Made by a program: the position numbers and the translations under genes. The notes beneath the pieces were generated by a model that saw nothing but the letters and a program-made list of their open reading frames with translations, had not been told where the DNA came from and searched no databases. Shown here in pieces: positions 1 through 64,000 of a DNA stretch of 64,000 nt. This DNA comes from Candidatus Synechococcus calcipolaris G9. Lineage in GTDB: Bacteria > Cyanobacteriota > Cyanobacteriia > Thermosynechococcales > Thermosynechococcaceae. How positions within the stretch are numbered: the stretch's first letter is position 1; the number at the start of each line of letters is the position of its first letter. The stretch lies in the NCBI RefSeq assembly GCF_029582805.1, contig NZ_JAKKUT010000002.1, positions 1-64,000 on the forward strand, written 5' to 3'.

Positions 1-2
1 AG

Positions 3-236
3 CATGGTTCGGCCCAAATTGGGGAAGTAGCCCTATTTTCTAGCTACAAAATTCCTCTCAACTATTACCAAATCTGTTTTATTCCCCCCAATGGATCAGA
101 CTTCTATTTTTGGAAATACTTTATCCCCCCCTGGATATGGGACATCAGAATAGAATTTTGGTATTTCGATAGTGACTATCAATTCCTTGATCCTCTGATG
201 CTAGAACAAATCCATGATCAGACCGTAAATGTGTAG
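3..236 (+). CDS. C-terminal end of an unidentified protein (partial)
   Basis: An open frame enters from the left edge of the window and ends at a TAG 15 bases before the next ATG. The 77 visible residues are unusually rich in aromatic residues (Tyr, Phe, Trp) and prolines, with no motif I recognise. Its tight spacing to the following small gene and the endolysin suggests one transcription unit. It could be the end of a phage structural or lysis-associated protein, but that is only an inference from the neighbours. The N-terminus lies outside the window, so family and start cannot be judged. Confidence 0.5.
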   Translation, partial: HGSAQIGEVALFSSYKIPLNYYQICFIPPNGSDFYFWKYFIPPWIWDIRIEFWYFDSDYQFLDPLMLEQIHDQTVNV

Positions 237-251
237 GACTAGGAAACAGTA

Positions 252-497
252 ATGGCCACAGATGATCTATGTCAGAATTTAACCCTTCGCATTGGGGAAC
301 TGCTAGGGATGCTGCAAAGTTTGCAGTCTCGCATTACTAGCCTAGAAGAATGCGATCGCCGTCAGTACCAATTAATTGCCATTCTGGTAGCGGTAAATTT
401 GGGATTAAATAACCCCCTGACTAATCAACTTTTTAACATTCAGGATGGCCCGGCGGCTCAATGGGCCTGCGAAGCCCAGGAGGATCAACAGGAATGA
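252..497 (+). CDS. Small coiled-coil protein with hydrophobic stretch, upstream of endolysin
   Basis: An 81-residue protein of unknown family. Residues 10-40 have the heptad look of a coiled coil, and residues 41-52 (QLIAILVAVNLG) are hydrophobic, which would fit a short membrane-associated segment. An AGGA ribosome site precedes the ATG. Its stop codon overlaps the next gene's ATG in an ATGA arrangement, so the two are probably translationally coupled. Its position directly before an endolysin invites comparison with holins or lysis-accessory proteins. The hydrophobic stretch is short for a classical holin, so I leave the function open. Confidence 0.6.
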   Translation: MATDDLCQNLTLRIGELLGMLQSLQSRITSLEECDRRQYQLIAILVAVNLGLNNPLTNQLFNIQDGPAAQWACEAQEDQQE

Positions 498-1417
498 TTT
501 ACCTTAACTTTGCCCCAACACCGATCACTGACCACGGCCTGATCCGCTGGCATCTATCCCTGATGAATGGCGATCGCCCGGTGGATCAAATCAATGCATA
601 TAGTGGGGCCCCGTCGGCCCAAGCACTAAAAACAGGGTCTAAGGATTTTCCCGGTAGCCTTCGCCCTCTCCCTCCTGGTCGCTGGAAAATTGGCCCGATT
701 GAAGATGCTGGATCATCATGGGGGCCGGCAATCGGGCGTTACTGGATCGATCTGCTACCCATGGCAGGTACTCAAACCTATGGGCGATCAGCGTTCGGTA
801 TCCACCTAGACGCAAATCACCATCAACCTAGGGGCCGTGGGAGTGCTGGCTGTATTGTCACCCCTAGGGAAGCCGATCTAGAGCGGGTATTAGGTTGGCT
901 ACGGGCCAAGGCAAAACCTGAATTTCTAGTGTGTTCCCATTCAACAGCGATCGCCGCCGGACAAGTAACTTACAACATCACCGCAGCGCGGCGGGCCTGG
1001 CTGGATACGATCGCATGGGCAGAGGGAACCGACGGGCCTCATGGCTACCGTACAATTTTCAGTTATAAATTTTTCTCTGATTTCTCAGACCATCCACGGC
1101 AGATTCAAAAATCTGGCCCCTTGTCCAGCGATGCCGCTGGCCGGTATCAGTTTCTCTCAACAACATGGGATGAATGTAAACACGCCCTTGATCTCCCTGA
1201 TTTTTCTCCAGCAAGTCAGGATCAAGCGGCCCTATGGCTCATTGACAAGAAACGGGAAGCCTTAGAATTTTGCGATCAATTAATGATAGGGCCGGCATTA
1301 GATCGGCTTTCCTATGAATGGGCCAGTCTACCGGCGGCCAGTGGTAGGGGGCGATATGGGCAACCGATCAAATCCGTTCCCCAAATTAGGGCAAAATTGA
1401 ATCAGTTGTTGGGGTGA
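494..1417 (+). CDS. Endolysin-like protein: L,D-transpeptidase-like domain plus lambda-R-type (GH104) lysozyme
   Basis: The 307-residue product has two parts. Residues about 55-135 resemble the YkuD/DUF2778 L,D-transpeptidase fold, with a candidate His104 and a GSAGC motif ending at Cys120. From about residue 165 it matches the phage lambda R endolysin family (GH104 lytic transglycosylase): AWAEGTD containing the presumed catalytic Glu177, then the family blocks SDHPR, AAGRYQF, LPDFSP and WASLP. Both halves would act on peptidoglycan. I chose the ATG at 494 rather than 461 because AGGAGG lies 9 bases upstream and the ATG overlaps the preceding stop. No signal peptide is obvious, which fits holin-dependent release or a tail/lysis role. 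A prophage origin is inferred. Confidence 0.8.
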   Translation: MIYLNFAPTPITDHGLIRWHLSLMNGDRPVDQINAYSGAPSAQALKTGSKDFPGSLRPLPPGRWKIGPIEDAGSSWGPAIGRYWIDLLPMAGTQTYGRSAFGIHLDANHHQPRGRGSAGCIVTPREADLERVLGWLRAKAKPEFLVCSHSTAIAAGQVTYNITAARRAWLDTIAWAEGTDGPHGYRTIFSYKFFSDFSDHPRQIQKSGPLSSDAAGRYQFLSTTWDECKHALDLPDFSPASQDQAALWLIDKKREALEFCDQLMIGPALDRLSYEWASLPAASGRGRYGQPIKSVPQIRAKLNQLLG

Positions 1418-1540
1418 CAGTCTAGGGGAAGGTTCACAATTCTGACTTTTCCTCTGGTTTTGTAGTTGGCCGATACGACGGAATCCGCTGGATGGTGTTA
1501 GGGTAAGTACGGAAACGCCCCAATTCGCGGGAGGCATAGA

Positions 1541-2041
1541 ATGAGTACGTTGGTTGTCATTGCTTTTGACGATGAGTACAAGGCAAATGAAGTGTTACTG
1601 GAACTGGTCAAGCTTCAGCGTGAGCATCTCCTAGATATGGAAGATGCTGCCGTAGTCGTACGAACAAAGGACGGCAAAATTAAAGTTAATCAAACCCAAG
1701 ACCTGACCTTGGCCGGTGCCCTAGGGGGTGGTTTTTGGGGTCTATTGATTGGTCTATTATTTTTTAATCCCTTACTGGGTTGGGCTGCTGGTCTGGTGGC
1801 CGGTGCCATCTCTGGTAAGTTGACGGATATTGGTATTGATGACAACTTCATCAAAGAATTAGGTAAAACGATTGAACCCGGTAATTCGGCTATTTTTACC
1901 TTGGTACGGCAAGCAACCCCGGATAAGGTATTAGAAGAAGTGGGCCGCTTTGGTGGCAAAGTCCTACGGACATCCCTGTCTAAGGAAGACGAGGCCAAGT
2001 TACAGGAAGCCCTCAATAAAGGTAATACCCCCTCCGCATAG
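1541..2041 (+). CDS. DUF1269 family membrane protein
   Basis: A 166-residue protein with the typical DUF1269 layout: an N-terminal alpha/beta part beginning [10 protein letters not shown], a glycine-rich hydrophobic hairpin at about residues 58-90 ([17 protein letters not shown], then a [13 protein letters not shown] segment), and a C-terminal alpha/beta part. The family is widespread and its biochemical role is unknown. Glycine-zipper-like hairpins of this kind usually insert in membranes. A modest GGAGGCAT ribosome site precedes the ATG. The gene stands alone between the lysis cassette and yidD. Confidence 0.85.
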
Positions 2042-2078
2042 TCGCAATAGGGGGCCAATTAGGTTGGGGGTTCACTCC

Positions 2079-2345
2079 TTGATCAAGGCTATTATATTGA
2101 GTTTAATTCGGGGCTATCAGTATTTGATATCGCCCCTTTTTTTGCCAACCTGTCGCTATCATCCCACCTGTTCTGCCTATGCCCTGGAAGCGGTAGAGCG
2201 GTTCGGCCCGTGGCGAGGGGGATGGCTAGGCCTGAAGCGTATTTTTCGTTGCCATCCCTTTGCAGTGGGGGGCTATGATCCTGTTCCCGACGATATTAAA
2301 TCCCGATCGCCGCAATCTTTAGATGAGTTAGATAAATTGAATTAA
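2079..2345 (+). CDS. yidD: YidD membrane protein insertion efficiency factor
   Basis: The 88-residue product shows the complete YidD signature: an amphipathic start [19 protein letters not shown], the cysteine cluster [29 protein letters not shown], and [17 protein letters not shown]. YidD assists YidC/Sec in membrane protein insertion at the inner face of the membrane. I place the start at the TTG at 2079, because the conserved family N-terminus begins there; a longer frame running back into the preceding gene is only a shadow. A TTG at 2064 is the alternative. The gene ends 8 bases from the stop of the convergent nblS. Confidence 0.88.
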
Positions 2346-2353
2346 CTCATTAA

Positions 2354-4321
2354 CTATTGTATTTGCTCTGAGCCGGCGTAGCCGCCCCTATAATCCGGGC
2401 TATTCATGGGGATAGGTTCGGATTCATCTAAATTCAGATCAAACCAAAATGTCGTACCCACACCCACTTCGCTGGCAACATGGATCTGGGTATGGTGCTT
2501 TTGGATAATATCCTGGACGATGGCTAGACCTAGGCCGGTTCCCTCCAGGGTATGGACTCGATTCTCTGCTCGGAAAAATCGCTCAAAGACGCGCGGTATA
2601 TCCTCGGAGGAAATCCCCATGCCCGTATCTGATACTTCAATGCGAACCCACCAGGGATGATTATTCTCTTGATTATTGGAGTGGGTGCCTGGCCGTTTCC
2701 AAATATAGGCCCGCATAGTTACCCGGCCCCCTTCTGGAGTAAATTTCAGGGCATTCCCGACGAGATTGGCAAAGACTTGTACCAGCAGATCGTAGTTTCC
2801 CCAAACTAGGGGGAGGGGACGATGAATATCGCTGTCTAGGTGGATTCCTTTATTGGTGGCATTGAGGTGGTAGGTGCGTAAAATTTGCTCCATGACTTGG
2901 GTCACATCCACGGGGCCAAATTGATAGGGCCGGCCTGATTCCAGGCGGGAAATATCTAGGAAATCATTGACTAAGCGGGTGAGGCGATCGGTTTCGTAGT
3001 TGGCGGTTTCCAGGAATTCTTGCTGACGTTGATGGGGTAAATCGGAACCGTATTCTTGGATGGTTTCAATAATGGACTTGATATTAAATAGGGGGGTTCG
3101 TAGCTCGTGGGAAACATTACTAATGAGTTGGCCCTTCGCTTCGTTTAGCTCGACCTCACGGGTAATATCTTGAACCGTCATGGCGATGCCCTTGGGCCTT
3201 TCCCGCTGGCTATCAAAGACACTGGTGAGTAAAACTCGCAGCGATCGCGGACTGGGTTCCTGTAAGGTGACGCGGAATTCCCCTCCCTCGGATTCTCCGG
3301 CGGCGGTCTTAAATAGAGGGCAGGTTAAGCGTTCGCATACTGGTGCGGGTAAGCAATTTAGGGCATTTTCCCCCATGACCTGCATTCCTTCCCAATTAAA
3401 GAGGCGTTGGGCAGTGGGATTGGCCAGAATGATCCGCATATCTGTATCCAGTAAAATTGCTCCATCGGCAATGGTAGAGACGAGGGTTTCTAGTTTGGCC
3501 TTTTGGGACTGTAATTCTTCAATATTTTGGGCTTCGTAGGTTTCGAGCCGCTCTGCCATGTCATTAAAACTGGTAATGAGTTCTCCCAGTTCACCGCCAA
3601 AGGGCAAATCAATCCGTTGCTTAAAGTTCCCAGAGGCAATATTTTGCACCCCTTGGAGGAGTTCTTTGATGGGCTGGGTAATAGTAAGGGCATTAAAGAC
3701 CCCACCCAAAATCACCATGATCCAGAGGGATACAAAAACGGCGATCGTCACATCTCGGGTTAAGCCGGAGGAGGCGGCCAGGGTTGCATTAGGGTTGATC
3801 CCGATCGCCAACACACCTAGGTATTCATTGTTGTAGGTGAGGGGCACAAAAACATCGGCCACTAGACCATTGGGGGTCTTATGTTGGCGGACCAGGGGAT
3901 CATGGCTGGTGGTATAGCGTTCCGGTAGCTGCATACGGCGACGCAGGGCTAGGGCACTATTGACGGGGGGAGCGGAGTAGGGAATGCCATAGTAGATTTC
4001 CCCATCCCGATCGGCATAAAGCATGTAGCGAATACTGCTACTGCGTTCGTAAAATTTACTGGAAAAGTCTGCCACGGCACTATAGTTTTGGGCCGCAACC
4101 AAGGGGGCCACATCCGCGGCCAAGAGTAGACCTAAATCCTGGCCATAGCGGGTATCGTTCAGGCGGGCATTTTGTTGAATTGAATTGACGGCCCAGAAGG
4201 TGAGACCACTCATTAAAATCGAGACCACCAAGGTTGCGGTGGCCATGAGTCGGGTTTGAATCTTAAATTCTGACCACCAGCGAGCGATCGCCCGTAGGAT
4301 GGTGTCGGAGGTCATGGTCAT
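2354..4321 (-). CDS. nblS: Sensor histidine kinase NblS (Hik33/DspA family)
   Basis: A 655-residue membrane sensor. Transmembrane helices lie at about 25-47 and 189-212 around a periplasmic sensory region. HAMP follows (about 212-265), a coiled linker, a PAS domain (about 278-385), a HisKA domain with the phospho-acceptor His405 in SHELRTPLFN, and a HATPase with N-box NLVGNALKF and G boxes DTGMGIS and GTGLGLAIV. Order and sequence match the cyanobacterial NblS/Hik33/DspA kinase, which works with the RpaB/NblR regulators to control high-light, nutrient and phycobilisome-degradation responses. It is convergent with yidD. No damaged residues were seen, so the kinase should be active. Confidence 0.92.
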   Translation of the reverse strand: MTMTSDTILRAIARWWSEFKIQTRLMATATLVVSILMSGLTFWAVNSIQQNARLNDTRYGQDLGLLLAADVAPLVAAQNYSAVADFSSKFYERSSSIRYMLYADRDGEIYYGIPYSAPPVNSALALRRRMQLPERYTTSHDPLVRQHKTPNGLVADVFVPLTYNNEYLGVLAIGINPNATLAASSGLTRDVTIAVFVSLWIMVILGGVFNALTITQPIKELLQGVQNIASGNFKQRIDLPFGGELGELITSFNDMAERLETYEAQNIEELQSQKAKLETLVSTIADGAILLDTDMRIILANPTAQRLFNWEGMQVMGENALNCLPAPVCERLTCPLFKTAAGESEGGEFRVTLQEPSPRSLRVLLTSVFDSQRERPKGIAMTVQDITREVELNEAKGQLISNVSHELRTPLFNIKSIIETIQEYGSDLPHQRQQEFLETANYETDRLTRLVNDFLDISRLESGRPYQFGPVDVTQVMEQILRTYHLNATNKGIHLDSDIHRPLPLVWGNYDLLVQVFANLVGNALKFTPEGGRVTMRAYIWKRPGTHSNNQENNHPWWVRIEVSDTGMGISSEDIPRVFERFFRAENRVHTLEGTGLGLAIVQDIIQKHHTQIHVASEVGVGTTFWFDLNLDESEPIPMNSPDYRGGYAGSEQIQ

Positions 4322-4407
4322 CGTAGGTGTATTAATCTCATGGCCAAGGAACGAAAAAATAACAGCCTGTAAAATCTATGGGTCATGGCTTGCTATGACT
4401 ATTATGG

Positions 4408-6933
4408 TTACATTGTGACATCGCTCGTCGGTTCTAAGCGAGCAAAGTCTTCAATGCGGCGACTATACAACTGCAACATGCGGTCAGCCCAGGTGAGATC
4501 GCCACTGTTAATGTACAAATGAATTAAGGGTTCACTGGCATCCGGTAGAACCAAGACCCAATTCTCACTCTCCGGTTCACCAATTTTTATCCCATCAATG
4601 AGGTTCAACTGTTGGCTGGGGTGGGTTTCTACTAAGTGACGCATCAGAGATCCCTTGGCAACCCAAGGACAACGAATCCGCCGATGGTGATGGATAATCT
4701 GGGGAAGTTGCGATCGCACATCGGAGAGGGTTATATCCTGGAGGGTCAACATTTCCACCAGTTTGGCAATGGTAAACATGCCATCAAAACCCGGATGCAG
4801 TTGGGGAAAAATAAAGCCCATATCCGCACTCCCCCCCAAGACAACCGCACTCTGACGTTGACAGGCTTCCATCAAATCCGTGGGATTCGTCCGGGTGCGG
4901 ACTAAATGGCCACCGTGGTGAGCCACCACCTGATCGACAGCACTGGAGGCCGTAACGGGAACAACAATGGTTTTACCCGGATGGGCGGTGAGAACCAGAT
5001 GGGCCATTAGGGCGGTGAGTTCTTGATCGGAAACGACGTTCCCGTGGTTATCCACCAGCGTTAATCGTTCCCCATTGGCAGACACCTGAACCCCTAACCC
5101 CGCCGAGAGGGCAACCACCACCTGACCCAATTGGGCAATGAGGTTTTGGAGAGCGCCCCCATCTAAGGGCATTTGATGGAGTGTGGCATTTAAAACTACG
5201 GCATCACAGCCAAATTTATTTAATAATTGGGGCAAGACCACCCCGGATACGGCATAGGCATAGTCAATCACAATCCGGCAATGGCTGCGATAAAAGACCT
5301 GGGTATTCAACCATTTTTCAAAGCCCTGGGCATAGGCGGCCAAGGTTTGGCTAGGGTAGCCCATGGTGCCAATGTCCGTTAAGGTGACGCGGCGGGTGTC
5401 CTCACGAAAATAGGCGGTTTCAATTTGCCGTTCTCGGCCCTTGGTGAGATTAATGCCCTTATGATCAAAAAATTCAATCAATAAATAATCCGCCCGATCC
5501 GGATGCACTCGCACATGAATGCCCCCACTCACGGACAAGGTATGGGCCGCAAAGCGAGAAATGGGCAGGGCGATCGCCTCTAAACTGAGAACATTAACAC
5601 CGACGGACATTAACCCAGAGGTTAGGGCATGGGTTACCATCCGCGATACACTCCGTTGATCTCGAGAAACAAGGACACTGGTTCCCGGCTCTAGGGTTGA
5701 GGCATAGGCGGCCGCCAAGCGCACGGCAAAATCTGGTGTCATGTCCACATTGGCTAAACCCGCCACTCCCCGCTGTCCGAAGAGATGCCGTTGTCCCGTT
5801 GTGCCCCAAATTAAACTTTGATTGAGGATGGCTCCTGGTTCTACCTGTTTGCCGGGCCAGATATGTACCCCTTGACTGATATAGGCCTCTTCACCAATGC
5901 GCGATCGCGAACCAATCACCACCCCTTCCTGGATCTGACTGTGGCGATCGACCCGAACATTCCGGGCCAATAGACAATTATTGAGCAGACTTTCTTCGCC
6001 AATCACCCCACCATTCCAGACCACCGCCGCCCGAAGCTGAGCCTGGGTGCCGACAATCACGTTATCCCCCAAGACCGTACCCGCCTCTAAGCAGGTGCCC
6101 GCAGACAATCGACAGTTATTTCCCAAGAGTACGGGGCCTTGAATTTGCACATCGGCAGGCAAGATTGTATTCCGGCCCACCCAGACCTGGGGTTGAATTT
6201 CCGTGCCGATCATTTCTAGGGTGACTCGCCCTTGGAGAGCATCCTGCTGCACCCGATGGTAGGTCTCTAGACTGCCCACATCACACCAATAGCCCTCGGC
6301 AATATACCCGTAGAGGGGAATGCCCGCCTGGAGCAAGAGGGGAAATAGATCCTTAGAAAAATCCCGCTCCATGCCACTACTTAAATAGTCCAGTACCTCC
6401 GGCTCCAGAATATACATCCCCGTATTCACCGTATCGGAGAAGACTTCCCCAGCAGAGGGTTTCTCTAAAAAGCGATTGATGCGGCCGTCGCCATCGGTAA
6501 AGACAATACCAAATTCCTTGGGATTGGGGACGCGGGTCAAAATTAGGGTAGCCTGGGAGTTTTTCTCTTGATGAAACTGAATAGCTGTGGTCAAATCAAA
6601 GTCGGTAATACTATCCCCACTCACCACCAAAAACGTATCCTGGAGCAACGCCGCAATATTTTTAACACAACCGGCGGTCCCTAGGGGTTGATCTTCTTCG
6701 ACAACATAGGTTAAATCCACGCCAAAATCATGGCCATCCCCAAAATATTCCCGCACCACATCGGGTAAATAGTGCAGGGTGACAATCACCTCTTCAATGG
6801 AGTGCTGGCGCAATAAATTGAGAATATGTTCGGCGATCGGACGATTGAGAACCGGAACCATCGGTTTGGGTAAATCACAGGTGAGGGGCCGCAGTCTGGT
6901 GCCACTTCCCCCGGCCATTAGTACTGCCCGCAT
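4408..6933 (-). CDS. Bifunctional-type sugar nucleotidyltransferase / phosphohexomutase-like protein
   Basis: An 841-residue fusion common in cyanobacteria. Residues 1-235 are a nucleotidyltransferase with the pyrophosphorylase signature GGSGTRLRPLT and the PKPMVPV segment. Residues about 245-370 are hexapeptide repeats of a left-handed beta-helix. The rest is a phosphoglucomutase/phosphomannomutase-like region. Members are usually annotated as mannose-1-phosphate guanylyltransferase and would supply GDP-mannose for polysaccharide or glycan synthesis. In the mutase part I do not see a convincing TASHNP-type phosphoserine loop; the equivalent stretch reads VLVSRDQRSVSRM, so mutase activity is doubtful. 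It ends 86 bases before nblS starts and lies just downstream of the Uma2 gene on the same strand. Confidence 0.82.
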   Translation of the reverse strand: MRAVLMAGGSGTRLRPLTCDLPKPMVPVLNRPIAEHILNLLRQHSIEEVIVTLHYLPDVVREYFGDGHDFGVDLTYVVEEDQPLGTAGCVKNIAALLQDTFLVVSGDSITDFDLTTAIQFHQEKNSQATLILTRVPNPKEFGIVFTDGDGRINRFLEKPSAGEVFSDTVNTGMYILEPEVLDYLSSGMERDFSKDLFPLLLQAGIPLYGYIAEGYWCDVGSLETYHRVQQDALQGRVTLEMIGTEIQPQVWVGRNTILPADVQIQGPVLLGNNCRLSAGTCLEAGTVLGDNVIVGTQAQLRAAVVWNGGVIGEESLLNNCLLARNVRVDRHSQIQEGVVIGSRSRIGEEAYISQGVHIWPGKQVEPGAILNQSLIWGTTGQRHLFGQRGVAGLANVDMTPDFAVRLAAAYASTLEPGTSVLVSRDQRSVSRMVTHALTSGLMSVGVNVLSLEAIALPISRFAAHTLSVSGGIHVRVHPDRADYLLIEFFDHKGINLTKGRERQIETAYFREDTRRVTLTDIGTMGYPSQTLAAYAQGFEKWLNTQVFYRSHCRIVIDYAYAVSGVVLPQLLNKFGCDAVVLNATLHQMPLDGGALQNLIAQLGQVVVALSAGLGVQVSANGERLTLVDNHGNVVSDQELTALMAHLVLTAHPGKTIVVPVTASSAVDQVVAHHGGHLVRTRTNPTDLMEACQRQSAVVLGGSADMGFIFPQLHPGFDGMFTIAKLVEMLTLQDITLSDVRSQLPQIIHHHRRIRCPWVAKGSLMRHLVETHPSQQLNLIDGIKIGEPESENWVLVLPDASEPLIHLYINSGDLTWADRMLQLYSRRIEDFARLEPTSDVTM

Positions 6934-6952
6934 GATCGTCTACCAATAAGTT

Positions 6953-7774
6953 TTAACCGGGTAACTGATCTGGATCAATTCCTTGAGATCGCAAGAAATC
7001 GGCTAACCGTTGGGCCTGGGCTTGGGCTTGGGCCGCCTGTTCCTGAGCATTTCGGGCCTGTTCTTTAGCTTGTTTAGCTTCTGCTTGAGCCGCGTGGGCC
7101 TGCTCATCGCCTGTAGGTAACAACTGGCCTTGGGCATCACACCAGCGCAACCAAGGGCCGCTTCCCCCCTCAAATTCACCATCCCAAAGGGTGAGACCTA
7201 GGTTAACTTGCCCTAGCCAAAAATCGCCGTTCTCCTGGCATTGCATCTTCTGGTATTGCAGTCCCCGCAGTTCAAAAATTCCCAGGCGATCGCCCCCTAA
7301 ACGCTTCATCGGATCAAAAACAACGTAGTAGCTAACCCGCATCTGCTCGTAAAGCTTAAATTTATGGGTGAGCTCATTCCCCACTCGATTGGAGACCACT
7401 TCAATGGCAATATCCGGCGGTTTGCCAAAGTTCCAAAGGAAATAACACCGGTTTTCCTTCGGCCAAAAGTCCTCCGGTACCTCCACATTAAAACTGACAA
7501 AGACATCAGGGACGATGGCCGGCTGGTTGACAGTATGGTAAATGCCCACATTGGCAGCGGCAAGAAATCGCTGATCTGTCAGATTGCTATAGAGAACTGC
7601 CGTTAAAAGCCGTTGCTGCTTCTCGGAGGCAATGTTATCCACCGGAGTGTCATCCTCTGTGATGAAATCATTGGCATCGGGAAAGCTTATCCCTAAATCG
7701 TTGTCTAGATCGCTGAGGTTATCCCCTAGGGCATTCTCTAGATCAGCGGCAGGAATAACAAGTGGCTTAATCAT
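6953..7774 (-). CDS. Uma2 family (DUF820) putative restriction endonuclease
   Basis: A 273-residue protein with the Uma2/DUF820 PD-(D/E)XK-like core: VPDVFV carrying the Asp, PPDIAIEVVS carrying the Glu, and a following Lys in HKFKLYEQMRV before YYVVFDP. The C-terminal 50 residues are an Ala/Gln/Glu-rich coiled coil (residues about 225-262), a common tail in cyanobacterial copies. The family is greatly expanded in cyanobacteria, and the function of most members is unproven. The gene sits 19 bases upstream of the sugar nucleotidyltransferase gene, so co-transcription is possible. Confidence 0.85.
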   Translation of the reverse strand: MIKPLVIPAADLENALGDNLSDLDNDLGISFPDANDFITEDDTPVDNIASEKQQRLLTAVLYSNLTDQRFLAAANVGIYHTVNQPAIVPDVFVSFNVEVPEDFWPKENRCYFLWNFGKPPDIAIEVVSNRVGNELTHKFKLYEQMRVSYYVVFDPMKRLGGDRLGIFELRGLQYQKMQCQENGDFWLGQVNLGLTLWDGEFEGGSGPWLRWCDAQGQLLPTGDEQAHAAQAEAKQAKEQARNAQEQAAQAQAQAQRLADFLRSQGIDPDQLPG

Positions 7775-7907
7775 GGGCAGATCTCCATGGGCCGAAGTTG
7801 CGCGTTGCTCCCCATTGTAGGGCAGGGATTAAATGGGAAAACCTTTGTTTTTTTGACGATAAAATATATTAAGCTTTGTTAGATCACGCCACTCATCCTG
7901 GAAAATT

Positions 7908-7921
7908 GTTAAATTAGATAC
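7908..7921 (+). promoter_or_regulatory. NtcA-like site in the gifB promoter
   Basis: The sequence GTT-N8-TAC differs by one base from the NtcA consensus GTA-N8-TAC. It overlaps a possible -10 box (TTAGAT or TAGATA, 7914-7920) just before the riboswitch begins. NtcA is known to repress gif genes under nitrogen limitation in Synechocystis, and a site over the -10 region would suit repression. The transcription start is inferred, not seen. Confidence 0.45.
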
Positions 7922-7926
7922 AGAAA

Positions 7927-8042
7927 CGAATCGTTCATCTCTCTCAACTCAGCAAAACAGTTTCATCTAGTCAACATCAAATTTCATCCACCTGAGAGTA
8001 TTAGAGAGACGGAAGTAGGGAAAATCCCGAAGGAACGCGCCT
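7927..8042 (+). promoter_or_regulatory. Glutamine riboswitch (glnA RNA motif) in the gifB leader
   Basis: The leader contains the conserved glnA-RNA core: ATCGTTCATC near 7928-7937, a paired region in which CTCTC and CTCAG (about 7938-7952) face CTGAGAG and AGAGAG (about 7991-8009), then GACGGAAGTAGGG (8008-8020), a short hairpin, and CCGAAGGAACGCGCC. This three-way-junction RNA binds glutamine and is known to control the gifB class of genes in cyanobacteria, raising inhibitor synthesis when glutamine is plentiful. It ends about 40 bases before the gifB start codon. The ribosome site is not strongly matched, so control may act on translation initiation. Confidence 0.85.
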
Positions 8043-8083
8043 CAGTTTCAGACCACACCTTGTACATAATTGGGGCGAAAATC

Positions 8084-8548
8084 ATGACAACTCTTACCTA
8101 TCGCGGCGTTCAATACAACTACACTCCTCCGGCGGTTAAAACCCAAGCAACTGATGTAGTAGCGAAGTACCGTGGCTACAATTATACCTGTGTTGCGGCG
8201 GTGAATCCCCCCGCTCAGTCCGTCAAGTCTTTGACTTTCCGTGGTGTTGCCTATCAAACAGGCGCAGCAGCTATTCCTACCGCCGTCGCTATGGCAAATT
8301 CCGCTGCACCCGCTGCCATTAATTCAGACATGAACTCAAACAGTAATGATCTGAATGCCATGGCCCGTTCCTTGACCATGTCTCACCATCGCGTGATCAA
8401 AAACCGTGAACAAGCTCTCTTGGTGCGGACTGCCGAATTGGTGGGTTTACCCGTCGGGGTGGCCTCCCATTACTGGAATCAAGTCCAAGGCAAAATTAAT
8501 CCTAATTTCCGTGCCAGCTACGATCGCAGCCATGTGGCTCTCAGCTAA
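8084..8548 (+). CDS. gifB: Glutamine synthetase inactivating factor IF17-like
   Basis: The 154-residue product begins with a DUF4278-type region bearing three related motifs (TYRGVQYNY, KYRGYNYTC, TFRGVAYQT). It ends with a 60-residue basic domain (about 94-154) that matches the small inhibitor IF7: SHHRVIKNREQALLVRTAELVG, YWNQVQGK, and a final FRASYDRSHVALS. IF7/IF17 bind glutamine synthetase I and shut it down when nitrogen is in excess. The glutamine riboswitch and NtcA-like site in its leader fit that job exactly. I use the ATG at 8084, which starts the DUF4278 motif; a TTG at 8060 in frame is less likely. A database search on the N-terminus alone would probably label it only DUF4278. Confidence 0.88.
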   Translation: MTTLTYRGVQYNYTPPAVKTQATDVVAKYRGYNYTCVAAVNPPAQSVKSLTFRGVAYQTGAAAIPTAVAMANSAAPAAINSDMNSNSNDLNAMARSLTMSHHRVIKNREQALLVRTAELVGLPVGVASHYWNQVQGKINPNFRASYDRSHVALS

Positions 8549-8608
8549 TCGATGAGTTGAATTCTATCCGTTCAATCATCTAATCAATCAAGGGGATTTG
8601 GTCAACCA

Positions 8609-8648
8609 AGATTTGGAAAAATCTAGGAAGATCAGATCCTCTTTTTTC
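8609..8648 (+). terminator. Possible terminator after gifB
   Basis: A small hairpin with arms AGATTT and AAATCT is followed by a weak AGGA/TCCT hairpin and a run of six T's. It lies about 60 bases after the gifB stop. The stems are short, so the call is tentative. Confidence 0.35.
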
Positions 8649-8704
8649 TAGGTGATTTCTCCTGATTTAGGCAAATTTAGGCACGGGGAGTTGGATAGTT
8701 TGGA

Positions 8705-9538
8705 TTATTGGGGAGGATGGGCTAACTCCCCCCGGAAAACCGTAATGGCTTGGCCACGAATATAGACCCGCTCAGAGTCATGGCGCAAGGTGAGCCACCC
8801 CCCTCGTTCTGAGGCTTGATAGGCCACCAAGTTGGTTTTGCCCAGACGTTGCCCCCAGTAGGGAGTTAAGCTGCAATGGGCGGAACCAGTGACGGGATCC
8901 TCTGGGATGCCCAGTTGGGGGGCAAAAAAACGGGAGATAAAGTCAAGATCAGGTTCCCTGGAAAGGGCCGTGACAATGACACCCCGGCAGGATAATTGGG
9001 CCAGAGCAATCAAATCCGGTTGGAGTTGGCGGAGGTGCTGGTCGCTATCCAGTTCCAGAAAGTAATCGGGGCCAGCTTCCCCCATAAATGCAACATTAGG
9101 GCCAAAAATCTGCTCTAGAATCTGGCGATCGCCCTGGGATTGGATGGCTGTAATGGCTTGACTGGGGAAGTTGAGTTCGAGCCACCCCTGATGGTTTTCT
9201 GCGGTCAATTCACCACTGCGGGTCATAAAACGGGCGATCGCTGATTCTGGTAAGAATCCTTCAGACCAGAGAATATGGGCGGCGGCTAGGGTGGCATGGC
9301 CACAGAGATCCACCTCCGCTACGGGGGTAAACCAACGTAATTGATACCCATGATCTTGGGGCACGTCTTGGGGGACACCTTGGGGCACTAAGAAGGCGGT
9401 TTCCGATAAATTCATTTCTGCGGCCAGGGATCGTAGCCAATCATCCCCCGGAAACTGGGGCAGAATACACACGGCGGCGGGATTGCCACTAAAGGGGCGA
9501 TCGCTAAAGGCATCCACCTGAAATAAAGGAATGGTCAT
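8705..9538 (-). CDS. PhzF family isomerase/epimerase
   Basis: A 277-residue PhzF-fold protein. It starts IPLFQVDAFSDRPFSGNPAAVC, carries the conserved LRWFTPVAEVDLCGHATLAAAH block, and has EDPVTGSAHCSL in the second half. The Glu of MNLSETAFL corresponds to the acid/base Glu of PhzF. Family members isomerise small acids; there is no phenazine cluster here, so a phenazine role is not implied. It runs divergently from gifB's far end and is followed on the same strand by an amino-acid binding protein gene about 90 bases upstream. Confidence 0.87.
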   Translation of the reverse strand: MTIPLFQVDAFSDRPFSGNPAAVCILPQFPGDDWLRSLAAEMNLSETAFLVPQGVPQDVPQDHGYQLRWFTPVAEVDLCGHATLAAAHILWSEGFLPESAIARFMTRSGELTAENHQGWLELNFPSQAITAIQSQGDRQILEQIFGPNVAFMGEAGPDYFLELDSDQHLRQLQPDLIALAQLSCRGVIVTALSREPDLDFISRFFAPQLGIPEDPVTGSAHCSLTPYWGQRLGKTNLVAYQASERGGWLTLRHDSERVYIRGQAITVFRGELAHPPQ

Positions 9539-9595
9539 ACCGATGCCTTCCTGTTGTGGACAGTTCTAAGCAATGCCATTCTGAACGATTTCGCT

Positions 9596-10525
9596 CTAAA
9601 CAATGCCAATTTCCGCCTGTTGCTCATTCCACAGGTTCCAATTTTTGTAAATGTCCTTTAGGGTACCATCTTGCTTGAGGCGGGCGATCGCCTCATCCAC
9701 TTCCGTTTGCAGGGCACTGGCCTGGGGATTATTTTTATTAAAGGCTATGACATAGTTATTAAGAAAAATGGGGACACCAATGGGTTTGAGGGCGGTATTT
9801 CTCGCGGAGCCGGGGCCGGTTCCCAGGACGTAGTAGGCCACAATCGGATAATCAATCAGTACCGCATCAATAGCCCCCTGGGCCAGATCATCAAAGGGAA
9901 GCTCACCAACATAGCTGCGGAGGGTGATTTGGGGATCCTGGGTCAAAATTTTCTCGGCTCGATAGCCTGCCCCTGTACCGACGGTCATGCCCGCCAAATC
10001 CTTGAGGGTGAGTTCACTGTCTTGGTTGGCATCGGCAAACCGAGGATCGTCGGCCCGCACCACAATCTGTTGGCCGTAACGGTAATAGGGCTGGGAGAAC
10101 AGTTGGGTCTGCTCGCGATCGCTGGTTACTTCCCAGCCGTTTAGGATCAGATCAAAGCGGTTGGCGGCCAAGGCATTGGCCAGTTCAGGATAGGGCGTAT
10201 CTCTAAATTCACTGGTCACTCCCATTAATTGGGCGATCGCCTTGGCAATCTCCACTTCAAAGCCAATAAGCTCACTGGAATCCTCTGGATCAAAAAAGAC
10301 ATAGGGGGCCCCATTGTCCGATTCCGCTCCCCATTGCAATATCCCTGGGGTGAGGAGGTCAGCACTGCTTACGGGGATGGGGTCAGCCATGCTATTTATC
10401 GGAGTCTCATTGGTCGATTCCACCGCCGGAGTACAGCCCCCAAGGACTGATTTCAAGGTTCCTGTCAGGAGAACCAAGCCAGCGGTTTTACCCACTCGCC
10501 CTATGAATTGACGACGTTTTAACAT
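9596..10525 (-). CDS. Amino-acid ABC transporter substrate-binding lipoprotein
   Basis: A 309-residue periplasmic binding protein of the polar amino acid family (SBP_bac_3). The core begins PYVFFDPEDSSELIGFEVEIAKAIA and includes DLAGMTVGTGAGYRAEKIL and AIDAVLIDYPI. The N-terminus has a twin-arginine-like KRRQFIG, a hydrophobic stretch, and a lipobox LGGC, so it is probably a lipoprotein. I moved the start 29 codons inward from the longest frame, to the ATG at 10525, because GAGGG precedes it and the signal peptide starts there. This also removes an overlap with the upstream gene. No permease or ATPase lies beside it, so its transporter partners are elsewhere. Confidence 0.85.
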   Translation of the reverse strand: MLKRRQFIGRVGKTAGLVLLTGTLKSVLGGCTPAVESTNETPINSMADPIPVSSADLLTPGILQWGAESDNGAPYVFFDPEDSSELIGFEVEIAKAIAQLMGVTSEFRDTPYPELANALAANRFDLILNGWEVTSDREQTQLFSQPYYRYGQQIVVRADDPRFADANQDSELTLKDLAGMTVGTGAGYRAEKILTQDPQITLRSYVGELPFDDLAQGAIDAVLIDYPIVAYYVLGTGPGSARNTALKPIGVPIFLNNYVIAFNKNNPQASALQTEVDEAIARLKQDGTLKDIYKNWNLWNEQQAEIGIV

Positions 10526-10592
10526 CTGATGTCCCTCAGGGTGCCGACTGCCATGAATAGACCTGTATATTTCATTTTTTGGATTTTCATCC

Positions 10593-12566
10593 TTAGCGGG
10601 TTCCTGGTACAATCACGCCATCCTCTGATGTGCCCAACACTGGACTGCTAAAGGGATCTGGTGTTCCTCGCCAATTAAAGCCACTGAGGCGGAACATCAC
10701 CGCAGCTATTTGGCGATCGAGGTTATAGCGCACACCCAAACCGTAGGTACGGCGATGGTAGTCCAGGAAAACATCCGTATTAAATATCGCCCCAGTTTCC
10801 ACATTAATTTGCATTTGAGTTCCAACCCGAATCGGGCCGTAGACCTGCTGCATCAGCCCCACATTGACCACGCTAAAATCCACAATCCGGTCAAAGAGGA
10901 AAGGGGAGGATTGATTATTAAACGTGTAGGAGTAACCTAAATCAAAACTGGTGTAGTCAAACCAATTTCGGGAGAAATGACCCACCTGGCCACGAAAGCC
11001 GAGGCCACTGCGGATGGCTGGTTGGGTACTGCCATTAGTATAAAGGTTGGCAATCCCTGCGGCCCCAGTATAAAACTGGACAAAGGGTTGAATTGGTTCG
11101 GGGCTATAGCGCAAGCCCTCGCTGCGGGTTGGTGGCAGGGTATCCCCTTCCCAGATGGACATACCCCAGTTGAAATTGACCACACCTTGAATGCGTCCCA
11201 AACTTGGCCGCGGGGGCAGGGTGATTAAATCACTATTAGCGGTGACGTATTGCCCACCCACCAGATAATCAATGGTTGCCCCGGTATTGCCGAGGGGATA
11301 GACCGGCGAGGTGAGGGTGCCACCAAAGCTACTGCGTAATTCCTGCTCCCTCAGGGAACCATTAAAAATCCGCTCCCGATAGATGGAGCGTAGGCTTAGC
11401 CAGTGATTTTTGCCGAGGTCTTGATCTAGTTGCAGTAGGGCCCGCGAGGTATCCCCCCAATTGCTGGCATCCAGGGTGGTCAACAATCCATAGGCCCCCA
11501 AGCGGGTGCGTGGGCTAAAGTCATGGGAAATATCGACGGTGGCCCCGTAACTGTCGGACCGACCTACGGAAAAGTCATTAGAAATAATTCTCTGTAGATA
11601 AATTGCCGGTGAAATCACTACCCTACTGGCGTTGGTATTGAGTAGATGAAACCGACGGGTAAAATACAATCCGCCCCGATCCTCCTCGTCGTAGCCCGGC
11701 TCAATGGGTAAAAACTCGTAGGGCCGGCCCACCACATAGCGGCGCACAAACACGGGCAGGGCAATTCGTTGATCAAAAACCAGTCGCCCTCCGCGGGCTA
11801 AGAGTACGGTATCCCCCTTGGGGGTAGTGGTGATGGTGGCATTATTGGCCCGATATTCCAATTCCGGCGGAGTAAAGGGATCGTTCGTAACCCGTAAATT
11901 GGTGGCAATCCAACGCTGACCATCAAATTCAAGGCGATCGGCTTGGAATCGCATACGCTCAACGTCTGCGGTGGCGATCGCCTGGGGGGAACGGGGTCTA
12001 CCTGGGGCAAATCCGGGCAATCCCAATGTATCTAAGGGATCAACACGTTGGCTGAAATCCAAATCCTGGCTACCCCGGCGGGCATTCACCACACCAACGG
12101 CATTGATCACCACGCCCCGATCCAGGACAAGATTATATTCCAGGCGATCGCCCCGTAGGGTTTGATCTCCCCGTTGCAAGACCACATTTCCCTCAGCAAC
12201 TAAAATCTGATTATCCAAATCCGTTTGCACCACATCGGCGGTGAGTTCGGCTTCACGAAAGCGGATCAGGACATTGCCAATGGCATTAAATAGGCGGCGG
12301 AGGAGGTCGTATTCCTGGCGATCGGAAATGGCCTCTAGGGGGTCTTCCCTGATAACGGCGGTATCGGCATCGGCCTGGGTTAGGCGAAGAGGGTTTGGGT
12401 AATGATTAGGCGATGGGGAGGGAGGAACCGCTCCATTGGGACGAACGGTTGTACCCAATAGATCCGACTCAGGAGTTCCGGCGAGGGTGTCGATCTCTAC
12501 CGGCTGAGGGGAAACTAGGGGTGGGGGTGCAATATCTGGGGGGGGAAGGGGAAAAGGCATATCCAC
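10593..12566 (-). CDS. LptD-like outer-membrane protein (DUF3769)
   Basis: A 657-residue protein. After a proline-rich start comes an OstA/LptA-like beta-jellyroll (about 85-260; VVQTDLDNQILVAEGNVVLQ and GDRLEYN are typical), then a long beta-barrel region with alternating hydrophobic residues and many aromatic turns to the C-terminus. This is the cyanobacterial DUF3769 family, the counterpart of LptD that places lipopolysaccharide in the outer membrane. No clear N-terminal signal peptide is visible: the ATG is followed directly by prolines. The true start may lie elsewhere or the export route may be unusual. Confidence 0.8.
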   Translation of the reverse strand: MDMPFPLPPPDIAPPPLVSPQPVEIDTLAGTPESDLLGTTVRPNGAVPPSPSPNHYPNPLRLTQADADTAVIREDPLEAISDRQEYDLLRRLFNAIGNVLIRFREAELTADVVQTDLDNQILVAEGNVVLQRGDQTLRGDRLEYNLVLDRGVVINAVGVVNARRGSQDLDFSQRVDPLDTLGLPGFAPGRPRSPQAIATADVERMRFQADRLEFDGQRWIATNLRVTNDPFTPPELEYRANNATITTTPKGDTVLLARGGRLVFDQRIALPVFVRRYVVGRPYEFLPIEPGYDEEDRGGLYFTRRFHLLNTNASRVVISPAIYLQRIISNDFSVGRSDSYGATVDISHDFSPRTRLGAYGLLTTLDASNWGDTSRALLQLDQDLGKNHWLSLRSIYRERIFNGSLREQELRSSFGGTLTSPVYPLGNTGATIDYLVGGQYVTANSDLITLPPRPSLGRIQGVVNFNWGMSIWEGDTLPPTRSEGLRYSPEPIQPFVQFYTGAAGIANLYTNGSTQPAIRSGLGFRGQVGHFSRNWFDYTSFDLGYSYTFNNQSSPFLFDRIVDFSVVNVGLMQQVYGPIRVGTQMQINVETGAIFNTDVFLDYHRRTYGLGVRYNLDRQIAAVMFRLSGFNWRGTPDPFSSPVLGTSEDGVIVPGTR

Positions 12567-12624
12567 ACACGAGTTACTGCCTTCGCTACTTTAAGGGATT
12601 CTTCCCCCCAATGGCGAGAGGGGT

Positions 12625-12741
12625 CTAGTCGAGATCCTTACGCTTGGGGTTGCGGGAGGGATCTCCAGAGAGAAAACCAAAGACAAAGAGAAGGACAAAG
12701 AATGTAACAACAATATATACGGTGATTCTTAGGGTTTCCAT
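12625..12741 (-). CDS. psbI: Photosystem II reaction center protein I
   Basis: A 38-residue protein starting [17 protein letters not shown]. One transmembrane helix (about 4-26) is followed by a polar tail [12 protein letters not shown]. It matches PsbI nearly residue for residue; PsbI is a peripheral helix next to D1 used early in photosystem II assembly. The gene lies between tyrS and the LptD-like gene, all on the same strand, with about 60 bases to the latter. Confidence 0.97.
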
Positions 12742-12843
12742 GGTTAAATCAGCGGTTTCTAAACAGCAGCGTCAGTTTTCCATCATAGCCTGAGGATGAT
12801 CCCCTGCGATCGCCATTTCTGATTTTCAAATAGTTGATGTGGT

Positions 12844-14064
12844 TTAGGGAACAAAACGAATAAATTTCTTTTTGCCCACCTGAAGAACCTGACCGATAAT
12901 GTCTGTACCCTCGGCGATCGCTAGGTCGGGATCCATGACTTTTTCACCATTGAGACGCACCCCACCCCCCTTAATTTGCCGCCGGGCCTCACTACTACTG
13001 GAGCAGAGTTTGGTTTGGCTAATCAGGTAGGAGATTTTTAAGGGAAAGGTTAAATCCCCCAAGGAAAACTCCGGTAGGCTCTCGGCCTGGGCCATGGCTC
13101 CCTGGGTGACGATCGCCGCCAATTCTCTTTGGGTTTGCTGGGCGAGTTCCCGTCCATGGTATTGACCCACCACCTCAAGGGCAAGGAGTTTTTGGCGATC
13201 GCGGGGGTTGGGGGGTAAATCTTCTAGGGGTAGATCCGTGAGCAATTCTAGGTACTGATTGATCACTCCATCCGGCACTTTTTCCAGCTTTGAGTACATG
13301 CTAACCGCCGACTCGGTGAGGGCGACATAATTCCCCAGGGACTTGGACATTTTTTGAATGCCATCGGTGCCGGGCAAAATGGGCATGAGTAGGCCAAACT
13401 GGGGCGATCGCTGAAAATGCCGCTGCAAATCCCGGCCCACCGCAATATTAAACTTCTGATCCGTACCGCCAAGTTCCACATCCGCTTCAATGGCCACCGA
13501 GTCATAGCCCTGCATCAACGGATAAAGAAACTCATGCAAAAAAATGGGATTCCCCTTGCCATAGCGTTCTGAGAAACCTTCCTTGGCCAACATTTGCCCC
13601 ACGGTCATTGTCGAGAGCAAGTTTAAGATTTTGCTCAGGTTAAGCTGGGAGAGCCATTCCGAGTTATAGCAAATTTCCAAGCGATCGGGAGTATCAAAAT
13701 CCAGGATCGGCCGCACCTGCTCCAGATAGGTTTTTACGTTGGCCTGCACGTCCTCAGGGGTGAGTTGTCGCCGCACGTCCGATTTACCCGTTGGATCGCC
13801 AATCTGAGCCGTGAAGTCCCCCATAATTAACACTGCACAATGGCCCGCATCCTGGAACTGGCGCAACTTTCGCAGGACAATACTATGACCTAAATGGACA
13901 TCGCTGCCCGTGGGGTCAATCCCCAATTTAATCCGCAGGGGGCGATCGCAGGTTTTGAGGCGATGCCAAAGACAATCCAGTGGCTGATCCGTGGGATGGC
14001 CATCGGGGAACACCTCAACAACGCCCCGCTGTAACTCCTGTAAGTGATCTTTTGAATGATCCAT
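12844..14064 (-). CDS. tyrS: Tyrosyl-tRNA synthetase
   Basis: A 406-residue class I synthetase that charges tRNA-Tyr. The HIGH-type motif appears as HLGHS in [15 protein letters not shown], the KMSKS loop is intact ([12 protein letters not shown]), and the C-terminal 65 residues form an S4 RNA-binding domain ([22 protein letters not shown]). The length is normal for the long bacterial TyrS type. It lies about 100 bases upstream of psbI on the same strand and is divergent from the penicillin-binding protein gene; the 180 bases between must hold both promoters. Confidence 0.96.
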
Positions 14065-14243
14065 TAAAATGCTTCAAACCCCTAACTGGCCCGCTTTCTC
14101 AGCAAGTTAACATCATGCCATGCTATCAGGCAGACTTCAAAATGGTATGCTAGCTAGATATTAATCCGTATAAATTCACCTTCGTCAGTATAGTACTGGA
14201 TAGGACTTCTAGGGTCTCGGCGTTTAGTTCCAGGTGAGGATAA

Positions 14244-16166
14244 GTGTCAACAAGTACTGTCGGCCCAAAATCAATCAACCCACCCACCCCCAAGTCTGGC
14301 TTTTTCCAGGGGGTGATCCAAGCTACGGGCAAAACCTTTTTGGTGGGGATGACCTTGACTACGGCAGCCCTGGCGGGGGGAATTTTGGGGTTGGCCATCA
14401 GTTTTCGGAACTTGCCCGATGTGCGATCTCTGCGGGGGTATATCCCCAGTGAAACCACCCATATTTACGACATTAACGGCACCTTACTCATCAGTCTCCA
14501 CGATGAGGAAAACCGTGAAGTGGTTCCCCTGGACGAAATTTCCCCCGACTTAAAACGGGCCGTCATTGCCATTGAAGACAGTAGCTTTTATCAGCATCGG
14601 GGTATTAATCCCATTGGGGTGTCCCGGGCCTTTATGGCTAATCTTCGGGCCGGTAGCACCGTTGAGGGCGGCTCTACCCTGACGATGCAGTTGGTGAAAA
14701 ATCTGTTTCTCAGTCAGGAGCGGGCCATTAGCCGGAAAGCTGCGGAAGCAGTGCTAGCCATGCGTCTAGAGCAGATTTTCAATAAAGATGAAATCCTGGA
14801 AATGTACTTAAACCAGGTCTATTGGGGACACAACACCTACGGCGTTGAGACGGCTGCCGAAAGTTATTTCAAAAAGTCCGCCAAGGATCTCACCCTGGGA
14901 GAGGCGGCGATGATGGCGGGGATCATCCAAGCACCGGAAGCCTACAGCCCCTTTGCCAGTTTAGAGACCGCGAAGGAACGTCAAAAGGTTGTCCTGAATC
15001 GGATGGTGGAGCTAGGTTGGATTAGCCAGGGGGAAGCTACAGCGGCGGCCCAAGAACCCATTGAACTAGGAGAGATTACGTCCTTTCAGCGGAGTCGTAG
15101 TCCCTGGGTGACGGATGGAGTCATCCAAGAACTCAACGATCGCTTTGGCCGGGAGGCGGTGATTCGCGGCGGTATGCGGGTACAAACGACCGTTGATCTG
15201 AAAACCCAAGAAATTGCCGAAGCGGCGGTGAAACGCGGCCACCAGCGACTACGCTCCGGCGGCATTCGGGCCGGTCAAGTGGCCCTAGCGGCGGTGGATC
15301 CCCGCACCCACTATGTCAAGGCGATCGTCGGTGGAACGGACTATCGCGAAAGCCAATTTAACCGGGCAACCCAGGCCATGCGTCAACCGGGTTCTGCCTT
15401 TAAGCCCTTTGTTTTCTACGGTGCCTACGCCACGGGTAAGTTTACGCCCGACTCCACCATTAACGATACTCAGGTCAGCTATCAGGATGGTAGTGGTCGC
15501 TATGTTCCCCAGAACTACGATCGCAGTTTCATGGGCCCCATCACCATGCGGACGGCCCTCGCAACATCCCGTAATATTCCCGCCATTGTCCTCGGTCAAC
15601 AGGTGGGCCTAGACAGGATAATTGAAATTTGTCGCAGCCTCGGCATCACCAGTCCGATTTTGCCGGTGATCTCTCTGCCCCTAGGGGCGGTGGATTTGAC
15701 TCCCCTAGAAATGTCGGCGGCCTTTGCTACTTTTGCTAATAACGGCTGGCAGTCAGAAACAACCATGATTGTGCAGGTGACAGATAATAGTGGTCACCTA
15801 CTCCTGGATAATACCCCCCGTCCCCAACTGGTCTTAGACCCCTGGGCTGCCGCAGCCTTGAACAATACGATGGAAAGCGTCATTACTAGCGGAACCGGAG
15901 CTGGGGCAAGTTTGGGCCGACCGGCAGCGGGTAAAACTGGAACGACGTCCTCGGAGCGGGACATCTGGTTTGTGGGCTATGTGCCCCAACTTTCGGCGGC
16001 GGTGTGGGCTGGCAATGATGACTACAGCCCCATTGGGCGAGGGGCAACGGGCGGCGGATTCATGGCACCCATCTGGCAAGACTTTATGAGTAAAGCCCTA
16101 GAAGGAGTGCCCTCGGAATCCTTTACGCCAATGTCTAAGTTCCCGCGCCCCCAACCCCAGAACTAG
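14244..16166 (+). CDS. Class A penicillin-binding protein (transglycosylase/transpeptidase)
   Basis: A 640-residue bifunctional peptidoglycan synthase. It has an N-terminal membrane anchor (about 28-52), a GT51 transglycosylase with the catalytic [11 protein letters not shown] motif, and a transpeptidase with SxxK at GSAFKPF, SxN as SRN and KTG as GKTGTT. All active-site motifs are intact. It starts at GTG 14244, preceded by GAGGAT. Its TAG stop overlaps the stop of the convergent psbM. It resembles the cyanobacterial PBP1A-like proteins; the exact paralogue cannot be named from sequence alone. Confidence 0.93.
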
Positions 16167-16273
16167 CTACTGCTTTTTTGACTTTCAGTTTGTACGTACA
16201 AAATAATCAGAAACACGGTGGGGACAAGAACGAACATCGCCGTGGCAATTAAGCCTAGGTTGTTTACAGGCAT
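16163..16273 (-). CDS. psbM: Photosystem II protein M
   Basis: A 36-residue single-helix protein [18 protein letters not shown] with a helix through residues 6-27 and the polar tail [11 protein letters not shown]. It matches PsbM, which sits at the photosystem II dimer interface. The stop codon shares bases with the stop of the penicillin-binding protein gene on the other strand, so the two transcripts overlap tail to tail. Confidence 0.96.
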
Positions 16274-16470
16274 GGCTTTTTAACCTATAGGATGACTGTG
16301 ACAGATCACGGTTATTGTATCATTTTTGAGTCTAGGCATTGGAGCTACCGTAAGATTAGTTATGCCGCCTTAAGTTATCGGTGGAGACGTATTTGAAAGC
16401 TTATCTCTAAGTTGCGATCCCCCAAGGGGGATTTAACTAGAGCACAGCCGCAAATAAGATGTTGAATGAT

Positions 16471-16857
16471 TCAGTTATCAGTAATCAGTTTTGTTGGTTC
16501 TGCATCATGCAAACCAGGCACAATAAGCCATAGCCACATTCGACATTTGAATAAGCGCAAGGGCAAGAGTTCTTCGGGAAAAGTTTGCTGACCGTGCCCC
16601 TGCCAGTGCCCTAGATTAGCAAGCTGTTGTTTGGCACAGGGCGGAAAGAGATCTCCAGGCTTGCCCTTATCGGGGCTGTAACCAGGATCGTTTTCTTCTA
16701 GGGACACCAAATCAGGCAAGCGTCCATTTTGGGCGTAGGGACAAGGTTTGCCGTTCAGTTCTGCTGAAATCATCCCAGAGCAAATCAGGGTGTCAGGATA
16801 AATTTTGCCCTCGGGAGAGAGGAAGAGGGCTTTAGGAGGAAGATTGACACCGCTCAT
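16471..16857 (-). CDS. Hypothetical protein at the edge of the defence island
   Basis: A 128-residue protein I do not recognise. It contains the phrases LFLSPEGKIYPDT and ELNGKPCPYAQNGRLPDL, several cysteines (DTLICSG, PPCAKQ, FKCRM), and a Trp-rich hydrophobic patch near residue 108. No membrane helix is certain. It lies downstream of the XRE regulator gene with a gap of 90 bases, on the same strand as the toxin-antitoxin chain, and could be its last member. It is probably real because codon use is regular and both ends are clean, but a function cannot be given. Confidence 0.5.
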   Translation of the reverse strand: MSGVNLPPKALFLSPEGKIYPDTLICSGMISAELNGKPCPYAQNGRLPDLVSLEENDPGYSPDKGKPGDLFPPCAKQQLANLGHWQGHGQQTFPEELLPLRLFKCRMWLWLIVPGLHDAEPTKLITDN

Positions 16858-16947
16858 ACAGGATACCGATAAGAGATTTCACATCAGGAGTACACCTGAT
16901 CGTTTATCAGTATTTTGTGCGCTCACCGCACAAAAGTCAATATTGTT

Positions 16948-17445
16948 TCATGAATCTGTTGAAGGTTCTGCAAAATTGACTTGTTTGGCAACTATGTTGA
17001 GGAGCTTGCATTTGGAGCGATCTGGTTCGTATTTGCTGTTTTCCCATTCGCTTATAGTTTCTCGGCGAACGCCTAGCTCACTAGCAAATTGCTCCTGGTT
17101 AAGACCTTTGGCAATTCTCAGTGCCTTAATCGCGTCAGCATTCCAGATGATTTCACCGTCCTGTCGCTGAATGTGATAAGTTGCCCGAAAAGTCTTGAAG
17201 GTAACGGTTTGCTGAGCCAAATCTACACACTCAACTTGGTAGCCTGCGCTAATCCAAGCCCCGGCTTGGAGTGGGCTAGAGCTATCGCGGTTGCTCCACC
17301 AGTTTTTCTTCCTGCGTGCTGAGTCAGGAAGTGAGCAACCCATTAAGACTTCGATTTCGGCGAAAGTCAGTGTCACTGCTGCTTGATTGCAGTAGTGCAG
17401 GTGTTCATAGAGTGGGTAGTACTTGCTTCCAGGTTTAATGCTCAT
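16948..17445 (-). CDS. XRE-type helix-turn-helix regulator
   Basis: A 165-residue protein. The first 85 residues form a small unknown domain (SKYYPLYEHLHYC, FAEIEVLMGCSLPDSARRKKNWWSN). Residues about 95-155 are a Cro/C1-type helix-turn-helix (LRIAKGLNQEQFASELGVRRETISEWENSK). It most likely binds DNA to regulate the cluster. Its start overlaps the HepT-like gene's stop by four bases (ATGA-type coupling), making it the fifth member of a chain of overlapping genes that begins with the VapB-like antitoxin. Confidence 0.82.
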   Translation of the reverse strand: MSIKPGSKYYPLYEHLHYCNQAAVTLTFAEIEVLMGCSLPDSARRKKNWWSNRDSSSPLQAGAWISAGYQVECVDLAQQTVTFKTFRATYHIQRQDGEIIWNADAIKALRIAKGLNQEQFASELGVRRETISEWENSKYEPDRSKCKLLNIVAKQVNFAEPSTDS

Positions 17446-17798
17446 TGTTCATTAGGCAATGAGGATAACAAGGTTTCCAGTTGGGCAAGTAGCGGTTCTA
17501 ACTCTGAGATAACCGTTGTCCAAATCGTTTGTTGGCGAATTTCGTCGTAACGGTGAATCAGGATATTGCGTAACCCAATAATTCTACGCCAGTCAATCTC
17601 TGGATGGGTTTGTCGAAATTCATCCGACAGTCTACGAGCGGCTTCCCCTAAGATTTCAAACTGTCTTTCTACGGCACTCTGGATGAGTGCGCTGTCTAGA
17701 TAAGCCTCATCGGTCAGGCTCGTTGTAAATTCCTGAATCCGGCGAATGGCGCTGACCATATCCCACAGTGATCCAGCATCACGGTTGTTTGCTTGCAT
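17442..17798 (-). CDS. hepT: HepT-like (DUF86) ribonuclease toxin
   Basis: A 118-residue HEPN-fold protein of the DUF86/HepT family. The catalytic RX4HXY motif is intact as RNILIHRY near residue 80, preceded by the usual EILGEAARRLSDEFR helix. HepT toxins cleave or otherwise block RNA and are neutralised by the MntA nucleotidyltransferase, which AMPylates the Tyr of this motif. The mntA-like gene lies immediately upstream and overlaps by 20 bases. Coordinates are the full open frame from its ATG. Confidence 0.9.
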   Translation of the reverse strand: MQANNRDAGSLWDMVSAIRRIQEFTTSLTDEAYLDSALIQSAVERQFEILGEAARRLSDEFRQTHPEIDWRRIIGLRNILIHRYDEIRQQTIWTTVISELEPLLAQLETLLSSLPNEQ

Positions 17799-18129
17799 AG
17801 ATCACCTGATGAGTTCGTAAAATTTCGTGCCGTCGATAGGGATTTTTCAGCCCTTCTTTATCGGCAATATCCACCTTGCGCTTGAATAAGGTTTCAAGTT
17901 CATCTTTCATATCGACCCAATCAAACAAGCTCCAGCCTGGGTTGGGGGCAAAGGTAATGAGAACATCAATATCGCTATCGGGGCGAAAGTCATCCCGCAG
18001 AACGGAACCGAACAGAGCAAACTCGATAATGTGCCAGCGTTGGCAAAACTTAGCAATCTGAGCGGGCGATGCCGGGATGCGTTGATTAATAGGGGGTTTT
18101 AGTTGAGAAATCATGATCCAACACCTCAA
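17779..18129 (-). CDS. mntA: MntA-like nucleotidyltransferase antitoxin
   Basis: A 116-residue minimal nucleotidyltransferase. The signature GSX10DXD is present as FGSVLRDDFRPDSDIDVLITF, which holds the metal-binding aspartates. In HepT-MntA pairs this enzyme silences HepT by adding AMP to its active-site Tyr. The frame opens at 18129, overlapping the PIN toxin's stop by four bases. A second ATG five codons in (18114) has a better ribosome site (GAGG) and may be the true start. Confidence 0.9.
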   Translation of the reverse strand: MRCWIMISQLKPPINQRIPASPAQIAKFCQRWHIIEFALFGSVLRDDFRPDSDIDVLITFAPNPGWSLFDWVDMKDELETLFKRKVDIADKEGLKNPYRRHEILRTHQVIYASKQP

Positions 18130-18539
18130 ATCAGCGGGTTGATAATTCGGAGTTTGCCTTCAATCAGTTGATCATGCTGCATATCTTCGGAGTAAAGAAT
18201 GCTGCAATTGTTCAGTAAAGCTGTGCTGACTAGCAAGCTATCCCAATAGGAATAACCATAACAAACATTAATTTTTATGGCTTCAATTACCTGTGTTGCA
18301 GGAATTTCAGTGATATCAAATCCAGCGACGAGTTGAGAGATAACTTCTTGTGCCTGTGCTTGAGTCCGAAATTTCTTTTTTAGCAGGACATTATAAAGTT
18401 CACCCAAAATTTGAGTACTCATGATTAGAGATTCAATTTGAGATGAAAGCAGTGCGTTAACTTTTTCATACTTGTCTGCTGGGTTTTTGCTATAAAGATA
18501 AACCCAAAGATTTGTATCGAGAAGGACTTTATCGCTCAT
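18126..18539 (-). CDS. vapC: PIN-domain VapC-like toxin
   Basis: A 137-residue PIN-domain nuclease. Conserved acidic positions are visible: Asp8 in LLDTNLWVYLYS, Glu43-type residue in ILGELYNVLL, and the YWDSLLVSTALLNNCSILYSEDM block with two further aspartates. VapC-type toxins cleave tRNA or rRNA. The cognate antitoxin gene lies directly upstream with an 11-base overlap. Its own stop overlaps the MntA start, joining two toxin-antitoxin pairs in one operon. Confidence 0.88.
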   Translation of the reverse strand: MSDKVLLDTNLWVYLYSKNPADKYEKVNALLSSQIESLIMSTQILGELYNVLLKKKFRTQAQAQEVISQLVAGFDITEIPATQVIEAIKINVCYGYSYWDSLLVSTALLNNCSILYSEDMQHDQLIEGKLRIINPLI

Positions 18540-18771
18540 ACAGTTCTTCTCGATTAAATTTATAATCTTCGGGTAACTTAAAAGAGTGCTGTTTGAGTTG
18601 TTCTAAAAAACGCTGTTTCCTGGATTCTAAAGTTTGTTCATCCTGTTCTTTTGACTCGTTGGTGTCTTCTAACACAACAATCCTGAGTTTTTTGCCTTCT
18701 AACGCCGCATCCAGCTTTTCATCGAGGACTAAGTTGCCGTCGTGGTAGGTCGCTTGTATAACTTTGCTCAT
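18529..18771 (-). CDS. Antitoxin of the PIN toxin (DUF104/VapB-like)
   Basis: An 80-residue protein. The first 35 residues (SKVIQATYHDGNLVLDEKL and EGKKLRIVVLE) look like the small beta-rich DUF104-type antitoxin fold. The C-terminal half is charged and helical (EQTLESRKQRFLEQLKQHSFKLPEDY), a typical toxin-binding tail. It is the first gene of the overlapping chain, so the promoter for all five genes should lie in the roughly 150 bases above it. Confidence 0.75.
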   Translation of the reverse strand: MSKVIQATYHDGNLVLDEKLDAALEGKKLRIVVLEDTNESKEQDEQTLESRKQRFLEQLKQHSFKLPEDYKFNREELYER

Positions 18772-18804
18772 GGTGTATATCTCCTGGTTGTCCTGAATCC
18801 TGGT

Positions 18805-18927
18805 TTAGTTCTCGCCAATTTCCTCCTCACCCAAAATCATCCGCTCTACTTTGGCTTTTGCGGCGGCTTCGGCTTCGAGTCGCAACCGTTTTGCCTCACT
18901 ACAAGGGTATATAGCTTTAGTAAACAT
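18805..18927 (-). CDS. Possible 40-residue ORF or gene remnant
   Basis: A short open frame encoding FTKAIYPCSEAKRLRLEAEA followed by an Ala/Lys/Glu-rich helix and an acidic end. The alternating LEAEAAAKAKVE pattern resembles the coiled-coil tail of Uma2-type nucleases, so this may be the last piece of a decayed Uma2 gene. It lies 33 bases upstream of the antitoxin gene. I cannot tell whether it is translated. Confidence 0.25.
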   Translation of the reverse strand: MFTKAIYPCSEAKRLRLEAEAAAKAKVERMILGEEEIGEN

Positions 18928-19072
18928 CGTGCTCTCAAAGTCTAAATGCAACAATCATTTTCATCATGGTAGATTTTCTCTGAAAAATTATTCATTGAGT
19001 ACTCTTCAGTTTGTAGTTAAAAACCAGCACTAATCGATGCTAAATATCTCCTCTTTATTGAATCACATATGT

Positions 19073-21154
19073 CTACTTATATTGTGCTAGGAAATCAAAA
19101 TCACAAAGCTCGTCCAAAGCTTTTTTCTGATTTTCAATTAGCTTACTCAATTCTGAAGCATCAATTCTAATTCTCAGATTGCCGTATTTATCATAAGGAT
19201 GAGCTTCTGTTTTTTGATTTCTAGATTCATTTATTCTAAGAAAGCATCTGTTAGCGATTGGAAAATAATCCTTAATACAACCAGAGTTAAGATTAACCCC
19301 GTATTCTTTATTTGCCTGTTGAATGTTCATAAACTTACAAATTTGATCATAAACGAGGTTATTGAAAGAATTAAGATTCAAGAGTGATTTTGAAGGATCG
19401 GTGACTCTATGTTCGAAAAACAATCGGAAAGAGATAGATAATTCTTTATATAAGCTTTTATCATGCCATACAGTCTCATTGAAAAACAATTCAGGCTTTG
19501 ATATAGAAAATTCATTCTTTAAAGTATGAATTATGTAATCTATCTTATTTCCAGAAATAAGATTTTGAATATATTCATTGTATTCCGAGAAATCAAGATC
19601 GCTTGGAGCAGGTAGAAGTAGAGACAAATATAGAGCGTGAAGCGAAATTAAACAGTCTTTACTTTTTAATCTACTTTTAATAAAATCATCCAAATAGATA
19701 GGATCCTGAATTATTTTAAATTTAAAGTTAACAACTTCTCTATTCAGAAAGTAATTATCTGAATGAAAGGAGTTGATTAACTCGATTTTATTATTCTTAT
19801 AGAGCCACTCAAACATGAAGTACTTAACTATCCAATGCCTATCTTCATCTCGCATATATTTTCTATAAATATCTTCCATAAATTCAAGAGTTGGAAAAAA
19901 TTTAAACACTAAAGCTATGAGATAATGAAATAATATTTTTTCGTCTCGTAAGATATTAATTAGCCAGTCCTTAACCTCGTTATCGTCAGAAAAATGATTC
20001 TTTAGATAAAAGAGAACGGCTTCAAAATGAATGTATAGGTTTTCCAGATTTTTTAATAAGATTGACTTTACATCTTCATCTTTATTTAGTTTATACAAAG
20101 AAAAGCTAATTATAGTTTTATCCAAGTATCCTTCAATATTATCTTGGTTAAAACAATTCAAAAACCTTTCTTTTAATTTTTTATGAGTTTTAGCTTTGAG
20201 ACTGCCTTTCTTTTTGTATTCTTTAGTAATCGCTGAAAATTTATTTCTTTGATGCTTTAAAGTTTTATCTATATCATCTATTTTACTTACTAAGATTTTA
20301 CTGGCTTGAGGAATTAAACCTAAATCTCTCGCTACTAAATCTAAATATGCTATCGCTCTCTGTGCTGTGATCTTATCTTTTGAAAAAATTCTTATGTCAT
20401 CTACATATCGAATATATTTAATGTTAAGCTTGCTACTTTTAATTTCTAAATCGAGATGAAAAAGATATAAATCTGCTAAAAAAGGAGAACCGATAGGTCC
20501 TTGGGGTATGCCATGTTTACTTTTGAAGGTTTTATGGCTGAAATCGCTTGTAAATGCTTCTAATAATTTAAGTAACAAGCTTGAAAGACGATTGTCAATA
20601 TAATTCTTCTCTAAAATTTGCTGAAGGGTATAGTGATCAATTGTGTCAAAGAATGAAGCTATATCAAATTCAGCTAAAAAAATATAGCCCTCTTCATAGT
20701 GTTTTCGAGTTCTTTGCTCAAATTTATTCCATTGCTCTTTCCATGGTTTGAAGAAAAAAATCTTATTTATTTTGTTCTCTGTCGAAGTATTATAAACGTT
20801 TCCAAAAATTGTATTGTTATAGTATGGAGAAATATCATTATATACTACATCTGCAATTACGTTGATAATTGCTTGATAGATTAATAAATCTCTAAATTTC
20901 AATAGAGATAATGGTCTTACAAGGTTGTTTTTTTTTGGTATAAATATCTTGTATGAGCTGGTTGGACTGAATATGCAATGTTTTATTTCATCTAAAAGAC
21001 TTTTTATATTTTCCTCCAAAAATAACCCGAATATCTTGAGATCTTCGTAGTATAAATCTTTGTAAACGTTTCTAGGCGCGGTCTGTAACCTTTGAAAGGC
21101 TAAGATAAAATTTTCTTTTGACAAGAAACTTTCAAACTGACTTTCTTTAAGCAT
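19073..21154 (-). CDS. Abi-like reverse transcriptase with C-terminal HEPN-like motif
   Basis: A 693-residue protein. The reverse transcriptase core covers about residues 60-300: motif A AEFDIASFFD with Asp164, the GIPQGPIGSPFLADLY block, and the catalytic YVDD at 250-253. There is no maturase X, DNA-binding or HNH domain, so it is not a group II intron protein. Residues about 330-600 look entirely helical, as in AbiA/AbiK-type enzymes. Near the C-terminus RNQKTEAH (Arg645-x6-His652) fits the catalytic motif of HEPN ribonucleases. RT plus HEPN is the architecture of abortive-infection protein AbiA. The gene is much more AT-rich than its neighbours, a sign of transfer. Antiphage function is inferred. 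Confidence 0.82.
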   Translation of the reverse strand: MLKESQFESFLSKENFILAFQRLQTAPRNVYKDLYYEDLKIFGLFLEENIKSLLDEIKHCIFSPTSSYKIFIPKKNNLVRPLSLLKFRDLLIYQAIINVIADVVYNDISPYYNNTIFGNVYNTSTENKINKIFFFKPWKEQWNKFEQRTRKHYEEGYIFLAEFDIASFFDTIDHYTLQQILEKNYIDNRLSSLLLKLLEAFTSDFSHKTFKSKHGIPQGPIGSPFLADLYLFHLDLEIKSSKLNIKYIRYVDDIRIFSKDKITAQRAIAYLDLVARDLGLIPQASKILVSKIDDIDKTLKHQRNKFSAITKEYKKKGSLKAKTHKKLKERFLNCFNQDNIEGYLDKTIISFSLYKLNKDEDVKSILLKNLENLYIHFEAVLFYLKNHFSDDNEVKDWLINILRDEKILFHYLIALVFKFFPTLEFMEDIYRKYMRDEDRHWIVKYFMFEWLYKNNKIELINSFHSDNYFLNREVVNFKFKIIQDPIYLDDFIKSRLKSKDCLISLHALYLSLLLPAPSDLDFSEYNEYIQNLISGNKIDYIIHTLKNEFSISKPELFFNETVWHDKSLYKELSISFRLFFEHRVTDPSKSLLNLNSFNNLVYDQICKFMNIQQANKEYGVNLNSGCIKDYFPIANRCFLRINESRNQKTEAHPYDKYGNLRIRIDASELSKLIENQKKALDELCDFDFLAQYK

Positions 21155-21249
21155 AAAGTTTACTCAATAAATTAAAATTTTACCTGAAAAGTGAAATTTT
21201 TTGGTTGTTTCTGCTGTTGAATATCTTTAATCAAAATTAAGGTTAAACA

Positions 21250-22080
21250 TCACTTATTCTTCCTTACTTTTTCTTTTCTTATCTTCAGTGTTAACTGCTC
21301 GTCATATCACTTGGCAAACAAAAACTTGACCATGGCATCCACCGCTTCCTGGGGCTGCAATCCTTCGTTATCCCGCAGGAGCGAGTGACAACCCGATCTC
21401 GTATCCCCCAACACCTCCCGAAACTTGTCACGGGTCAAGGGTTGCAATCCCGTCTGAATGCCATCCGGCTCACTGGGATTGAGGATTACCTTAAACGGGC
21501 TATGTTCCGCCGCAGATCGCGCACTTTCGTACTTGGGCAAATTCCCAATTTCCTGAAGCGCACGGGGATACTCTAAATCCCGACGATAGATTTTGGTATT
21601 CGTACCACTGGTCAGGATGGCATACCGAGCGGAGGGCGAGGCACTCATGTAAGCATTAAGGCGATTTAAGTGCTCTACCCAACCTTCCGGTTCCATGCCT
21701 TCAAATTTCTTCCCTGGCTCCATCGCCTCCACCATGATGAAGGCGACATCTAACCCGCCCCCTGCACCGATATAACGGTCATCGTAGACAATCAAATCTG
21801 CCCGTCCCTGATACCGCCGCCCGCCCTGATGCGTCCCTTCGGAAAAATCCGCATTGAGTTCTAGTTCCAGGGCATCCAGTGGAACACCGTATTCTTGATG
21901 TAAGAGAGCGATCGCCCAAATGGTTACTGGATCCTCTGCTGGACGAACGTAGGTGCCATCTGCCTTGAATAATTTTGACAGATTGGAGTGCTTCCGATAG
22001 TCCGCTGGAACATCGGCTGGGCGTTGGTAGGGGTTAGTGAAGTTGGCAAAGGACATGCGATCGGCAAAGGTAAGAATCAT
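21250..22080 (-). pseudogene. N-terminal remnant of an N-6 DNA methylase (type I R-M related)
   Basis: The 257-residue open frame starts MILTFADRMSFANF and contains an HsdR-N-like nuclease-fold region (ELELNADFSEGTHQGGRRYQGRADLIVYDD). It ends at FLFAK followed by TGA. Reading through the TGA gives YDEQ, and LFAK.YDE is the conserved join to the methylase domain in this family, so the stop most likely replaces a sense codon such as TGG (Trp). After 18 more codons the frame stops again and the methylase is missing altogether. It is therefore a broken restriction-modification gene, with the reverse transcriptase gene now in the place of its 3' part. Confidence 0.7.
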
Positions 22081-22288
22081 ACACTTGATCCTCTATGATG
22101 CATTAAAGTCCTCGAGTTGTCTTGTTCTATGACTATCAAATAGGCATCGAGCTAGTTCTTTGTGCCATTGATCGAATACAGCAGCATAATCGGACAGTTG
22201 AAAGATCTCGGTGGAGATGCAAAGGTTACTAGCCGCCGTTGAAGGGGAACGATCTGCTTAAATCCGCAGTAATAACGTCTGATCTGGA

Positions 22289-22840
22289 TTATTCCGACGG
22301 TGTTAAGGGCAAGGGAGAACGGCGATCGATGCCGCGATCGTAGATCTCAATATTCCACTGACCGGTGCGATCGGACTGGAATACGACAAAGCGGCCGTCG
22401 CCACTAATGCTGGGGGAATGCACATCTCCTTGCCAGTTGGCAGTAATCAGGTCTTGGTGACGGGTGAGGCGGTCATATACATAGATATCGGATTTACCTC
22501 GGCCCTCTGACCGATAGGCAATGTAGCGGCCATCGCCACTAATGCTGGGCTGATCTTGCATAATGCCAGGGCGATTGAGACCAGGGAGGTCAATGATGCG
22601 CCGCTGTTGGACATCGTAGAGAAAAATGGCGCGATAGCCGGGGCGATCGCTACTAAAGACAACGTAACGGCCATCGTAGGAGAGTTGGGGGTCTTCATCC
22701 CGACGAATACTATTGAGACTGCCACCAAAGTTATCCGTAGGTAGCAAGAGATACCCACCGGAGGCACATGCAGCCAAGATGGGGACGAGAGCCAGAGTCA
22801 ATCCCTTGTTGGCAATATTTCTTAAGGAAAACCTAGGCAT
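22289..22840 (-). CDS. TolB-like beta-propeller lipoprotein (PD40 repeats)
   Basis: A 183-residue exported protein. The N-terminus has a basic start, a hydrophobic stretch and lipobox LAAC, so it should be a lipoprotein. The rest is three to four WD40-like/PD40 blades with the recurring pattern SxDGRYVVFxSDR (for example LSYDGRYVVFSSDRPG, ISGDGRYIAYRSEGRG, ISGDGRFVVFQSDRTG). Cyanobacteria have several such short TolB-like proteins of unknown role in the envelope. It is shorter than TolB, with too few blades for a full propeller, so it may oligomerise or be reduced. It marks the right edge of the defence island. Confidence 0.83.
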   Translation of the reverse strand: MPRFSLRNIANKGLTLALVPILAACASGGYLLLPTDNFGGSLNSIRRDEDPQLSYDGRYVVFSSDRPGYRAIFLYDVQQRRIIDLPGLNRPGIMQDQPSISGDGRYIAYRSEGRGKSDIYVYDRLTRHQDLITANWQGDVHSPSISGDGRFVVFQSDRTGQWNIEIYDRGIDRRSPLPLTPSE

Positions 22841-23400
22841 ATATGAAGAAACGAAACGGTTCTTAAAGATTCAGTTAAAGACGGGTTATCTCCATCTTCC
22901 AAGTGCTAACTTAATAGTAGGCGCATAAAGGTTCAGTCAACGGTGAGAGTGAATTTAAGGCTTGTGCCTCCCAGTCCTTGAATTCAGGATGGAGCCATCA
23001 ATGTTTTGTTTTTGCATTAACATTTTTGATTGTCTTCTCAACTCTAGCTTTGTCCAGCATCATCGTTATGTTGCTTTCGTCTTTTAGCAAACCCACGTTG
23101 AGCGTAAGGGAGTTTAACTAAATTTCAGAATGTAATTTGTTGCAGTTTGTTTGTTGCAGGTTAGTAGATCATTCTCTGAAGTTTAGCCACTCTATACCAA
23201 CCTGGTTAAGGATATTCAAGGGTTTGGATTCTGATTGAGAGCGTTTGTTTTTATCCACCCTATTCTTAAATGAGTCTAACAATCTATTGCTAATCATTTT
23301 TGGGGTCTAGTTGCCATCAACTGGGCCCCTTGTTATTGAAAACGTTATTGAAAATATTTAATATACTAAAAAATTGTCATTCCCTTGTGGGCAGGATCCT
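22841..23400. other. 560-base region without a protein gene
   Basis: Both strands were read. Only very short frames are present and none resembles a known small photosynthetic protein. The left part must hold the promoter of the lipoprotein gene. The only clear structure is a strong hairpin at 23302-23329, listed separately, which suggests that an untranslated RNA on the plus strand could end there. Confidence 0.5.
23302..23337 (+). terminator. Strong hairpin with T-rich tail; possible end of a small RNA
   Basis: A 12-base-pair stem (GGGGTCTAGTTG against CAACTGGGCCCC, two G-U pairs) with a CCAT loop is followed by TTGTTATT. On the plus strand this looks like an intrinsic terminator, but no plus-strand protein gene precedes it. 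It could end a small RNA. On the minus strand no T-run follows. Confidence 0.5.
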
Positions 23401-24054
23401 TTAGGTTCCTGGTAGTTGGCGCAGGTCTTCACCGAGGTGAGATCGCTCCGCTAAGGCTAACAATAGGGGGCCGTGGGGGCCATACTCGACAATACTCAGG
23501 CTGGCCACGGGGGCAGCAATGCGATCGCGGAATCGACCCACATCGATCCCCAACAGGCCACAGACCATAATCCGAATGGTTGCCTTATGGGAGACCACGA
23601 GAACATTGCCATCGGTATGGGTTTGTTCAATCTCTTCGAGGACTTCACTACTGCGGTGGGCAATATCCACACCCCGCTCTCCTCCGGTGGGGGCATTCCA
23701 ACCCGGATCCGCTAACCAGCGCACATAGTCATCATGGAATTTGGCATTGACTTCTTCCGGGGGCATCCCTTCCCATTCACCATAGTGAATTTCCCGCAGG
23801 CCATCCCGTTTGTGCATTTCTATGCCAATGCGATCGCACAGGGGTTGGGCGGTGGTGATCGTTCGGCGCATTGGACTGACATAGACTGCGGTCCAGGGCA
23901 TTCGTGCATAGGCCGTCGCAAAGGCTTCTGCCATCTGTTGCCCTTCGGGGGTGAGGTCGGGATCCATGGCTCCGCAGTAATCATTGGCGCGGCTGTAGGG
24001 AGTCTGGCCATGGCGAAGAAAATAGAGTTTTAGAGTCATGGTGGTGAGAGTCAT
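23401..24054 (-). CDS. Histidine phosphatase family protein (phosphoglycerate mutase-like)
   Basis: A 217-residue branch 1 histidine phosphatase. The catalytic LYFLRHGQTPYSR motif is near the start, an Arg in SPMRRTITTAQPL, the proton donor Glu in EIHYGEWEGM, and the second His in VLVVSHKATIR. It should remove phosphate from a small metabolite; the substrate is not predictable. It is divergent from malQ. A second ATG five codons in is an equally possible start. Confidence 0.88.
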   Translation of the reverse strand: MTLTTMTLKLYFLRHGQTPYSRANDYCGAMDPDLTPEGQQMAEAFATAYARMPWTAVYVSPMRRTITTAQPLCDRIGIEMHKRDGLREIHYGEWEGMPPEEVNAKFHDDYVRWLADPGWNAPTGGERGVDIAHRSSEVLEEIEQTHTDGNVLVVSHKATIRIMVCGLLGIDVGRFRDRIAAPVASLSIVEYGPHGPLLLALAERSHLGEDLRQLPGT

Positions 24055-24157
24055 CCTTGGATAAAGAAGCTATGAAGAAGCCGTGAAAATGTAGCCGCAG
24101 AAACTTATGTGGGGTGATAGAGTGGACGTAACTCTAACGTTAGAAATACCTTAAATC

Positions 24158-25702
24158 ATGCAGTTCCCCCGATCCAGTGGTCTTTTGCTCCATCCTACCT
24201 CTCTGCCGGGGGGCCATGGCATTGGGGATTTAGGCCAAGCTGCCTACGAATTTATTGATTTTTTAGCTGCCAGTGATCAGCAATTTTGGCAGGTACTACC
24301 CCTCGGGCCCACGGGCTATGGCCATTCTCCCTATATGTGTTACTCGGCAATGGCGGGGAATCCCTTACTCATTAGTCTAGATGGGTTAGTTTCTCAGGGT
24401 TGGTTAACGGCAGAACATCTCAGTCACTTAAATTTGCCCAATAGCGATCGCCTTGATTACGATGCGGTCATTAGCCAAAAGTTGCCCTTGCTAGGCATTG
24501 CCGCCCATCAATTTATGGAGAAGGCGGATGACGATCAGCGGCAAGAATTTGATCAGTTTTGCCAGGATTCTGCCTATTGGCTCGATACCTATGCCCTTTT
24601 TATGGCCCTCAAAGATCAACACCAGGGTCAGGCTTGGTATGACTGGCCGTCAGAACTGAGTCAACGAGACGCAGAAGCCTTAGGGATTGCCACCAGCGAA
24701 CTCAAGGAGCAAATTTTCACCTATAAATTCCAGCAATTTATCTTCTTTCAGCAGTGGTCAGCCCTTAAGTTCTATGCCAACAGCAAAAGAATCCAAATTA
24801 TTGGCGATATTCCCATCTATGTGGCCCACGATAGTGCGGATGTATGGGCATTTCCTGAATTTTTCCAGTTAGAGCCAGAAACCGGCGCGGCGGCCTTCAT
24901 GGCCGGTGTTCCCCCGGATTACTTCAGTGAAACGGGACAACTCTGGGGCAACCCCATTTATAACTGGGATCGCCTAGCCAAAGAGGACTATTACTGGTGG
25001 ATTGAGCGTTTTCGCTGTCTCCTGCGCTACGTGGATATTATTCGGGTAGATCACTTTCGCGGTTTCCAAGGCTATTGGCAAGTGCCCCAGGGTGAAACAA
25101 CTGCCATGAACGGGGAGTGGGTGGATGGCCCCGGCGCGCAATTCTTTGAGGTTCTCGAAGAAAAAATGGGAACTCTACCCATCTTGGCAGAGGATCTAGG
25201 GGATATTACCCCAGATGTGATTGTATTGCGAGATCGTTTTTCATTTCCAGGCATGAAAATATTGCAATTTGCCTTTGGTGGCGGCGCAGATAACCCCTTC
25301 TTGCCCTTTAATTACGTCCGTAACTCCGTTGTCTATACCGGAACCCACGATAACAATACAACGGTGGGTTGGTTTGGCCAGCTTTCGGAATGGGAACGGC
25401 AGCGGTTAAGTGATTATTTGGGCTGTTTTTCCAGTTCTGGCATTCACTGGGATTTAATTCGTTTAGCCTTGAGTTCCATTGCTAATCAAGCGATTTTTCC
25501 AGCACAGGATGTCTTGGGTCTGGGGGGCGAAGCACGGATGAATTTTCCCAGTACCACCTCTGGGAATTGGTCTTGGCGACTGTGGCCCAATGAATTACAC
25601 CAAGACGTGGGCAACCACCTCAAGCATTTAACCCATCTCTATGGCCGCCAACCCATACCGGAAGAACCAGAAAACCCAGAAAATAACGAGGATCATAACT
25701 AA
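24158..25702 (+). CDS. malQ: 4-alpha-glucanotransferase (amylomaltase)
   Basis: A 514-residue GH77 enzyme that moves maltodextrin units between glucans during glycogen turnover. Family landmarks are present: RSSGLLLHPTSLPGGHGIGDLG at the start, GDIPIYVAHDSADVWAFP, the nucleophile region IIRVDHFRGFQGYWQVP, the acid Glu region LPILAEDLGDITPDV, and GTHDNNTTVGWF. Length and motifs are normal for plant/cyanobacterial disproportionating enzyme. It is followed after 38 bases by the RDD-domain gene. Confidence 0.95.
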   Translation: MQFPRSSGLLLHPTSLPGGHGIGDLGQAAYEFIDFLAASDQQFWQVLPLGPTGYGHSPYMCYSAMAGNPLLISLDGLVSQGWLTAEHLSHLNLPNSDRLDYDAVISQKLPLLGIAAHQFMEKADDDQRQEFDQFCQDSAYWLDTYALFMALKDQHQGQAWYDWPSELSQRDAEALGIATSELKEQIFTYKFQQFIFFQQWSALKFYANSKRIQIIGDIPIYVAHDSADVWAFPEFFQLEPETGAAAFMAGVPPDYFSETGQLWGNPIYNWDRLAKEDYYWWIERFRCLLRYVDIIRVDHFRGFQGYWQVPQGETTAMNGEWVDGPGAQFFEVLEEKMGTLPILAEDLGDITPDVIVLRDRFSFPGMKILQFAFGGGADNPFLPFNYVRNSVVYTGTHDNNTTVGWFGQLSEWERQRLSDYLGCFSSSGIHWDLIRLALSSIANQAIFPAQDVLGLGGEARMNFPSTTSGNWSWRLWPNELHQDVGNHLKHLTHLYGRQPIPEEPENPENNEDHN

Positions 25703-25740
25703 CTGGGCTAAGATTAGAGCGGTTCAGAAGGATATTCTCC

Positions 25741-27543
25741 ATGATTTGGCGTAAACCCCGCGGCCGCCCGCCCCAGTCCCTTTCCAGCGGTAATATTGTC
25801 ACCATTGCCCTAGAACTCTATCGCAGTCAAGGCAATCGCCATTTTCTGCTGAGTTTATTTGCCCATGCCTGGTTTTTTCTGATTAGCTTGGGTGTGATGG
25901 TGGGCCTGTTAATCTTTCTCTTCGTTTCGGCGATCGCCGCTGGGGTCAGCCAAAGCCCTGTGGGTTTCATTATCATTTTCGGCTTGGGTCTCCTGGTGGC
26001 CTGTCCTTTTTTTTTCTATGGTTTGGCTCGGTTTACCGCGAGTGGTGGATTGATCTCCCGCCGTATTCTCAGCACACTGGAACAAAATGAGGAAACGGAA
26101 GAGACGGCCCGCACCTACATTTTTCCCCGCACCCTGACGTTTCTCTGGAGTAACCTTTGGGCAGGGAGTATTTTAATCCTGGTCTATGCCCTACTAGGAC
26201 TGTTCCTCTATGTGATGTATTTAGGGCTTTGGCCCATTGTCCAAAGTCTAGAATTTTTGGATTTGAGTGAGGGCGTAAGTGCCGTTCTGATCACGGCCTT
26301 TATTTTATTTATTATTATTCTTTTGGTGGGATGCTTATTTGTCATCTCCTACATTTCGGCCCGTCTAGCCTTGGCGGATGCCATCCTGGCGATCGAACCC
26401 GAATGTAGTGCCCTGCAAGCGATTCAACGCAGTTGGCAATTAACCCAGGGCCAAGCCTGGCATACCCTAACGGTGTTTTTCATTGCCTCTATTTTGGTCG
26501 TGCCGGCCAATATTGTCGCCGGTATTGTCAATAGCCTGGTGATCATTCCCGTGGCGGGATTCTTTGTGGGCGTGTTGCTCTTTCCCCTGTGGCAAGGGAT
26601 TAAAACAGTTATGTATGTGGATCTAAGGGTTCGTAACGAAGGGGCAGGATTTGCCGTTCGCCGCTCCATTGCACCACCCATGCGGTGGCTACGGCGGGTC
26701 TGTTTGCAAACCCCAGAAAGTATTGAGCTGGATTTTGCCTTGGCGGGAATTGGTAGCCGTGTATTGGCTTGGTTGTTGGATCAACTAATTCTTTATGTCA
26801 CCCTTTTTCTTGTCTCATTTTTAGTCATTTATTTGTACTTGTTTGGTCTGTTGCCCTTTTTAACCGAGGCGTTTTCAATCTCAGACGATACCCTCAATCT
26901 TTGGGCTCTAAGTTTTTATTTACTGGGGATGTTTTTTATCTATAACGGCTACTACATTTATTTTGAAACCCTCTGGCAAGGTCAAACCCCTGGCAAACGG
27001 TTTGCGGAAATTCGTGTAGTTCAAGATAATGGTCGCCCCATTGGTTTACGGGAAGCGACCCTGCGGAGTTTACTTCAGTCCGTTGATTTTACTTTCTTTG
27101 GCATAGGAGCCTTCTTAATTGCGTTAACTAAATCAGAAAAGCGATTGGGAGATATGGCCGCAGGAACCCTAGTGATTCAAGATGAGCAGGCCACCCGCCA
27201 GGCTCCACAACAGCAGGCCGTTAGTCCAGAGGCAAAGGAATTGGCCCAATGGCTTGGCGATCGCCCTGGGGTGGATCGGGTGACCGGGGAGCAGTACCTA
27301 ATGGTGCGAAATTTCCTCAGTGGTCGTCAACGCCTAAGTCCATCGGGTCGCTATCGCTCTGCCCAGGAGTTACGGGAACAGTTAGAGCCAATGATTTTTG
27401 GGGATACGCCCCACCCCAGCATAGCCCCTCGCCTTGAAGCCGTCGCCCCGGAGGTTTTTATTGAAGCAATTTATCTGGCCTACCGGGTTCTGCACCAAAC
27501 CCCCTCTGGAACATCTCCCCAGGATTCTCGTCCCCCATCCTAG
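25741..27543 (+). CDS. RDD-domain multi-pass membrane protein
   Basis: A 600-residue membrane protein. Residues about 30-295 hold six or so transmembrane segments, with a PECSALQAIQRSWQLTQGQAWHT stretch typical of DUF975-like permease folds. Residues about 335-480 are an RDD domain (FALAGIGSRVLAWLLDQLILY, QGQTPGKRFAEIRVV, EKRLGDMAAGTLVIQ). A soluble tail of about 110 residues follows. RDD proteins are often transporters or ion antiporters, but the substrate is unknown. The next gene starts 82 bases on in the same direction. Confidence 0.85.
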   Translation: MIWRKPRGRPPQSLSSGNIVTIALELYRSQGNRHFLLSLFAHAWFFLISLGVMVGLLIFLFVSAIAAGVSQSPVGFIIIFGLGLLVACPFFFYGLARFTASGGLISRRILSTLEQNEETEETARTYIFPRTLTFLWSNLWAGSILILVYALLGLFLYVMYLGLWPIVQSLEFLDLSEGVSAVLITAFILFIIILLVGCLFVISYISARLALADAILAIEPECSALQAIQRSWQLTQGQAWHTLTVFFIASILVVPANIVAGIVNSLVIIPVAGFFVGVLLFPLWQGIKTVMYVDLRVRNEGAGFAVRRSIAPPMRWLRRVCLQTPESIELDFALAGIGSRVLAWLLDQLILYVTLFLVSFLVIYLYLFGLLPFLTEAFSISDDTLNLWALSFYLLGMFFIYNGYYIYFETLWQGQTPGKRFAEIRVVQDNGRPIGLREATLRSLLQSVDFTFFGIGAFLIALTKSEKRLGDMAAGTLVIQDEQATRQAPQQQAVSPEAKELAQWLGDRPGVDRVTGEQYLMVRNFLSGRQRLSPSGRYRSAQELREQLEPMIFGDTPHPSIAPRLEAVAPEVFIEAIYLAYRVLHQTPSGTSPQDSRPPS

Positions 27544-27625
27544 TTCCTAGCCCGGCTATTGCATATATATAACTCCCTATCTACAACCGTCCAACTATTG
27601 CCCATGATGCCTGTGAGGATTTGTT

Positions 27626-28246
27626 ATGCGTCACTTGTTTTCAGCTTTAATCGGTTTAACCGTGGCAACGGGGGCGATCGCTCCCCTAGGTTGGGCCCAA
27701 CTAACCCCTCCAGCGGAATCCGAAACCCAGCCAAGTCGTTATCAATTAATAGGAGTCACCTTTGAAACACCCCTCACCTTTTCGCCACCGAGGGGAACGG
27801 GCAGTGGGGTTGCGGTGGTGTATCCCCCTATGGCGGCCCCTGGAGACCATGAGTTAATGGTGAGTTTACTGGAGATAGATATGCCCAGTGGTATTTTAGG
27901 GGAACTCACGAATACCGAACTTAGCAGCTTTCTGCGCTATACGGGTTTAGGGGGCGCCCCAGCCCGTCGCCCTAGCATGATTGAGCGGCGCATCTTCGGC
28001 CGACGAATTCAGGGGGAGGTTTTCTTTAAGGAGGGTGAGCGGCCCATATACCAAGAGCTATACTTGGTGCGCCTATCGACGGGGAAACGAATGGCGATTT
28101 CTCTAGAGGCAGAAGAACGGGCCCCCCTGGCCTTGGTGGAAGAGGTCTTTAGCCATGTGGCCAATAGTTTCATGGAATTGCCCCCCCGTTCCCGGGAATG
28201 GCGACGCAGTTTTGAGTGGCACAAGCATAATTCTGCCCAGCGGTAA
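27626..28246 (+). CDS. Exported protein of unknown function
   Basis: A 206-residue protein with a clear signal peptide (HLFSALIGLTVATGAIAPLG, cleavage after WAQ likely). The mature part has a VYPPMAAPGDHELMVSLLEI segment and a second half typical of a compact alpha/beta fold with many arginines (GRRIQGEVFFKEGERPIYQEL). I do not recognise the family. It probably works in the periplasm or thylakoid lumen. It follows the RDD protein gene and converges with the acetolactate decarboxylase gene 26 bases away. Confidence 0.7.
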   Translation: MRHLFSALIGLTVATGAIAPLGWAQLTPPAESETQPSRYQLIGVTFETPLTFSPPRGTGSGVAVVYPPMAAPGDHELMVSLLEIDMPSGILGELTNTELSSFLRYTGLGGAPARRPSMIERRIFGRRIQGEVFFKEGERPIYQELYLVRLSTGKRMAISLEAEERAPLALVEEVFSHVANSFMELPPRSREWRRSFEWHKHNSAQR

Positions 28247-28272
28247 CGTTAACCTGTTTTCAGTTATTTTTA

Positions 28273-29049
28273 TTATTCCAAAAGAGCCTGCTTAAAGGCC
28301 GCATTGTCCGGTAGCATTATCTGCCAGTTGTCTAGGGTATCCAATTCCACGGTGGGGTTGATAAACTCGCCATCTAAAATATGCCCCCCAGTGCGGCGAT
28401 CGCTGGTAATAAAGTGAAAGTGGTAGCCAGGGACGTTGATATTACTCAGGTATGGGGGCAGACGAAATCCCACTAGGGTTCCCGTCACATTTCGCTCCTC
28501 AAAAATGCGCTGTTCATTTCTGACCACATCTAAGAGGGGCGGGTAGGGGGGTGTTTGCTTGGGCACACTTCGGAACTTGAGATAGGGGAATGTACCATGA
28601 ATGCGCAGGGCATAGGGCCAATTTAAGCTGGGTAAGGACTCATCAATTCGTTGCTCCAATTCCTGATAGGAGAGGTTGCCCCCTAGGGGAAGCGATCGCT
28701 GCCTATGGAAAAAAGAGACCACGGAAAAGGGCGTTTCTGTGTCATCTTCAACCCGATGAACCCCGCCATCAACATCAATTTTGTAGACCGTCCCATCCAG
28801 GATCACCATTTCCCCGTCTAAACCCTCAAAGGTTCCCAAACCAAAATCACCATGCTCCTTTAGCTCGGCCATGGTTGTGGCCCCCTCATAGATGCCAATA
28901 TTTAGGGCCCCCAATGTTGACACCTGAAAGCCAAGGGTAGATGGGGCGTTTTGGGAATAGGCCGGCCACCCATGGGTCGAGAGTCCATTAATGGCAAACG
29001 TCGTTAGGAGGAGCAGAATGGGCCACCATAGCCACCGTTTTAGTTTCAT
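28273..29049 (-). CDS. budA: Alpha-acetolactate decarboxylase, exported
   Basis: A 258-residue member of the acetolactate decarboxylase family, which turns acetolactate into acetoin. It has VSTLGALNIGIYEGATTM, GLGTFEGLDGEMVILDG and the zinc site YHFHFITSDRRTGGH in the C-terminal half. Unusually for a metabolic enzyme, it begins with a hydrophobic signal-like segment (WWPILLLLTTFAINGLS), so it may be exported or membrane-bound. No acetolactate synthase gene lies next to it; the accC gene is 64 bases upstream on the same strand. Confidence 0.9.
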   Translation of the reverse strand: MKLKRWLWWPILLLLTTFAINGLSTHGWPAYSQNAPSTLGFQVSTLGALNIGIYEGATTMAELKEHGDFGLGTFEGLDGEMVILDGTVYKIDVDGGVHRVEDDTETPFSVVSFFHRQRSLPLGGNLSYQELEQRIDESLPSLNWPYALRIHGTFPYLKFRSVPKQTPPYPPLLDVVRNEQRIFEERNVTGTLVGFRLPPYLSNINVPGYHFHFITSDRRTGGHILDGEFINPTVELDTLDNWQIMLPDNAAFKQALLE

Positions 29050-29113
29050 TAGATACAGAGGCCTCCTTTTTCTAATCCTTTTTCTTCAATCTCTTTTCTT
29101 CAACCCTTGGGTA

Positions 29114-30472
29114 TTAATTCCAGCCTAAAAAGACCATCAGCTTTTCAACAAAATTAGTGTAGACCATGCCACTGCGAAATTCAGCGGTATCCATTACCTT
29201 TTGATGAAAGGGAATCGTCGTGGGTAAACCGGTAATGGCACACTCCCGCAGGGCCCGCTTCATGCGAAGCAAGGCACCGTCGCGATCGGGTGCCCAAACA
29301 ATTAATTTACCAATCAAGGAATCGTAATAGGGTGGAATTTCATAATCCGTATAGGCATGGGAATCCATCCGCACACCTGGCCCCCCAGGGGGTAAGTAGC
29401 CACTGATCCGGCCGGGATGGGGGCGAAAATTGCGCTCGGGATCCTCCGCATTGATGCGGCATTCAATGGCATGGCCCTTCAAAACCACATCATCTTGCTT
29501 TAACCCTAGCCGTTCCCCTTGGGCCACCCGAATTTGCTCGGCAATCAGATCAATCCCCGTAATCATTTCCGTTACTGGATGCTCCACCTGGATGCGGGTA
29601 TTCATTTCCATAAAATAGAAATTATCTGAACTATCTAGCAAGAACTCAATGGTGCCGGCCCCAACATAGTTAATCGCCTTCGCCACCGCCACTGCGGCCG
29701 TCCCCATTTTTTTCCGTAACCGTGGCGTTAGGGCTGGACTGGGGGCTTCTTCAAGTAGTTTTTGATGACGGCGTTGGACAGAGCAATCTCGCTCCCCAAG
29801 GTGAATCACGTTGCCATGGCTATCGGCCAAAATCTGAAACTCAATGTGCCGTGGATTCTCAATAAATCGCTCCAGGTACACCCCCCCATTGCCAAAGGCT
29901 GCTTCCGCTTCCCCTTGGGCCGCAGATAGGGCCCGACCCAATTCTTCCGGTTGTCGCACCAGGCGCATTCCCCGGCCGCCACCCCCGGCCGTCGCCTTAA
30001 TCATCAGGGGATAGCCCACTTTTTCAGCAATGGTTCGGGCCTCTTCCTCATCACTGACTAGGCCATCACTGCCGGGAATGGTGGGCACACCCACCCGTTG
30101 CATGGTTGCCTTTGCCGTGGACTTATCCCCCATAGACTGCATTGCCGCTGGGGTAGGGCCAATGAAGGTAATTTTATGATCGGCGCAGATCTCGGCAAAG
30201 CGGGAGTTTTCGGCTAAAAAACCGTAACCGGGGTGAATGGCTGTGGCATTTCGGGTTAGGGCCGCCGCAATAATATTGGGAATATTTAGGTAACTGCGGC
30301 TACTAGGGGCATCACCAATACAAACCGCTTCATCCGCTAATTGAACATGAAGAGCATGGCGATCAACGGTGGAATGGACAGCAACCGTGGCAATTCCCAT
30401 CTCTTCACAGGTACGGAGAATTCGTAAGGCAATTTCCCCCCGATTGGCGATGAGAATTTTTGCAAAAGCCAT
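29114..30472 (-). CDS. accC: Biotin carboxylase subunit of acetyl-CoA carboxylase
   Basis: A 452-residue ATP-grasp enzyme that carboxylates biotin on AccB, the first step of fatty acid synthesis. It starts [20 protein letters not shown], has the glycine-rich ATP loop [14 protein letters not shown], the [10 protein letters not shown] block and the [17 protein letters not shown] catalytic stretch. Length and motifs are normal. It runs downstream of ddl with a gap of 46 bases. Confidence 0.96.
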
Positions 30473-30518
30473 GGCGTCCTCAAGGATCTATAGGCGATCC
30501 CTAATGCTATCACAGAGA

Positions 30519-31574
30519 CTACCGACGTTCTAGAGCAAACTGGATCAGTTGATGGACAAGCTCAGGAAAGGGGACACCACTGTTGCCCCAGAGTTGGGGG
30601 TACATGCTCAGGGCCGTAAACCCTGGTAGGGTATTGACTTCGTTAATTAAAACCTCGCCGGTCGATTCAAGGTAAAAGAAATCCATTCGTGCTAGACCCG
30701 CCCCATCGATCGCCTGGAAGGCTTGTATGGCCATGGTTTGAATTTGACTCACCACTTGGCTGGGTAAATCTGCGGGAATAATCAGATTGGCTCGGCCGTC
30801 GGTATACTTGGTGTCGTAGTCATAAAATTCGCCACTGTAGGTAATTTCGCCAACCACAGAGGCACGGGGCTGATCATTGCCGAGAACGGCACATTCCACT
30901 TCCCTGGCAACCACACCGGCCTCGACAATAATGCGGCGATCGTAGCTGGCAGCACTGTCTAGGGCTGTGGTGAGTTGTTGACGGGTTTTTACCTTGGATA
31001 TCCCCACGGAGGAGCCTAAATTAGCCGGTTTGACAAAGCAAGGGTAGCCCAGTTCCGTTTCAATGCGATCGCACAGGTGGGTATAGCGGCAGGGGTCAGA
31101 CCAAATCTCATTGCGATTAATGGCAATGTACTTCACCTGGGGTAATCCCACTGCGGCAAAGAGGGCCTTCATCAGAATCTTATCCATGCCTAGGGCGGAG
31201 GCAGCCACCCCTGAACCCACGTAGGACTGCTGCATTAGCTCTAAAAGTCCCTGCACCGTCCCATCTTCACCATTGGGGCCATGCAAAATCGGAAACCAGA
31301 CATCAATCTCGGCGATCGCGACAGGAAGTTGCCAAAGGGTGGTGGCTTTTGAGTCTGGTTCGTCCCGGAGGGGTTGACCACTGGCTAAGACCTGGGCGGC
31401 AATGTCTCCATCGCTCCACTGGCCATTTTTCTGGATGTATACCGGTACTAATTCATAGATTTGATCATTGGGAGGAGCCGCAATGCCCTGGGCGATCGCT
31501 CCTGCTGAAATGATTGAAACTTCGTGCTCCCCTGACCGTCCACCAAAAAGTAAACCAACCCGTAACCGACTCAT
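30519..31574 (-). CDS. ddl: D-alanine--D-alanine ligase
   Basis: A 351-residue ATP-grasp ligase that makes D-Ala-D-Ala for peptidoglycan. Conserved pieces are [51 protein letters not shown], and the C-terminal [23 protein letters not shown]. It lies upstream of accC on the same strand, and the ATG is clean. Confidence 0.95.
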
Positions 31575-31606
31575 GTCTGGATAAGACTCCTAATTAGGTT
31601 TGTCAT

Positions 31607-31647
31607 ATTTTTGTTTAATCTCTACGATTTTTTGTTTAATCTCTACG
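31607..31647 (+). repeat. Two-copy tandem repeat of about 20 bases
   Basis: The unit TTTTTGTTTAATCTCTACGA occurs twice in direct succession, upstream of ddl. The 230-base interval around it holds no protein gene. It may be promoter-associated or simple slippage. Confidence 0.7.
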
Positions 31648-31803
31648 ATGCACTCCAGACCTGCATGAGCCAAGCCAAGAATTTGCTATTTCATTTTAAG
31701 GTATGGACGATGACATCCAACAAACTTTGTTTTTTCAGCCTTTATTTTCTTGACACCCCTAACTCTCTTCTTTCTCCCAGATGTGATTACCCTTAGGGGC
31801 TGT

Positions 31804-34035
31804 CTAGGGGGCTGTGAGTAGGAGTAATTGATCCTCCGGTAGGTGTTCTCGGTAGCAATGATCTTGGGTCAAAATACCTAACAGGCGCAAACCCCAATCG
31901 GGGGTGACATGGAGATCGGCCCAAGGGATGGCCAGTTCTAAGCATTTATCAAAACAGAATTGAATTCCCTGCTGCCGATCTTCCCATTGATAGTTGGCGA
32001 TCGCCTGGGAGAGGGACACTTGCTGTTGCAGAAAATTCACCTTGAGGTGATGGTGGTAGAGATAATTCAAGGGAGCCTGATCCGGCAATTCTGCTAGGGG
32101 AATGGGACTGTTGTAGAGAACTTGCTCTGGGTAGTACCAGAAAAAGTGTAGGCCTGACATCCGCTTTACTGCATCGAGGTCAGTCCCTTGAAAATCTAGG
32201 CGAAGATAGAAATTTAGGTGATCCACCCCATACCAGAGGCGTTGGGCCAGGCTTTGGCGATGCATGGTTCCCCGGGCACCCCCCACGGTAATCCGACCGG
32301 CAAAGTTCCAGTCCTGTTCATCCCCCTTACCGTCAATGATTGGGTGAATATAGCCTTGGGGGGGGTGAGTTTCCTTGACTTCGTGGGATTCGAGGGGTTT
32401 TTCCAGATCGTCGGGAATGGGTTCATTAAGGGCTTGGTAGAGGGCGGCTAAATGCTCCCGAAAGAGTTGATCAAACATCGCATCTTGGTTGGAGGAATGG
32501 CCTTCCCCAAACCACCAGAACCAATCTGACCCTTCCGCAGCTAATAAGGCTTGCCAAGCGGCGGGATTTGCTTTTTCCGTGGCCTCAGGATGCCGCGCCA
32601 AGGTTTGGCGGGCCGCATTCAGGTAGTCCCAGGCTTTATTTTTGACGGGATCCCCAATCCAAGTGGTAAAACTACCATCAATCCAGGAACCACTATGGAG
32701 GCGATCGCTGGGCAATTGCTCTCGTACTTCAAATCGTTGCAAGTATTCTGATACGGTGACTAGTTCAAATTCTGGGCGATCGCTGAGGCGTTGATAGAGC
32801 GATTCTAAGAAGGGTAAACCATCCTGCTGATAAAATTCCCAGCAATTTTCCCCATCCAGGGCGATCGTCACCAGCCAGGGTTTCTCTAGGGCGGTTCCCC
32901 CATCCTCCTGTTGGGAGAGTAATTTGATTTTAATGCCCTCTAAATGACCAATTAAATCCTGGGCGGCTACATCTGGAGCCATGGAACTATAGGTAAAACC
33001 AATCAAATCTGAGAGGCGATGATCCCGAAAGACAATGGCCATATCCCCCTCATTGGTTTTTAAGCCGTAGGGCTGATACAGGTGTTGGGGGTCTTGAACC
33101 GTGCCCCGCTCATCCCGATGGAAGAAGGTTTGGGTCGTCCATCCTAAAACGGCCTCATCGGAGCAAAGCCATTCAAAGCCATGGTGGGCAACCTTGGGCA
33201 AAATTCCGGGGCTGACGGATTGCTCAGAGGGCCATAACCCCCGAGGTTTCCGCCCAAAGGTTTGCTGGTACAGATGGAGCGATCTCCGCAAGTGGCGATC
33301 GATGTCGTCCGGGTACTGAAAACGATCTGCCGGTAAGGTCATCTGGGGAACCGCAACTCGTCCGGCATCCGTATCCGCCAACAGGGGTAAGATCGGATGG
33401 GTGTAGGGAGTCGTGATCACTTCAATCTGGCCATTGTCTTGCATCTGCCGATGCTGGGGCAAAATTTGGCTGAGAATGTGGCGTTGTTTGGCAATGATTC
33501 GCTGACGATCGCTGAGACTAAAGTTTTTCCCCTGGTCAAACCATTGGGCAATTTCATCTTCCTGCCAAAAGAAAGGATCAATCCAAGCCAGATTATGCCA
33601 AGCCAACAGATCCCCATAATCGGCCAGAGTCCAGTTTTGCCAACACCAGGTTGCCCCTTTATCCTGCCGCTGTTGGTAAAGTTCATTGTAGCGGGGATGG
33701 GGATCAATCATTGTCCGATGGTTGGCATCAAAAAAATGCTCAATAATAAACCAACGCTGTTGATCTGTTAATTGCTCGACCGGGGTCAGGGCTGCGGTGA
33801 GGTAGGGATCCAGGGCCACGCCATTAACATAATCTTGAATCTGTAGGATTAATGACGGGACTAGATTAACCGTCTGGTGCAGTCTTGGGTACTTTGCCAA
33901 AACCATGATCAGATCCAAGTAATCCTTGGTGCCATGGAGTCTCACCCACGGCAAAAGGTATTGGCCACTACGGCAGCTTTTATAGAGGGGTTGGTGTTGA
34001 TGCCAGATAAACGCAACATGGAGGGGATAGGCCAC
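31804..34035 (-). CDS. Glycoside hydrolase family 57 (amylopullulanase-like)
   Basis: A 743-residue GH57 enzyme acting on alpha-glucans. The five-region signature is recognisable: HVAFIWHQHQPLY at the start, GLWPSEQSVS with the likely nucleophile Glu, and ALDGENCWEFY with the likely acid/base Asp. The last 150 residues form a beta-rich domain often found behind GH57 catalytic modules. With malQ nearby it fits glycogen metabolism. Whether it hydrolyses or transfers is not predictable here. Confidence 0.88.
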   Translation of the reverse strand: MAYPLHVAFIWHQHQPLYKSCRSGQYLLPWVRLHGTKDYLDLIMVLAKYPRLHQTVNLVPSLILQIQDYVNGVALDPYLTAALTPVEQLTDQQRWFIIEHFFDANHRTMIDPHPRYNELYQQRQDKGATWCWQNWTLADYGDLLAWHNLAWIDPFFWQEDEIAQWFDQGKNFSLSDRQRIIAKQRHILSQILPQHRQMQDNGQIEVITTPYTHPILPLLADTDAGRVAVPQMTLPADRFQYPDDIDRHLRRSLHLYQQTFGRKPRGLWPSEQSVSPGILPKVAHHGFEWLCSDEAVLGWTTQTFFHRDERGTVQDPQHLYQPYGLKTNEGDMAIVFRDHRLSDLIGFTYSSMAPDVAAQDLIGHLEGIKIKLLSQQEDGGTALEKPWLVTIALDGENCWEFYQQDGLPFLESLYQRLSDRPEFELVTVSEYLQRFEVREQLPSDRLHSGSWIDGSFTTWIGDPVKNKAWDYLNAARQTLARHPEATEKANPAAWQALLAAEGSDWFWWFGEGHSSNQDAMFDQLFREHLAALYQALNEPIPDDLEKPLESHEVKETHPPQGYIHPIIDGKGDEQDWNFAGRITVGGARGTMHRQSLAQRLWYGVDHLNFYLRLDFQGTDLDAVKRMSGLHFFWYYPEQVLYNSPIPLAELPDQAPLNYLYHHHLKVNFLQQQVSLSQAIANYQWEDRQQGIQFCFDKCLELAIPWADLHVTPDWGLRLLGILTQDHCYREHLPEDQLLLLTAP

Positions 34036-34038
34036 AAA

Positions 34039-34404
34039 TCAAAATCCTGAATACATCTCTCCAGTATCCCAAGGAATAGAGGAGTCGGGCCCAACTATGA
34101 AGTTTGATAAAAAAAGCTCCCTAGGAAGGAAGCTTAAAGGAAACGATAAGCAGTCGTTGACTTGGTGTTCCAATGGGTCATCGCTGATGTTGTAGAGCTT
34201 TTGTAGCACCAGCATTTTGAACACCAGAATCACATCCATAGGCTTGCAACCTGCCTTACTTTTGTACGATTTTTCGTGGATATGGGACAAGATGGGGCGA
34301 AATGTCTCCCATGGAACGAGGGCATTCAAGCGGTTCAAGGTGTCCTGCTTCCCTGCCAGTTTCTCAAGGCGTTCGTCTAGGTCCCAAAAGCCTTGTTGTC
34401 CTAT
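34039..34404 (-). pseudogene. IS5-family transposase N-terminal remnant
   Basis: The translated stretch reads GQQGFWDLDERLEKLAGKQ, then LNRLNALVPWETFRPIL, PMDVILVFKMLVLQKLYNISDDP and NDCLSF, the N-terminal third of a typical IS5 transposase. The expected ATG is replaced by ATA in this copy (34402-34404), with a stop just before it. After NDCLSF the sequence diverges and terminates with no DDE residues. Only a 5' piece of the element is left between the GH57 and HigA-like genes. Confidence 0.8.
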
Positions 34405-34481
34405 CGTTCACGTTAAACCATGCTACCTTCTCTAACATGATCTCATGGCCACAACGCTGTTGCCAACTTTTCGAGGTGCCC

Positions 34482-35585
34482 TCAAAGTAATTTAGGAACG
34501 TCAACCCATTCAATGTTTTTCTTTAATTCATTACAATGCTTCCATGATAAATATCTATCATGTTGCAATCGTCCAACAACAATTCCCGGAGAAATTCCTA
34601 GATCTGATGAAAAGTTAATGATTGATTCCGTCTGAAGATTACCAAAACTGATAAATCGGGAATAGTGAGCATATGGAATAAGAAAGTTGGCAGCAAAACT
34701 ATCAGCTTCCCTTTCTAACGGATCATCGTGAGCTTCATCGCTCTCAACAAATATAGTTGTTTTCTTTTCCTGTAAGACGTGCTTGCATTCATGAAAAAAA
34801 GTAAACCAGAAATGATCGTCAGATTTGTGACGAAGACTCATTTGAATAATAGGTCTTTTAGAGCTTAACCAACGGGTTACGCCTGAAGCTCTAATACCTG
34901 GGAGAGGAGGAACAAAAATAACAGTAACACCAACCTCAGCACATAAAGTAATAACCTGAGGAATGAATTCAGTTGGAGATAGTCTAGTTAAGTTACGAAT
35001 ATTCTGTAATATGAACTTAAAAGCCTTAGAATCATAAGACTTAATATACCGATCCTGAGCCTCAATTTCCCCTCTTTGTAGCCAAGAGTAAGTAGCTTCG
35101 TGATTAACTTTAAAAGCGTTAGATTTACGATAAGAAATAGATAACTTACTCCAATAAGCTTCAAATTGCTCAGGAGTACTGATTCTAAAAAAATTTAATA
35201 TAATTCGGATACGTTCGACTTTGTCAGGTACATAATTAACCCAACCAAGTTTACACATCTCTCGGTAGGGAAAACGATCAACCCAATCGCTCCATTCACG
35301 TAAACGTTTTTCTTCCTCCTGTCGTGCCAAAAAATCACGATATAGCTGTTCACGATTATTCCAAAAACTAGCAGGAACACCAAGAACACGCTCAAACTGC
35401 AAAGCAGTATCTACCGTAATTACCGCTTTACCATGAATAATTTCATTGATGGTTTTCTTTGGCCGTCCTGTCCGAATTGATAACTCTGCTTGGCTCATGC
35501 CCAATTCCTCAAGCAGTTCGTTCAGTGTTTCACCAGGGGGCGACACATAATTTGGTAAATATTGATTAGGAACTGCACTATTCAT
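34482..35585 (-). CDS. higA: HigA-type antitoxin with ImmA/IrrE peptidase domain
   Basis: A 367-residue protein. Residues 10-70 form an XRE/HigA helix-turn-helix (PPGETLNELLEELGMSQAELSIRTGRPKKTINEI). Residues about 235-310 are an ImmA/IrrE metallopeptidase (FHECKHVL zinc motif, then DDPLEREADSFAANFLIP). Such long antitoxins repress their own operon and may be cleaved or act as proteases. The start overlaps the toxin gene stop by eight bases. Confidence 0.88.
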   Translation of the reverse strand: MNSAVPNQYLPNYVSPPGETLNELLEELGMSQAELSIRTGRPKKTINEIIHGKAVITVDTALQFERVLGVPASFWNNREQLYRDFLARQEEEKRLREWSDWVDRFPYREMCKLGWVNYVPDKVERIRIILNFFRISTPEQFEAYWSKLSISYRKSNAFKVNHEATYSWLQRGEIEAQDRYIKSYDSKAFKFILQNIRNLTRLSPTEFIPQVITLCAEVGVTVIFVPPLPGIRASGVTRWLSSKRPIIQMSLRHKSDDHFWFTFFHECKHVLQEKKTTIFVESDEAHDDPLEREADSFAANFLIPYAHYSRFISFGNLQTESIINFSSDLGISPGIVVGRLQHDRYLSWKHCNELKKNIEWVDVPKLL

Positions 35586-35910
35586 GAGTATCCACCACCC
35601 CTAAAATTCGTACTGCGGTTATTGTTTTCCAATCCAACCCACCGTCAGGCTTTACTGGAACTGGATCGTTTTCAGGCTGGAAAATTAACCGATATGGATG
35701 ATCTAAATCCAAAGATAACTGTCCAGCTCGATCATGCTGCAACTCATGGCAACGACCAGGAAGACTACGCATATCCTCAAGAGTATTAGCCGCACGAAGG
35801 TCATCCAATCTCTGCCGAATACGCTTGGCACGACGTGTGCCATATTCTTTTTCCAGCTGTCTTTGATTGTTGTAAAGCTTTTCTAACTTCTTTTCAAAGA
35901 CTATATCCAT
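35578..35910 (-). CDS. higB: HigB/RelE-type toxin
   Basis: A 110-residue RelE-superfamily protein: DIVFEKKLEKLYN at the N-terminus, MRSLPGRCHELQHDRAGQLSLDL in the middle, and HPYRLIFQPENDP as the core strand. Toxins of this type cut mRNA on the ribosome. The toxin gene comes first, as in higBA, and the antitoxin gene follows with an eight-base overlap. Confidence 0.87.
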   Translation of the reverse strand: MDIVFEKKLEKLYNNQRQLEKEYGTRRAKRIRQRLDDLRAANTLEDMRSLPGRCHELQHDRAGQLSLDLDHPYRLIFQPENDPVPVKPDGGLDWKTITAVRILGVVDTHE

Positions 35911-36138
35911 GATAACTTATATAGAGAAATGATTCACCCTTAAGGTTAACATATTTTTAAGTAATGAAAGTATTTAAAAGCTATCTGGCTACTGGCGATC
36001 AATCTTGCCTGCATCTTGACTGAAAAATAGGGAGTAAATAACCGTTATCAGTCGTCACTAGCCTTAATAGCAAAAAATAAATAGCCCTAAACCCAACACA
36101 TAGCAACGGTTTCAGGGTTCTTTTTCTTGAAAACTAAC

Positions 36139-36210
36139 GCGCCCTGGAGGACTTGAACCCCCGACATCCGGTTTTGGAGACCGACGTTCTACCAACTGAA
36201 CTAAGGACGC
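36139..36210 (-). tRNA. trnW: tRNA-Trp (CCA)
   Basis: A 72-nucleotide cloverleaf: acceptor GCGTCCT pairs with AGGGCGC, D-arm TTCAGTTGGTAGAA, anticodon loop with CCA between CGGTCT and AAACCG, and T-loop TTCAAGT. CCA is not encoded. It lies 16 bases after rplS, the usual cyanobacterial position, but the secE-nusG genes that normally follow are absent. Confidence 0.96.
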
Positions 36211-36226
36211 ACCTCTGAGGAGTTTT

Positions 36227-36589
36227 TTAGAGGGGGCGATCGAACCTGGGTTTGATGCGAGCAGCCTTACCAATCAGATTACGAAGGTAGTATAGCTTAG
36301 CTCGACGTACCTTACCCCGTTGAATAATTTTAATCGTATCAATACGGGGAGAGTGGAGTAAAAACACCCGCTCAACGCCCACCCCTTGGAATATTTTCCG
36401 CACCGTGATGGTTTTATTGATACCGCTGCGGCGCATGGCAATCACATCCCCCTCGTAGGGCTGGACGCGCTCCTTGCCACCTTCTCTGATTTTGACACCC
36501 ACCCGGACGCGATCGCCCACATAAATCACCGGCAAGTTATCTTTAAGTTGCTCAGACTCAATGGAGCGAATGATTTCCTGGGCGTTCAT
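36227..36589 (-). CDS. rplS: 50S ribosomal protein L19
   Basis: A 120-residue L19: [43 protein letters not shown], and the C-terminal [20 protein letters not shown] are diagnostic. It helps join the ribosomal subunits. The tRNA-Trp gene follows closely on the same strand. Confidence 0.97.
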
Positions 36590-36788
36590 GAAAATGTTCC
36601 TAACTCGCGATCTCTCAGTATAGTTGAACGCTTACAAGAATGTCTAGATCACGATTTATATTTTATGACATCTAAATTTTTACAAATTTTCCGTAGAAAA
36701 GAGTCGGCTAAAAATTGGGGAAATGGCCGGATCCTGTACTCCCTAGAGAGTTAACCTATCCGGCCACAGTGTAGGGTCACGCCAGGAA

Positions 36789-39700
36789 TTACGTTAAGGA
36801 TTGCTCTGTTTCGGCAATACTCAAGAGCGTTTTGAGAACGGAATCTGGATTTAGGCTAATGGAATCAATTCCCTGCTCGACGAGAAAGCGAGCAAACTCT
36901 GGATAGTCACTGGGGGCTTGACCACAGATGCCAATTTTGCGGCCCTGAGCTTTAGCGGTTTGAATGGCTTGGGCGACCATCCGCTTGACCCCTTCATTGC
37001 GTTCATCAAAGAGATGGGCCACCAAAGCCGAGTCCCGATCTAAGCCCAGGGTTAACTGGGTCAAGTCATTGGAGCCAATGGAAAAGCCATCAAATACCTG
37101 GGCAAACTCATCCGCCAGCACAACGTTACTGGGCAACTCACACATGACGTAGACCTCTAGGCCATTTTCGCCCCGTTTCAGACCGTGCTTGGCCATCTCC
37201 TCTAGGACGCGGCGACCTTCATTGGGGGTACGGCAGAAGGGAATCATCAAGATTACATTGGTTAAGCCCATTTCATCCCGTACTTTTTTCATAGACTGGC
37301 ACTCTAGAGCAAACCCTTCGGCATACTTCGGATCGTAGTAGCGAGAGGCACCCCGCCAGCCAATCATTGGGTTTTCTTCATGGGGTTCAAACTGTTTCCC
37401 GCCGAGAAGGTTGGCATACTCATTGCTCTTGAAGTCAGACACCCGCACCACCACGGGTTTGGGATAAAAGGCGGCGGCGATCGCCCCAATGCCTTGGGCT
37501 AGTTTATCCACAAAGAAGGCGGCTTTATCAGAATATTGGGCAGTGAGTTCAGCAATTTTGAATTTGGCCCATTCATCTTCAAGGTCATCGAAGTGAAGCA
37601 GAGCTAAGGGGTGGGCCTGAATATGATTAGCAATAATAAATTCAAGCCGGGCCAAGCCCACACCATCATTAGGAATCGCCGATAAGCTAAAGGCCTCTTC
37701 CGGATTACCCACATTCATCAAGATTTGGGTGCGGGTACGGGGTAAATCGTGGAGCGGCACTTCATCGACGTGAAAAGGTAGCAATCCACCGTAGATACGC
37801 CCTTCTTCCCCTTCGGCACAGGAAACCGTCACCTCCTGACCCGTTTTAATCTGTTGAGTTGCATTGTTAGAGCCGACGATCGCCGGAATGCCCATTTCCC
37901 GCGCAATAATCGCAGCGTGACAATTACAAGCGAGGACTGGGGTGTATTTCTCAGTGAACACAACATAATTGTGATGATCGGCAACTGTAATGTTAAAAAC
38001 TTCAGCCGGTTGTAAATCCTCAACTTGAATCACCCGCTGCATCCGAATATCGCCTTGCCGCAGAGACTCAAACTCATTCATTTCTTCTAGGAGTTGTTCT
38101 GAAATTAAATAATTCTGATCTCGACGCAATTTCACTTGACCTACAGCCGTTTCATCAAACAACTGACGGGCAGAAAAAAAGCGAGTTTGAATTGTGCGGG
38201 CGGTCACTTCCCCCTTGACCCGTTGTGTATAGCTCAGGATTTCTGGCAGATTTTCAACAATCTGGATGTTATAGATATTGCGATTGCGCGTAACTTGGGG
38301 AATGGTATTGATCTTCATACAGGCCACGATGATCGCTTGTAAGAGATTCTCCTCAGAAACATAGATATTGATCCGATTGTTGGCATAACACCCATCACCG
38401 TCAATCACGCCCGCCAAAAATTGATGAGCAACCTCTGGAGAACCTTTGAGTAGAAGTGAGACGATGTTTTCTTCGAGTTCTTTCACCTGATACGCGATGG
38501 ATTTGGAATAAAGGCGATAAGCTGTGGCCTGGCCAGTGACTGTTTCCCCCCGAATCACTCCGGTAGATGCTTTTTTCTCATAGGGTGTGAAAGACTTACC
38601 GAAAAGTTTCACCGCTTTAGCCTGCATTGTGGCAATGAAAGCAGCTTTTTCAGGAACATCTTTTTGGATGAATTGCACTTCTCCGTGAGTCCGAGCGTTA
38701 TAGATAGAACCATCCGTAATGATGCCCCCCAGGAAATAGGCTAAATCAGCAGCTTCTTCAGACTGTTTAACTAACTGGGGTATCTTTTGAGCGACGACAA
38801 CCATTTCATTCTGGGCCAGCATTTCTTGGATTTCGGTTTTGACAAACTGACCATTGCGGAGGTTGATCATTTTGTGGTCTGGAGTTAAATGCAAGGTGTT
38901 GTGGGTCATTTTGCCTGTTTGAGAGATACTGACCCCGATCACATGGCTTAGCCGTTTCATGGTGTCAACAATCGGTTTCCATTCAATCTCTTGGGTTTGC
39001 AGATTAAACGAGAGGGTTAACAGTCCTTCACTGCCACGGCCATACACTTCGCTGAGGGTCATAAACCCTTGATTGGTTAAAATCTTGGTATCACCTGTAA
39101 AGCAAGTCCGCCCCCCCTGATCGGTGACGATCGCCCCCGCTTTTTTCATAATCGGTTCCCAGTCAGGATCCGTTCGCCGCGTCACTAGCACTTCACCCGC
39201 TTGGAACTGATCAATCTTGTCCACATCTAAAATGACCCGTGCTTTGCCCTGGCCAATCATTTCACCCACGGCCCGACCTTTGGCTAAAACGTGACCGGAT
39301 GCATCTAGGTGATAGCTGCGTAAAATATTTCCAGCTTTTTGGGACTGCACTGTTTCCGGTCGAGCCTGAACAATAAATAATTCACCCGTGATCCCATCCT
39401 TGGCCCACTCAATATCCATGGGGGTATAGCTGCCGCGAATCGTTGAGTAATGATCTTCAATGGCACAGGCCCAGCGGCCCAAGGTGAGAATTTCGTCATC
39501 GGTGAGGGCAAACTGCTCCCGTAGCTCTTGGGGCACGGATTCATTTCGGGTCAGTTTAGACCCCCCCAAGTCATAGACCATCTTAATTTCTTTAGTGCCG
39601 ACGGATTTTTTCAGAATAGGCTTAAATCCCGCTTTCAACGTGGGCTTAAAGACCAAGTATTCATCGGGGTTGACCGCCCCCTGCACTACGTTTTCCCCCA

Positions 39701-40412
39701 ATCCATAGGCGGCAGTGATCAGGGCCGTATCCTTAAATCCGGTCTCCGTATCAATGGAAAACATCACCCCAGAGCAGGCCAGGTCAGAGCGCACCATTTT
39801 TTGCACCCCCACGGACAGGGCCACATCAAAGTGATCAAACCCCTTAATTTGGCGATAGGAAATGGCGCGATCGGTAAAAAGGGAGGCAAAACAGCGGTGG
39901 CAGGCTTCTAAAACACCTTTGAGACCGTGGACATTTAAGTAGGTTTCCTGTTGACCGGCAAAACTCGCATCGGGTAAATCTTCGGCCGTGGCACTGGAGC
40001 GTACCGCTACATCGGTGTCGGGGCCGTAGCGATCGCACATTTTGCCATAGGCCACGGCGATCGCCTGATTGAGATTCTCGGGAAAAGGAGTTTGTAAAAT
40101 GAGGGTACGAATTTTCTTGCCGATCCTGTGAAGTTCGGATACATCGTCCACATCTAGGCCGGTAAGGGTATCCCGCAACTGTTGATCAATGCCACCCTCA
40201 TGGATAAAACAGCGGAAGGCCTGGGCCGTTGTTGCAAAACCATCGGGCACATTGATCCCCTTAGGAGTCAGTTGTTGGAGCATTTCCCCCAGGGAGGCAT
40301 TTTTACCCCCCACCAAGGGTAAGTCACCCATACCCACGGCATTTAATTCAAGGACAAGGGCCCGATCAGGATGAAGTTCGGGGACAGAAAGAGGATCCAT
40401 AAGGTCTGGCAT
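36789..40412 (-). CDS. ppsA: Phosphoenolpyruvate synthase interrupted by an intein
   Basis: A 1207-residue precursor; without the 394-residue intein the enzyme is 813 residues, normal for PpsA. It converts pyruvate and ATP to phosphoenolpyruvate. The N-terminal PPDK-type ATP domain (GGKNASLGEML, AVRSSATAEDLPDASFAGQQETYLN) precedes the phosphohistidine domain, where GGRT and CHAAIIAREMGIPAIVG are separated by the intein, then the PEP-binding barrel with MCELPSNVV and GSNDLTQLTLG. I start at ATG 40412 (GGAG ribosome site) rather than the TTG 15 bases upstream. The DuOB gene ends 20 bases before. Activity requires protein splicing. Confidence 0.93.
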   Translation of the reverse strand: MPDLMDPLSVPELHPDRALVLELNAVGMGDLPLVGGKNASLGEMLQQLTPKGINVPDGFATTAQAFRCFIHEGGIDQQLRDTLTGLDVDDVSELHRIGKKIRTLILQTPFPENLNQAIAVAYGKMCDRYGPDTDVAVRSSATAEDLPDASFAGQQETYLNVHGLKGVLEACHRCFASLFTDRAISYRQIKGFDHFDVALSVGVQKMVRSDLACSGVMFSIDTETGFKDTALITAAYGLGENVVQGAVNPDEYLVFKPTLKAGFKPILKKSVGTKEIKMVYDLGGSKLTRNESVPQELREQFALTDDEILTLGRWACAIEDHYSTIRGSYTPMDIEWAKDGITGELFIVQARPETVQSQKAGNILRSYHLDASGHVLAKGRAVGEMIGQGKARVILDVDKIDQFQAGEVLVTRRTDPDWEPIMKKAGAIVTDQGGRTCFTGDTKILTNQGFMTLSEVYGRGSEGLLTLSFNLQTQEIEWKPIVDTMKRLSHVIGVSISQTGKMTHNTLHLTPDHKMINLRNGQFVKTEIQEMLAQNEMVVVAQKIPQLVKQSEEAADLAYFLGGIITDGSIYNARTHGEVQFIQKDVPEKAAFIATMQAKAVKLFGKSFTPYEKKASTGVIRGETVTGQATAYRLYSKSIAYQVKELEENIVSLLLKGSPEVAHQFLAGVIDGDGCYANNRINIYVSEENLLQAIIVACMKINTIPQVTRNRNIYNIQIVENLPEILSYTQRVKGEVTARTIQTRFFSARQLFDETAVGQVKLRRDQNYLISEQLLEEMNEFESLRQGDIRMQRVIQVEDLQPAEVFNITVADHHNYVVFTEKYTPVLACNCHAAIIAREMGIPAIVGSNNATQQIKTGQEVTVSCAEGEEGRIYGGLLPFHVDEVPLHDLPRTRTQILMNVGNPEEAFSLSAIPNDGVGLARLEFIIANHIQAHPLALLHFDDLEDEWAKFKIAELTAQYSDKAAFFVDKLAQGIGAIAAAFYPKPVVVRVSDFKSNEYANLLGGKQFEPHEENPMIGWRGASRYYDPKYAEGFALECQSMKKVRDEMGLTNVILMIPFCRTPNEGRRVLEEMAKHGLKRGENGLEVYVMCELPSNVVLADEFAQVFDGFSIGSNDLTQLTLGLDRDSALVAHLFDERNEGVKRMVAQAIQTAKAQGRKIGICGQAPSDYPEFARFLVEQGIDSISLNPDSVLKTLLSIAETEQSLT
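37923..39104 (-). mobile_element. Intein in PpsA with LAGLIDADG homing endonuclease
   Basis: Residues 437-830 of the precursor. It begins CFTGDTKIL (block A, Cys1), has a TxxH block near HLTPDHKM, two dodecapeptide motifs of a LAGLIDADG endonuclease (FLGGIITDGSIYN and FLAGVIDGDGCYA), and ends NYVVFTEKYTPVLACN before Cys+1. The penultimate residue is Cys rather than the usual His. The insertion point is directly before the catalytic His of GGRTCHAAII. Both endonuclease motifs keep their acidic residues, so it may still be a homing element. Confidence 0.93.
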
Positions 40413-40432
40413 AGTTGTTGTCTCCAAAATGA

Positions 40433-41119
40433 TTAGACATCTTTGCTCGAAATTTCAATAACACCTGCGATTAACTTCCAGCACGGATATTCTCCATCCC
40501 AATCAGGAGGGCCCCAAGGCATACCGAGGCTTACCGTGACGAAACAGATGTCTTTAGGCTGGTATCCTGTTTTCAGTTTCTCAACGAACACTGGATCGGT
40601 AATCTTTGCTCCTGCTAAACACCGACCGTTGGAAGCTTCGATCGTACCTCGCCACTCAATATTTCCTTTTGAACTGGTTCTTTTTTCTACAGAAAAATTT
40701 ACAACTTCCACCAGTTGAAGTGTGCGACGTTGCGGAAATGGAAGTTTTTTTAAATAGGAAGGATAAACGTACTTTGATGAATTGTGTAGTATATGTTTAG
40801 AACTGCTACAGTACCTTAACAAATCCGTTGGTTGTGCTTGACCTAAATACTGCCATTGACCGTCTAAAATTGAACGGTTTTCACATTCAAAGCCAAAATC
40901 ATTTCCAGTTTCAGCAAGTGGAACCTGCAAAATATCAAGTAACTTCGGCTCTTGCCCTTCGACAATTCGTACAGATATTGGAACCCGACCATCTTCAGGA
41001 TACAAACGATCACAAACGGGACGAATCCATTTGCCCGTATCAAGATCAATACCAGCAATGCAACGCTCTTCTAACTTCCATGAGTTGGCGAGGCAAACTA
41101 TCCTTTTCAAAGATGGCAT
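40433..41119 (-). CDS. Dual OB-fold (DuOB-like) protein
   Basis: A 228-residue protein with two predicted beta-barrel halves: RIVCLANSWKLEERCIAGIDLDTGKWIRPV at the start and WRGTIEASNGRCLAGAKITDPVF later, ending in GMPWGPPDWDGEYPCWKLIAGVI. This matches the dual-OB family often coded beside DUF488 proteins, which is the case here: its start overlaps the DUF488 gene by 13 bases. OB folds bind nucleic acid, so a role in RNA or DNA handling or conflict is inferred. Confidence 0.72.
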   Translation of the reverse strand: MPSLKRIVCLANSWKLEERCIAGIDLDTGKWIRPVCDRLYPEDGRVPISVRIVEGQEPKLLDILQVPLAETGNDFGFECENRSILDGQWQYLGQAQPTDLLRYCSSSKHILHNSSKYVYPSYLKKLPFPQRRTLQLVEVVNFSVEKRTSSKGNIEWRGTIEASNGRCLAGAKITDPVFVEKLKTGYQPKDICFVTVSLGMPWGPPDWDGEYPCWKLIAGVIEISSKDV

Positions 41120-41562
41120 ATGCTAACATTTCCCCATTTATTATTTAAATATTCAGCAACTAAACGACGATGACAGTGATGAGGTTTGGCCTCACTACAT
41201 AGCAAACAGGCACCATCAGCCAAATCCGGGGAAAGCTTCTTTTCGATTTGACGATCAGCTATCAACTTTAAGAATTTCTGCTCATAAATCGACCAATCCC
41301 CTTTTTGTTTTTTATACTCATCAAGAATATCTTTCGTTGGAGCCAGATCTAAAATATGAACATAATCAATATCATCAATGGTTTTCAGAAAATATTCTAA
41401 GTCTGATCTTTTTGCAAATCCCGATAACTGAGATACATTATTTAGACGAGTGTCAATAACTCGTTTAACACCTGCTTTTTTAAGGGTTTCAAAGAAATTT
41501 TTTGCGCTCTTTTTGGTGAAACCCATTGTGAACAAATTGATCTGATTTTTCATTTTTATCAT
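41107..41562 (-). CDS. DUF488 family protein (short copy)
   Basis: A 151-residue DUF488 protein: NLFTMGFTKKSAKNFFETL, VKRVIDTRLNNVS, FAKRSDLEYFL and the hallmark CSEAKPHHCHRRLVAEYL. The family keeps this C-x(7)-CHR cluster and probably has an enzymatic role, but the reaction is unknown. Its frame overlaps the end of the upstream DUF488 gene by up to 74 bases; the later in-frame ATG at 41553 reduces the overlap slightly. Confidence 0.85.
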   Translation of the reverse strand: MIKMKNQINLFTMGFTKKSAKNFFETLKKAGVKRVIDTRLNNVSQLSGFAKRSDLEYFLKTIDDIDYVHILDLAPTKDILDEYKKQKGDWSIYEQKFLKLIADRQIEKKLSPDLADGACLLCSEAKPHHCHRRLVAEYLNNKWGNVSICHL

Positions 41563-42178
41563 CTCCTTTTTCTATATAAGCAATCTCATCACCCTGAAGT
41601 TTATAAGCTTTTCTTAGGCATTCTTCTCGTGTGGGTAAACCATTTTCCAAAAATAGGGAAAGTTGAGCTTCTTTAGCCTCTAAAAAATCTCTAAAGCCAT
41701 GTTTGAGAAGCATTCTCTCTTCTAAACATTCATGGGATTCTAACTCACCATTCCTTAAAATATGATTGATAGGTATGTTGAGATGACGTAAGTGCTGACA
41801 AATCAAGATTGCTCTGTGACAGGTTAAAGGATCTTTTTCTGCACACATTAGCGTAACTCTATGTTTTTTTAAACCATTCTGAACTCGCTGAATTCCTTCG
41901 TGAAATGCATCTGTGGTAGCAATTTTTTCATATACTGCTCTGCCATCGATATAGCAGTCCTGGTTGCTCGGTCTTGCGCCCAGTTCCCCTCCCAGAAAGA
42001 CATATTGAATTCCTGCTTTTACGAGAGACGCTTGTAAGGACACTTGATTGAATTGTGGCAAAAATCGACTGTAGGGGTATGAACGAACATCAGCAACAGC
42101 AGTTACCCCATGCTTCCGAAGCAAGGAGATGAAAGCATCTATCCCATGATTAGAGTGACCAATACTAAACAACTCCAT
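41489..42178 (-). CDS. DUF488 family protein (long copy)
   Basis: A 229-residue DUF488 protein: LFSIGHSNHGIDAFISLLRKHGVTAVADVRSYPYSR, VFLGGELGARP and the cluster CAEKDPLTCHRAILICQHL. About 90 extra C-terminal residues, charged and helical, distinguish it from the short copy. I start at ATG 42178, which has AAGGAG just upstream, instead of an ATG six codons earlier with no ribosome site. It heads a three-gene cassette with the second DUF488 and the DuOB protein. Confidence 0.85.
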   Translation of the reverse strand: MELFSIGHSNHGIDAFISLLRKHGVTAVADVRSYPYSRFLPQFNQVSLQASLVKAGIQYVFLGGELGARPSNQDCYIDGRAVYEKIATTDAFHEGIQRVQNGLKKHRVTLMCAEKDPLTCHRAILICQHLRHLNIPINHILRNGELESHECLEERMLLKHGFRDFLEAKEAQLSLFLENGLPTREECLRKAYKLQGDEIAYIEKGDDKNEKSDQFVHNGFHQKERKKFL

Positions 42179-42378
42179 ACTGCTCCTTAAATACAATCTA
42201 GTAATTAAGATTGCTTTTATACCACTACTTCTATTGTATGGTTTGGGGAAATCCCTAAGCCGAAGGGTTAACGATAATTTACAGTCATGGGTATAATAAA
42301 TAACTCACCTAATGGCGTAAGCTAGGGTGGCGGGTTTTAGGGCGATCGCCATTTCAGGGATAGCCAGAGGAGTGATTG

Positions 42379-43641
42379 ATGCAGAACGTACTCTCTGCGT
42401 TTAAGGTGTTTCAGAGTCGAAAAATGATGGCCTTGCTCTTGCTAGGCTTTTCATCCGGTTTACCCCTGTTTTTGACCAGCCGAACGCTTCAAGCCTGGAT
42501 GACCGTTGCTGGTGTGGATTTAACCTCCATTGGCCTGTTTAGCTTAGTGGCATTGCCCTATTCCTTTAAGTTTTTGTGGTCGCCGCTCCTGGATCGCTAC
42601 ACCTTACCCTTCCTGGGGCGACGACGGGGCTGGCTGATTGTGATTCAAGTGGCTTTGCTACTGGCGATCGCCCTGATGAGTCAACAGAACCCAGCGGTAA
42701 GCCTCCGCCTATTAGCTCTAAATGCAATTTTAATTGCTTTTTTAAGTGCCAGCCAAGACATTGCCGTGGATGCCTATCGCACCGATGTCCTCGAACCCCT
42801 GGAAATGGGGGCCGGAGTGGGTATTTATGTTCTTGGCTACCGTATTGCCCTACTTGCCACCGGATCCTTAGCCCTGATCTTGGCCGATCGCCTGCCCTGG
42901 CCCATTGTCTATCTAGTGATCTCTAGTTTGATGATCGTGGGGATGATCACCACCTTCTGGGCCCCGGAACCAACGAACCAAGTAGCGGCTCCCCCCAGCC
43001 TCGCCCAAGCCGTTATTCTCCCCTTTCAAGATTTTTTCCAACGCCAAGGTCTCATGGCGGGTTTAACCATTCTGGTTTTTATTTGCTTCTATCGCTTTGG
43101 GGATGCCCTCACCGGCAATATGATGACCCCTTTTCTACTTCAATTGGGATTTACGCAAACCGAAATTGGTGCGGTTCAAGGGGGCCTAGGGTTAGTGGCG
43201 ACAATTTTAGGGGCCTTGGTGGGGGGTGCGGTCATTAGTAAGATCGGTATTCATCGCGCTCTCTGGATCATGGGTTTTTTCCAGGCCAGCAGTAACCTCA
43301 CCTATTTTGCCCTCGCCCAAGCCGGCCAAAGTACGATCATGATGATTGCCGCCATTAATGTGGATAATTTCTGCGCCGGGTTAGCTATTTCCGCCTTGAC
43401 CGCCTTCTTGATGAGCCTGTGTGATGCCCGCTTTAGTGCCACCCAGTATGCCCTGCTATCTAGCCTTTTTGCCATCAGCCGAGATTTATTCTCAGCCCCT
43501 GCGGGTAAATTGGCCGAGGTGATGGGGTGGCCACTATTTTTCTTTTTTACATTTTTAGCAGCCTTGCCGGCCCTGGCCCTACTACCGGTTTTTGCCCCCT
43601 GGAATCCCAGGACGACCTTACCCCGACCTGGTAGTGATTAG
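42379..43641 (+). CDS. AmpG-like MFS transporter
   Basis: A 420-residue, 12-helix major facilitator protein. The sequence SSGLPLFLTSRTLQAWMTVAGVDLTSIGLFSLVALPYSFKFLWSPLLDR is typical of the AmpG muropeptide permease family, and SQDIAVDAYRTDVLEP is the matching second-loop motif. AmpG imports anhydromuropeptides for wall recycling. It starts at ATG 42379 behind AGAGGAG. The stop overlaps the stop of the convergent hydrolase gene. Confidence 0.87.
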   Translation: MQNVLSAFKVFQSRKMMALLLLGFSSGLPLFLTSRTLQAWMTVAGVDLTSIGLFSLVALPYSFKFLWSPLLDRYTLPFLGRRRGWLIVIQVALLLAIALMSQQNPAVSLRLLALNAILIAFLSASQDIAVDAYRTDVLEPLEMGAGVGIYVLGYRIALLATGSLALILADRLPWPIVYLVISSLMIVGMITTFWAPEPTNQVAAPPSLAQAVILPFQDFFQRQGLMAGLTILVFICFYRFGDALTGNMMTPFLLQLGFTQTEIGAVQGGLGLVATILGALVGGAVISKIGIHRALWIMGFFQASSNLTYFALAQAGQSTIMMIAAINVDNFCAGLAISALTAFLMSLCDARFSATQYALLSSLFAISRDLFSAPAGKLAEVMGWPLFFFFTFLAALPALALLPVFAPWNPRTTLPRPGSD

Positions 43642-44531
43642 AGCGAACCGCGAAGAAACCCGAGTAATTCTCGGTTAACGAGGCCCGGCACTTCCTGCTG
43701 GGCCCAATGGCCACAGTCTGGCAGGAGCTTGAGTCGCCAAGGAGCCTGGATCCAAGACCCTAGACCCTCAACTAAACCGGGATGGGCAACGGGATCATCC
43801 TGGCCCCATAGCACTAAGGTGGGGCTGGCGATCGCCTCTGGGGTATGGGTCATCTGTTGCCACCACTGTTGGGGAGAAAATAAATGGCGATAACTTTGGA
43901 GTACGGCGGTGATCGCACCGGCTTTTTCTAGGGCTGATTGATAAATTTGTACCGTCTCTGGGGAAAAGGCCCCCTTCCGGGTTGAATACCGCTGAAATAC
44001 ATCCTTAATAAAACCAGGCAAATTCTGGGTCAGCCAGTATTCTCCCAAACCGGGAACCTGACAGGCCAGGAGCGGCCAACTTCGCCACAGATGGGTCGCC
44101 TGTCCCCACATATCTTGAAACAAACGATTGGGGGGAGGCGCATTCAAAATGCCGAGATTCTGCACCGCCTGGGGAAATTTTTGGGCCAGATGCCAGGCAA
44201 TAAAACCCCCACAGTCGTGGCCAACAATATGGGCGCGATCGTAGCCGAGGGTCTCGATTAGGGCAAGAATATCCTTGCTTAGGGTATCAATATCATAGCC
44301 ATGGCGAGGCTTATCGGAATCGTTATAACCCCGCAGGTCAGGCACAACAACCTTAAAATGGCGGGCTAACACAGGGATTTGAAATCGCCAAGAGTACCAA
44401 AATTCTGGGAAACCGTGCAGGAGTAGAACGAGGTCGCCTTCCCCTTGGGTCACACAATGCAAGCGGATATGGTTGACATCCAAAAATTGGTGCTGCCACC
44501 CTTGATTTACGTGGGTCATGAAAGTCATCAT
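43638..44531 (-). CDS. Alpha/beta hydrolase (epoxide hydrolase / haloalkane dehalogenase-like)
   Basis: A 297-residue alpha/beta-hydrolase. The oxyanion motif HGFPEFWYSWR, the nucleophile elbow GHDCGGFIAW with an Asp nucleophile (as in epoxide hydrolases and dehalogenases rather than esterases), LWGQDDP for the acid region and DCGHWAQQE with the catalytic His are all present. The substrate is unknown. The frame is open to 44555, but that is a TTG; I take the first ATG. Starts at 44528 and 44519 are also possible. Confidence 0.87.
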   Translation of the reverse strand: MMTFMTHVNQGWQHQFLDVNHIRLHCVTQGEGDLVLLLHGFPEFWYSWRFQIPVLARHFKVVVPDLRGYNDSDKPRHGYDIDTLSKDILALIETLGYDRAHIVGHDCGGFIAWHLAQKFPQAVQNLGILNAPPPNRLFQDMWGQATHLWRSWPLLACQVPGLGEYWLTQNLPGFIKDVFQRYSTRKGAFSPETVQIYQSALEKAGAITAVLQSYRHLFSPQQWWQQMTHTPEAIASPTLVLWGQDDPVAHPGLVEGLGSWIQAPWRLKLLPDCGHWAQQEVPGLVNRELLGFLRGSL

Positions 44532-44619
44532 CCTAGGGAGAGTCACGATCCCCAAGTTTTAGATCGCGTAGCTCTAGATTAGCACCCTGGTTAAGGGGGT
44601 GAACAGGGGGTGATCCCCA

Positions 44620-44943
44620 CTAGACCGAAATGGTTGCCGCAGCGGAAAATTTCAGTAAATCCGCCAGTTCTTGGAGTTGGCTAATGGCCTCGGCTCCCTC
44701 TAATTTCATCAATTCCCGATCGTCCCGCATTTCCGTCCAGGTAATGCCGTAGTCGGAGACCAAAAAGCGAATCAGATGATTATCCGCCAAACTTGCCATA
44801 AAGGATGCACTACTAAGCTCGCCGCCACAGGTATAGCAGGATGCCATGTAACCACGCTGTTCTAGGGCGATCGCTAGGGCCTGAAGATTCAGGACTAAAT
44901 CTCGAATAAACTGGCGGTGTTGTTCCGCTAATCGATTAAACAT
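44620..44943 (-). CDS. DUF1815 family protein
   Basis: A 107-residue protein found almost only in cyanobacteria: FNRLAEQHRQFIRDLVLNLQALAIALEQRGY, SCYTCGGELSSASFMASL and IRFLVSDYGITWTEMRDDREL. The function is unknown. The CYTCGG pair of cysteines might bind metal or be redox active, which is an inference. Confidence 0.88.
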   Translation of the reverse strand: MFNRLAEQHRQFIRDLVLNLQALAIALEQRGYMASCYTCGGELSSASFMASLADNHLIRFLVSDYGITWTEMRDDRELMKLEGAEAISQLQELADLLKFSAAATISV

Positions 44944-45315
44944 AACGCTGGAAACTCCTAATTCTCGGGCACGAACTGTGAGAAGTAATTAAAATATTAA
45001 AAGAATATTATTGACTGTGCCACCTATGTTCCACTTTATAGATACTGATGAATGTTGTCCCTTACATTAGCAAAATCTATAGATTTAGGGTAAAACGTGA
45101 ATGATGGGTCAAATCTATAGCTGGTAAAACAACAGTAGATGAAGGGGGAAACCCGCTGTAGCAATGCCTTCAACGACCTAAGTAGAAGGACGAATCAAAA
45201 ACAATTATGTTTCCTATTGTACCTTAAGCTGAATGGGATGGTCGTTAGGTAGTCCTTTACACTTTTTGGATCAGGGATTAGAAATTCTTATAACTCAAGC
45301 AATGACCTAAAAGTT
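44944..45315. other. 370-base region upstream of the NUDIX gene without a protein gene
   Basis: No credible frame was found on either strand. The stretch holds the divergent promoters of the DUF1815 and NUDIX genes. Around 45140-45185 two small hairpins can be drawn (GGGGGAAACCC, and GAAGG against CCTTC), and CTATAGATT/AATCTATAG is repeated near 45078-45120. I cannot assign these to a known RNA family. Confidence 0.4.
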
Positions 45316-45738
45316 ATGACCCAAGTGCGTGTTTCCGTAGCTCTTGCTATTCTCTACCAGGGCGATCGCCTCTTAATGCAACTTCGTGACGACAATCCAG
45401 CCATTCTCTATCCAGGGCATTGGGGCTTATTTGGTGGGCACCTAGAGGTGGGAGAAACTCCCCTAGAGGGTTTACAGCGAGAATTGTCTGAGGAAATTGG
45501 CCATTGTCCAGACCACCTAGAGCCTGTGGGACAGTACAGTGACGATCTAGTGATTCGCCATATTTTTGCCAGTCCCCTGACCGTTGATCTCAGCGAGTTA
45601 GTTCTGGGGGAAGGCTGGGATATGGCTTGGGTGACGGCGGCGGCTGTGCAAAGGGGCTGGAATTACTCTGATCGAGCCGGGGAGGAGCGGCCCCTTGGGG
45701 ACATTCATCGGCGCATTTTAGGGGATTTTTTAACGTGA
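45316..45738 (+). CDS. NUDIX hydrolase
   Basis: A 140-residue NUDIX protein: GHWGLFGGHLEVGETPLEGLQRELSEEIG is the complete Nudix box (Gx5Ex7REUxEExGU). It probably cleaves a nucleoside diphosphate derivative. Its stop codon falls inside the terminal inverted repeat of the adjacent IS982 copy, so the original C-terminus may have been replaced. The protein length is still within the normal range. Confidence 0.88.
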   Translation: MTQVRVSVALAILYQGDRLLMQLRDDNPAILYPGHWGLFGGHLEVGETPLEGLQRELSEEIGHCPDHLEPVGQYSDDLVIRHIFASPLTVDLSELVLGEGWDMAWVTAAAVQRGWNYSDRAGEERPLGDIHRRILGDFLT

Positions 45739-46701
45739 GTTCGGGATAAGAGAGGGGCAGAACAGATAGGCTGAAAGTGCTCAATTCTCATCCCTCTGCT
45801 TGCCCTATGCTTAGTCTAGAAGAGTTATTTTGCTACGTCGATGATTTCTGCCAACAGTTTGAACCGATGTGGCAGCAACAGTTGCTAGGCAATGGACTCG
45901 CTCATCGTAGTCGAAGGCGCAGTTTGTGTCTGAGCGAAATTATGACGATTCTCATCGGCTTCCACCAGTCTTCCTATCGCAATTTCAAAGCTTACTACAC
46001 CGAGAAGGTACACGCTCACTGGTGCTCTGCCTTTCCAGGCTTGGTTAGCTACGGGCGTTTTGTTGAGTGGATACCCAGCACCCTGCTGCCCTTGTGTGCC
46101 TATCTCCGTTCTTGCTTCGGCCACTGTACAGGCATCAGTTTTCTTGATGCCACCAGTCTCAAAGTTTGTCACAACCGTCGCATCCCTCAGCACAAAGTGT
46201 TTAAAAACTTGGCGGCACGCGGTAAAACTTCTGTGGATTGGTTCTTTGGCTTCAAGCTGCATCTGGTGATCAACGACAAAGGAGAGTTGCTCAACTTCAC
46301 CTTCACACCAGGTAACACAGATGACCGTACACCTGTCCCTCAACTGCTGAAACACCTCTTTGGCAAGGTGTTTGCAGACAAGGGCTATATCTCCCAGAAA
46401 TTGGCAAAATAGTTGATGGAGGCAACAGGGATACAACTGATCACGAAGCTACGACGCAACATGAAGAATCGTTTGTTGGGATTGAGCGATCGCTTGATGC
46501 TGAGAAAACGGGCCATTATCGAGACAGTAATTGATCAGTTGAAGAACATTTCTCAAATTGAACACTCTCGTCACCGTTCCCCGATCAATTGCTTAGTGAA
46601 CATTGTCTGTGGGCTAATTGCCTATACTCACCAACCGAAGAAGCCCTCCATTGCCATTGATCACCATTTGCTCACAGTTGCTTAAACCGAACTCACGTTA
46701 A
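45730..46701 (+). mobile_element. IS982-family insertion sequence with 15-base terminal inverted repeats
   Basis: Perfect inverted repeats of TTAACGTGAGTTCGG mark the ends (45730-45744 and 46687-46701) around one transposase gene. The outermost bases could be target site, so the true ends may be a few bases inward. The left end supplies the stop codon of the NUDIX gene and the right end abuts a tRNA-Pro fragment. Confidence 0.85.
45807..46685 (+). pseudogene. IS982 transposase with in-frame stop
   Basis: The frame reads [53 protein letters not shown] and FADKGYIS, then TAG at 46410-46412, and continues in the same frame with [19 protein letters not shown] and [25 protein letters not shown]. 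This is an IS982 transposase of normal total length (about 292 codons) with one nonsense codon, most simply CAG to TAG. The last catalytic Glu (ETVIDQLK) lies beyond the stop, so the element should be dead unless the stop is read through. Confidence 0.9.
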
Positions 46702-46711
46702 TTATGCCCAA

Positions 46712-46770
46712 GTGGCGCAGCGAGATTTAAACCCACGACCCCCGCTCCCAAAGTGGTAATCAAGTCCCTG
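46712..46770 (-). pseudogene. Fragment of a tRNA-Pro gene (3' half)
   Basis: Read on the minus strand this has a T-arm (GTGGG, TTTAAAT loop, CTCGC), a variable region and an anticodon loop TTGGGAG, which match the 3' half of tRNA-Pro. The core at 46724-46757 aligns, with a few mismatches, to the intact tRNA-Pro at 52880-52953 in the same orientation. The D-arm and 5' acceptor are missing. It looks like the far-end copy left by an element that integrated in tRNA-Pro. Confidence 0.65.
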
Positions 46771-46863
46771 TCCATATGGGTTTTAGGAATTATTTTTGCA
46801 CCATGCACGGTATTTGTGCGGTATCGATTATCTAGCAATGGCTAGAAAAGATTATTTTCCGTA

Positions 46864-47208
46864 TCAGCCCAACCGCTGATCAAAAAATGACAGCTTAACC
46901 AGGTAGGCAATGATCGCGCCGGTGAGGGTGACAATGAACCCCCATAGTCGGGAATCTACAGTTTTTTGGCGGTCTTGCAGGTCAGTTACCTTTTCGTCTA
47001 CGGCTTTGATTTGGCCCGATAGCTTATCGTCTACGGCTTTGATTTCAGCCCGTACCGTGTTGAATTGCTCATTGGTTCGAGCAACATGGACATCGATCTT
47101 TTTGTCCATATCTTGGATCTGTGTCTGCATAGTCCTGATGTCAGTCTGCATGGACTTCACTGCATCTAGGACTTGCCCTATCTCTGACCTGGTGGCTGGC
47201 TCACTCAT
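46864..47208 (-). CDS. Coiled-coil protein with C-terminal membrane anchor
   Basis: A 114-residue protein. Residues 10-85 form a long coiled coil (VKSMQTDIRTMQTQIQDMDKK, FNTVRAEIKAVDDKL, with an internal repeat IKAVDDKLSGQ/IKAVDEKVTDL). Residues about 88-107 (RLWGFIVTLTGAIIAYLVKL) form a single transmembrane helix. The function is unknown. It is divergent from the GTPase operon inside the same tRNA-flanked interval; similar small proteins are common in cyanobacteria, so linkage may be chance. Confidence 0.7.
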   Translation of the reverse strand: MSEPATRSEIGQVLDAVKSMQTDIRTMQTQIQDMDKKIDVHVARTNEQFNTVRAEIKAVDDKLSGQIKAVDEKVTDLQDRQKTVDSRLWGFIVTLTGAIIAYLVKLSFFDQRLG

Positions 47209-47734
47209 GGCTCATTAACTCACGCTACTTTGACGATACACCCCATAGGACGACATCGCCCCGTCGCGTAAGCCTGCTTAATGTTCAACACCTTTCATCC
47301 CGCCCGCTCGTGGGGAGGATACTTATGGGACATCCCATAGATTTGCAGTATCAACATTGCACAACATTGTTCAATTTACTAAACCTGTTACTTGAGTAAC
47401 GACTTTTGCAACTTTAGTCGTACTTGGGATCCCTAAAAATTCTATTACATTTATATCGTAATCGGCTCTATCCCTTATATTGCAAGGGATATGGGTTTAC
47501 AATAGGAATATAAATCCGGGAATTTATTATGGCTAAAGTTTTATCCTGAAAATCGGGGTCTGGGAAGTGACCAACCAGGCCATGATCCTCTTTCAAATAT
47601 AAAAATATTCTAAAGAAATTTTGCCTTGAGGATTCCTGAGAATAGGATATGATGGTCTAATTTATTAAAACTTTAGGAAAAAATTAGTCTCATATAAATT
47701 TTCTTGAAAAAGCTCATAAACACATAGGCGAAAA
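47209..47734. other. Regulatory region upstream of the GTPase operon with three inverted repeats
   Basis: No protein gene was seen in these 525 bases. Three inverted repeats stand out: ATGGGACATCCCAT (47325-47338), GTTACTTGAGTAAC (47387-47400) and TATCCCTT/AAGGGATA with a seven-base loop (47469-47491). A further hairpin CGACT/AGTCG lies at 47400-47420. These are candidate operators or leader structures for the operon. Confidence 0.45.
47626..47653 (+). promoter_or_regulatory. Sigma70-type promoter of the GTPase operon
   Basis: TTGAGG (47626-47631), a 16-base spacer and TATGAT (47648-47653) fit a housekeeping promoter. Transcription would start near 47660, giving a leader of about 75 bases. 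Confidence 0.55.
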
Positions 47735-49924
47735 ATGAATCAGGGTAGAGCCGCTCAGGTTGCCAGCATCATTGAGAAAAGAAAACCTTTGGCGGCTGAG
47801 GTGGATAAAGTCATGGGTAATCTCCAGTCCCTGACTTCAGCCTTGAGGCAATTAGAGCAGCACCGAATACAACTATTTTCAGAATCCGATGATCTAGAAA
47901 CCACGGGGCGACTTCAGGAGATCAACCTAACTGCACTTCAAAATGAGATCAGTTCTGAGTTTGCTGTTTTAGGGAAGCTGAAAATTCGCTTTTCTCGGAA
48001 TACGCTTAACATCGGTGTTATTGGCCGGGCGAGGCAGGGTAAAAGCCGACTCCTACAGACACTCTCTGGTTTATCCAGTGCGGAAATTCCATCGGGAGAT
48101 CGCTCTCACTGCACCGGAGTTCGCAGCACCATTCATCACAACCCTGGGGTTAAAACCTATGGGGAAGTCTGGTTCTATTCAGAGCGAGAGTTTCTGAGTG
48201 ATGTCATTGGCCCCTACTATGACAAACTCCAACTTGGGAGCCGCCCTTTTTCGCTGGATAGCTTTGCTCGTACCCCCTTACCCGGACTGCCCGAATCTTT
48301 GCAAGGCATTGCAGAGCTTGGAGCCATGTATGAGCATCTGCGTAAGTATCACAGCAATTTTGATCAATACAAGCATCTGCTCAACGTCATCTCGCCTCAG
48401 CAAATCTCGAAAGAGCAAATTCGAGAATATGTTGCTCAAGACAATGAAGCCGGGGAACGCATCTATTTCAACTATTTAGCGGTTAAGGAGGCCAAAGTCG
48501 TTTGTGGTTTCCCCAATGAGGATGTGGGACAGATAGCACTAATTGATATGCCAGGACTGGGGGATACAGGGTTAGGGGATGCCGAGCGGCTGATGACGAT
48601 TCTGGGGCAGGATGTGGATGTAGTTCTATTTATCCGAATGCCTAAGCCACCGGGGGACTTCTGGGCTGATGTGGATGTGAAGCTTTACGATACGGCCCGT
48701 GCTTCTTTGGTTGATCTACCCATTCATAACTGGGCGTTTATGGTGCTGAATCAAACAGCAGCAAATTCTCTGATTGGGGATAATGCCCGATATTGTGAAG
48801 ATTTGACGAATTCCTTGGCAACGAGCCATATTAATGTTGTTGAGTGCATTACTGCCAGTTGTGCTGATCCTCAACAAGCTAACCAAAAAGTGTTAGATAA
48901 AATCCTTAATTACTTGCTAGAAAATATTACATCTCTTGATAAACGCTATGCCAAAGCCTGCCAAGATAGACTCATTCGCATCCAAAGTGAAGTTCAGATT
49001 GAATTAGAGAAAGCTAAAAAAGCCATGGGGTTTGGCGGACAAAAAGATGGCTGGTTCCCACTATTCATTAAACTCTTTAACCAGCTCTGGGATGACCTAA
49101 CAGGGGGGTTACGAAAGCTGCTGGATAAATTAGAAGAAAGCAGAGACTGCTGTGATGAAGACTTACAAAAACAACTCAAAATAGTTTTAGCATCTGCCCG
49201 ACAAGATACCCGATTTCCTTCAGTTGAACAAATCGAGATTTGTCGAGATAGAGAAGGCGGTTATCCAAATGCTTACTATCGGTATCTTAATGAGGTTAGA
49301 GCTAACCTATCCAGACATTTTTTAAGTTTAGATGATGGACTTAAACGTTCTCTGTATAATATTAAGTCTGAGGTTGCTGAAGTCTTAATTCAAGATGGGC
49401 GAATGGGAAAAATTACTGACGCTAGGGGGACTGAATTTCTCAAAATTATCGAGGCATTAATTCCCGACGAACTTGGTCAACTCAAATTAGGGTTTAACAT
49501 ACTAGCTTCGTTTGAGTTATCCTATCGAGGATTAATTCAACACCGTATTCGTAAAAATCTTGATAGACTTACCCCCGATAAAGCTCCGGTTCAGCTTTCA
49601 GAAACACCATCAGCTAGTGAGATTCATGAGATTTTATCTATCCTATACGAGGAAACCTTGTATGATTCCGAAGAAAGCGTAGAAAAGATTCTTGCCGAAC
49701 CCAGTCAAGCTGCCTATGCCATTGTCGAAGAATTCTTAGATCGAGTCTTAAGGTCTGAAGGGGTTAAAGATGAGTGGCAAATATTTCTAGAGGAAAATCG
49801 CTCAGACATCTGGACATCCGAATTTGAGAAGCTAGGCCAAAATTCTCGACTGAAAAGAGAGTGGTTGAAATCTATAGATGAATCTCTCAGTCGTAATAGA
49901 TTAGATCTAATGCAATTCACATAA
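47735..49924 (+). CDS. Dynamin-like large GTPase of a putative conflict system
   Basis: A 729-residue protein. Residues 1-88 look like coiled coil. The GTPase domain follows with G1 GRARQGKS (97-104), a switch-like SHCTGVRST (124-132) and G3 DMPGLGD (271-277). The G4 element is unusual (VLNQ where T/NKxD is expected). The second half is helical, as in dynamin stalks, with QDKLQ- and KLLDKLEESRD-like heptads. Membrane remodelling or scaffold assembly on GTP hydrolysis is the usual role of such proteins, inferred here. First gene of an operon: 9 bases to the second GTPase. Codon use is more AT-rich than in flanking genes. Confidence 0.75.
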   Translation: MNQGRAAQVASIIEKRKPLAAEVDKVMGNLQSLTSALRQLEQHRIQLFSESDDLETTGRLQEINLTALQNEISSEFAVLGKLKIRFSRNTLNIGVIGRARQGKSRLLQTLSGLSSAEIPSGDRSHCTGVRSTIHHNPGVKTYGEVWFYSEREFLSDVIGPYYDKLQLGSRPFSLDSFARTPLPGLPESLQGIAELGAMYEHLRKYHSNFDQYKHLLNVISPQQISKEQIREYVAQDNEAGERIYFNYLAVKEAKVVCGFPNEDVGQIALIDMPGLGDTGLGDAERLMTILGQDVDVVLFIRMPKPPGDFWADVDVKLYDTARASLVDLPIHNWAFMVLNQTAANSLIGDNARYCEDLTNSLATSHINVVECITASCADPQQANQKVLDKILNYLLENITSLDKRYAKACQDRLIRIQSEVQIELEKAKKAMGFGGQKDGWFPLFIKLFNQLWDDLTGGLRKLLDKLEESRDCCDEDLQKQLKIVLASARQDTRFPSVEQIEICRDREGGYPNAYYRYLNEVRANLSRHFLSLDDGLKRSLYNIKSEVAEVLIQDGRMGKITDARGTEFLKIIEALIPDELGQLKLGFNILASFELSYRGLIQHRIRKNLDRLTPDKAPVQLSETPSASEIHEILSILYEETLYDSEESVEKILAEPSQAAYAIVEEFLDRVLRSEGVKDEWQIFLEENRSDIWTSEFEKLGQNSRLKREWLKSIDESLSRNRLDLMQFT

Positions 49925-49933
49925 AGGATAAAT

Positions 49934-50977
49934 ATGCACGAACTGAAAATTACAATGTTAGGAGCAAGTGGAGTAGGTAAAACGACTCTACTAACATCGA
50001 TGTATGAACAATTTATTAATTCAGTAATAAATCAAGGTATTGAATTAGACCTTCAGCCTGACATCTTAACCTCAAGAATATTGCAAGATAAATTGATCGA
50101 GTTAAAAAACCTTACCTCACAGTTTTCAGTTAAGGGTGGAATTCAAGGAACAGAAGATGACAAGATTTATAAATTCAGAGTTGGAAGAAAGGGAGAGAAA
50201 CCATCTCTCGAATTGAAATTTTGTGACTATCCAGGAAGGTATCATACGTCAGAGAACTTTGATCATCATCAATTTATTCTTAAGCAGTTAGTAGATTGTG
50301 TTGCGGTTTTGTTGGCAATCGATTCGCCTGCCTTAATGGAAAGAGATGGTCACTGGCACGATCAATTTAATCGTCCCCAACAAATTAGAGATTTGTTTGC
50401 TGAAGCTTATGCAGGGTTAGATTCTCCTCGGCTAATTATCATGGCTCCTGTTCGTTGTGAAAAGTATATGCAAACTGAAAGATCGGCTAGAGATTTCGTA
50501 TATAGAATCAAAGAGAAGTACTCACCATTACTTAATCTTTTTTCATCAAATTCTATTGATTCAAATTTAGCTGTTGTCATTTTGCCGGTTCAAACTGTTG
50601 GTGGTGTTATTTTCTCTCGTATTGAGATGTATGATGAGTTCCCAGTTTTTAAATTTAGAAAAGCATCTCCTAGTTCTGAATATGCTCCTAAAGACAGCGA
50701 TCAGCCTTTACGCTACTTAATGCGTTTCTTGTTAATGCTTCATCTCTCTCAAAGAAAGTGGAAGATACCTAATGAAGGAATCAGCGATAACATCAATGAC
50801 TATATTCGTACTTTGTTTAATATTGATTTTAATATAAATCAAATTATTGATGGAATTCGGCAAGTTTTCAAAAGTGATTCACACTTAACTTCTGCAATCG
50901 ATCACTATTCTCAGGGCTGTAAAAGTTCTGGTGCATTTGAAATTATTCAAGGACATCACTTATTAGATCGTTATTAG
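49934..50977 (+). CDS. Second small GTPase of the same system (TRAFAC type)
   Basis: A 347-residue P-loop protein. G1 is GASGVGKTT (10-18) directly at the N-terminus, G3 is the FCDYPGRY segment near residue 97, and hydrophobic strands such as CVAVLLAIDSPAL and PRLIIMAPVRC fit the central sheet. No NKxD motif is evident. It resembles the smaller partner of paired-GTPase conflict modules. The AAGGA ribosome site and 9-base spacing show that it is co-translated with the dynamin-like gene; the third gene's ATG begins 14 bases after its stop. Confidence 0.75.
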   Translation: MHELKITMLGASGVGKTTLLTSMYEQFINSVINQGIELDLQPDILTSRILQDKLIELKNLTSQFSVKGGIQGTEDDKIYKFRVGRKGEKPSLELKFCDYPGRYHTSENFDHHQFILKQLVDCVAVLLAIDSPALMERDGHWHDQFNRPQQIRDLFAEAYAGLDSPRLIIMAPVRCEKYMQTERSARDFVYRIKEKYSPLLNLFSSNSIDSNLAVVILPVQTVGGVIFSRIEMYDEFPVFKFRKASPSSEYAPKDSDQPLRYLMRFLLMLHLSQRKWKIPNEGISDNINDYIRTLFNIDFNINQIIDGIRQVFKSDSHLTSAIDHYSQGCKSSGAFEIIQGHHLLDRY

Positions 50978-50991
50978 TATTGGAGTCATTT

Positions 50992-51921
50992 ATGCAAGTT
51001 TACGTAAAAAGCAGAGGCTTTACACCTGAATCTGATTACTCATGGCTGCCATCTGATCCTCCAGATGTTGCAAATTATAAGTCTTATATCGATAGTGAAT
51101 ACCCATCATTGATCTTATATTCCTTTGATAATCGTCTAGCCTTATTAGTCACAGGTAGTGAGTCAGATCGAGAAGATTTTCGTGGTCGTAAGATCAGAAA
51201 TTCAGTTTTATGGATTTCAGAGAGTAATGGTCATGAAGATGAAAAAATGTTGAGGGCTATTGCTTGTGAATTTCTCGATAATTATTTGGCCGGTAAATTA
51301 AATCAGATAATTTGCAAAGATGAGAAAGTTTCTAATCCTGGCTTTACTTTTGACCAAGAACGTTTGCTCAATATTGTTAGCATGGATAGATTAGATTCAA
51401 TCCAATCTAATCCCTTAAGTAAGGATGAACTAAAGGCTAAGTATGCAACTAACACTCCAAGGTTAAAGAGTGATCTTTCCAACCTAGTACGAGAGTATGA
51501 ATTGCCCAAAAATGGCATTTTAAAATTTCTAGTGGTGACGGGAAAAGTTGAGGAGAGTAAGATAAAGGATCCATCTGTATGGAGAAGTTTATCTACCGAA
51601 ATTTCTGATTCTAGATGGCAACTCAAAAAAAAAAACAGGGATCCCAGCCTCAGTGCTTCTTATCACCTCAGTTGCTCTAATCCTTCTACTACTGATAATA
51701 ATGTGGAAGAAATGATACCTAATCCTATTGATTTTGTGTTATCTAAAACGGATATTGATATAGCTCGCTTTGTCTTTGAGTGCCAAAATCTACATGATAA
51801 AGTCAATTCAGGAAATAGGTTATCTGATTACGATAAGATAATAATTAAAGCTGCCGAGAAGAAATTAAATCATTTCCTTAATGAAATTAATGATATAAAG
51901 CGGCGTGATTCAGAGAACTAA
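50992..51921 (+). CDS. Third protein of the GTPase operon; frame depends on an A11 run
   Basis: The straight reading gives 309 residues from ATG 50992 (GGAG ribosome site; a TTG at 50980 is rejected). The first 211 residues look genuine (QVYVKSRGFTPESDYSWLPS, SDREDFRGRKIRNSVLW) but match no family I know. After the adenine run at 51625-51635 this frame turns into Ser/Asn-rich sequence that looks out of frame. One base less in the run gives instead a hydrophobic helix (SVLLITSVALILLLLIIM) and a stop at 51713-51715, that is, a 240-residue tail-anchored membrane protein. The residues from 51712 on are then a separate small gene. I think the short membrane form is the main product. Confidence 0.6.
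   Translation: MQVYVKSRGFTPESDYSWLPSDPPDVANYKSYIDSEYPSLILYSFDNRLALLVTGSESDREDFRGRKIRNSVLWISESNGHEDEKMLRAIACEFLDNYLAGKLNQIICKDEKVSNPGFTFDQERLLNIVSMDRLDSIQSNPLSKDELKAKYATNTPRLKSDLSNLVREYELPKNGILKFLVVTGKVEESKIKDPSVWRSLSTEISDSRWQLKKKNRDPSLSASYHLSCSNPSTTDNNVEEMIPNPIDFVLSKTDIDIARFVFECQNLHDKVNSGNRLSDYDKIIIKAAEKKLNHFLNEINDIKRRDSEN
51625..51635 (+). repeat. Eleven-adenine run, candidate slippage site
   Basis: A homopolymer of 11 A's inside the third gene of the GTPase operon. It is long enough for polymerase slippage in transcription or replication, and equally a classic place for a sequencing or assembly indel. Frame change by minus one base yields the membrane-anchored product. Confidence 0.85.
51712..51921 (+). 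CDS. Possible fourth gene of the GTPase operon (69 residues)
   Basis: If the third gene ends with its membrane helix at TGA 51713-51715, an ATG at 51712 overlaps that stop as ATGA, the usual sign of translational coupling. The 69-residue product is helical and charged (DIDIARFVFECQNLHDKV, KAAEKKLNHFLNEINDI). No known domain. Alternatively it is simply the C-terminus of a fused third protein when the A-run is read straight. Confidence 0.45.
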   Translation: MIPNPIDFVLSKTDIDIARFVFECQNLHDKVNSGNRLSDYDKIIIKAAEKKLNHFLNEINDIKRRDSEN

Positions 51922-52199
51922 AAAAATGACGATTATTTCCAAATAGAATGGATAGGTATGAATCGACAATGAAACCCTAAAAGCCTTGCAGGGTATAGGT
52001 TTTGACGCTTACATGAATAAAGAGCCAGATTTGCATAGCCTCTAGGTGGGTGCTGGAATGATTGGGAAAATATTCCATCATGGAAAAAACAACGCTCAAA
52101 AGACACCCTTACAACCAAATCCCCTTCTGAATGGCTGGAACCCTTTGAGGGAGGGGCTTTTACCCTTACAACTAACTAGGGCATGGGGCGTGGGGTATG
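51922..52199. other. Non-coding stretch between the GTPase operon and an IS remnant
   Basis: No intact gene. The phrase ACCCTTACAAC occurs twice as a direct repeat (near 52103 and 52164) around a GC-richer segment. It may be debris of the IS630-type element that follows. Confidence 0.35.
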
Positions 52200-52412
52200 T
52201 CGATGGCAATGGAGAGCGTTCAGCGATCACAGCGGACTCAAGAGTTAATTGAACAGGCTGGATGCACCCTGTTATTTTTGCCGCCTTACTCCCCTGACTT
52301 AAATATGATAGAGAAATTTTGGGCACAGTTAAAGCAGTGTTTGGGTCAGAACCTGAATCGGTTTGATCTCTTGTGGGATGCCGTGGATGAAGCTTTCAGG
52401 TATATGTCCTAA
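52200..52412 (+). pseudogene. IS630-family transposase C-terminal remnant
   Basis: The stretch from about 52217 reads RSQRTQELIEQAGCTLLFLP, then PYSPDLNMIEKFWAQLKQCL, which is the C-terminal DDE block (with the catalytic Glu) of an IS630 transposase. The expected upstream DNASxHRS sequence can be found only by shifting frame one base, and the N-terminal two thirds are missing. Dead fragment. Confidence 0.8.
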
Positions 52413-52495
52413 CTATCATTTCATTTGCAATATGTAAAGTCTTATTGCGACTTTCAACACTTCTGCCCAAAAGGGTGTTATCGATGATTGATTGC

Positions 52496-52699
52496 CTAGA
52501 AGTTCTTAGGTAGCTTGTAGAGCCATGACGGGCTGTAGCGATTCCGCAATGTCTGTAATGTAGGCTGACATCCTTGGAATACTGATGGGTAAAGACCGCT
52601 ACCCCAATCAGCGATTAATTGAGATTTCCAGCAACGACCATAGACCCGTTTGACCGCGCGTAATGCTTCTAGTTCTTCTTTACTTAATTCTTCAATCAT
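52496..52699 (-). CDS. Small conserved-looking hypothetical protein
   Basis: A 67-residue protein, IEELSKEELEALRAVKRVYG at the start, with a compact helical N-terminus and a C-terminal LQTLRNRYSPSWLYKLPKNF. Proteins of this length and pattern occur in other cyanobacteria without known function. It sits between the IS630 remnant and tRNA-Pro, inside the proposed island. No ribosome site stands out. Confidence 0.5.
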   Translation of the reverse strand: MIEELSKEELEALRAVKRVYGRCWKSQLIADWGSGLYPSVFQGCQPTLQTLRNRYSPSWLYKLPKNF

Positions 52700-52879
52700 T
52701 TTCCTAGACCTTATAAAAGATACTAGGCAATGACCTAAAAGCGGGTTAAGCCGTTCTATCTACTTCTACCAATTTTCTACCGTTTCTTTCCTAAAGATAG
52801 AAGATTCCATTAAAGGAAAAGATATTTAGAAAGTTGGGAAATTCCTTAAAAGTCAGTCTGGGACTGGGTTTTTAAGGTA

Positions 52880-52953
52880 TCGGAGCGGCGGGATTTGAAC
52901 CCACGACCCCCACTACCCCAAAGTGGTGCGCTACCAAGCTGCGCTACGCCCCG
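52880..52953 (-). tRNA. trnP: tRNA-Pro (GGG)
   Basis: A 74-nucleotide cloverleaf. Acceptor CGGGGCG pairs with CGCTCCG (one G-U), D-arm GCGCAGCTTGGTAGCGC, anticodon arm CCACT-TTGGGGT-AGTGG with anticodon GGG, T-arm GTGGG-TTCAAAT-CCCGC, discriminator A. The CCA end is not encoded. Its 3' end faces the GTPase island; a degenerate copy of that 3' half lies at 46712-46770. Confidence 0.95.
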
Positions 52954-52986
52954 TTAAGCTTTACTATCCTAGCATTGCAGGGAGAC

Positions 52987-53970
52987 TCATGGGAATCTAC
53001 TTTTAGGTAATGGCCAAAATAAATACAACCCGAGAGCGGCAAGAATGCCTAAGCCAACAACATACTTTACGGCATCGGGAACATTAGGATTTGGGGAGAG
53101 AAAGCCCTCGATCACGCCTGCAATAATCAATAGAGGAACAACGCCAAACATCAGTTGAATGGCTAAGGCTCCTTGGCGTTTTAGGGACGTTAAACGTTTA
53201 TACCGTCCTGGAAAAAGGATTGATTGTCCCAAGAGTAAACCTGCTGCACCGGCAAGGAAAATAGCTGGTAGCTCCAAGGAGCCGTGGGGAAAAACAAATG
53301 CCCAGAACGGATAGGCTAGATCATTTTGACTAACAAGGGCAGAGATTGCGCCGATGAGTAAGCCGTTGTACCAGAGAATATATATTGTGCCTAACCCGCC
53401 AAATATCCCTCCGGCAAGGGTTGCAAAGGTAACACTAATATTATTGGTCATGATGCCACTAGAAGCCAGGGGTTCAAGGCCAACAATGGAACCCATCCAG
53501 AGTTTGCCCTCATTTTGAACGAGGTCAATCAGGTCTGGTGGAACAACTAAGGCCATAAATTCACTATCTTGCCAGCTATACCACCAAGCGATCGCTCCAG
53601 AGATGATAAAAATGGCGATCGCCACCACCGTGTACAGCCAAGTATCCTGAACAACCCGGGGAAAGCCATACTGAAAAAATTCAACGATCGCCCGCCAATC
53701 TTGCCGTTTCCGCCCTTGATACACTTGGCTATAGCTTCGCAGGGTTAGGCCTTGGAGGTAGTCAATAATACTCGGGCCCACCTGTCGCGTTTTTGCCCTC
53801 GCCAAATCCGCAGAGACCATCCGATAAAGACGGCTCAATTGGCAGATTTCATCCGCTGATAGGGTTTTAACCCCCCGTTTTTCAGCGCGGTTGAGTAGGG
53901 CTTCCAATTCGCTCCATTGGGGTTCCTGACGTACCAGCCAGCGTTGAACATTCACGGTGCTATATCCCAA
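52987..53970 (-). CDS. SpoIIM-like stage II sporulation protein M family
   Basis: A 327-residue membrane protein. The soluble N-terminus (VQRWLVRQEPQWSELEALLNRAEKRG, ICQLSRLYRMVSADLARAKT) is the standard SpoIIM start. Five or six transmembrane helices follow, with NNISVTFATLAGGIFGGLGTIY and FVFPHGSLELPAIFLAGAAGLLLG. In non-sporulating bacteria these proteins are thought to be membrane channels or regulators; the function here is unknown. It follows the 108-residue gene at a distance of nine bases on the same strand. Confidence 0.85.
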   Translation of the reverse strand: MGYSTVNVQRWLVRQEPQWSELEALLNRAEKRGVKTLSADEICQLSRLYRMVSADLARAKTRQVGPSIIDYLQGLTLRSYSQVYQGRKRQDWRAIVEFFQYGFPRVVQDTWLYTVVAIAIFIISGAIAWWYSWQDSEFMALVVPPDLIDLVQNEGKLWMGSIVGLEPLASSGIMTNNISVTFATLAGGIFGGLGTIYILWYNGLLIGAISALVSQNDLAYPFWAFVFPHGSLELPAIFLAGAAGLLLGQSILFPGRYKRLTSLKRQGALAIQLMFGVVPLLIIAGVIEGFLSPNPNVPDAVKYVVGLGILAALGLYLFWPLPKSRFP

Positions 53971-53979
53971 TCTTGGTGA

Positions 53980-54306
53980 TTATTGTGGCTCACTTTGAGA
54001 ATCCTCAACAGACTTTTGCTCAACGGCCGTCAAAAAGGCTTCTAGCTTCATTCGGGGAATGTAGGGCCAGCCCCCCTCATTTTCAACGATTCGCAGCAGA
54101 TTATAAAGGGCTTGGCGATTATTAGGTAGGGATGCCTGAAAGTTTCCTTCCCGAATCTGCCGATGCAGGTATTCTAGTAAGCGGAGGAGAGCCAATAGTT
54201 TTTCGGTGTTATTCCCATAGGTGGTGGCTAACCCATAGATGCGATCGCTCAACTCAGCTAGATCAGAATCTGAGGGGGGGACGGAAGACGAAAGAGGATT
54301 ATTCAT
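53980..54306 (-). CDS. Conserved cyanobacterial protein of unknown function
   Basis: A 108-residue acidic helical protein (AELSDRIYGLATTYGNNTEKLLALLRLLEYLHRQIREG, then LYNLLRIVENEGGWPYIPRMKLEAFL). No known domain. It is the first gene of a two-gene unit with the SpoIIM-like protein and is divergent from dnaX, sharing a 76-base intergenic region. Confidence 0.7.
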   Translation of the reverse strand: MNNPLSSSVPPSDSDLAELSDRIYGLATTYGNNTEKLLALLRLLEYLHRQIREGNFQASLPNNRQALYNLLRIVENEGGWPYIPRMKLEAFLTAVEQKSVEDSQSEPQ

Positions 54307-54382
54307 GGCTCAATCATGCCAGAGGTATCCCTTCCAGGGCAAGGTACTAGCAACCAGCACAGTTATTCGTTAAGGGCCGAGA

Positions 54383-56350
54383 ATGGGCTATGAACCGTTA
54401 CATCATAAATACCGGCCGCAGCGGTTTGCTGATTTAGTCGGCCAAGGGGCGATCGCCACCACCTTGAGTAATGCCCTCAGTCAAGAGCGGATTGCGCCAG
54501 CCTATCTATTTTGCGGCCCGCGAGGTACGGGTAAGACCTCCAGTGCCCGAATTTTAGCAAAATCCTTAAATTGCTTAGGAAGTTCAGTGCCCACACCGAG
54601 TCCCTGTGGGATGTGTGATGTCTGCCGGGCGATTGCCCATAGCAGTGCCCTAGATGTCATTGAAATTGATGCGGCCAGCAATACGGGGGTGGATAACATT
54701 CGGGAATTGATTGAAAAGGCCCAATTCGCCCCTGTCCAATGTCGATACAAGGTATATGCGATCGACGAATGCCACATGTTAAGTACCTCTGCCTTTAATG
54801 CCCTCCTTAAAACCCTAGAAGAACCCCCCGATCGGGTTGTCTTTATATTGGCAACCACTGATCCCCAACGGGTTTTACCCACCATTATTTCCCGCTGTCA
54901 ACGCTTTGATTTCCGACGGATTCCCTTGGCAGATATGGTGGATCATCTCCGTTATATTGCCCAGCAGGAACAGATTCCCATCCAGGAAACCGCCCTGACC
55001 CTAGTGGCTCAACTGGCCCAAGGGGGACTGCGGGATGCCGAAAGTATGTTGGATCAACTCAGTCTATTTAGCGAAGAAGTGACCATTGAAAAAGTTTGGG
55101 ATCTGGCGGGTTCGGTTCCCGAACAGGATCTGATTCAGCTATTACAGGCCATTCAATCCCAAAATCCGGAAACCGTTTTAGAGCGAACTCGATACTTATT
55201 AGAGCGAGGGCGAGAACCCCTTGTGGTTTTGCAAAATCTCACCGCTTTCTATCGTGATCTACTCATTGCTAAAACCGCTCCCCAACGCCAGGATTTAGTT
55301 GCTTTAACCAACGAGACGTGGCAAATCCTTAGGGATATAGCAACCCATTGGTCGGTGGCCCAAATTCTTGCGGGACAGGAGCATTTACGCAGTTGTGAAC
55401 TTCAGGTTAAGCAAACTACCCAACCCCGCCTTTGGTTAGAAGTCGCTATTTTAGGCTTGCTATCCCTCCCCCAAACGAGTGCTTCCCCCACCCCGCCCGC
55501 CCCTCAAACACCCTCGCCACCCCGTGCCGTCCCACCTCCCCCGCCCCAAACCCCAGTAGTCCCGATACCGCCAACACCAACACCACCAATATCGCCCCCG
55601 CCGCAACAGATTCAACGACCCGATCCCCCTGGGGAACCGCTCCCCCGCCCAGAACCCATTCCCCCTGCTGCGGTTCCAACCCCAGAGGTTGAGCTGACAA
55701 GGGCTAAGGGGGTTCCTGATCCTCTAAATTCAACCCATTCAACGGCCCCAATCCCTCCAGAACCGGAACTATCCCTTGAGGAGCTTTGGCAGGCTGGATT
55801 ACAACAGATTCAAGTAAGTACCAGGGCGTTGCTATCCCAGCATGGACGCATTCTCTCCTATGGGAATAAGGAACTGATCATTGGCATTAAGTCAGCGGCC
55901 TTACTAAAGATGACCCAGTCCTATGGGGACAAAATTACTGAGGCATTTTCTACGGTTCTTCAGCAAAAAATTAAAGTTAAACTGACGATCGCCCTGGAAA
56001 CGAGTGCAGTTCAAGATCAATCTACGGCTCCCCCTCCCTCCTTTGCCCCACCCAGCCATCGTCCTGTTCCTAGGGATCAAGCCCCCGGTGGCGATCGCCC
56101 CATTTCGGGCAGTCACAATGCACCGCCGCCAACGTCCACCTCACCAACATCCACCTCGCCAACGCGCCAATTCACTCCAGACTCCCTAAGTAGTGCCGGG
56201 GATCCCCTCCTAGATTCGGCCCGCAGTCTTGCTCGATTTTTTAATGGTGCCATTGTAAATTTAGAGGATAGTGATGCCAGCGACGACGGTTCCCCTAAGG
56301 GAGATATGGCGGCCCTAGACAGCGATGAGAACCAAGATGATCCTGAATAA
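54383..56350 (+). CDS. dnaX: DNA polymerase III subunit gamma/tau
   Basis: A 655-residue clamp-loader ATPase. Walker A GPRGTGKTSSA, a four-cysteine zinc module (CLGSS to CGMCDVC), Walker B DECHMLS and sensor I ILATTDP are intact. Domain III follows, then a proline-rich linker of about 100 residues (365-465) and a C-terminal tau-like part. Unlike several cyanobacterial dnaX genes it has no intein in this stretch. The tail is low in similarity to E. coli tau, as usual in cyanobacteria. Confidence 0.95.
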   Translation: MGYEPLHHKYRPQRFADLVGQGAIATTLSNALSQERIAPAYLFCGPRGTGKTSSARILAKSLNCLGSSVPTPSPCGMCDVCRAIAHSSALDVIEIDAASNTGVDNIRELIEKAQFAPVQCRYKVYAIDECHMLSTSAFNALLKTLEEPPDRVVFILATTDPQRVLPTIISRCQRFDFRRIPLADMVDHLRYIAQQEQIPIQETALTLVAQLAQGGLRDAESMLDQLSLFSEEVTIEKVWDLAGSVPEQDLIQLLQAIQSQNPETVLERTRYLLERGREPLVVLQNLTAFYRDLLIAKTAPQRQDLVALTNETWQILRDIATHWSVAQILAGQEHLRSCELQVKQTTQPRLWLEVAILGLLSLPQTSASPTPPAPQTPSPPRAVPPPPPQTPVVPIPPTPTPPISPPPQQIQRPDPPGEPLPRPEPIPPAAVPTPEVELTRAKGVPDPLNSTHSTAPIPPEPELSLEELWQAGLQQIQVSTRALLSQHGRILSYGNKELIIGIKSAALLKMTQSYGDKITEAFSTVLQQKIKVKLTIALETSAVQDQSTAPPPSFAPPSHRPVPRDQAPGGDRPISGSHNAPPPTSTSPTSTSPTRQFTPDSLSSAGDPLLDSARSLARFFNGAIVNLEDSDASDDGSPKGDMAALDSDENQDDPE

Positions 56351-56379
56351 TCCCTGACTAAGCCTTGGGGAAAACTTAA

Positions 56380-57405
56380 TTAATATCTAATTCGCGGATC
56401 GATCCAGGCATTCAAAATATCAATGAGAATACTGGCGGTGACAACAATGACGGCAAAAAAGACGATAATCCCTTGAACCGTTGCATAGTCCCGCAGGGAA
56501 ATGGCTTCATAGAGACGATTCCCTAGACCTGGCCAGGAAAAGGTGACTTCCGTTAGCACCGCCCCCCCTAATAAGCTGGCGAGGGTCAATCCCAAAACCG
56601 TAACCACGGGAATGAGGGCATTTTTCAGGGCATAGTTTACTAAAATGTTCATCTCTGGAATGCCTCGGGCCCGGGCCGCTTCCACATAGTCGGCATCTAG
56701 GGTTTGCCGGAGACTGACTCGGACAATGCGCTCAAAAATACCACTGAGGACGATCGCCAACGTCACAGAGGGCAAAATTAAATAGTAGAGTGCCGTAAAG
56801 AACTGCCCCAAATTCCCCCGGAGTAAACTATCTAGGGTATAAAGGCCAGTGGGGCCGGCCGGGGCCGTCAAGGTGATGGGATAGCGGGTTCCCAAGGGTA
56901 GCCAACCCAACTCAACGGAAAAGACCAGTTGCAGCAACATCCCAATCCAAAAAAGGGGCAAGGCATAGGTGATAATGCCAAAGAGTCGCCCCCCCAAATC
57001 CCAGCCACTACCGGATCGCACCGCCGCAACCATGCCAATTCCTAGGCCCAATACCAGGGCGATCGCCAAGCTGTAGAGGGCTAACTCTGCGGTTGCCGGA
57101 AAGTAATCCCCAATAATTTTAGTGACAGCCTCTCCCTGACTGGTGAGGGAGGTTCCCAAATCAAATTGCAGGAGCTGGCCCAGATAGTTAAAATACTGTT
57201 TCCACAGGGGAAGGGATAGGCCCAGTTGATCTCGCAGAGCCGCCTTGACCGCCGCCGGAGCGCGAGGCCCCAAAATGGCATCCACCGGATCCCCAGGGGT
57301 CGCCCGCAATAACAGGAAAACCACCGTTACAATTGTCCAGAGCATTAACGGAGCCAGGAGAAGACGGAGGATAATATAAGCTTGGAGGGCACGGAGCCGA
57401 GACAT
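56380..57405 (-). CDS. DppB/OppB-type ABC transporter permease
   Basis: A 341-residue inner-membrane permease with six helices. It has the N-terminal RLLLAPLMLWTIVTVVFLLLRATPGDP typical of dipeptide/nickel permeases and the EAA loop VEAARARGIPEMNILVNYALKNALIPVV that contacts the ATPase. The partner permease, binding protein and ATPases are not in the window. It converges with dnaX. Confidence 0.92.
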   Translation of the reverse strand: MSRLRALQAYIILRLLLAPLMLWTIVTVVFLLLRATPGDPVDAILGPRAPAAVKAALRDQLGLSLPLWKQYFNYLGQLLQFDLGTSLTSQGEAVTKIIGDYFPATAELALYSLAIALVLGLGIGMVAAVRSGSGWDLGGRLFGIITYALPLFWIGMLLQLVFSVELGWLPLGTRYPITLTAPAGPTGLYTLDSLLRGNLGQFFTALYYLILPSVTLAIVLSGIFERIVRVSLRQTLDADYVEAARARGIPEMNILVNYALKNALIPVVTVLGLTLASLLGGAVLTEVTFSWPGLGNRLYEAISLRDYATVQGIIVFFAVIVVTASILIDILNAWIDPRIRY

Positions 57406-57469
57406 GGCGAATTTTAGGACAGCGGCATTAGTTAGTTTAGTGTACTTTTGTTAGGATACCGGCGGGACT

Positions 57470-58294
57470 ATGTCATCCCCTATGCTGCCCTATACCCTTA
57501 GTCACCCCGATATTTTCTTGATCATGGTCGGGGTCATGTTTCTGATGGTGGCGGGTCGTTACCTTGTCATTGCCGCAGTTTTTATGGTGCTATTTTACGG
57601 GGCGCGGCTCACCCCTTGGCGGCGGCGACGGGTGAATTTACGGCCCTACCAACGCGGGCAGTTTTTCCGGGAAATGGGCTGGTCGATCCTCACCTCAGGA
57701 ATTTTTGCCCTAGCAGGGGCGATCGCAGCGGTTTTATGGCAATGGAATATGACCGCCATTTATCTCACGCTGGAGGGCCCCGGAGATTATATTTACTTTG
57801 GGATCAGCATTCTAATTGTTCTCTTTCTCCATGAAACCTACTACTACTGGCTACACCGCTGGATGCACCAGCCCCAGATCTATCGCCAAGTCCATCAAGT
57901 CCACCACGATAGTTTAGTGGCATCCCCCTGGACGGCCTTTTCCTTCCATCCCTGGGAAGCCTTGTTACAGGCGATCTTTTTGCCCGTGGTTCTTCTATTT
58001 TTGCCCCTCCATCCCTTTGCTATTGTGATTCAATTAACCCTCATGACGTTTTCCAGTGTGATTAACCATCTCAATTTAGAGATATACCCCCGTGGATGTT
58101 CCCGGCATTGGCTGGGGCGATTTTTAATTGGGGCCACCCACCACAGCCTCCATCACAGTCAGTTTCGTTATAACTACGGCCTGTACTTTACGTTTTGGGA
58201 CCAGTTAATGGGAACGGAAAGCCCGCAATATTTGTCTTTATTTGATGAAAAGACAGCACCGACCATCAGCAGCAAAGCACCATTGAGGTTCTAG
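57470..58294 (+). CDS. Sterol desaturase / fatty acid hydroxylase family membrane enzyme
   Basis: A 274-residue di-iron membrane protein. The three histidine boxes are HETYYYWLHRWMH, HQVHH and HHSLHH, with four transmembrane helices. It probably hydroxylates or desaturates a lipid or carotenoid; the substrate is unknown. It is followed 14 bases later by the CRR7-like gene. Confidence 0.88.
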   Translation: MSSPMLPYTLSHPDIFLIMVGVMFLMVAGRYLVIAAVFMVLFYGARLTPWRRRRVNLRPYQRGQFFREMGWSILTSGIFALAGAIAAVLWQWNMTAIYLTLEGPGDYIYFGISILIVLFLHETYYYWLHRWMHQPQIYRQVHQVHHDSLVASPWTAFSFHPWEALLQAIFLPVVLLFLPLHPFAIVIQLTLMTFSSVINHLNLEIYPRGCSRHWLGRFLIGATHHSLHHSQFRYNYGLYFTFWDQLMGTESPQYLSLFDEKTAPTISSKAPLRF

Positions 58295-58308
58295 CGAGGT
58301 TCTCAGGA

Positions 58309-58551
58309 ATGTATAGCCAAGAGATGTACGTAGTTTTAGAACCGGATCAGGGAGAAGTTTTACTGACACCCTCCGAGCTTCTGGCCAAATTGGAAGCCTG
58401 TTTAGGACAGCAACAGGATGATTTACCCTACGACTTACGTTCCATTGTGGAAATTCCTGCCCAAGCGGCCCACTTAATGGAAACGGGGTGTGAACTAGAC
58501 TTAGGAAATGGGCGGTTTATCCATTGGTATGCTGTACGGCTAGAAAAGTAA
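58309..58551 (+). CDS. CRR7-like (chlororespiratory reduction 7) protein
   Basis: An 80-residue protein: MYVVLEPDQGEVLLTPSELLAKLEACL, DLPYDLRSI, and the C-terminal GCELDLGNGRFIHWYAVRLEK, which is the conserved CRR7 ending. In chloroplasts CRR7 is needed for assembly of the NDH-1 complex subcomplex A; a similar role in cyanobacterial NDH-1 is inferred. Confidence 0.82.
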   Translation: MYSQEMYVVLEPDQGEVLLTPSELLAKLEACLGQQQDDLPYDLRSIVEIPAQAAHLMETGCELDLGNGRFIHWYAVRLEK

Positions 58552-58622
58552 CCTGGAAGTAGGTCAAAGATCAAAAGATCAATCGTTGAAAAGATCAATC
58601 GTTGAAATGTGAGGATTGGCTG

Positions 58623-59786
58623 ATGTTACGCTTTACATCCCCGGTATTGGGGCTTTGGCAGCGTTTAGTCGGGGCTTCATCTCCCTATTTGTCCTATTTG
58701 GGGGCAGGGCGGTTAGCCTTCATCGCATCGGTGGGTTTCCATGGTCTCTTTTTCCTCACCATGTTTTTACCCCGATCCGAGGTGCGTCGCCCTGAGGTGG
58801 CAGAGGTGGTGGATTTAGTGAGCCTTACCCCCCAAGAGGAGGCTCTACTCCCCTCCATTGAACCCCTTTTGCCCACGGACTTCCCCCCCCTCGATGATTT
58901 TGCGCCCCAAGGTTCCTTGCCCCCCTTGAATGTTCCCGGCATTGAACCCCCACCCTTTTCCTTTGCGCCCCTACCTCCCCTAGCCCCGCTGCCTCCCCTG
59001 CCACCCCTAGAGGATTTGCCCCCCTTAGACTTTGGCTTTAGCCAGTTTCCGCCCAGGTTGTTGCCCAATGTGCCCTTGCCCCCGCCGATCCGCATTCCCA
59101 TGCCGGAAAATCCCGATCTCATTGCCGTTGCTCCGGATTTGGTGACTCCCCGTGCTACTCCGGAAACAATCGATCCCGATGAACAGCCCCCAGCCCCGGC
59201 CACCAATAGCCAAGAGGCGATCGCCGGGTTATCCCGTTGGGTTGCCCAAGCCAGGGCCAGTAGTAATAGCAATAATGTGGCCGTTGATTTTAGTGGCCGG
59301 ATTACCTATGCCTATCCCAAAGAAGCCTGCCCCGATCGCCTTGAGGGTCAGGCCACCGTTGCCGTCTTAATTGATCCCGATGGCCAATTGGTGGCTGCGG
59401 GGGCGGCCCAATCCACGGGCCTATTAACCCAAAACCCCCAATTAATTCGCACCAGTGGTTATGGGTTGTTGGATGATGTGGCGATCGCCACGGTGATGAG
59501 TCAAAATTTCCAGGCCACGGGTCAGTACAAAGCCCTCGCCTATACCCTCGATTTTCAGTATGCCCCCCAGGTCTGCGGTACGGATGTTCCGGCGGCCAAT
59601 GGTGGCAATGGTGAAGCAGCGGCCCCTCTCCCTAAGGATGCCCCCCCACCGCAATCTCCGGCGGCCCAAGAACCGACGGACTCCCCCAGTCCTCCCGCCC
59701 AAGAACCCGTGACCGAGGAGGATATAGGGGCAGAAAATGGAGGAGCAAATGGTAATGGCAATGAGGTTCTGCCCCCAGACAATTAA
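58623..59786 (+). CDS. TonB-like energy transducer with proline-rich periplasmic spacer
   Basis: A 387-residue protein. One membrane helix (about 29-48, RLAFIASVGFHGLFFLTMFL) is followed by about 130 residues very rich in Pro and Leu-Pro-Pro repeats, a spacer that can span the periplasm. A TonB C-terminal-type domain lies at about 215-315 (EGQATVAVLIDPDGQLVAAGAAQSTG, DDVAIATVMSQNF), then a low-complexity tail. I start at ATG 58623, with GAGG eight bases upstream, rather than the TTG at 58602. No ExbBD genes are adjacent. Confidence 0.8.
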   Translation: MLRFTSPVLGLWQRLVGASSPYLSYLGAGRLAFIASVGFHGLFFLTMFLPRSEVRRPEVAEVVDLVSLTPQEEALLPSIEPLLPTDFPPLDDFAPQGSLPPLNVPGIEPPPFSFAPLPPLAPLPPLPPLEDLPPLDFGFSQFPPRLLPNVPLPPPIRIPMPENPDLIAVAPDLVTPRATPETIDPDEQPPAPATNSQEAIAGLSRWVAQARASSNSNNVAVDFSGRITYAYPKEACPDRLEGQATVAVLIDPDGQLVAAGAAQSTGLLTQNPQLIRTSGYGLLDDVAIATVMSQNFQATGQYKALAYTLDFQYAPQVCGTDVPAANGGNGEAAAPLPKDAPPPQSPAAQEPTDSPSPPAQEPVTEEDIGAENGGANGNGNEVLPPDN

Positions 59787-59795
59787 CAGGTTTCC

Positions 59796-61058
59796 CTAGT
59801 CGCTTAGCTGGTCTAGGGCGGCGGCGATCGCCAATTGATGAATCTCCTGCCACGGCCGCTGGTGTTGTCGGGCCAGGCTGGCGCAATCTTCGTACTCCGG
59901 TTGTAGGTTAATGACGTTGCCCTGGTAGTAGGCAATTTTGATCTGCACCGGGCCCAGGGGGGTTTTCACGGTTTTGAGGTAGCGATCGAGGATATAACGA
60001 CTCTGGGCATGGCGGCGAATCCCCAGGGTGGTGGTTTCCGCAAATAGGATGGCGAGGCAATTCGCTTCTGCGGCTGGTGGACATAGCACTGTGAGCAATC
60101 CACCCAAGCGGGATTTTTTCATGGCAATGGCTTGGTGAAAAACCTCCACTGCCCCCCCTTGATACAATCGTTCACTGGCATAGGAGATCGCCTGGGGGGA
60201 GAGATCATCCAGTTGGGTCTGCAATTCAATAATGGTTTCTTGATGCAGGTTTTCCTGAACATTTTCGGGATCAGCGGTTTCGGTTTCCCCTAGCCATATC
60301 CGCAGAATATTAGGTATGGCAAAATCCTGGGAACCGGCCCCTAGGCCAATCTGTTTTAGGGTCATGGCCGGTGGGGAGCCAAACCCTTGGGCTAGGGCAA
60401 CGGCGATCGCCGCTCCCGTAGGGGTCACCATTTCCTTGGCAATACCATTGTCATGGACTGGAACCCGATGGGTTTGCCACAACTGCAAGACCGCAGGAAC
60501 CGGCACAGGTAAAAGACCATGGGCTGCCCGCACCGTCCCGCCCCCCGTGGGTAGGACTGAACAATAGACCCGTTCTACCCCCAACCAGGCCAGGCCCAAG
60601 CAGGTTCCGACAATGTCCACGAGGGCATCCACCGCCCCCACCTCATGGAAATGAACCGCTTCTGGAGCTATCCCATGAACCTTACCCTCGGCGATCGCCA
60701 ATTCCTGAAAGATTTTTAGACTCCAGGTTTGGGCCGGTTCGGGTAAATTGGCCCCCTGAATCATTTGGACAATCTCGGGCCAATGGCGGCCATGGCGATC
60801 GCAGGCATGATCATGGCCAGAGGTATGGTCAGCGGGGGTATGATCACTGGGGGCATGGTGGAGATGCACATGGGCCTTAATGGCTCGCTGTCCCTGTCGC
60901 CAAACCGTTTCCTGATTGAGGCTGAATTCTGGGGCAATGCCGAGCTTGGCCAACTCTTGCCGCAAATAGTCCAGGGGAACGCCTAAATCTAGCAATGCCC
61001 CTAGGCACATATCCCCAGCAATCCCCGCCGGACAATCTAGGTAGGCCACCAGAGCCAT
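59796..61058 (-). CDS. larC: Nickel-pincer cofactor biosynthesis protein LarC
   Basis: A 420-residue LarC (DUF111) protein: [31 protein letters not shown], a His-rich stretch ([26 protein letters not shown]), [23 protein letters not shown], and a C-terminal [16 protein letters not shown] region. LarC inserts nickel into the lactate-racemase-type pincer cofactor. It is a single continuous frame, whereas many bacteria make it by programmed frameshift. No larB or larE lies next to it. The His run would suit nickel binding. Confidence 0.92.
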
Positions 61059-61190
61059 CGCATTTACTCAAATTCACCCGCTTTCTACGATAGTCTAGTT
61101 TCAGGGGCAAAGGGGCAATGAAATCATGGTCATTCAATTTAGTCCATGTTAATAGGGTTAATAGGTTTTGATAGGTGGAAATAGGCCATA

Positions 61191-61985
61191 GTGATTCCTA
61201 ACATCCATGCCGTAGATCGATTGAACGACGGCCCCCAAGCTTGGAATGATTGGCGTAAATCCCGCAAACGCTCCCATCCCCATCATGGCAATCACCCGCC
61301 TGATCTGAGCCAAGCGGCTTTAGCGGGTCTGGATTTGCGGAGCTACAACCTAAAGGGGGTCAATTTTCGTGGGGCTAATCTCAGTCATGCCAATTTAAGT
61401 AATACCCAACTGAGAGATGCCAATTTAAGTCAGGCCAACCTCTATCGAGCCAATTTGAGGGGGGCCGATCTCCATGAAGCCCAATTGGACTCCGCCTACC
61501 TCGTTGCGGCGAACCTTTGTGAGGCCAATTTACAGCGGGCTACCCTGACGTTGGCAAATCTGCAACGGGCCCAGATGGAGCAGGTGGATCTAAGTTGGGC
61601 AAATTTGAACCGGGCCGACCTCCGCCATAGTCATTTGCGCTGGAGTGACCTAAACCACGCCCAGGCCAGTGATACCGATTGGAGCGGTGCCAGTTTAATT
61701 CAAGCCAGTTTGAATTATGCCACCCTGAGTCGTGCCACCCTATGCCAAACTGCCCTAGAGGGAGCCTACCTGTATCGCTGTAATCTCTACTGCGCCAACC
61801 TAGAGCAAGCCTACCTCACGAAAGCCTACTTAGCGGAAGCCATTTTGGTGAAAGCGAATCTCAGTCACGCCCTTCTCTGCTGGGCCAATCTCGTCAAGGC
61901 TAATTTAACCCAAGCCAATTTAACCCAGGCCAACTTGGACTACGCCCAACTCCGGTCAGCCAACCTCAGTGATGTGATTCGTTGA
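61191..61985 (+). CDS. Pentapeptide-repeat protein
   Basis: A 264-residue protein. After about 45 N-terminal residues, more than 35 consecutive A(D/N)LXX repeats run to the end (for example LDLRSYNLKGVNFRGANLSH, NLSNTQLRDANLSQANLYRA), predicting a long right-handed quadrilateral beta-helix. Such proteins are abundant in cyanobacteria and their roles are mostly unknown. Confidence 0.92.
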   Translation: MIPNIHAVDRLNDGPQAWNDWRKSRKRSHPHHGNHPPDLSQAALAGLDLRSYNLKGVNFRGANLSHANLSNTQLRDANLSQANLYRANLRGADLHEAQLDSAYLVAANLCEANLQRATLTLANLQRAQMEQVDLSWANLNRADLRHSHLRWSDLNHAQASDTDWSGASLIQASLNYATLSRATLCQTALEGAYLYRCNLYCANLEQAYLTKAYLAEAILVKANLSHALLCWANLVKANLTQANLTQANLDYAQLRSANLSDVIR

Positions 61986-62111
61986 CACTCCCTGCGCGTA
62001 TCACCCCGCCCCTAATCCCCCCATCAAAGTGGCGAGGGTTGCAAGTGGGGCTTGCAAGTTTTGTACGGTAAGATTGATCTACTGTACATCATTAAATCTA
62101 GGAATCAACCC

Positions 62112-62570
62112 ATGGGAAAGCGGGTGCAAGTCGTTTTGAATGAAACGGTGTCAAAATTAGGGCGATCGGGACAGGTGGTTGACGTTGCCCCTGGTTATGC
62201 CAGAAATTATCTTTTACCCCGTGGGATGGCAGAACCAGCTACTGCGAGTGCCCTCAAGCGGGTGGAACGCCTGCAAGCCCAGGAAAAGCAACGGTTGGCT
62301 GAGTTAAAATCCGTGGCGGAAAAGCAAAAAATTGCCCTGGAAACCATTGGAACCTACTCCATTGCCATGCCCGTTGGTGAAAAAGAGATGCTCTTCGGCA
62401 GTGTCACGGCCCAGGATGTGGCCGATGCCATTCAAGCCATCTCCGGACAAACCATAGATCGCCGGGAAATGACCTTACCGGATATTCGTAAATTGGGAAC
62501 CTATACTGTCGAGGCCAAACTCCATCCCGATGTCACCGCCACTGTCAAAGTGTTGGTAGTGCCGGAATAG
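62112..62570 (+). CDS. rplI: 50S ribosomal protein L9
   Basis: A 152-residue L9: [36 protein letters not shown] at the N-terminus is diagnostic. The long central helix and C-terminal domain ([30 protein letters not shown]) follow. I start at ATG 62112 with AGGA upstream; the longer frame from 62052 does not match L9. It is followed 46 bases later by dnaB, the frequent rplI-dnaB pairing. Confidence 0.97.
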
Positions 62571-62616
62571 TCTGGATGAGCAAATAATCTGGGTAAACCC
62601 ATAGTCTGGAAAAATA

Positions 62617-64000
62617 ATGGTACAGGAACCTAGTTTCCGCCCGGATGTTGCCTCCCTACCCCCCCAGAACCTCGAAGCGGAGGAGTCTATTTTGGGGGGT
62701 ATTCTCTTGGATGGGGAGGCGATCGCCCGCGTGGCGGACATTTTGCCGGTGGATGCCTTTTACCTAAGCTCCCATCGGGATATTTATCGGGCAACCTTGG
62801 CCCTCCATGGTCGTGGCAGTCCGACGGATATCCTCTGTGTCACCGCTTGGTTGCAGGATCAGGGGCTGTTAGACAAGATTGGTGGACAAAACAAATTGGC
62901 TGAACTGGTGGATCGTACCGTCAGTGCCGTCAATATCGATCGCTATGCCCTGCTGATTAAGGATAAATATCTCCGGCGTAAGCTGATTGAGGTGGGGAGC
63001 AATGTGGTGCAGATGGCCTACGATGCCAGTACCAGTTTAGATACGGTTCTGGATCAGGCCGAGCAACAGATTTTTAGCGTCACCCAGGATCGGGTACAGC
63101 AGGGATTAACGGCGACGGAGGAGATTCTTACCCGTGCCTTTACGGAATTAGAGCAACGGGCGATCGGAAATATTCAGCCGGGCCTGTCCTGTAATTTTTA
63201 TGATCTGGATAATTTAACCCAGGGTTTTCAGCGATCGGATCTGATTATCATTGCCGGTCGTCCCTCCATGGGGAAAACCGCCATTTCCCTGCAAATTGCC
63301 CGCCGCATTGCGGAAATTCACCATCTTGGGGTAGCGGTTTTTAGTTTGGAAATGTCCAAGGAGCAACTGGTGCAGCGACTTTTAGCCAGCGAAGCTCGCA
63401 TTGATAGTAATTATCTCCGGGCCGGCCGCATTAATCAGCACCAGTGGGAACCCCTGAGTCGGGCGATCGGTGTCCTCTCCCAGTTACCCATTTATATTGA
63501 CGATACGGCCAATCCCAGCCTAGGGGAAATTCGCTCCAATGCTCGGCGATTACAAGCCGAACATCCCCAGGGGTTAGGGTTGATTTTAATTGATTACTTA
63601 CAGTTAATGGGCAGTGATGATGGTACGGAGGGCCGGGTACAGGAATTGTCCAAAATCACGCGATCGCTGAAGGGATTAGCCCGGGAGTTAAATGTCCCCA
63701 TTGTTGCCCTATCCCAGTTAAGTCGGGGGGTAGAAGCTCGGCAAAATAAACGCCCATTAATGTCAGATCTTCGCGAGTCAGGTTGCTTAACTGGGGATAC
63801 GCTTATTCCCCTAGCTGACAATGGGCAGATTGTCCCCCTGAAGTCCTTAGTGGGGCAATCCGGCTTTAAGGTATGGTCACTGAATCAAACCACTGGAAAG
63901 TTGGTACCAGCTATTGTTAGTCATGCTTTTGCAACTGGTATCAAACCCGTTTGGCAGCTTACAACCCAACTGGGACGGACTATTAAAGCAACGGCAAATC
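62617..64000 (+). CDS. dnaB: Replicative DNA helicase DnaB (partial, intein-containing)
   Basis: The first 461 codons of the precursor are visible and the gene runs off the right edge. N-terminal DnaB domain (PPQNLEAEESILGGILLDGEA), linker, and RecA-type core with Walker A GRPSMGKTA, Walker B LILIDYLQLM, then SDLRESG. At that point the extein is interrupted by an intein starting at Cys390. The SDLRESG site is the same one used by the well-known cyanobacterial DnaB intein. It is the ring helicase at the replication fork. Confidence 0.95.
   Translation, partial: MVQEPSFRPDVASLPPQNLEAEESILGGILLDGEAIARVADILPVDAFYLSSHRDIYRATLALHGRGSPTDILCVTAWLQDQGLLDKIGGQNKLAELVDRTVSAVNIDRYALLIKDKYLRRKLIEVGSNVVQMAYDASTSLDTVLDQAEQQIFSVTQDRVQQGLTATEEILTRAFTELEQRAIGNIQPGLSCNFYDLDNLTQGFQRSDLIIIAGRPSMGKTAISLQIARRIAEIHHLGVAVFSLEMSKEQLVQRLLASEARIDSNYLRAGRINQHQWEPLSRAIGVLSQLPIYIDDTANPSLGEIRSNARRLQAEHPQGLGLILIDYLQLMGSDDGTEGRVQELSKITRSLKGLARELNVPIVALSQLSRGVEARQNKRPLMSDLRESGCLTGDTLIPLADNGQIVPLKSLVGQSGFKVWSLNQTTGKLVPAIVSHAFATGIKPVWQLTTQLGRTIKATAN
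63784..64000 (+). mobile_element. N-terminal part of the DnaB intein
   Basis: The intein begins CLTGDTLIPLADNGQIVPLK (block A with Cys1) directly after SDLRESG. The next stretch, VWSLNQTTGKLVPAIVSHAF and TTQLGRTIKATAN, is a normal Hint fold up to block B. The window ends here, so whether it carries an endonuclease or is split cannot be seen. Confidence 0.93.

What the first reader, a model, noticed from the sequence alone, without database searches (positions are those of the whole stretch)
47626..51921. Paired-GTPase operon: candidate membrane-linked defence system
A dynamin-like GTPase (G1 at 97-104, G3 at 271-277), a small TRAFAC-like GTPase and a probable tail-anchored third protein are encoded with gaps of 9 and 14 bases behind one good promoter. 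They differ in codon/base use from flanking core genes and lie on a tRNA-flanked segment with IS debris. Established: multi-GTPase modules are known among bacterial conflict systems. The specific three- or four-gene set and its function are inferred. The G4 motif of the large GTPase is atypical (VLNQ).
Basis: partly seen in the sequence, partly recalled or inferred. Interest (0 to 1): 0.8.

Follow-up and report, generated by a model that had tools for sequence, protein, structure and literature searches.

The report
Dynamin operon with frame-switched membrane anchor
This is a mobile three-gene cyanobacterial cassette (a membrane-remodelling dynamin-like GTPase, a small switch GTPase and a third protein) in which a run of A bases in the third gene seems to decide whether that protein is tied to the membrane or left soluble; it may be an anti-virus or membrane-stress device, but that use is unproven.

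Summary
The operon is real and conserved. A dynamin-like protein (g1), a DO-GTPase2-like small GTPase (g2) and a protein with a longin-like cytosolic domain plus one membrane segment (g3) occur in this order across Cyanobacteriota, on plasmids and in actinobacteria. The g3 profile hits 100 of 388 genomes of one order, and g2 was adjacent in all 30 hit loci read. In the window the operon lies on a ~6.2 kb segment between tRNA-Pro and a degraded copy of its 3' half.

An A11 tract (51625-51635) puts the membrane segment in the +1 frame, while frame 0 runs into the putative "fourth gene". This is a family feature: 31 of 91 homologues carry A9 or longer at that spot (15 expected), and after the tract the -1 frame (relative to the anchor) stays open past the anchor-frame stop in 23 of 31 (7.4 expected; +1 frame 0). 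In 19 of 20 copies that have it, a conserved helical domain lies in that -1 frame, often without a usable start codon. I infer programmed frameshifting or transcriptional slippage giving anchored and soluble g3.

Defence function is plausible but unproven: known defence genes are not visibly enriched among neighbours. New variant of a known kind.

The parts
46714..46760 (-). degenerate direct repeat of the 3' half of tRNA-Pro, probable left end of the inserted segment
   Evidence: 85% over 46 nt to 52882-52927, E 3.3e-7; no other match of this quality in the genome
47735..49924 (+). g1: bacterial dynamin-like GTPase, 729 aa
   Evidence: Dynamin_N in 31/32 family members; AF2 model pLDDT 89; Foldseek SynDLP E 6e-12, BDLP 8e-12; VIA mitofusin-1 Z 21.3
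49934..50977 (+). g2: DO-GTPase2-like TRAFAC small GTPase, 347 aa
   Evidence: PF19993 in 30/32 family members, best E 8e-13; window E 6e-5, below the curated cut-off
50992..51633 (+). g3 cytosolic domain, longin-like fold, about 214 aa; starts at ATG 50992 with GGAG upstream
   Evidence: conserved in 109 distinct copies; AF2 pLDDT 91; weak longin matches
51625..51635 (+). A11 frame-switch tract, the only A run of 8 or more in the 64 kb window
   Evidence: family enrichment
51635..51715 (+). transmembrane tail TGIPASVLLITSVALILLLLIIMWKK*, in the +1 frame relative to g3
   Evidence: hydropathy 2.96; in the g3 frame in 83 of 91 homologues
51636..51921 (+). alternative C-terminus (helical domain) in frame 0 of the window; ATG at 51712 overlaps the TGA of the anchor frame, so it could also be read as a 69-aa gene
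   Evidence: matches the domain found in the -1 frame (relative to the anchor) of 19 of 20 copies; window E 3e-16 in the iterated profile
52197..52412 (+). transposase remnant (DDE_3)
   Evidence: PF13358 E 1.4e-12
52880..52953 (-). intact tRNA-Pro(ggg), right end of the inserted segment
   Evidence: ARAGORN

Best explanation
The operon is a horizontally mobile membrane-linked GTPase module. SHOWN by comparison: g1 (dynamin-like), g2 (DO-GTPase2-like switch) and g3 form a conserved ordered trio, and g3 has two alternative C-termini in overlapping frames behind a poly-A tract. INFERRED: transcriptional slippage at A9-A11 and/or -1 ribosomal slippage on A AAA AAA makes two g3 isoforms, one anchored in the membrane (longin-like domain plus TM) and one soluble (longin-like domain plus helical domain). 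In A9 homologues the unslipped product is the anchored one. In the window, A11 makes the soluble fusion the unslipped product, so the anchor needs loss of one A or gain of two. The longin-like domain probably binds or regulates the g2 GTPase, and the ratio of the two isoforms sets how much g2/g1 is recruited to the membrane, where the dynamin-like protein remodels, seals or breaches it. The likely trigger is phage infection or membrane damage (inferred, about 50% for defence).
For: Trio: in most of about 42 g1 loci g2 and g3 follow with short gaps, and g2 is next to g3 in 30/30 loci found by g3 alone. Sporadic: 29/386 genomes of the phylum, 2/29 of the family, 100/388 of one order; 10 plasmid-collection records including Nonomuraea and Streptomyces. 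tRNA-bounded segment. Folds. Frame switch: A>=9 tract in 31/91 against 15.0 +- 2.6 from synonymous shuffling (0 of 1000 shuffles reach it), length sharply 9 (28 of 31), in 18 of 50 sequence clusters; for 25 loci, only 1 such run in 95 kb of g1, g2 and g3-N. -1 frame open past the anchor-frame stop in 23/31 tract copies against 7.4 +- 1.4 (16/23 against 1.5 for anchor-frame tails of 40 codons or more; +1 frame 0/31), 15 of 18 tract clusters, Fisher p 2e-6 against copies without tract. Helical domain in the -1 frame in 19/20 copies; in L051, L188, L189, L190, L193 and L208 no ATG/GTG/TTG in that frame before codon 63-94. Runs of 9 A or T are known to make bacterial RNA polymerase slip efficiently in vivo (PMC5009743).
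Against: No expression data; no isoform has been seen. The window's A11 would not yield the anchored form by plain -1 ribosomal shifting, so the break could be a homopolymer assembly error or a single-base mutation. About two thirds of the homologues with a clear TM lack an A9 tract. The longin match is weak (Z 5.0, 4.7 A over 129 residues). The neighbourhood gives no statistical support for defence, and in one genus the locus is vertically conserved.
Confidence: 0.68

Rival explanations
1. Three or four ordinary genes: g3 is tail-anchored and g4 is a separate small gene translated from its own start. The A11 in the window is an assembly error or a fresh one-base insertion.
For: In the window an ATG (51712) overlaps the anchor-frame TGA, and L055 has an ATG at the start of the domain; homopolymers are error-prone; 83 of 91 homologues keep the anchor in the g3 frame.
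Against: The -1 frame is open right up to the tract in 23 of 31 tract copies (7.4 expected), and several copies lack any start codon before the domain. A9 is favoured at this spot beyond codon choice.
Confidence: 0.2
2. Phase-variable gene: replication slippage at the A tract switches g3 on and off the membrane between cells of a population rather than within each cell.
For: Three genomes have the anchor out of frame behind the tract (window A11, L068 A10, L215 A9).
Against: A9 is short for high-rate replication slippage, and tract length is tightly fixed at 9 in 28 of 31, unlike contingency loci. Both frames are maintained open.
Confidence: 0.15
3. A house-keeping or stress membrane-remodelling module of cyanobacteria (envelope or thylakoid), not a defence system.
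For: Other cyanobacterial dynamin-like proteins are discussed in membrane dynamics (PMC5827413, PMC10104851); conserved locus in genus g33; no visible defence-gene enrichment among neighbours.
Against: Present in 29/386 genomes of the phylum and 2/29 of the family, on plasmids, on a tRNA-bounded segment and in actinobacteria; variable C-termini and accessory genes.
Confidence: 0.4
4. A DO-GTPase/GAP1 conflict system that has swapped GAP1 for g3 and uses the dynamin-like protein as membrane effector.
For: g2 belongs to DO-GTPase2; the published systems also combine constant GTPase cores with variable, often membrane-bound parts (PMC7159879); L011 and L072 carry a g2-like gene followed by a ~1000-aa gene and a ~490-aa gene.
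Against: No GAP1 similarity in g3 and no GAP1-M in this genome; the ~1000-aa proteins have no GAP1 Pfam hit, and one of them shows no relation to g3.
Confidence: 0.4

Closest known systems
DO-GTPase/GAP1 GTPase-centric conflict systems (Kaur et al. 2020, PMC7159879)
   Same: g2 falls in the DO-GTPase2 family; two GTPases in one operon; a membrane-linked, variable third component
   Different: no GAP1; the partner GTPase is a dynamin-like protein, not a paralogous DO-GTPase; the paper's main text does not contain the word dynamin
Bacterial dynamin-like proteins: SynDLP, BDLP1, IniA, Cj-DLP1/2, LeoABC, B. subtilis DynA
   Same: g1 fold and GTPase domain; DynA gives phage resistance at population level (PMC8844932); most bacterial DLPs are encoded in pairs (PMC6104087)
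   Different: only one DLP here, paired with a small DO-GTPase-like protein and an anchored longin-like protein; G4 is (V)LNxT
dnaX gamma/tau and copA type frameshift genes
   Same: A-rich slippery site; two products with a common N-terminus; A9 slippage in Thermus dnaX (PMC5009743, PMC3711429)
   Different: here the switch exchanges a membrane anchor for a soluble helical domain
Longin-domain GTPase regulators and longin SNAREs (FLCN/FNIP, NPRL2, TRAPP, VAMP7, Sec22b)
   Same: top fold matches of the g3 domain; longin domain plus C-terminal membrane anchor is the VAMP7/Sec22b topology
   Different: Z about 5 only, no sequence similarity; likely an analogy of fold

Membership tests
bacterial dynamin-like protein (g1) | dynamin-type GTPase domain with G1 and G3 | tested here: met
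   G97-S104 and D271-G276 conserved; Dynamin_N in 31/32 members, best E 1.6e-11
bacterial dynamin-like protein (g1) | long helical neck/trunk around the G domain | tested here: met
   model and Foldseek SynDLP 6e-12, BDLP 8e-12; mitofusin-1 Z 21.3
bacterial dynamin-like protein (g1) | membrane binding and GTP-driven oligomerisation | not testable with these tools
   biochemistry needed
paired-DLP operons (Cj-DLP1/2, LeoABC) | two adjacent dynamin-like genes | tested here: not met
   g2 is a 347-aa DO-GTPase2-like protein without dynamin similarity
DO-GTPase/GAP1 conflict system | DO-GTPase family GTPase | tested here: met
   PF19993 in 30/32 members at E below 1e-3; the window member itself is below the curated cut-off
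DO-GTPase/GAP1 conflict system | GAP1 protein encoded with it | tested here: not met
   no GAP1 Pfam hit reported for 29 g3 members; no GAP1-M in the genome at E 1e-3
DO-GTPase/GAP1 conflict system | GASH or FNIII partner and variable effectors | tested here: inconclusive
   variable C-termini (WD40, coiled coil) and an AAA-VWA gene in some loci; no GASH or FNIII hits among the proteins scanned
known anti-phage system | match to a described defence model | tested here: not met
   PADLOC best hits LeoBC E 0.029, VakA E 0.0065, none for g3
programmed frameshift / slippage gene (g3) | conserved slippery tract beyond amino-acid demand | tested here: met
   31/91 against 15.0 +- 2.6, length peak at 9
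programmed frameshift / slippage gene (g3) | conserved open second frame encoding a domain | tested here: met
   23/31 against 7.4; domain in the -1 frame in 19/20 copies
programmed frameshift / slippage gene (g3) | both products made in the cell | not testable with these tools
   needs RNA and protein data
longin-domain proteins (g3 N-domain) | longin fold | tested here: inconclusive
   top VIA hits are longin domains but Z is only 3-5
tRNA-bounded genomic island | tRNA gene and a 3'-end repeat flanking the segment | tested here: met
   46714-46760 against 52880-52953
tRNA-bounded genomic island | integrase or empty site in a close relative | tested here: inconclusive
   no integrase in the segment; no member of the same genus held, and tRNA-Pro is not next to the flanking gene in relatives

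The most novel reading that the evidence does not exclude
Bacteria use a poly-A slippery tract to divide one adaptor protein of a dynamin-GTPase module between a membrane-anchored and a soluble isoform with different C-terminal domains, a built-in switch or ratio-setter for membrane recruitment in a mobile immune-like system.
Probability: 0.6. Interest if true: 0.85.

Novelty: new variant of a known kind. Interest (0 to 1): 0.74.

Why it matters
It links three themes that are usually separate: dynamin-like membrane remodelling, DO-GTPase conflict systems and programmed frameshifting. If right, a genome-encoded A tract sets the split between anchored and soluble adaptor, which is directly testable by recoding a few codons. 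Standard gene callers would miss the second isoform and report a broken gene or a spurious fourth gene. The module is common (about a quarter of the genomes sampled in one cyanobacterial order), yet the papers found here do not describe it.

Tried and rejected
Viral origin: the g1 profile found no relative in viral contigs, and the viral fold library gave nothing significant for g3. GAP1 identity of g3: no Pfam hit, no profile match to the ~1000-aa third gene of L072. Known defence models: none. Defence-island enrichment: 134 neighbouring proteins, no PADLOC model in more than two (no background control was run). 'Good promoter': not better than shuffled sequence. Synteny of flanks with relatives: the flanking genes lie far apart there, so no empty site could be shown. 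Pairwise identity of the two overlapping frames between close relatives is uninformative because all frames look conserved; only the diverged pair L057/L051 separates -1 (z 5.8) from +1 (z 0.9).
Full report
Observation. The three ORFs are present as stated. g1 is 47735-49924, g2 49934-50977, and g3 best starts at ATG 50992 behind GGAG. g2 and g3 have GC3 of 0.27-0.28 against 0.47-0.57 for flanking genes. The reported promoter is a 9/12 match, and such matches are fewer here than in shuffled sequence.

Insertion. To the right lies an intact tRNA-Pro. To the left, at 46714-46760, lies a degraded copy of its 3' half (85% over 46 nt, E 3e-7, no comparable copy elsewhere in the genome). The ~6.2 kb between them holds the operon, a DDE_3 transposase remnant and small ORFs. 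No integrase is present. In relatives of the same family the flanking core genes are elsewhere and no tRNA lies beside the flanking gene, so the empty site could not be shown.

What g1 is. 31 of 32 family members hit Dynamin_N (best 1.6e-11). A model with pLDDT 89 matches SynDLP (Foldseek 6e-12), BDLP, IniA and mitofusin-1 (VIA Z 21.3, 5.2 A over 337 residues). The odd G4 (VLNQ) is a family trait: N339 is invariant.

What g2 is. 30 of 32 members hit DO-GTPase2 (PF19993, best 8e-13). It is the only such protein found in this genome. DO-GTPases were defined in GTPase-centric conflict systems (PMC7159879), whose second constant part, GAP1, is missing here.

What g3 is. All but a few homologues have a ~200-aa cytosolic domain, a single membrane segment and a variable tail: none, coiled coil, or WD40-like repeats. 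The domain model (pLDDT 91) has longin domains as its best matches (Lokiarchaeal longin Z 5.0, then FLCN/FNIP, GATOR1, VAMP7, TRAPP). This is weak, but these are mostly regulators of small GTPases, and longin plus tail anchor is the VAMP7/Sec22b layout.

Linkage and spread. The g1 protein finds 3 of 58 relatives (the window's own genome included) and 29 of 386 genomes of the phylum, and 10 records of the plasmid collection, two of them actinobacterial. g2 and g3 follow g1 with short gaps in most loci. A search with g3 alone finds 100 of 388 genomes of one order, and in all 30 loci read g2 is next to it, with g1 visible in 25 of these short loci. In genus g33 the operon sits at the same place beside the same genes in four species. 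Some loci add a fourth gene with AAA and/or VWA domains (L007, L066, L073), and two (L011, L072) replace g3 by a ~1000-aa gene and a ~490-aa gene.

The frame switch. In the window the membrane segment follows an A11 tract in the +1 frame, and frame 0 continues for about 94 codons. I collected 109 distinct g3 copies, 91 of them with a clear membrane segment. 31 of 91 have A9 or longer between the domain and the membrane segment; synonymous shuffling expects 15.0 +- 2.6, and 0 of 1000 shuffles reached 31. 28 of the 31 are exactly A9, and they fall in 18 of 50 clusters at 60% identity. The usual context is (C/G)AA AAA AAA ACN. In g1, g2 and the g3 domain of 25 loci there is one such run in 95 kb. 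In the window the tract is the only A run of 8 or more in 64 kb.

After the tract the -1 frame (relative to the anchor) is open past the anchor-frame stop in 23 of 31 copies (7.4 +- 1.4 expected by shuffling codons). For anchor-frame tails of 40 codons or more it is 16 of 23 against 1.5. The +1 frame is open in none. Copies without the tract show this in 16 of 69 (Fisher p 2e-6), and 15 of 18 tract clusters show it; relatedness is only partly corrected by clustering. A conserved helical domain was found by an iterated profile in 20 copies, 19 times in the -1 frame. In L051, L188, L189, L190, L193 and L208 that frame has no ATG, GTG or TTG before codon 63-94, so the domain can hardly be a separate gene there. 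L019 and L194 lack A9 but have A AAT TTT and A AAA AAG, in phase, just before the anchor. In another cluster (c0) the site is A AAA AAG with a -1 stop after one or two codons, as in E. coli dnaX.

Mechanism. Runs of 9 A or T make bacterial RNA polymerase slip with high efficiency in vivo, and Thermus dnaX uses this (PMC5009743; PMC3711429). I therefore infer two g3 isoforms from one gene. In A9 homologues the unslipped product is anchored. In the window A11 makes the soluble fusion the unslipped product, and the anchored form needs an A10 or A13 transcript. An assembly error of one base in the window cannot be excluded, but it would not touch the family-level result. That g3 regulates g2 and recruits g1 is inference from folds and linkage.

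Function. For defence: sporadic and mobile distribution, DO-GTPase2 membership, variable parts, DynA as a phage-resistance dynamin (PMC8844932), and other candidate defence genes in the same window (DRT UG19 reverse transcriptase; PDC-M45 A-C). Against: no visible enrichment of PADLOC models among 134 neighbours, vertical inheritance in one genus, no direct match. I put defence at about 50%, with membrane stress repair or remodelling next.

Novelty. The papers found here do not describe a dynamin plus DO-GTPase plus longin-like anchored protein module, nor a frame switch in it. Many subscription papers are not held. I rate it a new variant of a known kind.

Noticed in passing
window 19073-21154 (-): AT-rich (29% GC) reverse transcriptase of the DRT class UG19 (PADLOC E 3e-178), a candidate anti-phage RT.
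   Followed up: partly
window 40433-42196 (-): Three adjacent genes match the candidate defence set PDC-M45 A, C and B (E 4e-27, 1e-70, 2e-73), about 5.5 kb from the operon.
   Followed up: partly
window 36789-40427 (-): PEP synthase-like gene interrupted by an intein (PF14890 E 5e-9).
   Followed up: no
window 34482-35585 (-): HTH plus ImmA/IrrE-like protein matching PD-Lambda-2_B (E 4e-38) in an AT-rich stretch near tRNA-Trp.
   Followed up: no
window 17442-18539 (-): Small-gene cluster that looks like toxin-antitoxin genes; the 116-aa member matches PDC-S09 (E 1.6e-25), the other two have no PADLOC hit. HEPN/MNT and PIN identities are by eye only.
   Followed up: no
window 45730-46701: IS with 21-nt inverted ends and a DDE_Tnp_1_3 transposase split by an in-frame stop, next to the left tRNA repeat.
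   Followed up: partly
L015 3125-4835 (-): Nostoc plasmid with two adjacent DO-GTPase-like genes divergent from the dynamin-like gene: a true double-GTPase version.
   Followed up: no
L176, L178, L179, L183, L184, L186, L192 (g3 copies, cluster c0): A AAA AAG with a -1 stop within one or two codons (L183 one) before the anchor, as in E. coli dnaX: would give a soluble truncated g3.
   Followed up: partly
L007, L066, L073: Fourth gene directly behind g3 encoding an AAA ATPase and/or VWA-like protein (shared C-terminal part), a possible variable partner.
   Followed up: partly
L061, L069, L076, L008: Other genes or transposons have inserted inside the operon of several relatives; in L069 a transposase-like gene lies between the g3 domain and its membrane segment.
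   Followed up: no

Follow-up and report, generated by a model that had tools for sequence, protein, structure and literature searches.

One gene, two predicted C-terminal ends: a slippery A-run between a membrane tail and a soluble domain in a cyanobacterial GTPase operon

Outside mobile elements, conserved recoding of chromosomal genes is rare in bacteria. Among the described cases is dnaX, a single gene with two C-terminal outcomes (tau and gamma), which are reached by ribosomal frameshifting (PRF) in E. coli and by slippage in Thermus. The T. thermophilus gene uses transcriptional slippage at an A9 run; across lineages, some dnaX genes carry an A_AAA_AAG heptamer with a Shine-Dalgarno-like sequence and a stem-loop, and others a bare A9 or A10 run (PMC3711429). 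In tssM1 of Citrobacter rodentium, experiments on an A11 run have revealed transcripts with 10 to 15 A's and approximately 20-25% frameshifting (PMC4256274). Polymerase slippage that adds A's also decides between the soluble and transmembrane forms of the Ebola virus glycoprotein (PMC5009743).

The third gene of a GTPase operon (gene 3), located in a 64-kb window (the whole stretch of DNA analysed) that its relatives in cyanobacterial genomes mark as cyanobacterial, can be compared with each of these systems. Like dnaX, it would be one gene with two C-terminal outcomes. However, a dnaX shift truncates the product, whereas a shift in gene 3 would put a conserved domain of another kind in place of a transmembrane (TM) anchor; the two genes are unrelated. 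With tssM1 it shares an A11 run and, by prediction, two length variants. Just one further tssM gene is reported to have such slippage, whereas the gene 3 site, known from sequence, recurs across many cyanobacterial families. Ebola glycoprotein editing would work in the same way, but involves a viral surface protein and a viral polymerase and is unrelated. The comparison of homologues described here makes it highly probable that gene 3 is dual-coding and that a programmed frameshift gives rise to its membrane-anchored and soluble isoforms.

Gene 3 (50992..51921, plus strand), whose whole zero frame is open for 309 codons, follows two GTPase genes on the same strand. Gene 1 (47735..49924, plus strand) encodes a large dynamin-like GTPase of 729 aa, its Pfam Dynamin_N match (E 7e-4) lying under the curated Pfam cut-off; at least 83 of the 106 gene-3 loci have a homologue of it upstream. 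Gene 2 (49934..50977, plus strand) encodes a Ras/Roc-like small GTPase of 347 aa (Pfam DO-GTPase2, E 5.7e-5; Roc, 0.006) and is present upstream of gene 3, in the same orientation, in 102 of the 106 gene-3 loci. This arrangement resembles the DO-GTPase/GAP1 GTPase-centric conflict systems, in which a TRAFAC-type GTPase gene is followed by a conserved partner gene, GAP1 is the defining partner, and many members have TM components (Kaur et al. 2020, PMC7159879). The operon differs from them in carrying a dynamin-like GTPase instead, in having no GAP1 Pfam match among the 84 gene-3 homologues scanned, and in a DO-GTPase2 score of 23.3 bits, which falls short of the Pfam cut-off of 27 and of what assignment to a conflict system calls for. 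PADLOC returned only weak P-loop-level matches for the operon proteins, and the label 'conflict system' has the sub-threshold DO-GTPase2 match as its sole basis. On either side of the operon are a transposase-like ORF pair, in two pieces and recognised by eye (window 45777-46685, upstream), and a DDE_3 transposase remnant (window 52197-52409, directly downstream); these flanking pieces suggest a mobile neighbourhood.

Within gene 3, 11 A's (51625..51635, plus strand) separate the conserved N-terminal domain (50992..51624, plus strand), which would be common to both isoforms, from the C-terminal TM segment. The run is the longest homopolymer in the window. In the genomic (A11) register, the zero frame enters a 69-residue tail by way of a Ser/Asn-rich linker, the two together forming a predicted soluble end (51636..51921, plus strand) with a conserved helical domain. 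Past the run, the +1 frame gives KKKTGIPASVLLITSVALILLLLIIMWKK and corresponds to the membrane tail (51636..51715, plus strand), which has a single TM segment, would be read with one A fewer, and stops at a TGA (51713-51715). In the frame that an A10 would give, gene 3 reads LKKKTGIPASVLLITSVALILLLLIIMWKK, ending at the same stop. That stop overlaps, as ATGA, an in-frame ATG at 51712, which is the possible start of a separate 69-aa protein (51712..51921, plus strand). A first-pass annotation of this DNA had described the A11 run, the zero frame open to 51921, the hydrophobic neighbouring frame and the ATGA overlap, all of which were confirmed. It had also argued that a tail anchor and a coupled start are improbable together in an out-of-frame read, and this argument was dropped. 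TM codons with a central T become NNT codons in the shifted frame, encoding Ser, Asn, Asp or Tyr; since NNT codons cannot be stops, an open shifted frame across the TM segment is expected, and the Ser/Asn-rich linker is by itself no evidence. Similarly, an ATGA overlap always places the downstream ORF in that shifted frame. What chance leaves unexplained is the enrichment of the run, the conserved domain in the shifted frame, and the absence of start codons in most homologues.

Of 391 genomes from one cyanobacterial order, 100 carry homologues of gene 3; together with those from a few other genomes, they give a non-redundant set of 106 genes. No homologue was found on a plasmid, and neither gene 3 nor its tail is assigned to a family by Pfam, NCBIfam or PADLOC. 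A WRGLS motif closes the N-terminal domain, and in 93 of the 106 genes a TM segment comes next, nearly always in the genomic frame. Because a TM segment follows the N-terminal domain across homologues, the window's hydrophobic tail is the one normal for the family and, by this comparison, the ancestral one. In L048/L021 (G320), gene 3 is truncated directly after WRGLS and transposase-like ORFs come next; the truncation is probably due to an insertion element.

The alternative frame is conserved as well. About 20 homologues encode a domain homologous to the window tail in the frame that one added A (the +1A frame) or a -1 shift would give. Many A9 genes have a +1A frame that is open for 90-130 codons, and it extends at least 60 codons past the TM segment in 17 of 29 genes with A>=9, compared with 6 of 64 others (P 1e-6, calculated on related rows with kinship ignored). 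The +1A ends of A9 genes are homologous to one another and to the 69 codons of the window, where a profile of the alternative domain (g4b), in which the window row itself is included, matches positions 51754-51918 (E 3.3e-16). The domain (51745..51915, plus strand) is predicted to be a two-helix hairpin; AlphaFold places helices at residues 12-32 and 39-68 of the 69 (pLDDT 83.6). Beyond the TM-frame stop, where only one frame is coding, dN/dS is about 0.1-0.3 in pairs of relatives, and on this measure the alternative domain is under purifying selection. L118 was left out of these tests for its apparently extra frame breaks. A shifted-frame product that is both conserved and selected is one of the marks of genes with programmed transcriptional slippage (PTR), and the alternative domain shows it. 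The longish f2 frames of L056 and L100 were discounted, as they have neither a slippery site nor domain homology.

These 69 codons could instead be an ordinary separate gene, coupled through the ATGA, with its frame relation a by-product of the overlap and the A-run incidental. The ATG at 51712 would serve such a gene, L012 has an ATG too, and openness across the TM codons is forced by the code. However, most homologues have no usable start: upstream of the domain, its open frame contains no ATG, GTG or TTG in L116, L063, L086, L011, L034, L074, L057, L088 or L099. Long f2 frames are, moreover, associated with A9 or a heptamer, and A9 is in excess at the codon level (see below). An ordinary separate gene is thus very improbable. 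When the alternative domain alone was used as a query against the 391 genomes, 15 of 16 matches lay at the 3' end of a gene-3 homologue. Sequence comparison therefore indicates that the window's 69 codons are mainly the conserved alternative C-terminal domain of gene 3, and not a separate protein. Since a start codon is usually absent, the domain would be reached only by frameshifting and is invisible to normal annotation. Distant paralogues L148 and L151 have a TM segment and the alternative domain in the same frame relation, with no A9 and no clear heptamer; L149 is a relic of the alternative domain with no gene-3 homologue nearby.

Between WRGLS and the TM segment, the longest A-run is A9 in 26, A8 in 1, A10 in 2 and A11 in 1 of the 93 TM-bearing genes. 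Consequently, 29 of the 93 have A9 to A11, that is, a conserved A/T run (n>7) at the frame transition, as is typical of PTR. Runs of A>=9 number 31 in 27.6 kb of tails and 10 in 420 kb elsewhere in the same loci, approximately 47 times the background (P about 1e-40, with related rows treated as if kinship were absent). The conserved domain of about 600 nt never exceeds A8. Lysine is common beside TM segments, and codon choice was therefore tested, with expected A9 counts computed from the codon usage of each locus itself. Uninterrupted A9 was observed at 30 of the 35 tail sites whose amino acids permit it, against 11.9 expected; under the same model, background sites gave 8 of 30 against 9.5. 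With one site per family, the tail count was 15 of 20 against 5.9 (P 7e-6). The run occurs in different codon phases among homologues, which implies that what is kept is the nucleotide sequence and not one peptide. Judged from these counts, the A-run between WRGLS and the TM segment is selected.

The homologues are related and hence are not independent observations. Mapping the A9 label onto the tree takes 7 changes, only 2 of them forced by well-supported branches, and an independent-pairs test found few supported pairs. The frameshift device is lineage-specific, as both A9 and the alternative domain are missing from about 70 of the 106 homologues. Six A9 genes have no long +1A frame (L068, L093, L122, L130, L019 and L047). 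One of them, L122, has A9 twice, as separate runs, in the stretch from WRGLS to the TM segment (about 2600-2800). In genus g12 (L018, L019, L020, L045, L047), A9 or A10 precedes the TM segment, the +1A frame carries no alternative domain, and the -1A frame encodes a short, helical-looking tail of up to about 38 residues; in L018 (A10), this short tail is in the genomic frame and the TM segment is out of frame.

The same TM tail and shifted-frame domain occur with no A9 in three homologues (L034, L057 and L074). In its place are slippery heptamers (A_AAA_AAG in L057, A_AAU_UUU/U_UUU_UUC in L074, A_AAU_UUU in L034), with a Shine-Dalgarno-like GAGG or AGGAGG about 10 nt upstream and a stem-loop 5-6 nt downstream (-28.1, -20.8 and -20.1 kcal/mol in L034, L057 and L074; z -4.8, -2.6 and -3.3). 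This cassette is built like the ribosomal frameshift signal of E. coli dnaX. None of the 15 stem pairs showed a compensatory change among the three sequences, and the support for the stem is energetic only. The first-pass annotation had named, as evidence against its proposal, homologues with no A-run in which the Ser/Asn-rich frame is conserved and the hydrophobic tail is missing; these three keep both tails. At the A-run sites, by comparison, no downstream structure was detected (mean fold z -0.28), and a Shine-Dalgarno-like sequence is found at 5 of 29, with no clear enrichment. The A11 site in the window, which has no such sequence and a fold z of +0.13, lacks the features of -1 PRF (dnaX type).

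Without a Shine-Dalgarno sequence and stem-loop, the A-run sites are as expected for polymerase slippage. Nevertheless, a -1 ribosomal shift at A_AAA_AAA would reach the same frame, and relatives carry clear ribosomal cassettes. Polymerase slippage in cyanobacteria is also not certain, because oligo-A recoding found in chloroplasts fits a ribosomal origin rather than one in the polymerase (PMC8254509). Against a ribosomal shift, run lengths peak at 9 where a heptamer needs 7, and the sites have neither clear Shine-Dalgarno enrichment nor a stem-loop, which makes it unlikely as the explanation of the A-runs. We infer that slippage occurs in vivo, and that it is the polymerase rather than the ribosome that slips at these runs. 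In either case, it is very likely, from the comparative evidence, that the gene 3 family uses programmed frameshifting for both isoforms.

In the proposed mechanism, the shared N-terminal domain of gene 3 is followed by the slippery A-run. With no slippage (at A9 in most relatives, or A10 in the register of the window), translation would continue into the single TM end and yield a membrane-anchored protein. An mRNA with one extra A, produced when RNA polymerase slips, or a -1 shift by the ribosome would lead into the alternative frame, where the TM codons read out of frame give the Ser/Asn-rich linker, then the helical-hairpin domain and a soluble isoform. That slippage yields a membrane and a soluble form, as the first-pass annotation had suggested, is strongly supported by the homologues; its on/off anchor is better described as an exchange of the TM tail for a helical hairpin. 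Slippage would set the share of gene 3 protein at the membrane, possibly tuning how much regulator of the operon's two GTPases is membrane-bound relative to cytosolic.

The N-terminal domain has a confidently predicted structure (AlphaFold pLDDT 91.6). Its top structural matches are weak and mostly involve longin-domain proteins tied to Rag/Rab GTPases, the best being an Asgard longin domain (Z 5.3), followed by FLCN/NPRL2-type proteins (Z 4-5); the best Foldseek match is TagF, also weak (E 2.4e-3). Neither the N-terminal nor the alternative domain had a significant match in a PDB sequence search, and Foldseek found none among viral models. The likeness to longin/roadblock regulators of Ras-like GTPases (FLCN, NPRL2 and sedlin type) lies in these structural matches; with a best Z of only 5.3 and no sequence similarity, it is a lead and not membership. 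The longin-type matches agree with gene 3 being a partner of the operon's small GTPase. Recoding appears to decide the membrane location of a GTPase-operon protein, and one gene family appears to keep two isoforms via two recoding mechanisms, making it a comparative system for polymerase versus ribosome slippage.

With A11 in the genome, the soluble isoform would be read directly, as the genomic default, and the TM isoform would come from transcripts with one A fewer. If the true length were A10, the TM form would be direct and the soluble form would need one extra A; both isoforms are predicted in either case. The genus is represented by one genome, and no sister genome with the same operon was available for comparison of run length. 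An assembly or sequencing error for A10, with a zero-frame TM form and a soluble form made by +1A slippage as in A9 relatives, is a real possibility, if a little short of an even chance. Of the 29 homologues with A>=9, 26 have their TM segment in the genomic frame, and slippage usually inserts, so that A10 would fit the family layout. On the other hand, the window's remaining homopolymers (two T9, two G8, C8) are all inside intact ORFs, L018 (A10) likewise has its TM segment outside the genomic frame, and an error would alter the default isoform only, leaving the mechanism unchanged.

Replicative phase variation, in which changes in run length between cells switch the default isoform, would agree with the occurrence of A9, A10 and A11 among genomes and with TM segments that are out of frame in the window, L018 and L118. 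It is quite unlikely, given that 26 of 29 genes, nearly all A9, have the TM segment in frame. A two-level switch can be proposed more tentatively than dual coding itself: genomic A9, A10 or A11 would set the default isoform of a strain, RNA slippage would set the isoform ratio, and lineages would have interchanged polymerase and ribosomal recoding. This broader scheme is possible but rather doubtful. Elsewhere in the window, a 35% GC stretch holds a gene for a 696-aa reverse transcriptase (19076-21163, minus strand; PADLOC RT_UG19, DRT class, E 3e-178), which itself contains an A9 run (T9 at 20928) through which its reading frame stays open.
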